Below are positions 1 through 49,713 of a stretch of DNA of 49,713 nucleotides, piece by piece. Positions within the stretch are counted from its first letter, which is position 1. Each line of letters begins with the position of its first letter. Below the pieces are notes generated by a model. That model worked only from the letters and a program-made list of their open reading frames with translations, did not search any database and was not told the DNA's origin. The stretch covers positions 1 to 49,713 of the forward strand of contig JAHEDW010000008.1 of the NCBI GenBank assembly GCA_024641025.1, given 5' to 3'. Source of the stretch: Gallionella sp. (GTDB taxonomy: Bacteria > Pseudomonadota > Gammaproteobacteria > Burkholderiales > Gallionellaceae). Position numbers and translations under genes: made by a program.

Positions 1-159
1 TTATTGAGGCAGTATTTCCCCAAGGGGACAGACCTTTCTGTTTATTCCCAAGCCAAACTGAACGGGGTGGCGCGACAATTGAATCAGCGACCAAGAAAGA
101 CGTTAAACTATGAAACGCCGGATGAACGATTTAACCAATGTGTTGCATCGACCGGTTGA
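1..159 (+). pseudogene. IS30-family transposase, C-terminal fragment
   Basis: Frame 1 is open from the window edge to a TGA at 157-159 and gives a 52-residue C-terminus. It contains the order [27 protein letters not shown], which is the hallmark end of the IS30-family DDE integrase core: catalytic-domain tail, then the 'RPRK.L.Y.TP' motif. The rest of the gene lies outside the window, so it may be intact there. The stop codon sits inside a TGTTGCATCGACCGGTTGAA stretch that resembles the terminal inverted repeat of IS30-type elements, so the element probably ends near 165-170. The mobile element sits immediately beside the cassette-like genes that follow. Confidence 0.8.
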
Positions 160-351
160 AATCGCACCCATTAGCGGTCAATCGATGGTTGCTCGTATTT
201 TTATTAATATGCTGTCATGAGAAAGAAGTGAGTTCTAAATTAATCAGTCAGTTATCTAAAATATGAACTCTTCACTAATTTTATTAATACTGTCCAGTGC
301 GTCAGTCTAAATAACTATCAGGCCGACATCCGAACATGCGAGAGAAGAATC
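160..351. other. Gene-free flank between IS end and first cassette-like gene
   Basis: No coding signal was seen. The stretch is AT-rich and may contain the outer edge of the IS30-type element followed by leader sequence. A weak GAGAGAAG purine tract just before 352 could act as a ribosome binding site for the next gene. No attI-like or complete attC-like structure was recognised here. Confidence 0.4.
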
Positions 352-981
352 ATGAGCAAAGTATTCGTCAACATTGGACTTAGCCTCGATGGCTACATGG
401 CACCGGAAGGAATGACCATGGACAACCCTGAGTACAAGAACTGGGGTGCCAAATGGGGTGCCTTAATGGCCTGGATCATCAATCAACAGTACTTTCGCGA
501 GAAGCTCAAATTCGGCCCTGGGGGAGAGGCTGGCCCGGTCAACGACATGGTTCGCCACACCTTTGAGCGCACCGGTGCCAACATCCTAGGCAAGCGAATG
601 TTCGACCAAGGCGAGGTCAGCTGGCCAGAGGAGGCTCCATTTCACACGCCGGTGTACGTTCTTACCCACGAAAAACGAGACCCTTGGGTGCGCCCCGGCG
701 GAACAACGTTTTATTTCATCAATGAAGGGCCTGAGCATGCGCTGGTGCTGGCCCGTGAGGCTGCAGGGAGTCGTGACGTTCGCATTTCAGGAGGTGCAGA
801 TGTTATCCAGCAGTACCTGAACCTCGGTGTTGTTGATGAGCTGGAAGTTGCATTGGCACCCGTGTTCTTCGGTGCTGGTCGGCGACTCTTTGAAAACCTG
901 AGCGAGCCTGGGCCGCAGTTTCGCATTGACAACGTACTTGATGGCTCATTCGCCACACACCTGCGATATGTGCGTCAGTGA
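352..981 (+). CDS. RibD C-terminal / dihydrofolate-reductase-like protein
   Basis: This 209-residue protein belongs to the RibD C-terminal/DHFR-fold superfamily. It opens with MSKVFVNIGLSLDGYMAP, the typical first strand and substrate loop. Further on are the ILGKRMFDQG nucleotide-binding segment, PVYVLTHEKR, and DVRISGGADVIQQYLNLGVVDELEVALAPVFFG in mid to late position, which is the family's NADPH-site signature followed by the LxPVxxGxG-like strand. Such proteins are predicted NADPH-dependent reductases, but the substrate is unknown. A true folate reductase is unlikely because the family is broad. The start has a purine tract upstream. The gene is monocistronic and ends 5 bp before an attC-like site, so I read it as an integron-cassette-type gene. 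Confidence 0.85.
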   Translation: MSKVFVNIGLSLDGYMAPEGMTMDNPEYKNWGAKWGALMAWIINQQYFREKLKFGPGGEAGPVNDMVRHTFERTGANILGKRMFDQGEVSWPEEAPFHTPVYVLTHEKRDPWVRPGGTTFYFINEGPEHALVLAREAAGSRDVRISGGADVIQQYLNLGVVDELEVALAPVFFGAGRRLFENLSEPGPQFRIDNVLDGSFATHLRYVRQ

Positions 982-986
982 GGGCG

Positions 987-1050
987 GCCTAACAATCGGT
1001 TGCAGCCGATGGTCCGCTGTTTGGCAAGCCGCAGAACCGGAGCTTTAGCC
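987..1050 (+). repeat. attC-like recombination site 1
   Basis: The site begins with GCCTAACAA, a perfect 5' core simple site (RYYYAAC), and ends with AGCTTTAGCC, a decayed form of the canonical GCGTTAGGC. Between them CGGTTGCAGCCG and CCGCAGAACCGG form imperfect inner arms placed symmetrically, 3 bp from each outer core. An alternative 3' core, GTTAAAC, lies at 1057-1063. Total length is 64 bp, within the normal attC range. The position directly after a stop codon and about 15-20 bp before the next start is what cassette arrays show. A folding model of the bottom strand would be needed for certainty. Confidence 0.55.
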
Positions 1051-1066
1051 TTTCCAGTTAAACATT

Positions 1067-1552
1067 ATGGCATCAATTAAAATCAAGATCGTTCCACATC
1101 TGTGGTTTGATAAGGAAGCCAAAGAGGCGGCCGAATTTTACACGTCAATATTTGAGGGCTCAAAGATCAAAAGCTGTGTAACGCTTGAAGACACTCCTTC
1201 TGGAACGGTAGAACTAGTGACCTTCGATCTGTTTGGTCAGGAATTCCAGGCTATTAGTGCCGGTCCGTTTTTCAAGTTTAATGAGTCGATATCGTTCATT
1301 GTAAAGTGCGACACACAGAAGGAAATCGACAACTACTGGGAAAAGCTTACCGCTGAAGGCGGTCAAGAAGTTGAGTGTGGCTGGCTTAAAGATAAGTATG
1401 GCCTCTCATGGCAAATCGTTCCTGCGATTATGGACAAAATGATGCAATCGAAAGACCCTATGAAATTATCACGTGTCACTCAAGCATTTCTCAAAATGAT
1501 AAAGTTTGACATTGACGCTTTGCAGAGGGCTTATGATGATGATCGTGGCTAA
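1067..1552 (+). CDS. VOC-superfamily protein (PhnB / 3-demethylubiquinone methyltransferase-like)
   Basis: This 161-residue protein has the PhnB-like vicinal-oxygen-chelate fold. PHLWFDKEAKEAAEFYTSIF at the start is the classic 'LwFd..aeEAa.fY.siF' opening. It is followed by GTVELVTFDLFGQEFQAISAGP, by FNESISFIVKCDTQKEIDNYWEKL, and by ECGWLKDKYGLSWQIVPAIM near the C-terminus. The family is often annotated as 3-demethylubiquinone-9 3-methyltransferase, but most members lack proof of any reaction. No ribosome binding site is evident before the ATG, and leaderless or cassette-type expression is possible. The stop codon TAA lies inside the GGCTAAC core of the next attC-like site, a common arrangement in gene cassettes. 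Confidence 0.85.
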   Translation: MASIKIKIVPHLWFDKEAKEAAEFYTSIFEGSKIKSCVTLEDTPSGTVELVTFDLFGQEFQAISAGPFFKFNESISFIVKCDTQKEIDNYWEKLTAEGGQEVECGWLKDKYGLSWQIVPAIMDKMMQSKDPMKLSRVTQAFLKMIKFDIDALQRAYDDDRG

Positions 1553-1618
1553 CAAGGCACTCCACCTGATGGCTATTTCACTGCGATTCATTGCGGCCGG
1601 TGATCTTTTGCGTTAGTT
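1547..1618 (+). repeat. attC-like recombination site 2
   Basis: The site runs from GGCTAACAAG to GCGTTAGTT. CTAAC and GTTAG are perfectly complementary outer cores. The inner arms (around TCCACC near 1560-1566 and GGTGATC near 1600) pair with one extra base, the kind of extrahelical base expected in folded attC sites. Length is 72 bp. The preceding gene's stop codon is inside the first core, and the next gene starts 27 bp after the site. Confidence 0.55.
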
Positions 1619-1645
1619 GCAATCCACAAGGAAAGGATTCGCATC

Positions 1646-2053
1646 ATGAAAATCACTGTTGAAACCATCGTCAAGGCTCCGGTCGCAAAAGTCTGGAACG
1701 CCTACACAACTCCAGACGACATCAAGAAGTGGAATGCCGCATCTGATGACTGGCACACAACCAAGTCCACCGTCGATTTGCGCGTGGGTGGAGCATTCAC
1801 ATCGCGCATGGAGGCGAAAGCCGGCAGCTTCGGATTTGACTTCGCCGGAACGTACTCCAAAATCATACCTAACGAGTTGATTGAGTATTCGTTCGGAGAC
1901 CGAACCGGTTTAGTAGAGTTCATGGCAGGTGAGAACGGTGTCACGGTACGCGTTACGTTTGATGCTGAATCCGATAATCCTATTAAACAACAGCGTCAGG
2001 GATGGCAAGCGATTCTGGATAATTTTGGCAAGCACGTTGAAGTAAGTCAGTAA
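1646..2053 (+). CDS. SRPBCC / AHSA1-like protein
   Basis: This 135-residue protein has the START/Bet v1-like (SRPBCC, AHSA1-type) fold. It opens with ITVETIVKAPVAKVWNAYTTPDDIKKW, the typical 'v.ap.ekVWea.t.pe.i..W' beginning. It continues with DLRVGGAFTSRM and ends with GWQAILDNFGKHVE, the usual 'GW...l..l..yve' tail. Members bind hydrophobic ligands or act in stress responses, and no specific ligand can be named. An AAGGAAAGGA ribosome binding region precedes the ATG. It is the third cassette-like gene. No convincing attC-like site follows it, so the array may be truncated here. Confidence 0.85.
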   Translation: MKITVETIVKAPVAKVWNAYTTPDDIKKWNAASDDWHTTKSTVDLRVGGAFTSRMEAKAGSFGFDFAGTYSKIIPNELIEYSFGDRTGLVEFMAGENGVTVRVTFDAESDNPIKQQRQGWQAILDNFGKHVEVSQ

Positions 2054-2292
2054 ATGAGTTGTGTTAGCAAGGGCAACTAATATGGCATTCGAGATGGTCG
2101 CGACTAAAGCGGCACCCTTCAATTATATGTTCTTGAATATCTGCTATTGGGAAACCGCGATGTCCGCAATGGGCACAACTGCGACGGATGCTGATTATTG
2201 AGTAATTGGGCCGCTATTGCTTTTAACCGACTAAGCGCCGAGCTTGGCTCGTCGCCATAATGGGAAAAAAGTGAAAATATTCCGGAGGGAAA

Positions 2293-4308
2293 TTGAGAAT
2301 AACCCGGCAATCTAATCTCATTTCTTGGTGGCGCACGCTACTTGGGCTCGCGCTGTGGTGTGCTGTGAATACGGCTTTCGGATTCATCTACCCTGAGCAT
2401 CGCGACATCGCGGTACTTGCCGTGCAAGGACTCGACGCAGAACACAAAGCGGTGTTCGATCGCTTTTGGCAGGATGCGCGAGCGGGCGACGACAAGCGCC
2501 TCTGCGCAAAGGGTGCCGACACCGACCAGGGCCTTGCGCCTCAGTGCATCGACTGGGCTGCGCTGTTGGGTATTGCCGGCGATCACTCGTGCTCGAGCCA
2601 GGAAATGCTCGAGACGGTCCGCATGTCGGACTGGATTCTCGTGGTTGCCGACGTTGCAGCGCAGCTCAAAGAGGATCTGGCGAAAATTCCGGTCACCGCG
2701 CCCACCGGTATGACGCAAGGAACTTCGAATTTTATCGCCGACGCCCAGCGCCGATACGCGAGTGAGAAGAACCGGGCGGACCGCCTGAACGCGCTGCGCA
2801 CTGCGGACACCCAGTTGCAGCGGGCAGATCCCGAGTATGCGACCCGGGCCGATACCAACCTTGCGCATTTCCTGCTGCCCCGCCCCGATACGAACCTAGA
2901 CCCGGGTGCATATGGCGGGTTGGCGCTAAGCCCAGGTTCGGAAATCAACGCGGCTGGTATCTATGCTTGGTATCACATCAGCGCATTGCAGAAGGCGAGC
3001 CGACTCGCCGCTGAGCAGCTATCACCAGAAGAGCGCCGAGCACTGGTGCGCTCCGCACTGTTCGACGAGGCGTTTGCCCTGCATTTTCTGGAAGACATGT
3101 ATGCGGCTGGGCACGTGGCGGGCAGCTGGGGTAACGTCTCGCAGCGCAAGGGAACGCACGACTTCTACAACCAGAACGGCCTCGAGGTGTTCACATGGAA
3201 GGGTCGCGATAAGACGATTGTGTTGATGGGTGACGCGCACATGCGTCCGCAGGATGCAGAGCTGGCCGCCAAGGCTGTTCGCATAAGCATAGAGCAGGTA
3301 CTCGACACCGCGACGGGACGCTCGCGGGACTACAGCATTCCGCTTATTCGCAATGCTTCAGATCGTGCGGACGACTTTGACATCTGCAAGAACGTGACCT
3401 TTCCCGACCGTGGAATAGGCTTGGGCACTGGCGGACGTGGGCTATACGCACATGTCCTCGAAGAAGCGCTTCTGGACACACCCGTGCCGGGACTGGGTGC
3501 CGGGTTGGGTGCGCTCCCGCGCGCAAGGAGCGAAGTGGGCACGTTTATCGGTCTGGCCGGTTCGATCGATGCGCGCAGCATCGATGGTGGATTCGCACCT
3601 TCGCAGAACAGCCGTGGCTGGATCGGCGGACTCGATAGCGGATTTCGCGCAGGGTTGGGACTTGAAGGGGCGCTCGGGGAGTCTGGTGATGGGCTGGTGT
3701 TCGGCCAGCTCGGCATTCGCGCCGATACTCCTTCCACGAACGATGCACAGGGGACCGCATTAGGGGCGTTGGGCGGCAGCCTGAGTGCAGCGATTCCCGC
3801 ACGAACGGGCCTGTCGCTACGGATCCGGATGCCGTTCTTTCTTGTGCCGGGTGACCTCCTTTTCATATCGCCAATGTATCTGGTAAACCCCACCGCGTAT
3901 AAGCAGATGGCCGTCACAGCCGCCAACGGCGGTATGATCCCATGGCAACAGGGCTGGGCCACGCCCGTCGGCCGTTTCCAGTTCGTGCTCGGACGCGAAC
4001 TCGGCGTGACATGGTATGGAGTGTTCAACGAGCAGGATCAACTGGCGGCGCCGAGCGACCCGCCGGGCGGCCTCGGGAGGGTGGTCAACTACAAATCGAA
4101 GTTTTTCGACCTCCCGATTCTCGAGTATCGCCCGTATCGCGCGTTCTCCAGCAACCAGAGTTCGACGGTCATGTTCAAACTGTTCGCGGGCGTGGACGTA
4201 CCATTTGGCGAGTCGATCGCGAGTCCGCCCGGGGCACCGCCAGTGGACTTGCGCACCATCTACTCGCTGGGCATGCGAATGGTATTTGACTGGCGATACT
4301 ACCACTGA
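2293..4308 (+). CDS. Secreted zinc-dependent phospholipase C-like protein with probable outer-membrane barrel tail
   Basis: This 671-residue protein starts with TTG behind a GGAGGG ribosome binding site. A Sec signal peptide covers about residues 1-30 (WWRTLLGLALWCAVNTAFG). Residues 30-310 carry a string of His/Asp-rich motifs like zinc-dependent phospholipase C/S1-P1 nucleases: YPEHRD, GIAGDHS, HFLLPRP, WYHISAL and especially FALHFLEDMYAAGHVAGSWG followed by KGTHDFYN. Residues 390-671 are Gly-rich and built of alternating short strands, ending in LGMRMVFDWRYYH, which suggests a transmembrane beta-barrel or autotransporter-like anchor. The substrate is unknown. The gene is visibly richer in G+C than its neighbours and stands alone, so horizontal acquisition is possible. 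The catalytic assignment is moderate and the barrel is inferred. Confidence 0.6.
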   Translation: MRITRQSNLISWWRTLLGLALWCAVNTAFGFIYPEHRDIAVLAVQGLDAEHKAVFDRFWQDARAGDDKRLCAKGADTDQGLAPQCIDWAALLGIAGDHSCSSQEMLETVRMSDWILVVADVAAQLKEDLAKIPVTAPTGMTQGTSNFIADAQRRYASEKNRADRLNALRTADTQLQRADPEYATRADTNLAHFLLPRPDTNLDPGAYGGLALSPGSEINAAGIYAWYHISALQKASRLAAEQLSPEERRALVRSALFDEAFALHFLEDMYAAGHVAGSWGNVSQRKGTHDFYNQNGLEVFTWKGRDKTIVLMGDAHMRPQDAELAAKAVRISIEQVLDTATGRSRDYSIPLIRNASDRADDFDICKNVTFPDRGIGLGTGGRGLYAHVLEEALLDTPVPGLGAGLGALPRARSEVGTFIGLAGSIDARSIDGGFAPSQNSRGWIGGLDSGFRAGLGLEGALGESGDGLVFGQLGIRADTPSTNDAQGTALGALGGSLSAAIPARTGLSLRIRMPFFLVPGDLLFISPMYLVNPTAYKQMAVTAANGGMIPWQQGWATPVGRFQFVLGRELGVTWYGVFNEQDQLAAPSDPPGGLGRVVNYKSKFFDLPILEYRPYRAFSSNQSSTVMFKLFAGVDVPFGESIASPPGAPPVDLRTIYSLGMRMVFDWRYYH

Positions 4309-4534
4309 TGAAGGATATCCCTCGACTTAAGGGCGTTTAACCATGCACTGCGACTTTAGAATCTGCTATTACGGGTCAAAAGTACACCAATTCTTCAAAA
4401 AGAGCATGACTTAGAATCAATCTAATATGTCTAGGGTGGCTTTGTTAGCACTCCGAGGGGCTGCCCCATTTTTTCTATAGTCTCCAGTTAATCCGATATC
4501 ACCACATAAAAACGTGGCCTATCTCTTATTACTC

Positions 4535-5671
4535 TTATTTCTCAAACTCCTCTTCCAAAAACCGCAACACTGCCTCGAGTAATGCTTCACGTGGATAATC
4601 GTTGTGGTCAACAAAGGTAGTGCCAAGCATTGAATGTGAACGCGCTACAGGTACCGCTAGAGCCCAGTGATCGGCGTTTACATAGCCAAGCAGTGTACTG
4701 TCCGGGATGATTTGATCATAAAACAGCACTTGGCCGTCATTGCGGGCGTCTATTTGACTTAGTTTGTTATAGCTGGTTTTGAGAATCGATGATATTCGCT
4801 GGGGATTAGGGTAGGAAACGAGCGAATAATAAGGAAAATCAGGTGGCAACGAATGAGCTGCCAGCCATGTCTTACGTACTTGCGTACGCAGACTTTCAAT
4901 CGCACTACCATTACCATTTTCACACTGCGCTCCTGGCCAGTGTCTCAACAATTCAAGCTGTGTTTGGGTTGCATCATTAGCAAGTGGAGAACCGCCGATC
5001 GCCCCGGCAACACTGACAACAGCCACTATTTTATGGCGTATTTCCGGATAGGATACGACCGCTTCCAGTATGTCCGGCGCACCTTTGGAATATCCAATTA
5101 GAACCAGCTCAGGCTCCGAGCTATCAGAGTCCATCGCCATAATCGCATCACGGATCTGACTCGCATTATTCGTTGTGCTAGACAAGGCGTCTACCTGGAT
5201 TAATCCTTCATCATAGCCAAACTGATGAACATGTTGGCGGACAGTATCTTTAAGATCCAGCCATTTGGACACACAATCCCAACCGACTCCCGGTACAACC
5301 ATTGCCTTGAGCCGTCGCTTGGCCTGCCCTAACTCGACTGCTTTGCCCGAGCCATTGGGTTCCACACCGACACGCATCAGTGCATCGCTACAGTCCCTGT
5401 AGTCCGGCAGGGTTGTACCACGCGCTTCAAGAATAGAACAAAATATTTCACGAAAACGTCCCCGTTTATCCATCACACCCGCCTGTGCCACGGGCACTAG
5501 GGCAAGGGCTGGAGAGTCTTCCGTGTAGGGCTCCAGTGGTGGTGATGCACATGCACCAAGTACTCCGCAGGCCACGACAGCTAATAAGACTAGCGGTACT
5601 TGACCGGAGCGATAAGTACAGCAAATGTATTTTTTCCAATTAATGTTTATTCTCCCGGCCAATGGAATCAT
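4535..5671 (-). CDS. Lipoprotein alpha/beta hydrolase
   Basis: This 378-residue protein begins with a lipoprotein signal. After basic residues comes a hydrophobic run and a VLGAC lipobox with the lipidated Cys at residue 41. GYSKG, with Ser195 as the likely nucleophile, is the GxSxG elbow. VVSVAGAIGGSPLA follows it, and NADHWALAVP near residue 335 probably holds the catalytic His. The protein is therefore a predicted membrane-anchored serine hydrolase, esterase- or lipase-like, of unknown substrate. The signal is unusually long before the hydrophobic core, so translation might begin later at a non-ATG codon. A very short reading frame with a good ribosome binding site lies just upstream. Confidence 0.7.
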   Translation of the reverse strand: MIPLAGRININWKKYICCTYRSGQVPLVLLAVVACGVLGACASPPLEPYTEDSPALALVPVAQAGVMDKRGRFREIFCSILEARGTTLPDYRDCSDALMRVGVEPNGSGKAVELGQAKRRLKAMVVPGVGWDCVSKWLDLKDTVRQHVHQFGYDEGLIQVDALSSTTNNASQIRDAIMAMDSDSSEPELVLIGYSKGAPDILEAVVSYPEIRHKIVAVVSVAGAIGGSPLANDATQTQLELLRHWPGAQCENGNGSAIESLRTQVRKTWLAAHSLPPDFPYYSLVSYPNPQRISSILKTSYNKLSQIDARNDGQVLFYDQIIPDSTLLGYVNADHWALAVPVARSHSMLGTTFVDHNDYPREALLEAVLRFLEEEFEK

Positions 5672-5689
5672 CTTCTGGTGATGCCAGCT

Positions 5690-5791
5690 TTAGTTATCGG
5701 CCACCAACGGAGGAAGTGGGTATTTTGGAAGGATAATCCCGCACTGGTCGACTTCACCGGTCACCCTGTCTATACCTCCCTGCAAAGCCAT
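5690..5791 (-). CDS. Possible 33-residue leader peptide or small protein
   Basis: On the minus strand a GGAGGA ribosome binding site stands 6 bp before an ATG at 5791. The frame encodes MALQGGIDRVTGEVDQCGII, ends in LPLVADN-like residues and stops at 5690, 18 bp before the hydrolase start. An in-frame upstream ATG at 5824 would give 44 residues but has no ribosome binding site. No family was recognised and the peptide has no signal or membrane segment. It could be a translated leader coupled to the hydrolase, or noise. The evidence is the strong initiation signal and the spacing only. Confidence 0.3.
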   Translation of the reverse strand: MALQGGIDRVTGEVDQCGIILPKYPLPPLVADN

Positions 5792-5959
5792 GGAAAGTCC
5801 TCCCGTAGCGATCGCGGCACTCATGGCAATCAAAGTGCCCTTGCCACTCCGCGCTGAAGTACCTTAGCCCTGCCGCCTACCATCGGCAGTGCCTGGATCA
5901 GCAGAAGTTGGCAGCATAAAAGGCGCCGCTTGGGACACGAAAAATAGGGGCAAGCTCAC

Positions 5960-6250
5960 TCACCAAGTATGCTGTAATACTGCCAACTGCGCGACCGCCT
6001 TAGCTGGTCCCTGCACGTAGGCTTGGTGCGCTGCACTCGCGATATATCGCTTGAATGCTGTGATGTCTTCGAAATCGAACACGGTGGCCATGTCGTAGTT
6101 GTTTGGTCCACGTCCCACGTCGAGACCAACACGCGCAGCTATAATTTCTGGCACCTGCGTTGGCAACTGCTCGATGGCGTCGCGCAACGCCTGTCGTTCG
6201 GCGTCAGTCGCCTCAGGCTTCCATTTCACCAGCACAATATGGCGGAACAC
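5960..6250 (-). CDS. Dabb (stress-responsive A/B barrel) protein
   Basis: This 96-residue protein starts with GTG, chosen because AGGAGG lies exactly 6 bp upstream. MFRHIVLVKWKPEAT is the standard Dabb opening. LPTQVPEIIAARVGLDVGRGPNNYDMATVFDFEDITAFKRYIASAAHQAYV contains the 'G.d......ydl.lv..F.d...l..Y...p.H' signature. The family forms dimeric alpha/beta-barrels. Some members are cyclases or stress proteins, but most have no known reaction. It is a single gene with no clear operon partner. Confidence 0.88.
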   Translation of the reverse strand: MFRHIVLVKWKPEATDAERQALRDAIEQLPTQVPEIIAARVGLDVGRGPNNYDMATVFDFEDITAFKRYIASAAHQAYVQGPAKAVAQLAVLQHTW

Positions 6251-6512
6251 GTCGAACCTCCTTACTAGTGTCCGCTAATGGGTGCGAAGCGGGTTTTTCG
6301 TAATATATCACCGTCCGTCCTTGGCGCAATGCATAAAGTGCAGTTTTGCAGAAGCAGTCCTTAACTGAGTTCTGCTAACGACATAGCGGAACTTCGTTAA
6401 TAACTTCTGGTAAAGAAAATTGGCATTGACCGGTATGCGATGCTCATGGATACTTCAATTAGTGCGGTTGAATTTCCTATCCATTGGAATTGCAGGTCTA
6501 GGAGAAATGCAT

Positions 6513-7214
6513 ATGGGCTGGAAGCAACTGGAATTCAAGGATCGCTGGTCGCTCGTTACTGGCGGGCTCCAGGCTGCGGGAACAGTGGGTATGTTCGTTG
6601 TAGCGTTGGTCGGTATCTGGAAAGTGGCGCCAATCATCACCTATCAGGTCCAGCAACAGGAATCCAAGATCGCGCAAGGGTCACCCGGGCTGAAACTGGG
6701 GTCGGTCACCGATCCGTTTGTCATCGACGCGCTTGGCTGGTGGACCGACCAGGTTCAGAGTTACCAGCGAATTGTGTATCTGACTAGTGCGTCCGGGCGT
6801 GCCGGGCGAACAGTGTCATTCGAAATCGTGGCAGGCGGAGGTACCGCCATTGCGCCCGACATGAAGCCGGATCTGCTCGTCGTGACCGCTACCGGGCCAG
6901 CGGGCAAGAGGGAGGTCGTAACAGTGCCGGTTAACAAAAACGCGATGTCGCCATCTCAGTATCTGAGATTCAAAATCAACGAAGGAGTGTTTGCGAAGCT
7001 TCCAAAGGATGAGCGTCGAAAGATTGAAACCGCGGTCGAGCGCTACATCAATCGCGACATGGTGCCGAAGGTGCCGCCGGTCAACGTGCGCCAGGGCATG
7101 TCCCTTGAGCAGTTGCAGGCAGAGGTCGCACTGAATCAGCACCACAGAGAGGAGGCGCTTCGCCATATCATGGGGGTGGAGGAAGTGCTTTCTGCCGTGA
7201 GACGCCCAGAGTAA
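6513..7214 (+). CDS. Membrane-anchored protein of unknown function
   Basis: This is a 233-residue protein whose family I do not recognise. I chose the ATG at 6513 because AGGAG at 6500-6504 is 8 bp away. An ATG at 6507 is too close, and the frame is open further upstream to 6420 without support. Residues 12-45 contain one transmembrane helix (GTVGMFVVALVGIWKVAPII). The remainder is soluble, with a beta-rich middle (VSFEIVAGGGTAI, LLVVTATGPAG) and an Asp/Lys/Arg-rich helical C-terminus. No catalytic motif is visible. It is flanked by long non-coding stretches, so it looks like an accessory orphan. Confidence 0.6.
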   Translation: MGWKQLEFKDRWSLVTGGLQAAGTVGMFVVALVGIWKVAPIITYQVQQQESKIAQGSPGLKLGSVTDPFVIDALGWWTDQVQSYQRIVYLTSASGRAGRTVSFEIVAGGGTAIAPDMKPDLLVVTATGPAGKREVVTVPVNKNAMSPSQYLRFKINEGVFAKLPKDERRKIETAVERYINRDMVPKVPPVNVRQGMSLEQLQAEVALNQHHREEALRHIMGVEEVLSAVRRPE

Positions 7215-7678
7215 CCCAGCCGCCGCACTGATTTTCACGCTCTCGGTATGTCGGGCGAATTGGTCAAATTCTCTTTTGTAGGAACAGTTAAGTGCAGGTT
7301 ATAATGGTGTTTGGAATTTCGCCAAATCACCCTGGTGACGCATAATCCAGAAGGCCCTTGTTCTAAAAGGATTTTTGTATCATCCCTAGAGCAGCGTAGG
7401 AGATTAATCAAATCGGAATACTTAATAAGCGTCTAATTTGATTGCCTATCATGCCTTTTCTAGTGACGACACTATCCTTTGTGTCCCAGTAAAGTCAAAC
7501 TAAAAAGTACATTCTTTTAGTAGAAAATTCCATTCTTCAATTAGCCTGAAGCAGTTAATAGCTAAGTCCATTAGCTGAGCGGACTATTATGGAGAATAAT
7601 TTATTAGCAGTATTTGAGCCATGACACTAGGCTCGATACGAATCACGACAAAATAACTTTGCAAGGATGGAAGTACTA
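7215..7678. other. Long intergenic stretch, AT-rich
   Basis: These 464 bp contain no supported gene. A sigma70-like pair occurs at 7276-7281 (TTGTAG) and 7300-7305 (TATAAT) with an 18-bp spacer, but no gene lies directly downstream. A weak hairpin followed by ATTTTTG lies near 7356-7376, so a very short transcript is conceivable. I do not call an RNA gene. The rest is AT-rich leader for the next gene. Confidence 0.3.
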
Positions 7679-8179
7679 ATGAAATTAAATAAGTTTATGG
7701 CATTGGTATTGTTTTCAGTCATGACTTTGGCCAATTTGAATCATTCAATAGCTGATAACAACTTTTCATGTGATTTGAAAGGGGCTCAGGTCGCACTAAA
7801 AAATCAAAAGATTGATGTTGGTCCTGCAGACGGCATTTGGGGTAAGGGTACATCAAATGGCGTCAAGAAATTTCAGAACGCCAAAGGGATCCCCGAGACA
7901 GGGTTTCTAGATACTCAAACATGTGATGCATTAGGCGTAAAGAAATCATGTAAAGTTGTTCTTAAGGAGTGGACGACACATGATATGGATAAAATTGCTG
8001 CATCTTGGGGAACGACCCGAGAAACAGCAAAACGTATGGGTATCAAGGCGCCTGCTGTGGTATCACCTAAAGGTTGCTATCTGAAGGTAAAGGGTACAAA
8101 AGTGACTCCTTTCTGTAATGGAAAGCCATTGACGCACGATAGTTGTGTAAACCCTTACGGAGTTAACCCATTTTTATAA
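7679..8179 (+). CDS. Secreted Cys-rich peptidoglycan-binding protein
   Basis: This is a 166-residue protein. I chose the ATG at 7679 because it gives a compact Sec signal peptide (MKLNKFMALVLFSVMTLANL, likely cleavage after SIA). The frame is open to 7667. Residues about 25-80 form a PG_binding_1 domain: VALKNQKIDVGPADGIWGKGT then GVKKFQNAKGIPETGFLDTQT. The C-terminal 85 residues hold WTTHDMDKIAASWGTTRETAKRMGI, which has a LysM-like or helical look, and a short Cys-rich tail. Six cysteines outside the signal suggest three disulfides. The protein probably attaches to the periplasmic cell wall, but no enzymatic domain is seen. Its low G+C sets it apart from the neighbours. Confidence 0.7.
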   Translation: MKLNKFMALVLFSVMTLANLNHSIADNNFSCDLKGAQVALKNQKIDVGPADGIWGKGTSNGVKKFQNAKGIPETGFLDTQTCDALGVKKSCKVVLKEWTTHDMDKIAASWGTTRETAKRMGIKAPAVVSPKGCYLKVKGTKVTPFCNGKPLTHDSCVNPYGVNPFL

Positions 8180-8207
8180 ATCGATTTAAGGACTGATTCT
8201 CGCCAAG

Positions 8208-8232
8208 CCGCAGGCTAGGTTTTAGCCTGCGG
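8208..8232 (+). terminator. Hairpin terminator-like element
   Basis: CCGCAGGCT and AGCCTGCGG form a perfect 9-bp stem around a 7-base AGGTTTT loop, 28 bp after the stop of the peptidoglycan-binding gene. Only a short T tract follows, so termination may be partial. Confidence 0.55.
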
Positions 8233-8333
8233 AGTTTGCAACGACTTTCGAACTAACTTCAATGATTAAGCACCCGACTGTCAAATACACACACACGAGT
8301 AATGTTTCCCTTGATGAATAGCATCCCGAAGTA

Positions 8334-9416
8334 ATGAATGAACTAATAGACAAGCTTTGGTACACGAGCTTCACGGAGCTATGGATTCGTCAAGTCTTCC
8401 TTATCGTCCTTGCGACTTTTTTGATCAATGTTATTGCGCACTTTCTTCTGCGCTATGTCGAAAACATCGCTCGCCTGACCTCAAACCCTTGGGATGATGC
8501 GCTCATTCGCGCTGCAAAACGGCCGGTACCGATAGCGATCTGGTTGATTGGTATTTCCTTTGCCGCCAGCATAATTGGTAAGGAAGAAGGCGCTGAATTA
8601 CTTGAACTTGTATCCGCTGTCCGCAACGTGGGTGTAATCATCTGCCTTGCCTGGTATTTGATTCGCCTTATTGGTAACGTCACTTTCAATATTGTCGAGA
8701 AGCACGAAGAAAAAGGTGAGGAGGTAGATCGCACTACGCTTGATGCGATATCAAAACTTGCGCGTCTTACAGTGATCATCACCACGATCCTGATCGTGAT
8801 GCAAACCATGGGTTTTAGCGTTTCAGGGATATTGGCAGCCGGTGGTATTGGTGGTCTCGCCGTTGGTTTTGCTGCCAAGGATTTGCTTGCCAATTTTTTT
8901 GGGGGACTCACTATTTACATGGATCGGCCATTCAGCGTGGGAGATTGGATTCGTTCACCGGACAAGGAAATCGAAGGAACAGTCGAGTACATCAGTTGGC
9001 GTCATACACGTATCCGTGCATTTAACAAGAATCCCATCTACGTGCCAAATGCTTTGTTCACCAATATCGTTGTGGAAAATCCATCGCGGATGACCCATCG
9101 TCGTATCAAGGAAACTATTGGTATCCGTTACGAAGACATCGGTGTGATGGACGCTATCGTTTCAGACGTAAAAGCAATGCTGATCGGTCATGCGGAAATA
9201 GATGCGACCCAGACTCTTATCGTCAATTTCAATACCTTTGGCCCTTCTTCCCTCGACTTCTTTATCTACACTTTTACCAAAACCACGAACTGGATCCATT
9301 ACCATGAAGTGAAACAGGATGTACTCTTGAAGGTCGCCGAGATCATTGATCGGCAGGGTGCCCAGATCGCTTTTCCGACTCACACGATACACATCGAACA
9401 AGCTGCCCCCATTTGA
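8334..9416 (+). CDS. MscS-family mechanosensitive channel
   Basis: This is a 360-residue small-conductance mechanosensitive channel. N-terminal membrane helices lie at about 15-40, 60-85 and 95-115. The pore-lining helix and channel domain follow at 150-210: GILAAGGIGGLAVGFAAKDLLANFFGGL, with the Gly/Ala pattern of TM3, then YMDRPFSVGDWI, the family signature at the start of the beta domain. The cytosolic alpha/beta domain ends the protein (NPIYVPNALFTNIVVENPSR). It releases solutes during hypo-osmotic shock. It is slightly longer than E. coli MscS because of the longer N-terminal helices. It is a single gene with a weak ribosome binding site. Confidence 0.92.
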   Translation: MNELIDKLWYTSFTELWIRQVFLIVLATFLINVIAHFLLRYVENIARLTSNPWDDALIRAAKRPVPIAIWLIGISFAASIIGKEEGAELLELVSAVRNVGVIICLAWYLIRLIGNVTFNIVEKHEEKGEEVDRTTLDAISKLARLTVIITTILIVMQTMGFSVSGILAAGGIGGLAVGFAAKDLLANFFGGLTIYMDRPFSVGDWIRSPDKEIEGTVEYISWRHTRIRAFNKNPIYVPNALFTNIVVENPSRMTHRRIKETIGIRYEDIGVMDAIVSDVKAMLIGHAEIDATQTLIVNFNTFGPSSLDFFIYTFTKTTNWIHYHEVKQDVLLKVAEIIDRQGAQIAFPTHTIHIEQAAPI

Positions 9417-9520
9417 TGTGTGCGGCAAGTGCAACAATGCTGGGCTCGCCTTCGTTTAGTGGCCCAGGAAAGTTTCATTTCTCATGTGCATGCCATCTGG
9501 TTTCCGATTAACATGCGCGC

Positions 9521-9892
9521 ATGGAATTCATTACTACAACAATCATTCCTGCTTCAGCTGCAGATCTACGGCAACGCCTGACTATCAGCAAGCTTCCGAG
9601 CTGGTGTGCATCCATCGAAAAAGTAATAAGCGACTCAGCTTCGAGTGGTGAAATCTATTGTGTGTGGGGTACTTTCATTGTGACTCGCGAGGAATTAAGC
9701 CATGGTGTGCGCTTTTCATTGCCAAATTGTCCCAATGCCTTGCAATGGACTGTGACGACTGAACACCAGCCAAACCTCCTGCATACCGTTATTCATTGTT
9801 CCATCAACCGTACTGAGCAAGATCTGGACTTTGTTGATTCGATCAGGAAGTTTGTTGATGACTGGAAGAAGGGACTGGAGACGTATTGGTGA
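9521..9892 (+). CDS. Small hypothetical protein, possibly SRPBCC-like
   Basis: This 123-residue protein was not assigned to a family. The end FVDDWKKGLETYW and the alternating strands (GEIYCVWGTFIVTRE, ALQWTVTTEHQPNLLHTVIHCSIN) are reminiscent of the C-terminal helix and beta-sheet of START/Bet v1-like proteins. That resemblance is weak. It has no signal peptide and no metal motif. It is convergent with the cysteine synthase-glutaredoxin gene, with 16 bp between stops, and codes in a clean frame from an ATG at 9521. Confidence 0.5.
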   Translation: MEFITTTIIPASAADLRQRLTISKLPSWCASIEKVISDSASSGEIYCVWGTFIVTREELSHGVRFSLPNCPNALQWTVTTEHQPNLLHTVIHCSINRTEQDLDFVDSIRKFVDDWKKGLETYW

Positions 9893-9908
9893 TCAGCGGG
9901 CTTTAGGT

Positions 9909-11396
9909 TTAACGCGGGTGAAGCCAGCCTGGCAGAAGTTCATAGGGATTACTCTTGACTGACAGGTCGACGGTGATCCCGTGTTTTCTCAGGTGGGTAT
10001 TTAGCTTGCCTGATTTCAGTCCGTCAAACACTTCAGAGCAACCCCCTGCAAAGTCACCTCCGATATAGATCTGTGGTAAAGAGACCGATCCTGACCGGCG
10101 CTTGATCACCTCGAAAATATTGATACCGCGATCGCCATTCTGGTATGCGACTGAGTCGAGGTCTATTGAAGTGTAGGGGATGCCGTATCTTGCGAACACC
10201 TTTCGGACTGCATTGCAGAACTCGCACCATTCGTAAGCGAACATGATGACAGGACGTTCTGGGTCATGCAAGACCGCATTGACTTCGTTTACGGCTGCTT
10301 CGTCCAGGTCATCTGTAGTTGCCGCTCTCGACGGTGCTGGCACCGGCGTAACATCAAATTGGCATCCTGGTGTGGACATCGAAAGAGCAATCTCCTCCTT
10401 AGTCATCTCGATGGCCACTTCTTCAAATAGTGGTGTGGAAAGGTATCGTTCACCTGTATCGGGTAACATGCACAAGATGTTACTGCCTTGAGGTGCGGCA
10501 CGGGCAATGCGCAGCGCACCCGCAAACGTTGCGCCCGCGGAGATGCCAACGAATATTCCTTCTTGTTGGGCTAACTCCCTGGCACATTGCAACGCCTCAT
10601 TTCCATCGATAAGTACAAAACCATCAATGCGGTTAGAGGCGGCCACCTGCTCAGCGAGTTTGGGTATAAAGTCCGGTGACCATCCCTGCATCAAGTGTGG
10701 CCGAGAGCGGGTATGGCTGGCACTATGGGATCCGTCATCGTGCTTAGACTGAGCGATCCCGCTGGCTAGCATGGCAGAATTGTCAGGCTCGCAAACAAAG
10801 ATCTGCGTGTTCGGGCTTTTTTCCTTCAATACCCTTGATACTCCGTTAAGGGTGCCGCCAGTACCGAAACCGGTGATCCAATAATCCAGCGAAATATCTG
10901 CGAAATCATCGAGAATTTCCACGGCAGTGGTTCGGGTGTGGATCTCCGCATTAGCTGGATTTTCAAACTGGCGCGGCTGCCACCACCCATGTGCCCTGGC
11001 CAGTTCCTCGGCCTTTGCTACCATTCCCGAGCCTTTCCGAGATGCAGGTGTCAGCACAACCTTTGCGCCGAGAAACCGCATCAGCTTGCGCCTTTCCACG
11101 CTAAAATTCTCGGCCATGGTGATGACCAAGGGATAACCTTTTTGTGCACAGACCATGGCCAAGCCGATCCCGGTATTGCCACTGGTTGCTTCAACAATCG
11201 TCTGGCCGGGCTTGAGTTCACCGCGGCGTTCGGCGTCTTCGATCACTCCCAGCGCCAACCGGTCTTTCACTGAACCCATGGGGTTGAAAGACTCCACTTT
11301 AACGTAGAGATTTACACCCTTGGGACCCAACTTGTTTATGCGTATCACTGGCGTGTTGCCAATGGTGCCCAAAATGTTGTCGTATCGCTTGCCCAT
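9909..11396 (-). CDS. Cysteine synthase / cystathionine beta-synthase-type enzyme fused to glutaredoxin
   Basis: This 495-residue protein has two domains. Residues 1-330 are a fold-type II PLP enzyme of the cysteine synthase/CBS family: IGNTPVIRINKL, then VESFNPMGSVKDR with Lys44 as the PLP Schiff base, EATSGNTGIGLA for the substrate/phosphate loop, and TGFGTGGTLNGV. Residues 375-495 are a glutaredoxin: PVIMFAYEWCEFCNAVRK gives a CxxC active site near residue 390, with SLPQIYIGGDFAGG as the cis-Pro and GSH site. It probably makes cysteine or transfers sulfur, with the glutaredoxin delivering or protecting thiol groups. The linker after 330 is Pro/Ala/Asp-rich. A hairpin separates it from the hemoglobin gene upstream. 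Confidence 0.9.
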   Translation of the reverse strand: MGKRYDNILGTIGNTPVIRINKLGPKGVNLYVKVESFNPMGSVKDRLALGVIEDAERRGELKPGQTIVEATSGNTGIGLAMVCAQKGYPLVITMAENFSVERRKLMRFLGAKVVLTPASRKGSGMVAKAEELARAHGWWQPRQFENPANAEIHTRTTAVEILDDFADISLDYWITGFGTGGTLNGVSRVLKEKSPNTQIFVCEPDNSAMLASGIAQSKHDDGSHSASHTRSRPHLMQGWSPDFIPKLAEQVAASNRIDGFVLIDGNEALQCARELAQQEGIFVGISAGATFAGALRIARAAPQGSNILCMLPDTGERYLSTPLFEEVAIEMTKEEIALSMSTPGCQFDVTPVPAPSRAATTDDLDEAAVNEVNAVLHDPERPVIMFAYEWCEFCNAVRKVFARYGIPYTSIDLDSVAYQNGDRGINIFEVIKRRSGSVSLPQIYIGGDFAGGCSEVFDGLKSGKLNTHLRKHGITVDLSVKSNPYELLPGWLHPR

Positions 11397-11506
11397 GACA
11401 GTGCTCTCTGCTTCCTTTGGCTAGCTGCCGAAACTCGTCAGCATCCACTATATAACTTTTTTTGAAACTTGACTCCTTTGTTGTTTTTCACCAAATGCTC
11501 AAATGA

Positions 11507-11535
11507 AAGGACGTACCACATGTTGGCACGTCCTT
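11507..11535 (-). terminator. Intrinsic terminator after truncated hemoglobin
   Basis: AAGGACGT and ACGTCCTT form an 8-bp stem whose loop contains a further CCA/TGG pair. Read on the minus strand the hairpin is followed by a T-rich TTTCATTT run. It lies 22 bp beyond the stop of the hemoglobin gene and insulates the cysteine synthase-glutaredoxin gene. Confidence 0.65.
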
Positions 11536-11557
11536 CATGAGCGCTTAAACGAACTTG

Positions 11558-11920
11558 TTACACGCGAATGATGTTTCCCTTAAGCGAGTAGAGAATGGCA
11601 ATCACGTCATTTTTCGTACCCTCATCAAGTTTGTTTTTGCTCATTGCGTTGACAATGTCATCGGTCACCGCCAAGTATTCTTGTTCACTGATATTCATGC
11701 CTTTATGGGCAGTGAGCATATCCTTGCCAGTGTAAGGCTCCGGTCCGCCGGAGCCGGCACAGAAAAATTCTCGTGCCATTTTCTTGGCGAATTCGATGTC
11801 CTTGATCTTCTCGAAACGTGTTTTGACGATAGGATTAACCAAGTGTGCGGCCATTACATCATCAACAAGACGGGCTATGCCATCTGCTGCACCAAGACGT
11901 TGATATAGGGTAGTCGTCAT
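11558..11920 (-). CDS. Group I truncated hemoglobin
   Basis: This is a 120-residue protein. I start it at ATG 11920 (MTTTLYQRLGAADGIARLVDD), behind AAAGGA, rather than at an in-frame TTG two codons earlier. The 2/2 hemoglobin pattern is clear: the YQRLG..GIA..V.D opening, then PYTGKDMLTAHKGMNI, where His72 is the proximal heme ligand. The E and G/H helices follow. Such hemoglobins bind O2 or NO and often protect respiration from NO. The two-residue spacing around the HKGM motif matches group I. It follows a small ferredoxin-fold gene on the same strand, with a 115-bp gap. Confidence 0.92.
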   Translation of the reverse strand: MTTTLYQRLGAADGIARLVDDVMAAHLVNPIVKTRFEKIKDIEFAKKMAREFFCAGSGGPEPYTGKDMLTAHKGMNISEQEYLAVTDDIVNAMSKNKLDEGTKNDVIAILYSLKGNIIRV

Positions 11921-12035
11921 ATTCAATTCCTTTCTTATAAGGGGCTACAAGGGAATAATGCAGTAGCTTCTGCAACCGGAGGCAACTGCTGTCTAATGTG
12001 TACAATTCATTGGTTCATCAATGCGGAATCATTCC

Positions 12036-12269
12036 TCAGCCACCGATTAGTTGTGCGGTATAGCCAGCACTTCGTGCTTTAGCCAGTAATGAGGCGGTGC
12101 TGGTTTTCTCCGGATTGAAGGCGACCACCATGAGATGATCCTTGCCTGGGTTAAATCTCGGCGCGATCACTCCTTCGATTTGTCGCATCCCTTCTTCGAG
12201 GTTCGAGCGTGCCTCAGCGTCAAGGGTCTCATTGATGTGAATCATTACGTCGCTAATGCTGGGTTTCAT
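12036..12269 (-). CDS. Small ferredoxin-fold (HMA-like) protein lacking the metal-binding CxxC
   Basis: This is a 77-residue protein. AGGAG stands 6 bp before the ATG at 12269, so I rejected the 13 upstream residues. The beta-alpha-beta-beta-alpha-beta pattern (SDVMIHINETLD, EARSNLEEGMRQIEGVIAPRF, LMVVAFNPEKTSTASLLAKARSAGYTAQLIGG) is that of heavy-metal-associated domains, including the 'a....aGY.a.li' ending. The CxxC of true metallochaperones is missing, so metal binding by that motif is not expected. It sits between a methyltransferase and a truncated hemoglobin on the same strand. Its function is unknown. Confidence 0.65.
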   Translation of the reverse strand: MKPSISDVMIHINETLDAEARSNLEEGMRQIEGVIAPRFNPGKDHLMVVAFNPEKTSTASLLAKARSAGYTAQLIGG

Positions 12270-12351
12270 TTCGTTCTCCTTTGTGTTTGAGTTTTGAAAA
12301 TTAGACATTGATGCATCATGCTGCTATTGATTGACTCATCATTCTTAATAA

Positions 12352-13185
12352 CTACTTGCACTTGATCACCACTTCGATGTACTCACTCGGTGCAACGAGC
12401 GTGCCATCAGTTGCACGATTGAATCTTTCAGCCAGGGCGATCAGGTCTGCGGTCAGTGATTCCTGCAGCGCTGCGTCTAGCCCTGCAAATGCCTTATGCA
12501 TCGGGCCGTAAAAAGTACGAAATACATCAAGCCACTGTGCCGCACTGTGGTAGCGGAATACGAAATATTTGTGCTCGATCGCGATCGAATCGAGTCGCTC
12601 TCCGAACATTTCCCGCAATCGCGCTTCGGTGCCCCAGAGAGAGGGCGATTTCACACCTGCTGCCGGTGGGATGTACCTGCCTATAAGTTTGAAAATCTCC
12701 CCGACAAAGCTGGTCGGTGTCCAGTTGGCAAGGCCGATTCGCCCACCGTGTTTACATACCCGCGCCATTTCCGCTGCAGCCTTGTCCTGATCAGGCGTGA
12801 ACATCACGCCGAATGTCGATAAAACCACATCGAAACTTCTCTCGGGAAATTGCAGGTTTTCTGCATCTGCCTGCTCAAACTTCACCGGCAAACCTTCAGC
12901 ACTTGCCCGGGCACGGCCGCGTTCGAGCAGCGTCGGGACATAATCGCTTGAGATGACATCGCACCAGCGACGCGCTGCTGCAAGTGTTGCATTGCCGTTG
13001 CCGGCGGCAACATCAAGTACTTGTTCACCGGCGCGCAAGTCGAGCGCTTCGCAAAGCGATTCACCGACGATCTGAAGTGTGGTACCGACGACCGCATAGT
13101 CTCCGGCCGACCAGGCAAGTTGTTGCTTGCTCTTGACTGCTACAAGGTCTACAACTGGAAGAGAGGTAGAAGTGACTGCTGACAT
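12352..13185 (-). CDS. Class I SAM-dependent methyltransferase
   Basis: This 277-residue methyltransferase is of the UbiE/Methyltransf_11 type. EQVLDVAAGNGNATLAAARR is motif I, with the Gly-rich SAM loop. DVISSDYVPTLLERGRARA carries the acidic residue of motif II, FEQADAENLQFPERSFDVVLSTFGVMF motif III, and MARVCKHGGRIGLANWTP motif IV. The substrate is unknown. AAAAGGAGT precedes the ATG. It diverges from the giant XRE-ATPase-TPR gene across a 206-bp region that holds tandem 12-bp repeats, which suggests that the regulator controls it. Confidence 0.88.
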   Translation of the reverse strand: MSAVTSTSLPVVDLVAVKSKQQLAWSAGDYAVVGTTLQIVGESLCEALDLRAGEQVLDVAAGNGNATLAAARRWCDVISSDYVPTLLERGRARASAEGLPVKFEQADAENLQFPERSFDVVLSTFGVMFTPDQDKAAAEMARVCKHGGRIGLANWTPTSFVGEIFKLIGRYIPPAAGVKSPSLWGTEARLREMFGERLDSIAIEHKYFVFRYHSAAQWLDVFRTFYGPMHKAFAGLDAALQESLTADLIALAERFNRATDGTLVAPSEYIEVVIKCK

Positions 13186-13326
13186 GGTTGTACTCCTTTT
13201 ATGAAGTTGGTCAGGACTTGTCTGGGTATGGCGACGCGGTCCTGATGCGCGTCATGTCTTCCTGATATGGTGTTGCTGATCGACATGTCGCCATTTCAAC
13301 GCATCAGTGAGGGCATGGGGTAACGC

Positions 13327-13350
13327 AAAGCGGGACAAAAAGCGGGACAA
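13327..13350. repeat. Tandem 12-bp repeat in divergent promoter
   Basis: AAAGCGGGACAA is repeated twice head to tail, 41 bp upstream of the XRE-ATPase-TPR start. It is followed by the related GCACGGGGAC. Direct repeats of about one helical turn in a divergent promoter are candidate operator sites for the adjacent regulator. Confidence 0.55.
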
Positions 13351-13391
13351 GCACGGGGACTTAACTGCTAGAATCAAACGCGTCTATTGCA

Positions 13392-16300
13392 ATGGGGGGG
13401 TCAGACGAGGTGCAGGATCGGACAGATTCGTTTGGCTACTGGTTGCGGCGTCGACGCAAGGCGCTTGACCTAACCCAGCAGGCGCTCGCTCAGCAGGTCT
13501 TTTGCTCGGGTTTCACCATCAGAAAGATCGAGGCCGACGAGCGACGTCCTTCGCGCTGGCTCGCTGATCGGCTTGCTTCAGCACTTGCGATACCAGAGGA
13601 GGAGCGGCGCGATTTTCTTGATGCAGCACGTGCGCAGCATCCCACCAATCGTTTGCGACTTGACCCAACGCCCGTCGGCAACGACACACATTCTGCAGCT
13701 GCCCTTTCCTTGCCCGAATTAGTGAATGCCACCTCGGGCGATAGCTCGCCCTTTGTCGGACGCAATAATGAGTATGGCCTGCTCATCGGGCTAATTTCAA
13801 GGCTTACCACCGGTTCCGGTTACACTGTCCTGACAGAAGGCGAACCAGGAATCGGTAAGAGTCGCTTGCTTCGCGAGGTAACTCGGTATGCGATTGCACA
13901 GAACTTACCGACCCTTACGACAAATTGCTATGAGATCGAGCGAGCTATACCCTACCAGCCTGTGATTGACCTGGTTACGCGTGCTCTCGAACGAATATCG
14001 ACTACAGCGTTGCAAAGCCTGTCACCCGTATCTCTCGCAGAGCTTGCTGCCCTGGTTCCCGAAGTTGGTGAGCGCTTTCCAGAACTGCCGCAATTGTCGA
14101 ACGATTTTCCAGAAGCTCGCCAGGCACGCCTTTCGCGTGCGGTGGACCAACTACTTGAAGCATCGCGCAACGGTTTGCCTGCAGTATTGATGGTTGACGA
14201 TTTCCAATGGGCTGACGATGCCAGCGCGCAAGTGTTGCATTACCTGGCGCGCCACGCTTCTCAGCGCCCCGTGCTATTGATATACGCCTATCGTGATGAT
14301 GCTGTCGACAGTGACGAGCGTTTCGCACAATTAGTCGAAAGTTTGCGCCGCGATTCGGATGCCCGCCGCGTGCCACTCGCAAGACTTGGGTATGCCGATA
14401 CCAAGGCCTTGGTATCGGCATATGCTGAATTGAAAGTCGATGCGACTGGCCTTGTCGAGCGTTTGCAACGTGAAACTGAAGGTAATCCGTTCTTCCTGAT
14501 GTCGATAATGCAGTCTCTCATCGATGGTGAGACGCAATTGGAACCGCTTGCGAATGACACACCCGGATTGCTGCCAGATGCGTTGCGTGCCGCCGTGCGT
14601 GTGAGACTTGCGCACGTTCCAAAAGCGATCCGTTCGATACTGGAAACTGCTGCAGTCCTTGGTCGACGATTTGACTTCGACACATTGCTTGATGTGACGA
14701 ATGAGCCAGAGGCGCAGTTACTTGATGCGGTTGAAGCACTTGTAAGCCGTCGACTACTACTTGAGGAACCAGAGGGGGGGATCTATGACTTCAGTCACGA
14801 TAAACTTCGAGAAGTGGCCTATCGTGACATCGGAGGAGCAAGACGCAGATTGTTACATCAATCGATAGCAGAGGTTCTTGAGCGCCGCGGGGAGGGTGCT
14901 TCACATGAACTCGATGCCCAACTTGCCGAACACTACGAGAGCGCTCATGTCTGGGCAAGGGCACTACACTACCTGGTACTTTCCGCAGAGCATTCCCAGA
15001 AACTTTTCGCGATGCGAGATGCATTGCATTGGCTGGACCGAGCAGTCGTTCTATCCGAGGCCCACCCGGAGTCACTGGATGCGCAACAACGACTCGAGAT
15101 CTACGAGCATCGTGGCGCGGCACGCGCACAGGCTGGGCAGACACAAGGCGCCGTTGCCGACATGCGTCGCGTCATTGAGGCCTTGCATGCAGGTGGCGAG
15201 CGTGAAAAGACACGCGACGTTTTGATCCAGTTGGGCATGGCCTATCGTCGTGCAGACCAATATGAAGAAGCAACTGCGTGTCTCAACGAGACGTTGGAAG
15301 CATCACGTGCAATGAACGACGAGCGTCACGTTGCCGACACCCTCTATCATTTGGGAACGGTCGCTTGGAGCAACGGGCAGAATGATCAGGCGATTGGATT
15401 TCACCAGCAAGCGGTCGAGATTTGCGAGCGCACCGGATTTACCGATCTCGTCGCAGTGCAGGCTTACCATGGTCGTGGAGAAGCACATTTTGCAAATGCT
15501 GAACCTGCAGCGGCTATTGCTTGTTACACACGTTCGCTTGAGCTTTCACGCAGTATCGGTGACAAGAGTTATGAGTCAGAGAACCTGATGATGATTGGCC
15601 ATGCATGTGTCGGTACCAAGGGGATTGGTGACTATCCACGCGCCATGTCTAATTTCGAGGCTGCATTGGAGATTGCACGTGCTGCCGACTTGCAGTGGCA
15701 CTTTGGACCGACACTGATCGGGATTGACCATGTCAGGGCATGTACAGGTCATTATGGCGAAGCGTGGACCGATCTACAAAAGACCCTGCACTGGCTCGAA
15801 AGTCTGAACCAGTCGCGCTACCAACTCATTGCCATAGTTTGTATCGGTCACCTGCTGCTCGATCTCTGCCTGAATGAACTGGCGATCGAACATCTCGAGC
15901 ACGGAGTTGCACTTGGGCGGGATACTGGCATCCAGTTCTGGCGAGCCACAATCGAAACACATCTCGCTGTTGCGCGGTCTCGTCTTGGGCAGAATGTCGA
16001 TATTTCAACACTTCAAGAAACGCTCGATCAAACGCGTCGTACTGCAGAGCGCTACATGATGGTACGGTGTCTTGAGGGATTGGCAGAGATCTCATATATA
16101 AACGGGGACATGAACCGTTGTCGTAATTATGCAGATGAGTTGCTTGCTATCGCCGAGGCTAACGGCCTACGCGAACTCGAAGCAGTTGCACGACGTTGGC
16201 GTGGGGAGGCGATGCTTACCGAGAAAGGTTATGTAGCAGCACAGGTTGAGTTGATCCGTTCTTCTACATTGGCGGATGATGTCGGGCGTGTGCGTCTTCA

Positions 16301-16454
16301 GATGGACGCACAAATGGCACTTGCCCACCTGTTTGGTTCGCAAGACATGCGAGAAGAGTCGCAGATACATGGCGCCAAGGCACTCGAGATTGCAGGTGCA
16401 ATCGAGAAAAGCCTTGGATCTTCAGGTCTCGAGGCACGGATTGCTACGAATTGA
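13392..16454 (+). CDS. Large transcriptional regulator: XRE HTH, AAA ATPase, TPR repeats
   Basis: This 1020-residue protein has three parts. Residues 12-70 form an XRE-type helix-turn-helix: FGYWLRRRRKALDLTQQALA, then CSGFTIRKIEADERRPSRWLADRL. Residues 120-400 form a MalT/AfsR-like NTPase of the STAND type: FVGRNNEYGLLIGLI, Walker A GEPGIGKS near 150 and Walker B VLMVDDFQWADD near 268, then EGNPFFLMSIMQSL. From about 480 onward TPR repeats run to the end (for example AVADMRRVIEALHAGGEREKTRDVLI and QYEEATACLNETLEASRAM). Such proteins bind an inducer through the TPR domain and use ATP to oligomerise on DNA. The start lacks an obvious ribosome binding site. The divergent methyltransferase is a likely target. 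Confidence 0.85.
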   Translation: MGGSDEVQDRTDSFGYWLRRRRKALDLTQQALAQQVFCSGFTIRKIEADERRPSRWLADRLASALAIPEEERRDFLDAARAQHPTNRLRLDPTPVGNDTHSAAALSLPELVNATSGDSSPFVGRNNEYGLLIGLISRLTTGSGYTVLTEGEPGIGKSRLLREVTRYAIAQNLPTLTTNCYEIERAIPYQPVIDLVTRALERISTTALQSLSPVSLAELAALVPEVGERFPELPQLSNDFPEARQARLSRAVDQLLEASRNGLPAVLMVDDFQWADDASAQVLHYLARHASQRPVLLIYAYRDDAVDSDERFAQLVESLRRDSDARRVPLARLGYADTKALVSAYAELKVDATGLVERLQRETEGNPFFLMSIMQSLIDGETQLEPLANDTPGLLPDALRAAVRVRLAHVPKAIRSILETAAVLGRRFDFDTLLDVTNEPEAQLLDAVEALVSRRLLLEEPEGGIYDFSHDKLREVAYRDIGGARRRLLHQSIAEVLERRGEGASHELDAQLAEHYESAHVWARALHYLVLSAEHSQKLFAMRDALHWLDRAVVLSEAHPESLDAQQRLEIYEHRGAARAQAGQTQGAVADMRRVIEALHAGGEREKTRDVLIQLGMAYRRADQYEEATACLNETLEASRAMNDERHVADTLYHLGTVAWSNGQNDQAIGFHQQAVEICERTGFTDLVAVQAYHGRGEAHFANAEPAAAIACYTRSLELSRSIGDKSYESENLMMIGHACVGTKGIGDYPRAMSNFEAALEIARAADLQWHFGPTLIGIDHVRACTGHYGEAWTDLQKTLHWLESLNQSRYQLIAIVCIGHLLLDLCLNELAIEHLEHGVALGRDTGIQFWRATIETHLAVARSRLGQNVDISTLQETLDQTRRTAERYMMVRCLEGLAEISYINGDMNRCRNYADELLAIAEANGLRELEAVARRWRGEAMLTEKGYVAAQVELIRSSTLADDVGRVRLQMDAQMALAHLFGSQDMREESQIHGAKALEIAGAIEKSLGSSGLEARIATN

Positions 16455-16748
16455 CTGCTACTGTCCTCGACTTGGCCATTTAACGATGCATTACAGCGGA
16501 GTCAATAAAATCAGGGATTCAAGAATGGCATCTTCGAAGGTACGAATTGATTTTCTGGCGTTGTATAGGAAACGAACATGATGTTGTACACTTTTGTCAG
16601 TGTCTCTAACGTTAGGATATATTGTCAACGCGTTCATATGGTGTGCCAAAGATACTTTTTAGTAGGATTATTATTTGGAAAACAGGATTCCATGGCATGA
16701 AGTAGCTGAACTTTGCCGTATATCGCGGCAGAGTTACCAGGAGGTTGA
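16455..16748. other. Intergenic stretch before the diguanylate cyclase
   Basis: These 294 bp have no gene that I can support. The last bases carry AGGAGG at 16739-16744, which fixes the start of the next gene. I saw no strong hairpin terminator for the regulator gene. Confidence 0.4.
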
Positions 16749-18245
16749 ATGAGCAGGAAGTCTAGCAATCAAGACTCTTCTCGGGGCAAAGCCACTGTGA
16801 AACATGCACGCTCAAAAGTCGCCGGAAAACCCGCCATACCTCCAAAAGACGTACAGAAAGAACCACAAGTATCTCAAGCCGAATTGGAAAAGCAGATCGT
16901 CGAATTGCTGCGAAGCAATAAAGCCTTGGAAGAATCCCTCGGTCAATATATCGACTTTTATGACTACGCACCGGTCGGTTACCTTACGCTAGATGACAAG
17001 GGAAAGATCTCAAAGATTAACCTCACTGGTGCTGCCTTGCTGGGGTTGGAGCGAGACAAACTTTTGAAGCAACGCTTCGTTAATTTTGTGATGCCCGAAG
17101 ACAAGAACCGATTGAAAAGTCATTTCCAGGCAGTGCTTGAACATGATGAGAGACAGTCATGCGAATTAATATTCAACCGCGATGACGGATCTGAATTTTA
17201 TGCGCAGCTGGATTGTCTCAAGATAATCAACAATCGTGAGGCTCCGGAATTTCGTGTTGTGTTGACGGATATTACCGAGCGCAAACGCAAGGATGAATCC
17301 TTGCGTGAAAAGGAGGAGTTCTTTCGCATGATTGCTGAGAACACCGAAGATTTTATTGCGGTACTAGACCTGAGCGGACGTCGGCTTTACAACAACCCGA
17401 CTTACGCAAGGATTTTTGGTGATATAAAAAGAATGAAGGGCACAGATTCTTTTGCCGAGATTCATCCTGATGACCGGGAGCATGTCAAACGTGTGTTCAG
17501 GGAAATCGTTCATACTGGAATTGGTCTGCGTACCGACTTTCGATTCCTGCTGCCAGACGGCAGTATCCGTCACATGGAATCCCGCGGTGGACTGATCAAG
17601 GATAGTCTTGGTAAGGCTTCATATGTTGTTGTGGTATCGCGTGATATTACGGAACGAAAAATAGCAGAAGAGAAGATTCAAAATCTTGCATTCCATGATG
17701 CGCTCACAGGACTTCCCAATCGGCGCTTGTTGAGTGACCGTCTGATCCAGACCATGGCAGCCAGCAAGCGTGGGGGGCATTTTGCCGCTTTGATGTTCAT
17801 TGACCTCGACAACTTCAAGCCGCTCAATGACGAACATGGTCATGCGGCAGGTGACTTGTTGCTTCAGGAGGTGGCGAGCCGCATTACCGGTTGTGTTCGT
17901 GAAGTGGATACGGTCTCGCGCTTCGGCGGAGATGAGTTCGTGGTGCTGCTCAGTGAACTGGATGAAGATCATGCAAAGTCTGCGTTGGAGGCAGGCATCG
18001 TCGCGGAAAAGATACGGGTAGCCTTGTCAGAGCCTTATGTGCTGTCGATGCGGCAACAGGGCAGGATTGAAACAACTGTAACCCATCGTTGTACGTCGAG
18101 CATTGGTGTTGTGTTATTCATCGACCACGAAATCAGTGCAGATGATGTGTTAAGAAGAGCTGACCTGGCGATGTATCGGGCAAAGGACAGTGGGCGCAAT
18201 GCAATCAGATTTTTCGATTCTGATGTACAGATTAGAGCAGGATGA
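16749..18245 (+). CDS. PAS-PAS-GGDEF diguanylate cyclase
   Basis: This is a 498-residue cytosolic protein. A Lys/Ser-rich N-terminus and a coiled coil (about 30-65) lead to PAS1 at 70-180 (YDYAPVGYLTLDDKGKI) and PAS2 at 190-305 (FRMIAENTEDFIAVLDLSG), each ending in DITERK. A GGDEF domain fills 320-495. FHDALTGLPNRRLLSDRL opens it, IDLDNFKPLNDEHGHAAGDLLL follows, and RFGGDEFVVL at about 392 is the intact catalytic motif. REVD lies exactly five residues upstream, forming an inhibitory I-site. It should synthesise cyclic di-GMP in response to a signal sensed by PAS. No EAL domain is present. AGGAGG precedes the start. It is a single gene next to the electron-transfer locus. Confidence 0.93.
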   Translation: MSRKSSNQDSSRGKATVKHARSKVAGKPAIPPKDVQKEPQVSQAELEKQIVELLRSNKALEESLGQYIDFYDYAPVGYLTLDDKGKISKINLTGAALLGLERDKLLKQRFVNFVMPEDKNRLKSHFQAVLEHDERQSCELIFNRDDGSEFYAQLDCLKIINNREAPEFRVVLTDITERKRKDESLREKEEFFRMIAENTEDFIAVLDLSGRRLYNNPTYARIFGDIKRMKGTDSFAEIHPDDREHVKRVFREIVHTGIGLRTDFRFLLPDGSIRHMESRGGLIKDSLGKASYVVVVSRDITERKIAEEKIQNLAFHDALTGLPNRRLLSDRLIQTMAASKRGGHFAALMFIDLDNFKPLNDEHGHAAGDLLLQEVASRITGCVREVDTVSRFGGDEFVVLLSELDEDHAKSALEAGIVAEKIRVALSEPYVLSMRQQGRIETTVTHRCTSSIGVVLFIDHEISADDVLRRADLAMYRAKDSGRNAIRFFDSDVQIRAG

Positions 18246-18651
18246 TCACTTCTGGTCCTTGATTTCCGAGCATGATGGCGAATCCGTAAATAAATGGCAA
18301 TTTGTACATGCAGAAAATTACGTGAAACGAAGCGTCCGGGTTAGTCGAGTATCTTGTTCAAAAGCATAAGGTCGAACATGAACTGAGCATCTGGTCGGAT
18401 CCATGTGGCTCATATCAGACAAATACTGATATAAATATCTCTCTTTATCCTATGTAAAAAAGGGTGGATGACCGATTAAAAATTTGAACGGTATGGGAGT
18501 ACCCTAAGCCAAGTGCATCTAGAACTGTGCAATGTATCGTATCAGGCACTGAATTTTCTGGACATTGGAAATTAATGGTTTCTACAATAGCAAATCCGTC
18601 CAAAGTGCTTGTTCAGATCTCCAGTGCAATAGTAAAAAGATGGGGCAAATA
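18246..18651. other. Upstream region of the decaheme/porin operon
   Basis: This 406-bp non-coding region carries copy 4 of the shared dyad operator (18414-18432) and a degenerate second element near 18467-18480. The frame is open upstream of the cytochrome start back to 18565, but those codons lack a signal peptide and a ribosome binding site, so I treat them as untranslated leader. Confidence 0.5.
18414..18432 (+). promoter_or_regulatory. Shared dyad operator, copy 4 (decaheme/porin operon)
   Basis: ATCAGACAAATACTGATAT contains the arms ATCAG and CTGAT around ACAAATA, extended to ATATCAG/CTGATAT. It matches the dyads at 27842, 28167 and 32874 in spacer sequence and arm spacing. TACTGAT inside it fits the NarL heptamer consensus TACYNMT. 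At the position of the second element (about 53 bp on) only CCGATTAAA is recognisable. It lies 220 bp before the cytochrome start. Confidence 0.6.
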
Positions 18652-19572
18652 ATGAAAATCATGCAAAAACCACATCTCCTTAATTCAATCATCATTTCAT
18701 TTATATTATTGATCTTTTGCGAAATGGGTTTCGCTCAGGGAGAGGCGACTGTCCAAAAGGATACCAATCCCCCAAAAAATATCATTGCCAAAAAGCAGTT
18801 GCTTGATCTGACGTGCTTGGACTGTCATCAGAGCGTCAAGGGAATCAACACAAGAGCAGCAAACTATCATGGCGACTGCGAAACTTGCCATACTGGTGCG
18901 GAGGAACATCGAGATGAATTGCTCAAGGGGCAATCCGGGAATGGTTCAATTGCCTTTCCGCAGGTCAAGGAATGCATGAACTGTCACAAGGTTGATAAGA
19001 TTCTGGCGAATTGGGAATTCAGCGAGCACAGCAAGGGACAAGCGATATGTACTGAATGCCATACACTTCACGCTGCTCCCGTTCCAGGAAAATCTCATCT
19101 TGCGGGGAATAAGATCGACAACAAAAGTGCGAATTGTTCCAAGTGCCATCAGGATGTAGCTTCTCGCTTTAACATGAGCTCTCATCATCCGGTGAATGAG
19201 GGGGCCATGTCATGTGCCAGCTGCCATGACCCGCATGGCTCTCCTCGAATCACGCTGAAAGGCAAGAATGACCAATGTCTCGGTTGCCATCAGGCAATTC
19301 GAGGACCGATGGTATTTGAACACGCTCCCGTCGTGGAAGATTGCATGAGTTGCCACGATCCGCATGGAGCATCCAGTCGTCGCCTGTTGTCGGTATCGCA
19401 ACCGATGGTATGTCTTCAGTGCCACTCTATCGTCCAAGGCAAGCATGGGTATGGCTCTTCCGAGCCATCGGCGGTAGGTACCAGGACAATCTCAGGCGCG
19501 GTACTCAGGAATTGCACAAATTGTCATAGCGCAATACACGGTAGCCATCAGGATCCGGTGCTGCGCTATTGA
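18652..19572 (+). CDS. Decaheme c-type cytochrome, DmsE/MtrA family
   Basis: This 306-residue exported protein has ten CXXCH heme-binding motifs between about residues 54 and 291: CLDCH, CETCH, CMNCH, CTECH, CSKCH, CASCH, CLGCH, CMSCH, CLQCH and CTNCH. Several are followed by DPHG, typical of the MtrA/DmsE/PioA fold. A Sec signal peptide (HLLNSIIISFILLIFCEMGFAQ) precedes them. The ATG at 18652 is chosen because it has GGGG at the right distance and gives a normal signal. Length and heme number match periplasmic decaheme partners of outer-membrane porins, which carry electrons across the outer membrane. The porin gene begins 14 bp downstream, so the two form one operon. Confidence 0.93.
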   Translation: MKIMQKPHLLNSIIISFILLIFCEMGFAQGEATVQKDTNPPKNIIAKKQLLDLTCLDCHQSVKGINTRAANYHGDCETCHTGAEEHRDELLKGQSGNGSIAFPQVKECMNCHKVDKILANWEFSEHSKGQAICTECHTLHAAPVPGKSHLAGNKIDNKSANCSKCHQDVASRFNMSSHHPVNEGAMSCASCHDPHGSPRITLKGKNDQCLGCHQAIRGPMVFEHAPVVEDCMSCHDPHGASSRRLLSVSQPMVCLQCHSIVQGKHGYGSSEPSAVGTRTISGAVLRNCTNCHSAIHGSHQDPVLRY

Positions 19573-19586
19573 CAGGGAGGAATGCC

Positions 19587-22500
19587 ATGAGCGCGATCTC
19601 AAAAATAAATCTGCCCATTCTGATATGCATGGCGTTTGTACAGAATACCGCTAATGCCGAGCCACCTTCACCTCCTCCGGTCCAAAACCAGGAAGGTGCT
19701 ACATCCCGTGTAATCGAGTCTCCAACAACAACCTTGGCGCCGGCATTTTCGGCTTCCATCGTCCGCTCGTCTGATTCCCTAAAGACAAAGGTGCGCACAG
19801 AACCGACCTTTACCAAGATGACAGGTATCCCTTTTGGGAGTTATCTGTTGTTCCCCGAGCTGGCCCTATATCTGACGAACGACAATAATATATACGAGCA
19901 ACCAAGGAACACCAGCTCCGACTGGATAACGACGCTTTCACCAACACTGGTTGCCAAGTCTAACTGGAAGAAACACGCTTTGGATTTCAAGGCTGGTGCA
20001 AACATTGATCGTTACAAGCAATATACCAACGAAAACGTGGATGACTATTGGTTGGGTGCAGATGGTCATTATGATGTCACTCCTGGCACCAATTTCTTTG
20101 CTGGCTTGCTTAGCAGTCGCGACCACGAGGATCGTGGTTCGCCTAATGCGATTCCCGGAATTGAGCCAACTAAATACGACACCAACGAAGGTTACTTGGG
20201 TATAGATACGCAGATTGGCCGTGTGTCAGTACGTGCAGGTGTCACACATGTTCAACTTGATTTTCATAATCCTCCCGGTGTGGTTAGTCCGAATACCCAG
20301 GATGACCGTGACCACAAGATCGATTCGGTGGGTGCGCGAATCAGCTATTCAGTCACACCCACACTGAAGCCCTTCATCCAGGCGGCCAGTGATGAAAGGT
20401 GCTATAGCCAGACAGCAGATGATCTTGGCTACCTGCGTGATTCCAAAGGATACCGGTATGCTATCGGCGCAAGCTACAAGCCATCGGCAATACTTGAAGG
20501 CGAGGTATATATCGGGCGTATGTTCCAAGACTATGACGATAGTCGATTTAAAGACATGAACCGAAAATACTTCGGTGGCGAACTCCACTGGAAACCGCTG
20601 GTCGGCACATCGATAAGTGCCTTTCTCGACCGCTCGCTCGAGGAAACCACGCTGACCGGAGCCTCAGGCTATGTTGACACAATGGCGGGTGCCAGCATTG
20701 AGCGCTCATTGAGCCGGGATATGTTGGTTAATGGCGGAATCTATCAGGTACAAAGCAGCTACCAGGGAATCAAGCGTACAGACTATGTCACGAATGCTAC
20801 AGTAGGCGTCAAATATTATGTGTCCCCAGTGGTGTACCTGGGTGCTGACTATCGATTGTTAAATCGTATATCGAGTGTACAGGACGCCTACTACATGCGT
20901 AATCAGGTCATGGTCAGCTTGGGTTATACCCCGGGTCGCAAGCGTCCGGCACTAGAGGAGAGCATGAGTCCGTGGGAAAAAGCCATGGCTGCAGCGGATC
21001 ATAATGCCGAGCTACATGGCAACATCATACCCAAGCTTATCTATTTCGATTACGCGCAAGGGGTAGACCAGAGTAGCACCAACTTCCTGGAGCGCTATAA
21101 CTATCTGGACCAGAGCTTTGGCAATAATCGTCGCCATGGGGTGATCGCCGATGTCGATCTGAGCCTGGTTTACGCTTCGGATGAGCGCGACCTTATGGTA
21201 TTGGAGCGCGAAGGCTACGGAGAAAACAATCAGCGCACCAGATTGAGGATTAACAGTGAATCCGTCGGGTTCAATGCCTACAGTTCCATCTTCCAGTCTG
21301 CGACCGGCGGCATCGATTTTCGTTTTAACCCGAATGCCGTCGTGGGTGGAACCGACCAGAATTACAGTGCAGTTGCTGGCAACGTGGGAGAGTCACAACA
21401 TATCTCCCAGTTCAATTATGACAGTATTGACACGCTTTACACGGTGAATCGGTCTGAAACCGGTGCAAGCTTGATGTTCAAGCCGGTTGCATTTGACAAA
21501 CATGGTTCGGTCGAAGTCCGTTACGACAGCATCGTCCGCGCCGGCAATAAAATGACCAACTATGTGTTTCCCGCCGTGGCACTGTCGGGTGGTTCAGGAT
21601 CAACTGCACGGGAACTGGCACAGTGGCGAGGTTACAGTCAATTGATCGACGAGCAAAGCAAGCGTTTTACCTTCAACTTTGCGTTGACACCGAAAGAGTT
21701 GTTCAGGCTTAACTATGAATTTTCGATTGATGCTTTCCAGAATTTTACAGCCCCTGTCTCAATTGCTACAGTATCGCAGTGGTCTGGCATCCAGATCGGA
21801 TCGGGCGGGGGAGGGGTGCCATTCTTTAATACCTCTGAAGCGGCTGGGCAACCCAACGTCACCCTCAATTTTGTAGCAGATTCCACCCTGATCACCAACA
21901 GTTTGAACTTCAGTAAACAATTCTCGGATACTGCCGTGCTATCCGCTGGATTGAGCATGGCAAGACTAAAGCAAGACAGTTATACGAGCGTCCAACAAAT
22001 ATCAGGATATGACGATGGTAAAACAGGTACCGACAGTGGCTACCTTACAGGCAAGTTCAATCTGGCAGACATCACCAGTATCGAGGCTTTTGCGCGCTAC
22101 AGTAAAAGGAATAATGGATCATCCTATCCTGTCGCAGGATTTTATGACCCTGTCTCGGATACCAGCTACGAACGCATGGTGACGCCTCGCATCAACAGCA
22201 TCGAAACCAGAACCGTTGGTTTAGAAGTTCATCCATACCAAAAGATACTCAAGACTTCGCTGACTGCCGGCTTGGTTCACGAGGACAAGGATCGCAACCT
22301 GACTTATGGGATCGATCCCGTCCTGGTTCCAGAACTCATGTTGTATCGCGATCGTTCCAGCGCTGACGAGATATATCTCAAATTGATATCGCGCCCGGCG
22401 AAACACTGGATGATCAGGCTGACGCCGTCTTACATCGATTCGAACAAGACTGGCATGGTGACAGAACCGGAACATGCGGGACAAATCAAATCGCTCGTAA

Positions 22501-23168
22501 CCTACAGCAGGCCTGATTGGAAAGAATTGGTTGCCAGTGCCTACTACAATTACAAAAACAAGAAGAACAGTTTGCACGGCTATTCAAGCTATGACCAATA
22601 CGCCGGCTTCAGCGAGCCACAAACACAAAAAGTGAACAGTACGTCAAGATCCGCCGGACTCAACCTTAACCTGGTGCCACGTGAAGCGGTCAAGATCAAC
22701 CTGGGTTACGCCTGGAACCAGATGGATCTTGATGCTTACTACTTTACGACGAATCGTGTTCGCTTCCATTACCTTAATCCAACAAGTGCGACTTCTGCCC
22801 CTCCACCACCTGGTTATACGATCTGGCCGCTTGATTTCCTGGTGCTGGGTAATCCCGATTTCAAGGTGGATAACCATAGCGTGACTGCAGGAGCGGAGTG
22901 GGAAGGAGACAAGCTCATCCTGTCGGGAAACTATGTCCTTAACATGTCAGAGGGGCATAACGCAGATGGCTTGACTGTTCAGCTGCCAGAACCCGACGGT
23001 AGAGTCGATAACCAGTTGCACTCCTTGTCGATTGGACTCGAATACCCAACGCAACGTGACATATCGCTCCAGGCAGGCTATACCTTCGATTACTACAGGG
23101 ATTATGCCTACCCAGCGATGAGCGGAAAATTGCACACCATTATGATGGGGTTGAATTTCCGGATGTGA
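19587..23168 (+). CDS. Giant outer-membrane porin: BBP2-type barrel fused to MtrB/PioB-like barrel
   Basis: This is a 1193-residue protein with a signal peptide (cleavage likely after NANA) and start ATG 19587 behind GGGAGGA. Residues about 75-447 read like the BBP2_2/EpsL-type barrel of exopolysaccharide loci: FPELALYLTNDNNIYEQP, DERCYSQTADDLGYLRDSKGYR, YIGRMFQDYDDSRFKDM, VGVKYYVSPVVYLGADYRL and YYMRNQVMVSLGY. A charged linker (448-476, RKRPALEESMSPWEKAM) follows. Residues about 477-1193 resemble an MtrB/PioB decaheme-associated porin in length (about 717) and in long paired strands, ending KLHTIMMGLNFRM. Ordinary MtrB porins are about 700 residues, so the N-terminal barrel is extra. The upstream decaheme cytochrome should plug the MtrB-like pore. 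The fusion is inferred from motif recall. Confidence 0.75.
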   Translation: MSAISKINLPILICMAFVQNTANAEPPSPPPVQNQEGATSRVIESPTTTLAPAFSASIVRSSDSLKTKVRTEPTFTKMTGIPFGSYLLFPELALYLTNDNNIYEQPRNTSSDWITTLSPTLVAKSNWKKHALDFKAGANIDRYKQYTNENVDDYWLGADGHYDVTPGTNFFAGLLSSRDHEDRGSPNAIPGIEPTKYDTNEGYLGIDTQIGRVSVRAGVTHVQLDFHNPPGVVSPNTQDDRDHKIDSVGARISYSVTPTLKPFIQAASDERCYSQTADDLGYLRDSKGYRYAIGASYKPSAILEGEVYIGRMFQDYDDSRFKDMNRKYFGGELHWKPLVGTSISAFLDRSLEETTLTGASGYVDTMAGASIERSLSRDMLVNGGIYQVQSSYQGIKRTDYVTNATVGVKYYVSPVVYLGADYRLLNRISSVQDAYYMRNQVMVSLGYTPGRKRPALEESMSPWEKAMAAADHNAELHGNIIPKLIYFDYAQGVDQSSTNFLERYNYLDQSFGNNRRHGVIADVDLSLVYASDERDLMVLEREGYGENNQRTRLRINSESVGFNAYSSIFQSATGGIDFRFNPNAVVGGTDQNYSAVAGNVGESQHISQFNYDSIDTLYTVNRSETGASLMFKPVAFDKHGSVEVRYDSIVRAGNKMTNYVFPAVALSGGSGSTARELAQWRGYSQLIDEQSKRFTFNFALTPKELFRLNYEFSIDAFQNFTAPVSIATVSQWSGIQIGSGGGGVPFFNTSEAAGQPNVTLNFVADSTLITNSLNFSKQFSDTAVLSAGLSMARLKQDSYTSVQQISGYDDGKTGTDSGYLTGKFNLADITSIEAFARYSKRNNGSSYPVAGFYDPVSDTSYERMVTPRINSIETRTVGLEVHPYQKILKTSLTAGLVHEDKDRNLTYGIDPVLVPELMLYRDRSSADEIYLKLISRPAKHWMIRLTPSYIDSNKTGMVTEPEHAGQIKSLVTYSRPDWKELVASAYYNYKNKKNSLHGYSSYDQYAGFSEPQTQKVNSTSRSAGLNLNLVPREAVKINLGYAWNQMDLDAYYFTTNRVRFHYLNPTSATSAPPPPGYTIWPLDFLVLGNPDFKVDNHSVTAGAEWEGDKLILSGNYVLNMSEGHNADGLTVQLPEPDGRVDNQLHSLSIGLEYPTQRDISLQAGYTFDYYRDYAYPAMSGKLHTIMMGLNFRM

Positions 23169-23222
23169 ACTCCTCCCCACATCAGGGAAAGAAGCTTATC
23201 CTGTAACGATGTTGTGCAATTG

Positions 23223-23258
23223 AATGAACACGGGCTGCAATTGCAGCCCGTGTTCATT
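23223..23258. terminator. 36-bp perfect palindrome, bidirectional terminator
   Basis: The palindrome is perfect from 23223 to 23258, centred between 23240 and 23241 (AATGAACACGGGCTGCAA then its complement). It lies between the convergent porin and rhodanese genes, 54 bp from one stop and 23 bp from the other. As RNA it gives an 18-bp stem flanked by A/T-rich ends on both strands, suited to terminate both operons. The absence of an unpaired loop means a few central pairs must open. Confidence 0.75.
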
Positions 23259-23281
23259 TGCTCGAGAAAGTTAAATTCAGG

Positions 23282-24430
23282 TTATTTCTTTTCGACCATC
23301 GTATAGCTGCCATCCTTGTTAAATTTGGTATCGGCATTGATGAAGTAGGTTTTCATTTCTGGTTTGATCACCTTAACCATGTCGTAAGCCTCACCGGCGC
23401 GAGCCCCACCGCCGCAGAAAAACACGATGGGTTTGTCAGTTGGCAAAGTTGCGATGTTCTTTTCCAGTTGGTCAATAGGTATGCTCACCGCGCCCTTGAA
23501 AGTGCCAGCAGCAAACTCTGGGGCATCCCTAACGTCGACCAGCATCAGGCTATCTGGTGCTTCTTTCATGATTTTTTCAAAGGATGCCACGGTAATCGTG
23601 CCAGACTCCTTGCCTTGCTCGATGGTAGGTTGATTGCTCGTGGATGCGGCATCGTCACCGGCAGGTCCGGGGCCAAAGGCTTTCTCCCAGCCAGGATATC
23701 CCTCTGGGATCATCTTGACGTTGGTGTAACCCAATTTGACTGCTTTTTCCGCTGAATTTGCACTCAGCTTGCATTGCAAACCACCACAATAAAAATACAG
23801 TGGCATGGCTTTATCGGCGGGAAGCTTATCGATCATCTTGTCGAATTGGCTGTCCGGGATACTGATTGCACCGGGGATATGTCCCTTGTCATACATGCGT
23901 GCCTTGGGACGCGAGTCGACAATTACCATCAGTGCATTATCGTCAATCTGCTTCTTGATGAATGCCGGACTAACTGCAGCTATGTTACCTAGCTTGACCC
24001 ACTCAGGGAAACCTTCCGGATATACGTGGATATTGGTGTAACCCATCTTCTCTGCTTTGAATGCGCCTTTGTGACTCAACATGCATTCCAAGCCTTCGCA
24101 GTAAAAGATCAGGAGCGTTGCCTTATCCTGTGGCAAAAGTTCTGGCGCCAGTTTCTCAAAATACGTATCGGGTATGTTGACTGCGGTCGGAATATGTCCA
24201 GGATCGTATTTGCGTGCTGTTGGTCTGGAATCAATGATCTCTGTGCCATCAGGTTTGGGCAGCACGGCATATTTTTTGATGAACTCAATATCAACCAGCG
24301 TGTGGTACCAACCTTCTTTGCCTTGCACTTGTGGTGCGTCAGCTGCAAGCGTGTTTAAAGGTATCACAAGTGGGGTAGTGGCAAAGACAACTAACAACAA
24401 TGATGCCAAAACTGAGTGTTTGGCTTTCAT
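23282..24430 (-). CDS. Periplasmic triple-rhodanese-domain protein
   Basis: This is a 382-residue exported protein. AAGGAG lies 6 bp before the ATG at 24430, which opens a Sec signal (SVLASLLLVVFATTPLVIPL). Three rhodanese domains follow. Domain 1 has IDSRPTARKYDPGHIPTAV with FYCEGLECMLSHKGA, domain 2 has VDSRPKARMYDKGHIPGAI with FYCGGLQCKLSANSA, and domain 3 has VDVRDAPEFAAGTFKGAV with FFCGGGARAGEAYD. All three keep the catalytic Cys. Domains 1 and 2 have a second Cys six residues on and lack the usual Arg at that site, whereas domain 3 has the usual CxxxxR. The protein probably binds and passes sulfane sulfur in the periplasm for the YeeE transporter encoded 28 bp upstream in the same operon. 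Confidence 0.9.
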   Translation of the reverse strand: MKAKHSVLASLLLVVFATTPLVIPLNTLAADAPQVQGKEGWYHTLVDIEFIKKYAVLPKPDGTEIIDSRPTARKYDPGHIPTAVNIPDTYFEKLAPELLPQDKATLLIFYCEGLECMLSHKGAFKAEKMGYTNIHVYPEGFPEWVKLGNIAAVSPAFIKKQIDDNALMVIVDSRPKARMYDKGHIPGAISIPDSQFDKMIDKLPADKAMPLYFYCGGLQCKLSANSAEKAVKLGYTNVKMIPEGYPGWEKAFGPGPAGDDAASTSNQPTIEQGKESGTITVASFEKIMKEAPDSLMLVDVRDAPEFAAGTFKGAVSIPIDQLEKNIATLPTDKPIVFFCGGGARAGEAYDMVKVIKPEMKTYFINADTKFNKDGSYTMVEKK

Positions 24431-24458
24431 GATCATCTCCTTTGAGGATACTCGTTGT

Positions 24459-25700
24459 TTATAACAAGGTGAAGCGTTCGGTTGATTCGTTGTAGCGTAC
24501 CAGTGCATACCAGACCATCAAACCGGCACCGCTGATCAAGTATGTCCAACCCCAACTATCCAACATCACCGGAAGATATGCCTGATAGCCAATTCTGGTT
24601 TCCTCGATCAGGTCCAGGTTCATTTCAGATACTAGCCAGCCCGATTTTTTGAGCAGAGCATTTGTGATCGAACCAATCCAGGCAAAGAAAAAGATCGTTA
24701 CCCATAACTTGAGGTGACCCTCACCCATACGCCAGAGAGATCCAGAAGCACAGCCTCCGGCAAAGATCATGCCGATGCCAAATATCAGGCCACCTAGCAA
24801 TGAGCCTAGCCAGAAGGTTGGGGGGATTGCAATATATGGATCGATTACCTTGTGCTGAAACAAAAGGGAGGCGAGTGGAATACCCAGTGCCAATGCCAAG
24901 ATAACTGCCTTGGTCATATCCCCTTCAGCTGTCATGAAAGGCTCACGGAAGGCACGTGCAAAGCAGAATCGTGAGCGATGCATGATGAAACCGATGAAAA
25001 AGCCAGCCAAGATGATGATTGCCCGCACAGTTAGCTTTTCATTTTCAGATAAGTACCATAGGGTTGCCCAGGCAAGGATCAACACAAAAACGCCAAAGCC
25101 GATCCAGGGATAAAAGTGAATTAGCTTGTCTGATACTTTCAGGCTTGGTGGGGCTGTCATGCCCCAGTTGATGTGATCCAACGTCCACAACAATACTTTC
25201 AGGCCGATGATGGCGCCAAGTGTCAGCCCTAGCCACATTGCCCAGCCTGCTGGTGACGAATGTAATAGCGGGGTGAAGAAGCCACCGGTAGTACAACCGC
25301 CTGCTAGAGTCGCACCGATTCCCATCAGGCTGCCACCGAGTGAAGCCCATGCATATTCAAGTTTCGGAGGTCGGTTGATGTGGAACTGACGTGATAGCAG
25401 GGCAGCACAAAAGGCACCTATCACCAAGGAGATGTTCATCAATGACATGCGGTGCAGTAAAGGCCCATCAAGCCTGTCATGCACCCCTAGCAACGGCCCC
25501 AGCCCAATCAGGTTGTTGAACCAGTCACCCCACAATTTGAGTCCGCCGAACACACCCCAGAACAGGCCGTCGCTCATCAGGCCTAATATCACCAGTACGA
25601 TGAGGATGGCACCGAGATTAGGCGACCATGCTTCGACAAATAGCCTTTGGTAATCAGCCCTGAAACCGGAAAAAACGGATGTATCGTTGCCAGCACTCAT
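24459..25700 (-). CDS. YeeE/YedE-family (TsuA-like) sulfur-compound transporter
   Basis: This is a 413-residue integral membrane protein with about ten helices. It has the paired family motifs GATLAGGCTTGGFF (first half) and GMIFAGGCASGSLWRMGEG (second half), with RSRFCFARAFREPF between them. Conserved cysteines in these loops carry persulfide-linked substrate in the TsuA thiosulfate transporter, so thiosulfate or sulfane-sulfur uptake is the likely role. The substrate cannot be fixed from sequence. AAGGA precedes the start. It is the third gene of the octaheme cytochrome operon, 28 bp before the triple rhodanese. Confidence 0.92.
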   Translation of the reverse strand: MSAGNDTSVFSGFRADYQRLFVEAWSPNLGAILIVLVILGLMSDGLFWGVFGGLKLWGDWFNNLIGLGPLLGVHDRLDGPLLHRMSLMNISLVIGAFCAALLSRQFHINRPPKLEYAWASLGGSLMGIGATLAGGCTTGGFFTPLLHSSPAGWAMWLGLTLGAIIGLKVLLWTLDHINWGMTAPPSLKVSDKLIHFYPWIGFGVFVLILAWATLWYLSENEKLTVRAIIILAGFFIGFIMHRSRFCFARAFREPFMTAEGDMTKAVILALALGIPLASLLFQHKVIDPYIAIPPTFWLGSLLGGLIFGIGMIFAGGCASGSLWRMGEGHLKLWVTIFFFAWIGSITNALLKKSGWLVSEMNLDLIEETRIGYQAYLPVMLDSWGWTYLISGAGLMVWYALVRYNESTERFTLL

Positions 25701-25759
25701 CGCCAGTATCCTTAATTGCTATCAAGCACTTCAGCGCAGATCGATTGCTAACGCAACTG

Positions 25760-26152
25760 TTAACTGCAACTTGCTGGGGAATCACCATCCTTTGCACCTT
25801 TGGTCATAAAGGCACGAATGTCATCTAGCAGATCCTGGTCTGGAACGTCCGCGAATTTTTCAGCTGCCTTGTTGGTCGCCCTGATGCTGGCGCGATAGGG
25901 CTTGCTGACGTAATACTTGACGGAGTTAATACCTTTGGCATGTTTATCTGCCTCTAGGTAGGCATTCCATTCGGCCTTGCTCCTGGTGTTTGGTGAGATT
26001 GCGCCTCCAGCTTTATCGACATGGCACGCTGTACAGACCATGCGGAAATAGACTCGTCCACGTTTCCAGTCACCCTCTTCAGATTGAGCTGACAACGGAA
26101 GTATGATCAGGCACAACACCATTCCAAAGTACAGATTCAGTTGGATTCGCAT
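25760..26152 (-). CDS. Small monoheme c-type cytochrome
   Basis: This is a 130-residue exported protein. AAGGAG precedes the ATG at 26152, giving a Sec signal (LNLYFGMVLCLIILPLSAQ). One CTACH heme motif lies at about residue 40, in RGRVYFRMVCTACHVDKAGGAISP. Pro, Asp and Lys/Arg-rich helices follow, ending in DIRAFMTKGAKDGDS. A methionine in FMTKG could be the distal ligand, but this is uncertain. It is likely an electron shuttle between the quinol or electron source and the octaheme cytochrome whose gene ends 19 bp upstream. Confidence 0.88.
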   Translation of the reverse strand: MRIQLNLYFGMVLCLIILPLSAQSEEGDWKRGRVYFRMVCTACHVDKAGGAISPNTRSKAEWNAYLEADKHAKGINSVKYYVSKPYRASIRATNKAAEKFADVPDQDLLDDIRAFMTKGAKDGDSPASCS

Positions 26153-26171
26153 GATGAGCTCCTTGAGCTGT

Positions 26172-27710
26172 TTAATTTCGATGCTTGCCATGATCAGGAA
26201 CAAGTTGGAGACCTTGAAGGCCTTTCATTCTTCCAATGCCACCCTTCGTGTGGCATTCCTTGCAGGCCAGTGAATCTTCCTTGGGAGCAACCATGTGATT
26301 GATCGGCCAAGTCATCTCAGTGCGGACGAAATCCACCTTGCCCGAGAAAGGCGCACCAACAGTTGCCATGCCAGCTGAAATCGCTTTTTCCCAATTGAAG
26401 TTTTTCCAATAGGAAGCGTCATCGACACCAGTCGTGTGGGGAATGACCAATGTCTTGTTGACAGGGTCGTAAGGCTGAACGCCACGAAATACCTTTACGG
26501 GCCAAATTACAGACTTGCCGTCGTTCGGACTGCCTTCGAATCGGTTGATCGGTGTAATTCCCGAAGTTTTGTCCACCTTGTCGCCAAGTAGGGTGTATTT
26601 GACCTGGCCATTGAACCAGACATATTCAGGGGCGACGTTTTCGCCCAGCGTGAAATTCCCTTTTTTGGAGTCATAGATAACGCGGCCTTTGGCATCCATC
26701 GTCTGCATCGGATTGCCGTCCTGACCCATTTTGCCTGCCGTTGACCAGTCCCATGTCATCTTGGTGGCCACGCCACCGCGTGCCATGGCAGGTATATGAC
26801 AGACCTGACAGGAAAGCTTCCCGCCATGCTTATTCAATACTGCGACTTCAGTTGCATGGGGTTCATTCCCGTGACAAGCTTGGCAGGTTCCCGGGTTGGT
26901 ATTGTCCCAAGAACCCGGATTGTAATTATCTACCTTGCCGGGCACGTGGCTGTCATCCTTGTCGATTGCAGTCGGTGAATATCGACTGCCAGGAACCTCG
27001 TGACCGGTAGTCATATGGCATTTGGCGCAAGTGAAATCGGCACCCGTTGCATCCATGTGCACATCAAGGTGCCGACCTGGCGCAGCCAGCGAACTGTCCA
27101 TATCCCCGTGTTTTACTCCATCGCCACCGCCGCCATAGAAATGACAAGTACCACAAGTATCACGGCTTGTTTTACCGACTTTTTGCGCTATCCTTCGCAA
27201 GTCGACCGGCTTGACGAAATGACCTGAGCCTGGAGGAATCTCCATCGTCTTGTAGGCCGGATGACCAGCAAGACCTGATGGTTTGATATATTCGCCTGTG
27301 GTGTCATGGCATACCAGGCAATCCACATTTTCCTGTGACGAGAAATCGAAATTCTCGTCTTTCCAGCCATATCCTACGTGGCAGGAAGTGCAGGCAGCAT
27401 AATTGGAAGCGGCGGCAACACAAAAGTTGTTAATTACATATCGCTTGCCGAGTCGCTGTCCGCTCGACGGATTGAGATATTCCCATGTCCAATGCTTGGT
27501 TCGCTGAATTTGCCTGGCCGCATCCTTGTGACAACCTAAACATGCCTTGGTCACTTCGGGCCCCGTCTTGAAAGCTACCTTCAACTCCTTCATGGTGTTG
27601 TGATCCGAATTCTTATCAGCTGTTGCAGGTTCGGCAATAGCATCAAATCCGGAAATACTTGCAACCATCAATAGAAGAGTGAAGTGTTGATAAACAGCTT
27701 TGATCTTCAT
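26172..27710 (-). CDS. Octaheme c-type cytochrome, tetrathionate reductase (OTR) family
   Basis: This is a 512-residue exported protein with eight CXXCH motifs between about 56 and 487: CLGCH, CTSCH, CLVCH, CGTCH, CAKCH, CQACH, CQVCH and CKECH. CTSCHVGYGWKDENFDFS is the OTR-type region, where the Lys of the active-site heme is expected and which sits between hemes 2 and 3. QRTKHWTWEYLNPSSGQ and PINHMVAPKEDSL are other family-like stretches. The start at ATG 27710 gives a Sec signal (FTLLLMVASISGFDAIA). OTR-type enzymes reduce tetrathionate, nitrite or hydroxylamine in vitro, and oxidation of sulfur compounds has also been proposed in lithotrophs. The downstream sulfur genes favour a sulfur role. 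Direction is not decidable here. Confidence 0.92.
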   Translation of the reverse strand: MKIKAVYQHFTLLLMVASISGFDAIAEPATADKNSDHNTMKELKVAFKTGPEVTKACLGCHKDAARQIQRTKHWTWEYLNPSSGQRLGKRYVINNFCVAAASNYAACTSCHVGYGWKDENFDFSSQENVDCLVCHDTTGEYIKPSGLAGHPAYKTMEIPPGSGHFVKPVDLRRIAQKVGKTSRDTCGTCHFYGGGGDGVKHGDMDSSLAAPGRHLDVHMDATGADFTCAKCHMTTGHEVPGSRYSPTAIDKDDSHVPGKVDNYNPGSWDNTNPGTCQACHGNEPHATEVAVLNKHGGKLSCQVCHIPAMARGGVATKMTWDWSTAGKMGQDGNPMQTMDAKGRVIYDSKKGNFTLGENVAPEYVWFNGQVKYTLLGDKVDKTSGITPINRFEGSPNDGKSVIWPVKVFRGVQPYDPVNKTLVIPHTTGVDDASYWKNFNWEKAISAGMATVGAPFSGKVDFVRTEMTWPINHMVAPKEDSLACKECHTKGGIGRMKGLQGLQLVPDHGKHRN

Positions 27711-27841
27711 GGTGATGCCTTTAAGAGTGATAATTCTTGGCAACGACAGATTCCCATCGATTGCATTGAATATTGGCCTTAAGCATCGAGATTGAATATC
27801 GGCGCTTTGCTTAATTATTGCTCAGACGACCTCTGAAAATT

Positions 27842-27860
27842 TCATCGGTGTTTGTCCTAT
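27842..27860 (-). promoter_or_regulatory. Shared dyad operator, copy 1 (octaheme operon)
   Basis: On the minus strand it reads ATAGGACAAACACCGATGA, with arms ATAGG/CCGAT around ACAAACA. The second element AAGCGCCGATATT begins 53 bp downstream, at 27807 on the minus strand, and lies about 97 bp before the octaheme gene start. If the CCGATATT stretch contains the -10 hexamer, the dyad would be centred near -64, a typical class I activator position. Confidence 0.65.
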
Positions 27861-28166
27861 TAAATAGTCGAAGTGTATTGCGGAAGATGCACTGGAATTA
27901 ACTGGTCAATTTTCCTTAGTGAGAGCGTGGTGAGCTGAAGCGTTTATTCAGTATGGATTTTGGCCATTCGATAGTAAGGACATCACAGTCAAATGCAACA
28001 TTAGGTTTGGCTGTTAAAAATCAGCTTTGTTACCCTAGATTCCTGTTACTGACAGCCAACATTGAGTTCGATTTCAAATATTTCTGACAAACCAATATGG
28101 TTTGAAGATCAATGCTTGCATCAATCTATTGTTCAGCTGTTGCCAAGCGCGCATAAGCCTATAGAA

Positions 28167-28185
28167 ATAGGACAAACACTGATGC
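28167..28185 (+). promoter_or_regulatory. Shared dyad operator, copy 2 (Gly-rich protein)
   Basis: ATAGGACAAACACTGATGC has arms ATAGG and CTGAT around ACAAACA. TTGCGCTGATGTT starts 53 bp downstream at 28220. The start codon of the Gly-rich protein is 244 bp from that second element, implying a long leader. It matches copy 3 at 17 of 19 positions by eye. Confidence 0.65.
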
Positions 28186-28463
28186 GTTAAAGCAAAGTCG
28201 TCTTATTGAATATTCAGCGTTGCGCTGATGTTTGTACATTGTTGTACCACTTATCATTCAACCAACATGTTCATTGGATAAAGAATGGCGGTCAGAAGTC
28301 GTTTGCAATTTTATCGTTGGAAGTATTGATGCTTGATGTTGATTGTTCTGAGTGTTCAATATGACTTGCATAGAAGGTGAACTTCAAATATTTAGAATGC
28401 GCCAATATACAAAAAATTCGTTTGAATCAGTAAATCACTAACCAACTATAAGGAGTATTTAAA

Positions 28464-29573
28464 ATGACTAAGCATACCTCTATCAAAATAGCGCTTGCTG
28501 CAGGTGGTATCTTGAGTATCGCCATGTTGGCTGCTCCTATGGCCAGTCATGATCTTGTGGTAGGAAATTTTGATCTGATCTCGAGTGCTCAGGCTGCTGA
28601 GGATGGCAGTAGCGGCAAAAAGATGTCCGGCAAAGCACAGGGCGGATCAACAGGAGATCATGGTACAACCCATGGTAGCGGCAAAGGCAATAAGGACATC
28701 ATGATGAAAGGTCAAGGTGGCCCGGGAACCGATAGTGACAGCGATCGTCCGATCTGGGCTGGCGTAAAAGGTGGTAAAGCCGGCGCGGGCGGTAAGCCTG
28801 CTGGCGGCGGCACGAAGAAGGGCGACTTGTATGGCGACCTTTGGGTAGTACTTCGTGACACCAATGGTGTTCCAGTTCTGACACCTGAAGGATTCGTGCA
28901 ACCTGTGGATGCTGACGGCAATGTTATTCCACTGGATGCAGAGGGAGCGCCGCTTGATCCTACGCTGACCCAGGAAGTCGAGTTCAGCCGCTTGAGCGTT
29001 TCCCGTGCACCTTCCAAGGTTCTGACACACTCTTTGGATGAGGCACTTGCAAAGATAACAGCTGGGACGAGTATCACGCTTGATCCGGCAGGACGCATAA
29101 TGGTCGATGGTGCAACCATAGACTCACCCTTGGAAAATCTTGCGATCTACAAGGCGATCATGACCAACACCTTGCCTGCTACAGTTGCATCGAAGCTTCC
29201 TTCCGATCTATCTGCAGCCTCTTTGCTGGCAGCGGCTGCGGACAAAACTAGTACGCTGAGCGTGGATGTGGTGGTATACCTGAATTCGTTCCTGGGCATC
29301 AATGCAGTAACGGACGGGAAAGTAACTTCATACTATTCATTCACTACAGACTATGATCGCGAGTCCACCTATAAAGATGCTTATGCTGACGTTCTTGTAA
29401 AGCAGGACGACGGGTCATATATACCAGCAACTGTGAATATCTATGATGCGGTTTTCAGCGGCTCAACTTGGGTGGATCCAACACCAGGAAGTGCCGGTGC
29501 GGATGACTTTGCAGCAGCAGCAAATGATGCCCTTCGCGTTATTCAATTCGTGCATGACAATGCCGTTCGATAA
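28464..29573 (+). CDS. Secreted Gly/Lys-rich protein of unknown function
   Basis: This is a 369-residue protein with no recognised family. AAGGAG precedes the ATG. The N-terminus is a long Sec signal (IKIALAAGGILSIAMLAAPM), with likely cleavage after the AQAA near residue 46. Residues 47-125 are low complexity, rich in Gly, Lys, Asp and Ser. The segment KGDLYGDLWVVLRDTNGVPVL and repeated short D-G-N-V-like turns then lead to an ordered C-terminal half (DEALAKITAGTSITLDPAGRI; SYYSFTTDYDRESTYKDAY). No heme or metal motif is seen. A shared dyad operator precedes it and the octaheme operon diverges from it, so it is probably an extracytoplasmic partner of the electron-transfer system. A clear terminator follows. 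Confidence 0.65.
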   Translation: MTKHTSIKIALAAGGILSIAMLAAPMASHDLVVGNFDLISSAQAAEDGSSGKKMSGKAQGGSTGDHGTTHGSGKGNKDIMMKGQGGPGTDSDSDRPIWAGVKGGKAGAGGKPAGGGTKKGDLYGDLWVVLRDTNGVPVLTPEGFVQPVDADGNVIPLDAEGAPLDPTLTQEVEFSRLSVSRAPSKVLTHSLDEALAKITAGTSITLDPAGRIMVDGATIDSPLENLAIYKAIMTNTLPATVASKLPSDLSAASLLAAAADKTSTLSVDVVVYLNSFLGINAVTDGKVTSYYSFTTDYDRESTYKDAYADVLVKQDDGSYIPATVNIYDAVFSGSTWVDPTPGSAGADDFAAAANDALRVIQFVHDNAVR

Positions 29574-29588
29574 TCCGGAGTCATCAAC

Positions 29589-29619
29589 AGGGCGTATCTG
29601 AATAAGGTGCGCCCTTTTT
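29589..29619 (+). terminator. Intrinsic terminator after Gly-rich protein gene
   Basis: AGGGCG and CGCCCT form a 6-bp GC-rich stem with a 15-base loop, followed directly by TTTTT. It lies 16 bp after the stop. Confidence 0.75.
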
Positions 29620-29976
29620 CCATGTTGACAGCGATTCAATAAGATAATTTAGATCGTTAATGGAAATTGAGCGCTATTGAGTTCGCATCTGGTTTTTAAG
29701 ACGTATCTTGAAGATGTTCAACAGATAACTGGTGTATGATTACATTAGTAAATATCCTTAGTAATTTATTTGCGGTCATTATTCCTCATGTGCACGGATT
29801 TCCTTCTTGGCATTAACGTGTTTTCATTTTCATCGCCAAAGGAATCTGTTCAGGATCTGTTGGAATAGAGTTGGGCTGAACTTCAAACCTCAACCTCCAA
29901 ATACAGAATGAATTGATCTGATATCTAGAGTCAATATGGGGATATTCTTGTAAACCTGAGGTCAGAAAGGCAAGGT
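29620..29976. other. Intergenic region before the sensor kinase
   Basis: These 357 bp hold no supported gene. A minus-strand frame at 29813-30031 overlaps the kinase start and has no ribosome binding site, so I ignore it. I found no copy of the shared dyad here. AGAAAGG at 29964-29970 is the ribosome binding site of the kinase. Confidence 0.45.
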
Positions 29977-31953
29977 ATGCCTCGCGAATCGAGTTTGCCA
30001 CTGAAAGCACAGAAAGTGCAAAATGCTTCATCGAAGCTGGCCAAGACAGCGGTCGTCAAAGAACAACTTCATGAACTTAACGAGACAAAGACAGGTGCTG
30101 TGGTGCAGAAAGAGTCTTTGCGGCATAAGCAAATCAAGCTGAAAAGCGCCCACGATAGTTATGTGGATCTCTACCGAAAGATCTTCGAACAGGCCGCTGA
30201 CGGTATTGTGATAGCAGACCACCAGACTGGCGAGATCATTGAGGTAAACCAGGCATTGGCAGATATGCTTGGTTATGATAAATCGTCACTCGTCGGGAAA
30301 TCTATAGGAATCCTTTGCCCTCCTGAAGTATGTGGCCCGTCTTGTGAAATCAAACCTTCTGACAAACGTGGTTTGGAGATCGATACTCATTTGCGATCAG
30401 CACACGGGAAAATACACTGGGTTGTGATTAAAATGTCCATTCTGACCATAAACGGAAAGGATGTGGATTTCGGCATTGTCAGGGATATTACTGAGCGTCA
30501 TCTTGCACAGTCTAGGGAAAGTCGCTTGCGTGAAATCCTTGATAAAACGCATGACATGATCTTCATCTTCTCACCTGAAACGCTGAACTTTGTGTACATG
30601 AATAAAGGTGGTGTTAAGGCGATCGGCTATAGTCCAGAGGAGATGCTCCATATGACGCCAGCAGATATCATACCGTTGGTATCAGAGGCAGAGAGTCGCG
30701 CGTTCATCGCACCTTTGGCAAAAGGAAGAAAAACCAAGTTGCGTTTTGAAACCACACTCAAGCGCAAGGATGGAACAACCTTTCCTGCCGAGGTGCAATT
30801 GCAACTTGAAAAAGAGAACGGCGATGCTGGGTTGTTCGTCGCTATCGTGAGGGATATCGCTAGGCGCAATTATGCAGAGAAAGAATTGCGCAAGCAGAAA
30901 AACCTGATGTGGCAGGTTATCGACATGGATCCTAACCTGATCTTTGTCAGGGACTTGAACGGTCGGTTTTTGTTGGCAAATCAGTCAATAGCAAACTTTT
31001 ATGCCATGATGGTCAAGGATCTCATCGGTAAATCAGGCAATGAGTTAAAGAGTGATCAACTGAACTTGCCAGCATTTCTAGTCTCGGACAAAGAGGTATT
31101 TGAACAAGGTAAGGAAACCTCCACGACGGAAGCGGTGGTAATGCCGGATGGCAAGAAACACTGGTTTCTGATAATCAAGCGGCCGATGCAACAGCCAGAT
31201 GGGTCAATCAACACGCTCTGTATCGCGGCTGACATTTCTGAATTGAAATTGTCAGGGATTAAGCTGGATGAATCATATAGGGAGTTACAACGGTTAGCGC
31301 TTCACCTGGAAAATGTCAGGGCGGAAGAGCGGACAAAGATCGCACGCAATCTTCATGACGAGATGGGGGCGACACTGGCAGCACTGAAAATGAGGACCGC
31401 ATGGCTCTCATCCAAACTGCCAGACGGGTTGCCAAATTTATCCGAAGAATTGGTAAATATATCTGATCTGGTAACTGACGGTATCAGGACCGTACGTCAA
31501 GTCGTTTCCGATCTGCGGCCAAATCTGCTCAATGATGTCGGACTGATCGCGGCTGTTAGAAATTATGTCAACAGATTCCAGCGCGATACAGAAATAAAAT
31601 GTGCTTTGGGCTTGCCTGCGACGGACTTTGTGCTCAATGAGAACCAGTCAGTGACTATCTTCCGGATCATCCAGGAATCCCTGAGTAATGTAGCTCGACA
31701 TGCCAAGGCGAGTAATGTTGATATCTTGTTTTCAATAGATGGAGATTTCTTGATGGTAGAAATCGAGGACAATGGTATCGGATTCGACTCGTCTCGAAAG
31801 GAGAGGTCTTTTGGACTGATCGGAATCAAGGAACGCGCACGGATGATTGGAGGTGCTGCGACGATAGAAAGTGCTCCAGATAAGGGAGCACGCGTTTCGC
31901 TGAGCATTCCCTTTGCGAATTTAGACAGTCAAGCTGATATTGACGAATCCTGA
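29977..31953 (+). CDS. Three-PAS sensor histidine kinase, NarL-type (HisKA_3)
   Basis: This is a 658-residue cytosolic kinase without transmembrane helices. A basic coiled-coil N-terminus precedes PAS1 at about 65-175 (IFEQAADGIVIADHQTGEI), PAS2 at 180-300 (LDKTHDMIFIFSPETLNF) and PAS3 at 305-425 (VIDMDPNLIFVRDLNGRF). HisKA_3 follows: RTKIARNLHDEMGATLAALK, with the phosphorylated His at residue 460. HATPase_c has NVARHAKASNVDI, EDNGIGFD and FGLIGIKERA motifs. The PAS1 region contains CPPEVCGPSCE, a Cys cluster that might bind an iron-sulfur cluster or sense redox, though this is a guess. The partner response regulator follows 42 bp downstream. Its likely targets are the shared dyad promoters nearby. 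Confidence 0.93.
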   Translation: MPRESSLPLKAQKVQNASSKLAKTAVVKEQLHELNETKTGAVVQKESLRHKQIKLKSAHDSYVDLYRKIFEQAADGIVIADHQTGEIIEVNQALADMLGYDKSSLVGKSIGILCPPEVCGPSCEIKPSDKRGLEIDTHLRSAHGKIHWVVIKMSILTINGKDVDFGIVRDITERHLAQSRESRLREILDKTHDMIFIFSPETLNFVYMNKGGVKAIGYSPEEMLHMTPADIIPLVSEAESRAFIAPLAKGRKTKLRFETTLKRKDGTTFPAEVQLQLEKENGDAGLFVAIVRDIARRNYAEKELRKQKNLMWQVIDMDPNLIFVRDLNGRFLLANQSIANFYAMMVKDLIGKSGNELKSDQLNLPAFLVSDKEVFEQGKETSTTEAVVMPDGKKHWFLIIKRPMQQPDGSINTLCIAADISELKLSGIKLDESYRELQRLALHLENVRAEERTKIARNLHDEMGATLAALKMRTAWLSSKLPDGLPNLSEELVNISDLVTDGIRTVRQVVSDLRPNLLNDVGLIAAVRNYVNRFQRDTEIKCALGLPATDFVLNENQSVTIFRIIQESLSNVARHAKASNVDILFSIDGDFLMVEIEDNGIGFDSSRKERSFGLIGIKERARMIGGAATIESAPDKGARVSLSIPFANLDSQADIDES

Positions 31954-31995
31954 TCAGTACAATACCTTGTCACTTATTTAATAACGGGAGGCAAC

Positions 31996-32628
31996 ATGAT
32001 CCGGGTGTTTATTGTTGACGACCATGCTGTTGTTCGCCAAGGCCTTAGAAGGATATTGGAGGAAGCCGGCGATATCGAGGTCGTGGGCGAGGCAAAAGAC
32101 GGAGCCGAGGCCCTGCATTTGAACCACACCTTGGATTGGGATGTCATGCTGCTCGATATTTCAATGCCAGAGATTTGTGGCGGAGATACGCTGAAGCAAA
32201 TCATTGCTCATGATAAGGAAGCCAAGGTTCTGATCTTGAGCATGTACGAGGAAGATCAATATGCTGTGCGCCTGATGAAGGCGGGCGCTTCAGGCTATCT
32301 GACCAAGGATGTTGCCCCGGAGCAGTTGATTGGCGCAATCCGTAATGTGTATCAAGGAAAGAAGCATATCAATACCGTACTTTCTGAATTGTTGCTACAG
32401 GAAATTGGAAACGATTCAAGCAGACCATTACATGCTGCGCTGAGCGATAGGGAATTCCAGGTCCTGAAGTTGATCGGTTCTGGAAAAAAGGTGTCCGACA
32501 TTGCAAATATTCTGTCACTGAGCGTCAAAACTGTCAGTACTTACCGGGCGCATATACTCGCCAAGATGAAATTCAAGAACAATTCCGAACTGACCTATTA
32601 CGTTGTTCAGAACGACCTTTTAAATTAA
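31996..32628 (+). CDS. NarL/FixJ-family response regulator
   Basis: This is a 210-residue protein. The receiver domain (1-120) has IVDDHAVVRQGL with acidic Asp8/Asp9, phospho-acceptor Asp54 in DVMLLDISMP, and the YLTKDV lysine. The C-terminal LuxR-type HTH (about 145-207) reads LSDREFQVLKLIGSGKKVSDIANILSLSVKTVSTYRAHILAKM, with the recognition helix in VKTVSTYRAHI. GGGAGG precedes the start. It pairs with the upstream kinase. NarL-type regulators bind dyad-symmetric sites, and the four dyads in this window are candidate targets. Confidence 0.95.
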   Translation: MIRVFIVDDHAVVRQGLRRILEEAGDIEVVGEAKDGAEALHLNHTLDWDVMLLDISMPEICGGDTLKQIIAHDKEAKVLILSMYEEDQYAVRLMKAGASGYLTKDVAPEQLIGAIRNVYQGKKHINTVLSELLLQEIGNDSSRPLHAALSDREFQVLKLIGSGKKVSDIANILSLSVKTVSTYRAHILAKMKFKNNSELTYYVVQNDLLN

Positions 32629-32785
32629 ACGACCGAGTAGAACAATGACGCTTTTCCTGTGCGACTTATTCGTCCAGCACTAACAAGCAACTTCTGCGCC
32701 ACCCATAAACCTACTCCAGCGTTGCGTTCTATCGAAGGCTGAGAAGCTACTTTCACGTAAGGGATACTTTCATCCCTGCTATTTG

Positions 32786-32798
32786 ATCACACTGTGAT
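32786..32798. promoter_or_regulatory. CRP/FNR-like palindrome
   Basis: ATCACACTGTGAT is a perfect 13-bp inverted repeat with a single central base. The arms match TGTGA/TCACA half-sites but the spacing is shorter than the usual CRP site, so the binding protein is uncertain. Confidence 0.35.
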
Positions 32799-32873
32799 TC
32801 GTCGGTTATTTATCCATAATTAGTTCATGGTTATACGGGTTTTCCGATTCGATGTTTGTTGTAATTACATCGA

Positions 32874-32892
32874 ATAGGACAAATACCTATGC
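32874..32892 (+). promoter_or_regulatory. Shared dyad operator, copy 3 (cold-shock/Hsp20 block)
   Basis: ATAGGACAAATACCTATGC has perfectly complementary arms ATAGG and CCTAT around ACAAATA. TTGCGCTGATATC starts 53 bp downstream at 32927, 111 bp before the cold-shock start. TACCTAT fits the NarL heptamer consensus TACYNMT. Confidence 0.65.
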
Positions 32893-33037
32893 GTGATTAA
32901 TCCCATGTCTGAGTGCAAATTAAGTATTGCGCTGATATCTAAATCTGCTATTCGTTGAGAGAATGCAAAAGAAGAATATGGGTCAAGAAAAGACGCATGT
33001 CATGGGCAGTTCCTATATTTCACAACGGAGAAATCGC

Positions 33038-33241
33038 ATGCCAATCGGAACTGTTAAGTGGTTTAGCGATGCTAAGGGGTTTGGTTTCATTACCCCTGAG
33101 GATGGTAGCCAAGACTTGTTCGTACACTTTTCAGCGATCAACATGGAAGGTTTTAGGACGCTCAAGGAGGGCCAGAAGGTCACCTATGAAATTGAGCAGG
33201 GGCCCAAGGGCAAGCAGGCTTCCAATATTCAGTTCATTTGA
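33038..33241 (+). CDS. Cold-shock protein (CspA family)
   Basis: This is a 67-residue OB-fold RNA chaperone. [20 protein letters not shown] contains RNP1 (KGFGFI) and LFVHFSAI is RNP2. [21 protein letters not shown] ends the fold. I chose ATG 33038 because the family starts at MPxGTVKWF and CGGAG lies 7 bp upstream. The 25 additional upstream codons are probably leader. It binds single-stranded RNA and prevents secondary structures during stress. It is the first gene of a group with Hsp20, and copy 3 of the shared dyad operator lies upstream. Confidence 0.95.
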
Positions 33242-33277
33242 ACATCCCATGTTACAACAAAATAAAGGAGAAGTATC

Positions 33278-33727
33278 ATGACTAACATTACAAGGTATGA
33301 CCCATTCAACCGACTGGCACGATTTGACCGGCTTTGGGATATGGACGAAGTATTAGAGAAACTCATGATGCGACCGATCGTCAGGGAAGGTATGGATATC
33401 GAACCGCAGATCAAGATGGACGTGAAAGAGTCGAATGGAGACTACAAAATCAAGGCAGAGATACCTGGGGTGAAGAAAGAGGACATCCATGTAAGCATCG
33501 AGGGTAACCGTGTTTCGATCAGTGCCGAGGTTAAGCAGGAGAAAGAGGAAAAGGAAGGCGAAAAAGTGATTCGTTGTGAGCGCAGCTATGGCATGGCATC
33601 ACGCATTTTCACTCTGGCCGATGAGGTTGACCAAGGCAAAGTTCAAGCAAAATATGTTGATGGCTTGCTCGAACTCACTTTGCCAAAGAAATCCGGGTCA
33701 TCTCGCAAAGAAATCCCCGTATCTTAG
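33278..33727 (+). CDS. Small heat-shock protein Hsp20
   Basis: This 149-residue protein is an alpha-crystallin-type ATP-independent holdase. The N-terminal arm (RYDPFNRLARFDRLWDMDEV) precedes the alpha-crystallin domain at about 45-138: KMDVKESNGDYKIKAEIPGV, VSIEGNRVSISAEV, GMASRIFTLADEVDQGKVQA and DGLLELTLPKK. The last residues EIPVS form an IxV-like oligomerisation tail. AAAGGAG precedes the start. It follows the cold-shock gene by 36 bp, so they are probably co-transcribed. It keeps denatured proteins soluble for the GroEL encoded nearby. Confidence 0.95.
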   Translation: MTNITRYDPFNRLARFDRLWDMDEVLEKLMMRPIVREGMDIEPQIKMDVKESNGDYKIKAEIPGVKKEDIHVSIEGNRVSISAEVKQEKEEKEGEKVIRCERSYGMASRIFTLADEVDQGKVQAKYVDGLLELTLPKKSGSSRKEIPVS

Positions 33728-33801
33728 GGTTAACAGTAGAAATGAACGCTTGGTAGCAACTAATTTTTACTAAATACAATCACCACTACTAGGAGCAAAA
33801 A

Positions 33802-34212
33802 ATGAAAAGTAAAATAATTACAATGGCAACATTGGCCGGTGCCTTGGTGTTCACATCTGGCCTTGCTTTGGCGGCTGACCAGGATCAGGATCGAACAAGA
33901 CTGCAAGACCAAACCCAGGACAAGGACAAGTTGCAAGATCGGGACCGGTTGCAGGATAGGGACCAGGATAAGGTCTACGGAAGCCAGTTGATGACTGAGC
34001 AAGAGCGCAAAGAATATCAAAACAGGATGCGAAGCGCCAAGTCGGCGCAGGAACAGGAACAAATCCGTGCCGAACACCATAAGCGCATGCAAGTCCGCGC
34101 CAAGGAACGCGGGGTATCCATTCCGGACGATCCCCCGGCTAAAGGTGGAGGCATGATGTCACCCGGTGGTGGCATGGGTCCTGGTGGTGGCGGAGGCGGC
34201 GGTCGCCGCTGA
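33802..34212 (+). CDS. Exported DQDR-repeat protein with Gly-rich tail
   Basis: This is a 136-residue exported protein of unknown function. AGGAG precedes the start and the Sec signal ends after LALAA. Residues 27-58 are a degenerate repeat of DQDR/LQDQ/LQDR units, about eight short copies, that should form a charged helix. Next comes MTEQERKEYQNRMRSAKSAQEQEQIRAEHHKRMQVRAKERG, a second charged helix similar to periplasmic stress proteins. The Gly/Met-rich tail is a low-complexity run. It stands between Hsp20 and GroEL, which suggests an envelope-stress role, but no direct evidence exists in the sequence. Confidence 0.7.
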   Translation: MKSKIITMATLAGALVFTSGLALAADQDQDRTRLQDQTQDKDKLQDRDRLQDRDQDKVYGSQLMTEQERKEYQNRMRSAKSAQEQEQIRAEHHKRMQVRAKERGVSIPDDPPAKGGGMMSPGGGMGPGGGGGGGRR

Positions 34213-34219
34213 CCAACCA

Positions 34220-34253
34220 GTTGAATTGCTGGTCATGCCAGCAATTCAACTTT
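34220..34253 (+). terminator. Strong hairpin terminator
   Basis: GTTGAATTGCTGG pairs perfectly with CCAGCAATTCAAC across a 5-base TCATG loop (13-bp stem), followed by TTT. It lies 8 bp after the DQDR protein stop and ends the Csp-Hsp20 group. Confidence 0.75.
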
Positions 34254-34376
34254 GGTGTCAAACTGGTGGCAAGATTCTGCTCTGCAGGTAAGAGGCAGGT
34301 TTTGAATGCCGGCGATGAAGGTCATGATATGTGTTTCATGTCATGCAATGGAATTGAAATCATCGCCATGAAGTGA

Positions 34377-36041
<1,665 letters not shown>

Positions 36042-36110
36042 TTAGTATTGGCGGGTTAACCGCTTAAATTAGCTAAATTATAGAATCGAAAATACACAGG
36101 AGTTAATATC

Positions 36111-36614
36111 ATGAGTCAAGCGACATTAACAGAAGGGTTCCGGAAAATTTCCCGGCATGACGGGCTTTTCAAGGAGCGAGTACATGACGCCTACAAAGCC
36201 AAAGGAAAACTCCATGAACCATCGGCCTGCTCGCAATGCGGCGCGGTTTTTCACAAGGGACGATGGCAGTGGATGGAAGCGCCAGCTGATGTGCATCGGA
36301 CGATCTGTCCTGCTTGCCATCGTATCCATGACGAATTTCCCGCAGGTTTCGTTTCATTAAAGGGGGGGTTCTTGAGTGCGCATCGCGATGAGATCATGCA
36401 TCTTGTGCGTAACCATGAAAAGCAAGAGCGCGAGCAGCATCCGCTAAATCGGATTATGGCAGTAGAAGATAAGGATGGCACGACGCTGGTCACTACGACA
36501 GATATACATTTGGCACGTGGTATCGGTGAAGCGATACATCATGCCTATCAGGGTGACCTGGAATACCACTATAACCCTGAGCAAAATCTTTTGCGCGTAA
36601 GTTGGATGAGATGA
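36111..36614 (+). CDS. BCAM0308-family zinc-ribbon protein
   Basis: This 167-residue protein matches the BCAM0308 family as I recall it. SACSQCGAVFHKGRW and RTICPACHRIHDEFPAGFVSLKG give two CxxC pairs of an NMD3-like zinc ribbon. HRDEIMHLVRNHEKQEREQHPLNRIM and LATTTDIHLARGIGEAIHHAY-like segments follow (the exact sequence begins DIHLARGIGEA). The function is unknown and zinc binding is inferred. CAGGAG precedes the start. The family is named after a Burkholderia cenocepacia gene that, as I recall, sits in or near a low-oxygen-activated stress locus, and the neighbours here are of the same kind. Confidence 0.82.
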   Translation: MSQATLTEGFRKISRHDGLFKERVHDAYKAKGKLHEPSACSQCGAVFHKGRWQWMEAPADVHRTICPACHRIHDEFPAGFVSLKGGFLSAHRDEIMHLVRNHEKQEREQHPLNRIMAVEDKDGTTLVTTTDIHLARGIGEAIHHAYQGDLEYHYNPEQNLLRVSWMR

Positions 36615-36648
36615 ATTGACTTCTTGAAGCGGCCAATCAAGCCTACGT

Positions 36649-36667
36649 GAATCACCTTTGGTGATTC
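36649..36667 (+). repeat. Short tri-loop hairpin
   Basis: GAATCACC-TTT-GGTGATTC is a perfect 8-bp stem with a 3-base loop, 35 bp after the BCAM0308-family stop. There is no T tract, so a terminator function is uncertain. Confidence 0.4.
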
Positions 36668-36903
36668 GGTAAGTCAGCGTGGACTTGCATCTGGTGTCGA
36701 ATACATTTTCTTTTGTCGCTTCGTTGCTTCAGGAACTTGCCGCCAACCATACATGCAAACAATAACGGGCGGCCATGTGATGGACATCAAGGCAGAAAAA
36801 CGCACCTTTATGCCATATGCATGAATCGACGAGGACATTAGCACCATTATCAAGAAGCCACCTTGGAGCTGTCGAAAATTTACTCAATTATCAGGAGGTC
36901 ATC

Positions 36904-37353
36904 ATGCCTATCAGCGAAATTAGCAACCGCGAGGTCGTTTACGCACTACGCGAAAATTCTACACTGGAGGCCGCGAAGTTGATGCGTCAGCATCATGTCG
37001 GTGACTTGGTGGTGGTTGATGACAAAGCAGGCGTGAAGGTACCGGTCGGGATTGTTACTGACCGCGATCTTGTTGTGGAGATCATGGGACCTGAGCTCGA
37101 TCCGAACGCAATCTCCGTGGGAGATATCATGACACCTGAACTGGCAGTGGTGAAAGAAGATGCCGGCTTGTACGAATCGATCCAGTATATGCGTGCGGTC
37201 GGGGTGCGTCGGTTACCAGTGGTAAGTAGTGACGGAGGGCTGGTTGGTATTCTTACACTGGATGATATGCTCGAACTGCTGGCAGAAGAGATGTCGATGC
37301 TTGCAAAACTGGTAAGACATGAACACGAAAAGGAAGCGATCAACCGTCATTAA
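36904..37353 (+). CDS. CBS-domain pair protein
   Basis: This is a 149-residue protein made of two CBS domains. ATG 36904 follows AGGAGG, and the longer open frame to 36817 is not conserved-looking. CBS1 spans about 8-65 (LEAAKLMRQHHVGDLVVVDD, PVGIVTDRDLV) and CBS2 about 80-135 (YESIQYMRAVGVRRLPVVSS, LVGILTLDDML). CBS pairs bind adenosine nucleotides and sense energy state. Without a linked catalytic domain, this one is a free regulator. It directly precedes the ribosome hibernation factor gene with a 25-bp gap, so the two probably form one transcript. Confidence 0.9.
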   Translation: MPISEISNREVVYALRENSTLEAAKLMRQHHVGDLVVVDDKAGVKVPVGIVTDRDLVVEIMGPELDPNAISVGDIMTPELAVVKEDAGLYESIQYMRAVGVRRLPVVSSDGGLVGILTLDDMLELLAEEMSMLAKLVRHEHEKEAINRH

Positions 37354-37378
37354 TTTGGTACGAATTCAGGAGAAAACC

Positions 37379-37750
37379 ATGCAAATCCCATTGCAGATCA
37401 CAATCAGGGGTATAGATCATTCTGAGGCTTTAGAGTCTCACATACATGAAAAGTCCAAAAAGCTGGAAGAGTTCTTTGATCACATTACATCCTGTCGCGT
37501 GGTAGTTGAGGTACCACACAAGCACCATCAACAGGGTAAGCAATTCAATGTGCGTATAGTTATCAGCGTACCTGGAAGCGAGATCGTGGCTAACCATGAT
37601 CATGCGGAAGATGTCTATGTGGCCTTACGGGACGGATACAATGCGGCCATACGCCAACTTGAAGACTATGCTCGAAAGATTCGCGGTGACGTGAAGACCC
37701 ACCAGCCAAAGTATCGACCTGAAGAAATTGATCAAGGCGCCGATACTTAG
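37379..37750 (+). CDS. hpf: Ribosome hibernation promoting factor, short type
   Basis: This is a 123-residue protein. I chose ATG 37379, preceded by AGGAG, over the frame start at 37319. MQIPLQITIRGIDHSEALESHIHEKSKKLEEFFDHI is the typical beginning (family 'm.i.i.grn...t.alk.yv..Kl.kle'), and NHDHAEDVYVALRDGYNAAIRQLEDYARK is the conserved C-terminal helix. It dimerises or inactivates ribosomes in stationary phase or anoxia. The CBS-pair protein encoded just upstream may sense low energy for the same response. Confidence 0.9.
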   Translation: MQIPLQITIRGIDHSEALESHIHEKSKKLEEFFDHITSCRVVVEVPHKHHQQGKQFNVRIVISVPGSEIVANHDHAEDVYVALRDGYNAAIRQLEDYARKIRGDVKTHQPKYRPEEIDQGADT

Positions 37751-38050
37751 ATTGTCGAGAAAATGATGAGGGAGGCTGGAGCAGATCAGACAAAGCAACA
37801 ACGCTGAAACATGTTTCCCTAACAAAGATGGCTCAGAAAGGAAATCGATATTCACACTTCATTCGCTAGGTGGTATCAGTGTATGACGAATGGTGACTCC
37901 AGTAAGAATGATCGAGTGACCTGAATCATGGAAAATAAATCCCGTAGATTATTTCGGATTCTGCCGACAGTCACGGGAGTCACTTTGGCCTGTAGTTCTT
38001 TTGTAGCGAGCAGTACCGACTTGTCGTTTGGAATGATGGAGGAAATCATT
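37751..38050. other. Intergenic stretch before the PEBP gene
   Basis: These 300 bp show no independent gene. The PEBP frame is open back to 37928 and would add a hydrophobic N-terminus ending near VTLACSSF, so a signal-peptide-bearing isoform is possible. No ribosome binding site precedes that earlier ATG. Confidence 0.4.
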
Positions 38051-38509
38051 ATGCCCATGATCATCAAGTCGCCGTCATTCAAGCAGGATGGAGACCTGCC
38101 GGTACGGCATACATGCGATGGACTGGATATTTCTCCAATGCTCGAATGGTCAGGAGTGCCTGAAGGCACGAAAAGTCTCGCCTTGGTAGTAGATGATCCT
38201 GATGCACCCAGAATGTCTTGGGTGCACTGGGTGGTTTACAACATTCCAGCCGACTCCAAAGGTTTGCCTGAAACATTCACAGCCGAAGGCCTGAGATCCG
38301 GAACAATGCAGGGTTTGAACGATCGGCAGCGCTCGGGTTACCAAGGACCTTGCCCGCCTGTAGGTAAACATCCCTATTTCTTCAAGTTATATGCGCTAGA
38401 TATCGTTCTCCCGGATTTGAATCGGCCCTCCAAGGTTGTCCTGGAAAAGGCAATGCATGGCCACATTCTCGGCAGTTCGGAGTTGATTGGGCAGTATCAG
38501 CGGAAATAG
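38051..38509 (+). CDS. YbhB/YbcL-type PEBP protein
   Basis: This is a 152-residue protein of the phosphatidylethanolamine-binding (Raf kinase inhibitor-like) family. IKSPSFKQDGDLPVRHTCDG, DISPMLEWSGVPEGTKSLALVVDDPDAP, WVHWVVYNIPAD, YQGPCPPVGKHPYFFKLYALD and HGHILGSSELIGQY are the standard sequence blocks, including the DPDAP and GPCPP/HPY anion pocket. The start at 38051 has GGAGGA 7 bp upstream, which suggests a cytosolic YbhB-like protein. The upstream open frame could give an exported form. Bacterial members have no firm reaction. It lies 46 bp before the Lon-like protease gene. Confidence 0.88.
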   Translation: MPMIIKSPSFKQDGDLPVRHTCDGLDISPMLEWSGVPEGTKSLALVVDDPDAPRMSWVHWVVYNIPADSKGLPETFTAEGLRSGTMQGLNDRQRSGYQGPCPPVGKHPYFFKLYALDIVLPDLNRPSKVVLEKAMHGHILGSSELIGQYQRK

Positions 38510-38554
38510 AGATATGGAGCCTCCAAAATCCACGGAGAATAAATTTCGTTCAAA

Positions 38555-40978
38555 ATGACTACCTTGACTCCACTTCAACCTGAACAACTCTACCAATCGT
38601 GTGATCCTGGGCAATTCGATTTCCAGACTACGGCAGATCTTGAGGATCTGACAGAGATCGTAGGACAGGTGCGTGCAATGGATGCATTGCGATTTGGTGC
38701 CGGCATCCGTCATGAGGGTTACAATCTTTTCGTGCTCGGACCCGCCGGCATTGGAAAGCGCAGCATGGTTCGGCAGTTTCTGGATAAGAAGGCGAGGGAG
38801 GAACCAGAGCCGTTCGACTGGTGTTATGTAAACAATTTCGACCTGCCACATAAGCCACTGGCGCTCAGACTCCCATTTGGAATGGGTACGAAGCTGAATG
38901 CCGACATCGAGAATCTGGTTGATTATCTGCGTAGCGCGATCCCTGCGCTATTCGAGAGCGATGAATATCGCGCCAAGGCAAATGCGATCCAGGAGGAATT
39001 CAGGAAGCGTCAGGACCAGGTGTTCACTGAATTAGCCGATGACGCGGTGAAACATGACATCGTGTTGCTGCGAACTCAGGAAGGTTTTGCATTCGCACCG
39101 ACACAAAACCAGGAAGTGATTCCCCCGGAGGGATATGAAAAGCTTCCAGAAGAGGATAGGCGAAGATACGAAGCCAGCATCGCAGAATTTCAGAAACGAC
39201 TGGAATCAATCCTGAACCACATACCACAGTGGCAGCGGGAAAGGAACGAACGAGTCAAGCAACTTAACCGCGAAACGATGTTGGCCACAGTCGAGCAGAT
39301 GATCAACGAATTGCGCTCAACTTACAGTGACTTGCCAGAAGTAATTAAGTACCTCGATATCATTCAACAGGATATGGTCGAGAACGGCGATTTATTCCTC
39401 AAGCAAAAAGAATCGTATACCTTGTCAGGCATGTCGATCAGCACACGCGAGACATTTCATCGCTATAAGATCAATGTGCTTGTGACGAATGTTACAAAAT
39501 CAGGTGCGCCTATCGTTAGCGAAGACAACCCAACCTATAGCAATCTTATTGGACGAGTCGAGCATATTGCCCAACTTGGTGCACTGGTAACCGATTTTAC
39601 GCTGATCAAAGCGGGTGCGCTCCATCGGGCGAATGGCGGATACCTGCTTCTTGATATACGCAAGGTGCTTATGCAGCCATTTGCTTGGGAAGGATTGAAG
39701 CGGGCACTGAAATCTCGTGAGGTATATATCGAATCGCTCGGGCAGATGTACAGTCTGGTCAGCACTGTTTCGTTGGAACCTGAACCAATACCGCTGGAGG
39801 CCAAGATAGTCCTGTTCGGTGATCGCCTGCTTTATTATTTGCTGCAAGAATACGACCCTGAATTCGGCGAGTTATTCAAGGTGGCGGCGGATTTTGAGGA
39901 ACAGATCGAACGAAATACCGAAACCCATCAGCTCTATGCCCGGTTGGTCGCGACACTGTCACGCAAGGAAGAATTATTGCCTTTCGACCGCAGCGCAGTG
40001 GCTAGAGTGATCGAACACAGCGCACGCTTGGTTGGGGATGCTGAAAGACTGTCGACCCATATGCACAGCGTGGCAAACCTGCTGCGTGAGTCTGATTACT
40101 GTGCCAGCGAAGCAGGCCATGCGGCCATAGAGGCAAGTGATGTGCAGCGTGCAATCGATTCCCAGATCCGGCGTCAGGATCGTCTAAGAGACCAGTTATA
40201 TGAGGCGATACTTCGTGATACGCTGATGATTTCAACTGAGGGTAAGGTCACGGGACAAGTTAATGGCCTCTCAGTGATCGCGCTGGGCGATTTCGCATTT
40301 GCACAACCGACTCGGATCACGGCTACCACTAGGCTGGGCGATGGTGAAATGATCAATATCGAGCGTGAAGTCAAGCTTTCCGGCGCTATCCATTCCAAGG
40401 GCGTGCTGATTCTGTCCTCATTCCTTGCTTCGAAATTTGCACGTAACCAACCATTGGCCCTTTCAGCCAGCCTGGTGTTTGAGCAATCTTATGGATATAT
40501 CGATGGCGATAGTGCATCGCTGGCTGAGTTGTGCGCGCTGCTTTCCAATCTGGCGAATGCCCCAATCAAGCAATCGTTGGCGATAACAGGTTCCGTGAAC
40601 CAGTTTGGCCAGGCCCAGGCGATCGGTGCTGTCAATGAAAAGATCGAGGGCTTTTTCGATATTTGCATTGCACGAGGATTGAATGGGGAACAGGGTGTAT
40701 TGATACCCGCAGCTAATGTCAAACACCTGATGCTGCGACGTGATGTGGTTGAAGCTGCAGAAGCTGGAAAGTTCAAGATATATGAGGTGGAAAGTGTCGA
40801 TCAGGCAATCGCTATATTGACCGGTTTGCCTGCGGGAAAATCAGATGACAAAGGGAACTATCCCGAGGGAAGCGTCAATCACAAGGTTGTGGTTCGACTG
40901 GTCGAGTTGACCAGGATCAGGGAATCTTTCGCGCTCAGGTTAAGAGATAAACCTTCAACCTCAAAAAAGCAAAATTAA
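38555..40978 (+). CDS. Lon-like ATP-dependent protease (AAA_32/LonB type)
   Basis: This is an 807-residue protease. Walker A GPAGIGKRS is near 62, and the long helical insert (about 130-260) is rich in charged residues. AAA+ motifs continue with LLLDIRKVLMQPFAWEGLKRAL and VLFGDRLLYYLL. The Lon proteolytic domain fills 570-780: MINIEREVKLSGAIHSKGVLIL and FEQSYGYIDGDSASLAELCALL with nucleophile Ser653, and then GAVNEKIEGFFDI with general-base Lys696. The Ser-Lys distance of 43 residues equals that of E. coli Lon. It lacks the LAN N-terminal domain of true Lon. It probably removes damaged proteins during stress. There is no strong ribosome binding site. Confidence 0.95.
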   Translation: MTTLTPLQPEQLYQSCDPGQFDFQTTADLEDLTEIVGQVRAMDALRFGAGIRHEGYNLFVLGPAGIGKRSMVRQFLDKKAREEPEPFDWCYVNNFDLPHKPLALRLPFGMGTKLNADIENLVDYLRSAIPALFESDEYRAKANAIQEEFRKRQDQVFTELADDAVKHDIVLLRTQEGFAFAPTQNQEVIPPEGYEKLPEEDRRRYEASIAEFQKRLESILNHIPQWQRERNERVKQLNRETMLATVEQMINELRSTYSDLPEVIKYLDIIQQDMVENGDLFLKQKESYTLSGMSISTRETFHRYKINVLVTNVTKSGAPIVSEDNPTYSNLIGRVEHIAQLGALVTDFTLIKAGALHRANGGYLLLDIRKVLMQPFAWEGLKRALKSREVYIESLGQMYSLVSTVSLEPEPIPLEAKIVLFGDRLLYYLLQEYDPEFGELFKVAADFEEQIERNTETHQLYARLVATLSRKEELLPFDRSAVARVIEHSARLVGDAERLSTHMHSVANLLRESDYCASEAGHAAIEASDVQRAIDSQIRRQDRLRDQLYEAILRDTLMISTEGKVTGQVNGLSVIALGDFAFAQPTRITATTRLGDGEMINIEREVKLSGAIHSKGVLILSSFLASKFARNQPLALSASLVFEQSYGYIDGDSASLAELCALLSNLANAPIKQSLAITGSVNQFGQAQAIGAVNEKIEGFFDICIARGLNGEQGVLIPAANVKHLMLRRDVVEAAEAGKFKIYEVESVDQAIAILTGLPAGKSDDKGNYPEGSVNHKVVVRLVELTRIRESFALRLRDKPSTSKKQN

Positions 40979-41262
40979 CAATCCTGTCATTCATGTATTT
41001 TGATTTGTAGGATTACATGCCAACAAATATCGCTGTCCTTCATGCAAATGGAGTTGCAGCAACTGCTTCATTCAAAGGTAAAGCCCCAGAGGTTGGAGTG
41101 CTTGTACAGGAATAATCCCTTGAGAAACGGGAGTATTTGAACAGTTGTATTCGATTGGAGGCACGAAAGGTCGTGGCTTCAGAAGATGAGAAGGTGATCT
41201 TGATTTCAGCCGCCTGTGTGAGATTGTGAATGCAAATCCAGGGGGTATGTCGGGAGTAAGCC

Positions 41263-41991
41263 ATGAAAAGACTTTTCGCTTTGAGCGCTTTGCTGATGTA
41301 CTGCTGCGTGACTCCAATACAGGCCGTAGAGTTCGATGTTTTACGCCACCAGATGGTTCAGGAGGTGTTGTCGGATTTGGCCGAGACATCCAAATATAGT
41401 GGCGGCAGCTCAATATTCGGTCCGCATGTGATTGCAGCTTTGGAAAAGGTTGAGCGCCATCGATTCGTTCCAACCAGCCAGGTTTCATCGGCATACCTGA
41501 ATCGACCTTTGCCGATCGGCAATGGGCAGACGATCTCGCAGCCTTTCATTGTGGCACTAATGACAGAGCTGATGCAGGTCAAGGACGATGACAAGGTGCT
41601 CGAGATAGGAACCGGTTCGGGCTACCAGGCGGCGGTGCTGGCGGAACTGGCTAATTCTGTTTACAGCATCGAGATCATCAAGCCTCTGGGGGAGAAGGCT
41701 TCCGAGCGGTTAAGGTCACTTGGTTATCAAAACGTTAAGACCAGGGTGGGGGATGGCTATTATGGCTGGCAAGAAGCAGCGCCGTTCGATGCGATCATCG
41801 TCACGGCTGCCGCAAGTCATGTCCCCCCACCACTGATTAAGCAATTGAAACCGGGTGGCCGCATCGTCATCCCGCTCGGCACACAATTCATGACCCAGTT
41901 TCTTATGCTGGTTGAGAAAATGGAGGACGGCTCACTGACAACCCGCCAGATTTTACCGGTGCGCTTCGTGCCGCTTACCGGCGGTCATTAG
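41263..41991 (+). CDS. pcm: Exported protein-L-isoaspartate O-methyltransferase
   Basis: This is a 242-residue protein. GGGAG precedes the ATG, and a Sec signal (LFALSALLMYCCVTPIQA) is present, unlike the usual cytosolic enzyme. HRFVPTSQVSSAYLNRPLPIGNGQTISQPFIVALMTELM is the PIMT substrate region. VLEIGTGSGYQAAVLAELA is the SAM motif I, DGYYGWQEAAPFDAIIVTAAASHVP motif II/III, and LIKQLKPGGRIVIPLG motif IV. It repairs isoaspartate in aged proteins. Export suggests that envelope proteins are the clients. SAM in the periplasm is a puzzle, so the signal may be an anchor. Its stop overlaps the next gene by one base or more. Confidence 0.88.
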   Translation: MKRLFALSALLMYCCVTPIQAVEFDVLRHQMVQEVLSDLAETSKYSGGSSIFGPHVIAALEKVERHRFVPTSQVSSAYLNRPLPIGNGQTISQPFIVALMTELMQVKDDDKVLEIGTGSGYQAAVLAELANSVYSIEIIKPLGEKASERLRSLGYQNVKTRVGDGYYGWQEAAPFDAIIVTAAASHVPPPLIKQLKPGGRIVIPLGTQFMTQFLMLVEKMEDGSLTTRQILPVRFVPLTGGH

Positions 41992-41993
41992 TG

Positions 41994-44408
41994 ATGCACC
42001 GACCACCGTTTCTCGCAATCAGTCTGCTCTCCGTTTGCGTGCTGTCCTACGAAGTGTTGCTGACAAGGTTGTTCAGCATCGTTATGTGGCATCACTTTGC
42101 CTATATGATCATCAGTGCCGCGATGCTGGGCTACGGGGCGAGTGGCACAGCACTGACACTCCTGAAGGAAAAGCTCACAACACACTTCGGCATCGTATAC
42201 GTGATGTCTGCATCGGCTTTGGCTGTACTGATGCCAGTGGCATTTTGGCTGTCTCAACAGGTCCCGTTCGATCCGCTCGAATTGTTATGGGATCAGTCTC
42301 AACCGGTAAAACTATCTGTGATTTACCTGTTGATGATGTTGCCTTTCTTTTTCGGTGGCTTGAGCATCGGGCTTATCTTTTCCTGCTTCGGCAAACAGTC
42401 ATCGCGCATCTATGCTTTCGATATTCTTGGCGCTGGGATAGGAAGTCTGGGCGTCATCATTGCACTTTTTGTCTTGCCTCCCCAACGGATGCTGGGTGCG
42501 CTGTCTTCTTTGGCTTTCATCGCGGCTGCCATTGCTGTCATTGAACTGAAAATCCGAGAAAAGTGGCTGTTAGAGATACTGTTCGGGTTGGCGATATTGG
42601 CAGCGGCACTCCCAAGCATGGAGTTGCATCCTTCCCCCTACAAGGATCTTAGCCAATCCCTGAACATTGTCGGCGCAAAGGTTATTGAGGAGCTTTCCAG
42701 TCCGTTGGGTCAGGTAACCGTTGTGGAAAATAACCGTGTGCCACTTCGAGATGCACCAGGAATGAGCCTCAATGCTTCGATGGAACCCCCCCCGCAACTG
42801 GGTGTGTACTTTGATGGTGACGGACCCTCCGCGCTGACCAGATTTGATGGCAATCTCGCACCGCTGGGGTATCTCGACCAACTTACCTCTGCATTGCCTT
42901 ATCACGTGCATGACACGAACGAAACACACTACGGTGATGACTGGCCTGCGAGCGTGCTGATACTTGGCGCGGGTGCCGGCAGCGATGTGTTGCAGTCGCT
43001 CTATCAGGGCAGTACCGTGATAGATGCAGTCGAATTAGATCGCAATATCATCAACCTGGTCAGAGAACGGTTTCGCGATTATTCCGGCAACCTGTACAAC
43101 TTGCCTGGTGTCCGGATTCACAAAGCCGAGGCGCGCGGATTCGTCAACTCAAGTGCTGTGCGATATGACCTGATTCAGGTGTCACTACTGGATTCCTTTG
43201 GAACAACCTCAGCAGGGTTGTATGGCTTGAGCGAAAGCTACCTTTACACGGTGGAAGCGCTGCAGACGTATCTGGATTGCTTAAAATCTGACGGATTGCT
43301 CGCGATCACGCGCTGGCTCACACTGCCGCCACGTGATGCACTTAAATTGTTTGCAACGGCAGTAACTGCTCTGGAGCGGACCGGTGTGAATGATCCTGCC
43401 ACCCGATTGGTAATGATAAGGGGGTGGAAGACAGTTACGCTGCTTGTAAAGAATCGCGCGTTCACCGCTGCCGAGATCACATCGATCAGGGAATTTTGTC
43501 GCATACGCTCCTTCGATCTGGTCTATTACCCTGGGATGCAAAGCAAAGAAGCGAACCGTTACAACCTGCTGGAAAAACCTGAATTTTATGAGGGCGCAAC
43601 CGCGATTCTTGGTACGCAACGGCAGGATTTCATCGAGCAATACAAATTCTACATCGAACCTGCGTCCGACGACCGGCCGTTCTTTTTCAGATTCTTCAAG
43701 TGGAATGCAGTGGCAGAAATATTCTCGCTGCGCGAGCAGGGCGGCATGGCGCTTCTCGACTGGAGTTACCCGCTACTTGTGGCGACCCTGATACAGGCGA
43801 TTGCTGCGAGCTTTGTACTTATCCTGCTTCCGTTGGGCTTCTCGCGCTGCCGGAAAACATTGCCTGGTAAGTCTGCCACGCTTTATTTTCTGGCAATCGG
43901 ATTTGCATTCATGTTCATGGAGATTGCTTTCATACAAAAATTCATCCTCTTCCTGTCTCATCCGTTGTATTCGGTTGCGGTCGTGTTGTGTGCATTTCTG
44001 TTGTTCGCCTCAGCGGGAAGTTGGCTTGCAGGTCGTTCAGGTGTTGCAAACAAGGTTACATTGGCAGTGATTGCTTTGTGTGCCATATCGTTACTCTATT
44101 TGGCTATGCTGCCGAGCGTGTTCCAAATGCTCATCCATCTGCCAGACTTGATGAAAATTTTGATTTCAGTAGCACTGATCGCGCCGCTGGCGATTTGCAT
44201 GGGTGTGCCATATCCTGCCGGCATGACGCAACTTGCTACGTTGTCTGAGCAGGCCATTCCCTGGGCATGGGCCATCAACGGGTTTGCCTCGGTAGTTGGC
44301 GCGGTGCTCGCTACGCTGCTGGCGATTCATCTGGGCTTTGGGGTTGTGATATTCCTGGCCTCAATGATGTATGCCTTGGCTAGCGTGGCACTCAAGGGAT
44401 TCGCTTGA
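41994..44408 (+). CDS. Membrane spermidine-synthase-like protein
   Basis: This is an 804-residue membrane protein. ATG 41994 is preferred over the overlapping GTG 41991. N-terminal helices (FLAISLLSVCVLSYEVLLTRLF onward, about 10-230) precede a soluble spermidine-synthase/methyltransferase-like domain (about 300-530): SVLILGAGAGSDVLQSLYQG with the SAM or decarboxylated-SAM loop, DAVELDRNIINLVRERF, then YDLIQVSLLDSFGTTSAGLYGL. A second group of helices fills 590-800. Real spermidine synthases need an acidic DxxxD motif that is not evident here, so a different transfer reaction is likely. It is transcribed with the exported PCM and may use SAM in the membrane. Confidence 0.75.
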   Translation: MHRPPFLAISLLSVCVLSYEVLLTRLFSIVMWHHFAYMIISAAMLGYGASGTALTLLKEKLTTHFGIVYVMSASALAVLMPVAFWLSQQVPFDPLELLWDQSQPVKLSVIYLLMMLPFFFGGLSIGLIFSCFGKQSSRIYAFDILGAGIGSLGVIIALFVLPPQRMLGALSSLAFIAAAIAVIELKIREKWLLEILFGLAILAAALPSMELHPSPYKDLSQSLNIVGAKVIEELSSPLGQVTVVENNRVPLRDAPGMSLNASMEPPPQLGVYFDGDGPSALTRFDGNLAPLGYLDQLTSALPYHVHDTNETHYGDDWPASVLILGAGAGSDVLQSLYQGSTVIDAVELDRNIINLVRERFRDYSGNLYNLPGVRIHKAEARGFVNSSAVRYDLIQVSLLDSFGTTSAGLYGLSESYLYTVEALQTYLDCLKSDGLLAITRWLTLPPRDALKLFATAVTALERTGVNDPATRLVMIRGWKTVTLLVKNRAFTAAEITSIREFCRIRSFDLVYYPGMQSKEANRYNLLEKPEFYEGATAILGTQRQDFIEQYKFYIEPASDDRPFFFRFFKWNAVAEIFSLREQGGMALLDWSYPLLVATLIQAIAASFVLILLPLGFSRCRKTLPGKSATLYFLAIGFAFMFMEIAFIQKFILFLSHPLYSVAVVLCAFLLFASAGSWLAGRSGVANKVTLAVIALCAISLLYLAMLPSVFQMLIHLPDLMKILISVALIAPLAICMGVPYPAGMTQLATLSEQAIPWAWAINGFASVVGAVLATLLAIHLGFGVVIFLASMMYALASVALKGFA

Positions 44409-44432
44409 TTTTCGATATCTCATGGTGACAGG

Positions 44433-45269
44433 ATGCGCATGATGCTGAATACACTTGTCGTCATGGTTACTGTTTTTGGCGGGTTGGTGTTGCTGATATA
44501 TTTATTCCAATCTCATTTGGTCTTCTACCCGGGTGCCGGGCGCGAAATGATTTCGACGCCTGCCGATATCGGATTGGAATATGAAGACCTAAACCTTGTG
44601 ACTTCTGATGGCATTGATTTACACGGGTGGTATATACCTGCCAGGCAATCGCAAGGCACGGTGCTGTTCCTGCATGGTAATGCAGGAAATATCTCACACA
44701 GGCTGGCGTCCATAAGAATGTTTAATATTCTGGGCTACAGCACGCTGATCATCGATTACCGCGGGTATGGCATTAGCAGTGGAACACCAACAGAGCAGGG
44801 CACCTACGTCGATGCGGAGACGGCATGGCAATATCTGGCCGAACAGCGTCACGTCCCTTCATGCCAAGTCGTACTGTTCGGCGAGTCACTGGGAGGCGCT
44901 GTTGCCGCATGGTTGGCCGCACGAAATAATCCTGCTGCATTGGTTATCTCATCCGGCTTTACTTCAGTGCCAGACCTTGCAGGACATATCTATCCATTTC
45001 TACCGGTGCGTTGGCTGGCACGCATCAAATACGATACACGTGCATACTTAAGGGCTGTTAATGCACCGGTATTCATTGCACACAGCCCTGATGACGAGAT
45101 AATACCGTTCAAGCTAGGCGGTTCCCTTTACGATTCAGCTAATCCTCCCAAGCGTTTCCTAGAGCTTGCCGGCGGTCATAACGAAGGTTTCATATTCATG
45201 CGAGAATCCTGGGTAACAGCACTTGGAGACTTTCTTGCTGAGCATTTAACAGTCGCCTGTAACAGGTGA
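44433..45269 (+). CDS. Membrane-anchored alpha/beta hydrolase (ABHD13/17-like)
   Basis: This is a 278-residue protein with an N-terminal transmembrane anchor (LVVMVTVFGGLVLLIYLF). TVLFLHGNAGNISHRLASIRMF gives the oxyanion loop (HGNAG), LFGESLGGAVAAWLA gives nucleophile Ser152, and APVFIAHSPDDEIIPF and GGHNEGF supply the catalytic Asp and His. The pattern matches the BAAT/ABHD13-17 branch of serine hydrolases. The substrate is unknown. The real start could be the ATG at 44439, which has better ribosome binding site spacing. It follows the spermidine-synthase-like gene by 24 bp and may share its transcript. Confidence 0.88.
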   Translation: MRMMLNTLVVMVTVFGGLVLLIYLFQSHLVFYPGAGREMISTPADIGLEYEDLNLVTSDGIDLHGWYIPARQSQGTVLFLHGNAGNISHRLASIRMFNILGYSTLIIDYRGYGISSGTPTEQGTYVDAETAWQYLAEQRHVPSCQVVLFGESLGGAVAAWLAARNNPAALVISSGFTSVPDLAGHIYPFLPVRWLARIKYDTRAYLRAVNAPVFIAHSPDDEIIPFKLGGSLYDSANPPKRFLELAGGHNEGFIFMRESWVTALGDFLAEHLTVACNR

Positions 45270-45425
45270 GACAATAATTTGCATGACGCCAAATCCAACA
45301 ATTTCGTTAATTTGGGGGACCGTTGATTCCATGGACCATGGTATTGGAGCTAAATTAGGCGATTTGAATGATTCCTATGGATCTGACATGCAGAATTAAA
45401 AATTCTTAACTACTCACCAAGTATC

Positions 45426-46154
45426 ATGAATGTTGGTAATCCATTAACCTTTAACCTGAGTTGCGGTGTAATTGAACTTCACTATCTAACTATGCCATTT
45501 TCACCGCTCCGTTTGCTGATATTTATTCTGGCCCTTGCCTTCATGATTGGCTTTGTCCAGTATGGTTTGATCACCATCGCATTCGAAAAGTTGGGTCTTG
45601 CGCCCGAATCAGCTTATCAGCTCTTACTGCTGACGCTTGTAGGCAGTTTGATCAATCTCCCGCTATTTACCCTTACTGCGGATAGTGATGTGACCCCTAT
45701 CATTCCAACGCCCCCTATTGGTTGGCCGTTTTTCAGGATTCGTCCATATACGGGCAAGATTGCTGTCGTAGTCAATGTTGGTGGTGCCGTGATACCTGTC
45801 GCCTTCTCGTTTTATCTGGTCACACTTTATCCGCTGGATGCCGTGCATATCATTATCGCAGTCGCAGCAATTGCCTTCATCGCTCATACATCCAGCAGGC
45901 CTCTTCCTGGTATCGGCATCGGCATGCCGATGCTGATCGCCCCGATAGCTGCGGCACTGATCGCGAGCTTCTTCGATCCGCAACAGCGTGCGCCGCTCGC
46001 TTATGTCTGTGGCACCTTGGGCGTTCTGATCGGTGCTGACTTGCTGAGACTAAAGGACATCCGTAAGTTGGGTGCCCCCGTTGCTTCAATCGGTGGCGCA
46101 GGCTCTTTTGATGGTGTGTTCATTACAGGCCTTGTGGCGGTATTGCTGGCGTAA
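45426..46154 (+). CDS. DUF1614-type membrane protein
   Basis: This is a 242-residue membrane protein. An alternative start at ATG 45492 (MPFSPLRLLIFILALAFMIGF) would be 220 residues. Neither has a clear ribosome binding site. Six to seven hydrophobic helices are visible, with PIIPTPPIGWPFFRIRPYTGKIAVVVNVGGAVIPVAFSFYL and LKDIRKLGAPVASIGGAGSFDGVFITGLVAVLL as the conserved family stretches. The family has no known function. The Asp/Gly pattern near the end (GGAGSFDGVF) is invariant in members as I recall. Confidence 0.75.
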   Translation: MNVGNPLTFNLSCGVIELHYLTMPFSPLRLLIFILALAFMIGFVQYGLITIAFEKLGLAPESAYQLLLLTLVGSLINLPLFTLTADSDVTPIIPTPPIGWPFFRIRPYTGKIAVVVNVGGAVIPVAFSFYLVTLYPLDAVHIIIAVAAIAFIAHTSSRPLPGIGIGMPMLIAPIAAALIASFFDPQQRAPLAYVCGTLGVLIGADLLRLKDIRKLGAPVASIGGAGSFDGVFITGLVAVLLA

Positions 46155-46360
46155 AATGTGCGGATTCTGCTATACGACGCAACTACGGAATTCAATAACC
46201 CATGCACATTTCGCATTTAGCTTTCAATATTATCATTTGAACTGACTATGGCTGGCTTACAGAATGAACGGAATGCTCATCGCAATGGATGACCATGTGA
46301 TTTTAAAAAGGCATAGAATTAGCATTTGCACCATTTAATGCTATTAAATCGGAGGTGAAC

Positions 46361-46804
46361 ATGTATAAGCGCATCCTGGTTCCAGTGGACGGCAGTGCTA
46401 CTTCCGAGCGGGCATTGCAAGAAGCAATCAAAATCGCCTCTGGTAATTCCCAATTGCGACTGGTTTATGTTGTTGAGGAAGTCTATTCGCTGGATGCCGA
46501 GGCATATGCCTTTTTCGATTATGCCGGACTGCAGGATGCGATGCACAAAAGCGGCGAAAGAGTCCTGGCGCAGGCTGCAAAACAAGTGCAACGATCAGGT
46601 GCGAAAGCGGAAACGGTACTTCTGGATGGCGTAGGAGAGCGCGTTGCCAGAGTGATTGATGGCGAGGCCGTGAAATGGGGTGCAGACCTGATAGTTATAG
46701 GCACGCATGGGCGCTCAGGTTTCAGTCGCCTGTTATTAGGCAGTGTCGCAGAAGGAGTGACACGCGGCTCGTCTGCACCTGTGTTGCTGATTCGTTCTGA
46801 ATGA
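46361..46804 (+). CDS. Universal stress protein
   Basis: This is a 147-residue UspA-family protein. GGAGG stands before ATG 46361, and an in-frame GTG two codons earlier is rejected. MYKRILVPVDGSATSERALQEA and DLIVIGTHGRSGFSRLLLGSVAEGVTRGSSAPVLLI show the complete ATP-binding G-2x-G-9x-G-S/T motif. It is thus probably an ATP-binding (UspFG-like) member. It closes the stress block and would act in anoxia or starvation survival together with HPF, the CBS protein and the chaperones. Confidence 0.93.
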   Translation: MYKRILVPVDGSATSERALQEAIKIASGNSQLRLVYVVEEVYSLDAEAYAFFDYAGLQDAMHKSGERVLAQAAKQVQRSGAKAETVLLDGVGERVARVIDGEAVKWGADLIVIGTHGRSGFSRLLLGSVAEGVTRGSSAPVLLIRSE

Positions 46805-46921
46805 TACTGTCAGCCTGAATGTTTCTATTGTTAGAGTTGCAATTTATGCAAGATTATCTCGTAAATATTGGAACAGCTCATTTTTCTCAGCGGCCTTTCG
46901 AAATGCTGTAAAATCAAAAGC

Positions 46922-47476
46922 ATGAGCAAAGCATTCACGCGTGAAATCGAAACACCTGAAGACGAAGTCGAACCCGCTGCCGGATTGCCGGCAGGTGTCA
47001 AGAACTACATTACCCCAAGTGGTTACAGGAAGCTTCAGGAGGAGCTCGAGTTACTATGGAAAGTGGAGCGCCCAGAACTGGTGAAAACTGTATCGTGGGC
47101 AGCCTCCAATGGGGATCGTTCCGAAAATGGCGATTACATCTATGGCAAGAAGCGGCTGCGCGAGATCGACCGGCGCGTTCGCTTCCTGCGTATGCGGCTG
47201 GAGCAAGCAGAAGTTGTCGATCCAGCGCGTCGTGGCGAGTGCGACCAGGTGTTTTTTGGCGCAACTGTGACAGTTTGTGACGATTCCGGTTGTCGAAGCA
47301 GTTACTGTATTGTGGGTGTCGATGAGGCAAATGTATCGCGTGGCCATATCAGTTGGGTTTCGCCATTGGCAAAGGCACTGCTCAAGTTGCGAGTGGGTGA
47401 TGTGGCGATGTTACGCACACCATCTGGCGTGAGCGAACTTGAGTTGCTGGATGTATCCTATCGCGAACTAGTATAA
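46922..47476 (+). CDS. greB: Transcription elongation factor GreB
   Basis: This is a 184-residue protein. I chose ATG 46922 (MSKAFTREIETPEDE), which matches the family start, over the longer frame from 46868. The N-terminal coiled coil (YITPSGYRKLQEELELLW to QAEVVDP) carries acidic tip residues in SNGDRSENGDYIYGKKRLREIDRR. The C-terminal FKBP-like domain ends IVGVDEANVSRGHISWVSPLAKALLKLRVGDVA. The insert lacks nothing important. It rescues backtracked RNA polymerase by stimulating transcript cleavage. The 7-residue spacing and 'SENGDYIY' are typical of GreB rather than GreA. Confidence 0.95.
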   Translation: MSKAFTREIETPEDEVEPAAGLPAGVKNYITPSGYRKLQEELELLWKVERPELVKTVSWAASNGDRSENGDYIYGKKRLREIDRRVRFLRMRLEQAEVVDPARRGECDQVFFGATVTVCDDSGCRSSYCIVGVDEANVSRGHISWVSPLAKALLKLRVGDVAMLRTPSGVSELELLDVSYRELV

Positions 47477-47597
47477 GTATTACAGATTTGCGGCTTTGCG
47501 ACCGGAAGGAAGTTTGCTATGTTGTGACCCTGATGGAACCTTGTGCAGGTAGTGGTTAAGATGGGCGTTATAACAATTTTTTCATACACGACTGATT

Positions 47598-48482
47598 ATG
47601 GATCAAAAGCTGCTAAGAATTCTTGATAACCGCAAGCAAAACTATCCCTATGCGCTGGAAAAGCAATTCCCGAGGGTATTTTCACAGATCATGTCGTTGT
47701 GGGACACACCGGAGATCGACGCTTTGTTTTCAGAGTTGATGGTCACCAACCGTTCCGATCGTCAAGGATTTCCGCCGGATGTGGCCTCGGACATCATTTA
47801 TCTGAGCATGGTGCATAGCCGCCAGAGTGGCCGAAATAACGCTGACGATCCTTGGGGGCACGTTTCTGAAAAGATCAAGGCTGAAATACAGAGTCAAGGC
47901 ATAGAGTTTTCACCTAATGGCTTCATCAAGGCTGCTGAGGCAGGGAAGAGCAATGTAGTAGCGTTGTTTCTGAGTGCTGGTGCGGATGTAGATACTTGTG
48001 ATGACCGTTTATGGACGCCGTTGATGATCTCATCGTTCAATGGCGATGAGCAGTTGGCTACGTTGTTGATCAAGAGTGGCGCAAATATCCACCACAGGGA
48101 TGGTGCAGGCTATTGTCCACTGCACTGGGCAGCCTTCAATGGATATGCCAAAGTAGTGAAACTGCTGTTGAGCAAGAACGCTAATGTCAATGCGTGCAGC
48201 AAACATGGCTGGACCGCCCTGATGCAGGCGGCAACGCGTGGTCACTTGTCAGTGAGCTTTCTGCTGATTGAAAATGGTGCGGATGTCAATGCAACTTCCA
48301 ATGACGGTTGGACATCATTGCACAAAGCTGCAGCCAATGGCCATTTGCCCGAGGTGAAATTACTGTTGAGCAAAGGCGCGGATTTCAGGAAAAAATACAG
48401 GGATGGCACGACAGCGCTGGATCTGGCCAAGAAGAACAAGCATACGGAAATCGTATCGCTGCTGTCTGGAGGCAAGGAATAG
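47598..48482 (+). CDS. Ankyrin-repeat protein
   Basis: This is a 294-residue cytosolic protein. Residues 1-115 are helical and not recognised. About 112-290 form five ankyrin repeats: NGFIKAAEAGKSNVVALFLSAGADV, RLWTPLMISSFNGDEQLATLLIKSGANI, AGYCPLHWAAFNGYAKVVKLLLSKNANV, HGWTALMQAATRGHLSVSFLLIENGADV and DGWTSLHKAAANGHLPEVKLLLSKGADF, then a final half. Each has the TPLxxAxxxGxxxxVxxLLxxGAxV pattern. Repeats mediate protein contacts. The partner is unknown. It sits between greB and the PII gene, and no ribosome binding site is obvious. Confidence 0.92.
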   Translation: MDQKLLRILDNRKQNYPYALEKQFPRVFSQIMSLWDTPEIDALFSELMVTNRSDRQGFPPDVASDIIYLSMVHSRQSGRNNADDPWGHVSEKIKAEIQSQGIEFSPNGFIKAAEAGKSNVVALFLSAGADVDTCDDRLWTPLMISSFNGDEQLATLLIKSGANIHHRDGAGYCPLHWAAFNGYAKVVKLLLSKNANVNACSKHGWTALMQAATRGHLSVSFLLIENGADVNATSNDGWTSLHKAAANGHLPEVKLLLSKGADFRKKYRDGTTALDLAKKNKHTEIVSLLSGGKE

Positions 48483-48543
48483 GCTTTAAATCACACCTGT
48501 TGCTAGAATTGGACAATCAGAACAGGGCAGAACGATCAAATAA

Positions 48544-48900
<357 letters not shown>

Positions 48901-49026
48901 TCGTAGCCCGTTCAGCCTGATGAATTGAAGTCGCGCGATTCAGCTATTTCAGCCTGGTAGCAGTATGTTGATTTACGGGTCTGCCGGGCATGCGTATAAT
49001 GCTCGCTTTGCCGAGGCCTGCATAAT

Positions 49027-49713
49027 ATGAGCAATATCAATAAAGCTCTGACCTTTGACGACGTTCTGCTCGTTCCTGCTTATTCAAATGTACTGCCGCG
49101 CGATGTTAGTCTGCGCACGCAACTCACACGCAATATCAGCCTGAATATCCCGCTATTGTCCGCTGCGATGGATACTGTTACTGAGTCACGCCTTGCGATC
49201 GCGCTGGCACAGGAAGGCGGGATAGGTATCCTGCACAAGAACATGTCCGCCCAAGCCCAGGCTGCCAAAGTCGCAAAAGTGAAGCGTTTCGAAAGTGGCG
49301 TGGTCAAGGATCCGATCACCATCACGCAGGACATGACAGTGCGAAACGTTCTGGATCTGACGCGCCATCACAAGATCTCGGGATTGCCGGTCGTTCAGGG
49401 CAAACGTCTGGTCGGTATCGTAACCAACCGCGATCTGCGATTTGAGAGCAATCTGGATCAACCGATCCGGAACATCATGACCTCGAGCGATCGCCTCATC
49501 ACCGTCAAGGAGAACGCCAGTCTGGAAGAGGCCCGTGCGCTAATGCATAAGCACCGTATCGAGCGGGTACTTGTGGTCAATGATGCGTTCGAATTGCGCG
49601 GCCTGATGACGGTCAAGGATATTCTTAAAGCCAGCGAACATCCCTTTGCTTGCAAGGACAGTCATGGTCGTCTACGTGCCGGGGCGGCGGTCGGGGTTGG
49701 AGAAGGAACTGAA
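49027..49713 (+). CDS. guaB: IMP dehydrogenase, N-terminal part (cut by window end)
   Basis: The frame runs from ATG 49027 to the window edge (229 codons). [27 protein letters not shown] is the family start, then [35 protein letters not shown]. Residues about 95-205 form the CBS pair ([27 protein letters not shown] and [27 protein letters not shown]). The sequence ends at [12 protein letters not shown], so the catalytic Cys loop lies beyond the window. It makes XMP for guanine nucleotides. The start has no strong ribosome binding site. Confidence 0.97.

Follow-up and report, generated by a model that had tools for sequence, protein, structure and literature searches.

Operators of the NarL/FixJ family of regulators are built from seven-base half-sites arranged as inverted pairs, which are bound by a GerE-type helix-turn-helix; the heptamer of NarL itself is TACYYMT. 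The targets of DevR/DosR, a NarL-family regulator, include Hsp20-type proteins, which are also among the putative targets described here. DevR/DosR promoters are reported to combine a strong site with an adjacent weak one, the start-proximal site overlapping the -35 region and binding being cooperative (PMC3029386). The GacA box is given as TGTAAGN6CTTACA (PMC8523701).

Here we analysed a 49,713-nt stretch of a Gallionella genome (the window) which carries four copies of a composite element upstream of cytochrome, exported-protein and stress genes. Its half-site is ATARGAC/GTCYTAT with an asymmetric core, and thus differs from the NarL heptamer. In sequence geometry, the array may resemble DevR/DosR promoters, with a start-proximal site over the -35 region plus a stronger upstream site; the operator sequence is another one, and the dyads are direct copies, one 46 bp from the other, that flank a half-site. 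The arms of the relatives' sites, TGTMRG..CYKACA, resemble the GacA box, whereas the seven-base core ACAAACA in a 19-bp dyad contrasts with its six free bases, and the putative targets are protein-coding, each array having its two dyads and its half-site at set distances. Membership of the GacA/UvrY group was set aside for this difference in the dyad and because the regulator encoded in the window stays under the curated cut-off: among NCBIfam models it matches UvrY/SirA/GacA (NF007018) best, at 186.3 bits against 280. GacA/UvrY regulators control CsrA-binding small RNAs; for RNA families in Rfam, the window and seven site loci gave no hit at gathering score. Searching the literature for the operator words as exact strings gave no related use among the matches listed, judged by title, and ACAAA is absent from the accessible text of a Desulfovibrio DAP-chip study (PMC3333781).

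Composite arrays in the window and genome

All four 17-bp dyads listed in a preliminary description of the window were found at the positions and on the strands it gave (Table 1). Their degenerate pattern, which was derived from those same four sites, matches the window four times as compared to 0.00 expected from 100 dinucleotide shuffles; with up to three mismatches allowed, there are still four matches, against 1.60 expected. The description had further placed a second element, GCGCYGATRTY, 53 bp from the dyad start in three of the sites. The offset is indeed constant, but it amounts to 55 bp; the degenerate element of the fourth site, CCGAT, lies in the same register.

The complete array consists, in order, of a strong distal dyad, an inverted half-site (YCYTAY), a second dyad, which repeats the first in direct orientation and degenerate form 46 bp downstream, and a sigma70-like -10 hexamer ∼22 bp further on. 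The half-site (TCYTAT or TCTGAG, columns 41-46), located between the two elements of the preliminary description, and the hexamer past the second element had both been missed. In relatives, the second element turns out to be the right arm of the second dyad copy, ATCAGACAAACACCGAT. The dyad has a 6+7+6 layout (19 bp, core ACAAACA); it is probably an operator for a dimer, as originally proposed.

Across 10 sites of this genome, the spacing of the array is identical to the base over 78 columns, while the sequence between the elements varies. In a leave-one-out analysis of columns 25-78, which lie outside the dyad, between 2 and 7 of the 99,270 positions in the window outscored any given one of the 10 sites, and the true sites of the window itself are among these few. 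Four other dyad-like matches with two mismatches scored at background level (-39 to -56).

Table 1. Arrays, putative target genes and signalling genes in the window
Feature	Position	Strand	Remarks
Decahaem/porin site, distal dyad	18414-18430	+	
Decahaem/porin site, half-site	18448-18453	+	
Decahaem/porin site, proximal dyad	18460-18476	+	degenerate
Decahaem/porin site, -10 position	18499-18504	+	poor match to -10
Multihaem cytochrome, putative target	18640-19572	+	DmsE/GSU2203-like, slightly below curated cut-offs; start codon uncertain
BBP2-type porin	19569-23168	+	follows multihaem cytochrome
Octahaem tetrathionate-reductase-family cytochrome and next three ORFs, putative targets	23282-27743	-	
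Octahaem operon site, distal dyad	27844-27860	-	
Octahaem operon site, remainder of array	27770-27826	-	half-site 27826-27821, proximal dyad 27814-27798, -10-like hexamer 27775-27770
Gly-rich protein site, distal dyad	28167-28183	+	
Gly-rich protein site, remainder of array	28201-28257	+	half-site 28201-28206, proximal dyad 28213-28229, -10-like hexamer 28252-28257 (TATCAT)
Exported Gly-rich protein, putative target	28464-29573	+	no family match
Histidine kinase, putative partner	29977-31953	+	three PAS-type matches, HisKA_3, HATPase_c
NarL-family response regulator, putative binder of sites	31996-32628	+	REC + GerE; helix KTVSTYRAHILAKM
Cold-shock/Hsp20 site, distal dyad	32874-32890	+	
Cold-shock/Hsp20 site, remainder of array	32908-32964	+	half-site 32908-32913, proximal dyad 32920-32936, -10-like hexamer 32959-32964
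Cold-shock protein, Hsp20, 136-aa protein, GroEL-family chaperonin, putative targets	33038-36041	+	136-aa protein without match

Seven sites beyond the window's four bring the number in this Gallionella genome to 11, every one of them followed on its own strand by an ORF (ORFs and start codons were assigned mechanically); two relatives carry 24 and 25 sites. Two profiles were used, namely R1, which was built from 10 sites of this genome and recovers those 10 by construction, and R2, which comprises 42 sites, some of them at named loci that were afterwards searched as whole genomes. By R1, the decahaem/porin site is the weakest of the four in the window (E=3.7e-11). The putative target genes agree with the earlier suggestion of a common gene set joining multihaem cytochromes with cold-shock and chaperone genes.

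Promoter geometry

The hexamer is the only conserved sigma70-like hexamer past the array. In a set of 42 sites, drawn from this genome and others, A93 occurs 39 times, A96 35 times and T97 39 times; the same set has no conserved -35 consensus. At class II promoters, which lack a -35 consensus, the activator site has its centre near -42. If columns 92-97 are the -10 element, the proximal dyad would be centred near -43, a class II activator geometry, and the distal dyad near -89. Transcription is then predicted to start ∼32 bp after the second element, instead of the 6-10 bp expected by the preliminary description.

That description had taken GATRTY as part of the -10 box, which would leave a single dyad, placed near -64 as for a class I activator. 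Indeed, GAT at columns 67-69 is conserved (G67 33/42, A68 40/42, T69 41/42), and in the 16 window-type sites GATATT at column 67 is TATAAT-like, with 3.56 mean matches of 6 as compared to 3.75 for the hexamer at column 92; for the other two site groups, column 49 within the array equals or exceeds column 92 in this score. In relatives, however, the stretch reads CCGATAGC and falls inside a complete second dyad, and the separate conserved hexamer lies 22 bp downstream. The second element, at about -37 to -32, is therefore probably not the -10 box, and we set the class I geometry aside as improbable.

Since the proximal dyad overlaps the -35 region, the arrays might alternatively serve repression, RNA polymerase being blocked by whichever protein, the regulator or another, sits at -43. 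Yet the upstream dyad and the half-site suit an activator array, and promoters lacking a conserved -35 consensus look activator-dependent. We consider repression unlikely and infer activation.

The regulator and its recognition helix

The response regulator downstream of the kinase gene is of the NarL/FixJ type (PF00072, 2.5e-29; PF00196, 1.8e-16), and its scores against the MctR, NarL, FixJ and EvgA equivalogs (161.5/300, 141.5/250, 85.1/255 and 98.4/251 bits, respectively) all remain below cut-off. The PAS regions of the kinase gave weak matches to solved structures, and a rough text search found its Cys-rich stretch to be absent from three kinase frames of neighbouring genomes.

Within the genus, 20 of 74 related regulator genes have a site no more than 1500 bp downstream (103 rows with E<=0.0014 were used, ten or so weaker rows being omitted). 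A site just downstream accompanies 20/28 regulators with an STYR helix versus 0/38 with other helices, a comparison for which the Fisher tests ignore kinship. The eight STYR regulators without an adjacent site include close orthologues in genomes G028 and G008. On a tree of 66 of the 74 regulators, the omitted eight all being without an adjacent site, adjacency needs six changes, so it does not mark one clade; the window's clade joins SVYR regulators, apart from the other STYR ones (98/92). The arm bases also covary with a helix residue, column 7 having an A:G ratio of 11:0 in YRxH genomes and 4:29 in YRxR genomes (sites scoring >=40; genomes assigned to one helix type, with G006 and G008, which have both, omitted).

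In keeping with the earlier suggestion, the window's NarL-family regulator is very probably the binder of the sites, as indicated by the way site adjacency tracks its STYR helix. Some sites are distant from any NarL-type regulator gene, as might be expected if a regulator coded elsewhere bound them and adjacency reflected control of the NarL-type gene or its neighbours. But both site presence and arm bases follow the recognition helix, and the sole other regulator in the genome at E<=1e-40, on contig C127, carries an SVYR helix, leaving this explanation with a slim chance. That the sites are a mobile or structured-RNA repeat, as their recurrence in intergenic places might suggest, is very hard to credit given the fixed spacing around variable sequence, the orientation toward genes, and a scan of the window and seven site loci in which no Rfam family reached its gathering score.

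We consider it likely that the two-component system encoded in the window itself acts through the sites, which would serve it as composite activator operators. Its PAS-type kinase would phosphorylate the regulator, a dimer of which would bind the strong distal dyad at about -89 and touch the inverted half-site at about -60. The degenerate proximal dyad, at about -43, would be occupied cooperatively, covering the place of the absent -35 element, upon which sigma70 holoenzyme could start from the -10 hexamer ∼22 bp beyond. The 11 such promoters would constitute a regulon of exported and electron-transfer proteins together with cold-shock and chaperone genes, and the array is very probably the binding place from which the regulator would turn on the cytochrome, exported-protein and stress genes.

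Arrays in other phyla

As judged by profile matches, similar arrays adjoin relatives of the regulator in distant bacteria. We searched 80 named loci carrying related regulators with R1, which holds sites of this genome only, and obtained 19 matches at E<=0.05. Of these, 14 lie no more than ∼1 kb past the regulator gene on its downstream side, and some are in records of other phyla. The 80 loci had been picked by searching for a [VG]KT[IV]STY-like or QYAVRL word, so that each of their regulators contains one. A word matrix found 19 sites in the 48.6 kb that follow the regulator, as compared to 25 in 2.47 Mb elsewhere; its seed words had partly been seen in the same loci, a circularity from which the R1 search is free. 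Motif-free k-mer counting returned array words among the top ones, the top 8-mer (AATGAGAA) being unrelated to the array.

In other phyla, where the search used strict filters, the array often precedes a standalone receiver gene; five of the 10 receiver-bearing site loci had supplied the seeds for this survey. The order regulator-site-receiver recalls the Osp circuit, in which a standalone receiver protein induced by the regulator is reported to exert negative feedback on CckA-CtrA (PMC9430884), although the CckA-CtrA regulator belongs to another family. A search of the window genome for the genus's receiver protein found no close homologue (best 29-33%, inside longer frames).

We tentatively raise the possibility, which we hold somewhat doubtful, of a cross-phylum module in which the gene of an STYR-helix NarL-type regulator is followed directly by the regulator's own composite promoter. 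This promoter would, in many lineages, drive a standalone receiver, and the receiver would act back on the kinase. In Gallionella, the promoter, once private to this feedback, might have spread genome-wide into an electron-transfer and proteostasis regulon, with the operator rewritten along with one helix residue (R to H).

For a Gallionella genome, the analysis provides a predicted regulon, a promoter map and a candidate regulator, multihaem cytochrome genes included; in the accessible part of a 2025 Sideroxydans study of regulated iron oxidation, no regulator is named for such genes (PMC12442390). The proposed tie of the operator arms to one residue of the recognition helix can, moreover, be tested. 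If the receiver feedback loop holds true, a simple circuit would be present in several phyla.

The composite operator and its genome-wide count

The four dyads of the preliminary description all lie exactly where it placed them (see table), and its pattern has four exact matches in the window with none expected in shuffles, although it was derived from these same sites. In the whole genome (2.5 Mb in 132 contigs, the window being contig C95), 14 positions match the dyad alone when as many as two mismatches are allowed: seven exactly, one with one mismatch and six with two; the reversed pattern matches at nine. Flanking sequence at fixed spacing is common to 10 of the 14 and absent from the other four. 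A sequence-only model of these ten sites, R1, added one site on contig C25 (E=1.1e-5), bringing the total to 11, and a scan with R2, a wider model from 42 sites of several genomes, likewise gave 11. In a leave-one-out test using only alignment columns 25-78, i.e., outside the dyad, just 2 to 7 of 99,270 window positions outscored each of the ten sites, those few including the window's true sites, while the four rejected dyad matches scored -39 to -56.

Every site has a same-strand ORF downstream (11/11). On visual inspection, the first ORF carries a signal or lipoprotein sequence at the N-terminus in 8 of 11 cases. At L161, one of the named loci around related regulators, a GGDEF-EAL protein comes after a site.

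Array elements, window features and putative targets
Feature	Position	Sequence or genes
Distal dyad	columns 7-23	ATARGACAAACACYGAT
Inverted half-site	columns 41-46	TCYTAT
Third element (window genome sites)		about TTCAGnAATnCnCCGATATT
Decahaem/porin site	18414 (+)	decahaem-type cytochrome, BBP2 porin
Octahaem site	27844-27860 (-)	octahaem tetrathionate-reductase-family cytochrome, three ORFs after
Gly-rich site	28167 (+)	Gly-rich exported protein
Cold-shock site	32874 (+)	Csp/Hsp20/GroEL, then CBS, S30AE, PEBP, LonB-like, PCMT, GreA/B-type genes
Sites outside window		lactonase-like propeller protein; DUF883; fn3-like protein
Site outside window		cytochrome c, flavocytochrome c sulfide dehydrogenase
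Sites outside window		two proteins without family match; DUF748/AsmA
PAS-GGDEF protein	16749-18245	directly upstream of decahaem site
PAS-type histidine kinase	29977-31953 (+)	Cys-rich stretch CPPEVCGPSC in first PAS region
NarL-family response regulator	31996-32628 (+)	
Stress cluster, dense	33038-47476	Csp, Hsp20, GroEL, CBS, S30AE, PEBP, LonB-like, PCMT, spermidine-synthase-like, DUF1614, GreA/B
Inverted dyad, L132 (Sulfuricellaceae record)	10818-10836	between regulator and receiver gene

Array anatomy and promoter geometry

Across the ten R1 source sites of the window genome the array aligns over 78 columns with zero gaps. The element GCGCYGATRTY, earlier placed 53 bp from the dyad start, with its GATRTY as a possible part of the -10 box, is actually offset by 55 bp; at the decahaem/porin site, where a degenerate version had been described, CCGAT is present in unchanged register. 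In other genus members, whose first dyad is TGTCAGRCAAACACYGACA, the third element (columns 53-69) often repeats the whole dyad in direct orientation as ATCAGACAAACACCGAT, 46 bp downstream. GCGCYGATRTY therefore represents the right arm of a second, degenerate dyad.

About 22 poorly conserved columns separate the third element from a hexamer (columns 92-97) that is conserved among 42 aligned sites, a few rows of which have one-base gaps (A93 in 39/42, A96 in 35/42, T97 in 39/42). Beyond the array, these columns are the top TATAAT-like place in each of three site groups; inside it, column 49 outscores them in the second group and ties in the third, and in the window-type group column 67 (GATATT) reaches 3.56 versus their 3.75. 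Both A93 and T97 are kept in 10 of the 11 window-genome sites, the exception being the decahaem site. Assuming that T97 is -7, the proximal dyad is centered at about -43, the half-site at -60 and the distal dyad at -89, with GATRTY at about -37 to -32, rather than a dyad near -64 in a class I position as first proposed. No -35 consensus is conserved at the expected place in the 42 sites.

The array is best read as a predicted class II sigma70 activator array. It is like DevR in logic (PMC3029386) and its arm sequence is like that of GacA (PMC8523701), but it is assigned here to neither. The open-access literature searched, which excludes most subscription papers, yielded no description of the composite operator.

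The neighboring response regulator as candidate binder

Judging from sequence, the sites mark a real regulon, and the window's own regulator very probably binds its composite operator. A search of 36 other genus genomes found relatives with 68-73% identity only in G006, G028 and G008, and all three carry window-type sites; for the G028 and G008 regulators, no adjacent site was found within 1500 bp downstream. Among 74 genus regulator genes (E<=1e-40), 20 have a same-strand site within 1500 bp downstream, mostly 30-250 bp away. In a tree of 66 of the 74, all 20 site-adjacent regulators have the recognition-helix residues STYR, adjacent sites being found for 20/28 STYR versus 0/22 SVYR and 0/16 STHK regulators, with kinship taken as is, uncorrected. 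Against a simple story, site adjacency requires six changes on this tree; the window's regulator clade groups with SVYR regulators. Alignment with NarL maps the T/V difference onto a base-contacting position of NarL.

The distal dyad covaries with the helix. Column 7 is A in all 11 cases in genomes with a YRxH-type STYR regulator (G000, G028; 11 A, 0 G) and mostly G in YRxR genomes (4 A, 29 G; kinship uncorrected), a pattern that columns 9 and 23 follow. Two distant H-type loci, L149 and L192, fit the H-type arm pattern; at L187, the third such locus, the site is weak and mixed. The Cys-rich stretch of the window's kinase was not found in three neighboring-genome kinase frames by a rough search.

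Distribution and the standalone receiver

The genus is identified as Gallionella through a single link, a 2,966-bp stretch in which genome G026 and the named Gallionella record of L191 are identical. R2 sites occur in 23/37 genus genomes at E<=0.01, with 24 in G007 and 25 in G017, each of which has several STYR regulators. Targets in these two include rubrerythrin, MsrB/MsrA, hydrolase PF20603, receiver-like and Hsp20 genes. In the phylum sample, 3/396 other genomes had an R2 site (E<=0.001, strict filters). R1, built from the window genome alone, was also applied to the surroundings of related regulators in 80 named loci, giving 21 matches at E<=1 and 19 at E<=0.05; 14 of the latter follow the regulator gene in the same orientation at a distance of up to ~1 kb, their records being labelled Neomarinimicrobiota, Elusimicrobia, Spirochaetes, WOR-3, Ignavibacteria, Aminicenantes, Thermodesulfovibrionia, Deltaproteobacteria and others, mostly metagenome assemblies whose labels may err. 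A word search found the array in an isolate, Desulfosarcina widdelii. In a motif-free k-mer count of 73 loci, TCCTACA was the top 7-mer (13 loci versus 1.6 expected) and TAGGACA, ACAAACA and GACAAACAC were also among the top words, as were some unrelated ones, for example AATGAGAA. For each of 12 chosen site loci, the whole genome held 1 to 6 sites.

In several loci the ORF after the site encodes a standalone receiver (6/10 proteins examined by Pfam), and eight receiver proteins downstream of sites form a genus cluster, as judged by sequence. Small standalone receiver-like proteins follow the operator at L149, L166, L171, L175, L195, L136 and L160, spanning several phyla. In a census, a standalone receiver lay within 900 bp downstream in 10/18 site loci versus 11/62 others; no close homologue of the receiver protein was found in the window genome. 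In the CtrA-Osp system, negative feedback works through a standalone receiver whose production the regulator induces (PMC9430884). We infer that receiver feedback may be the ancestral use of the operator.
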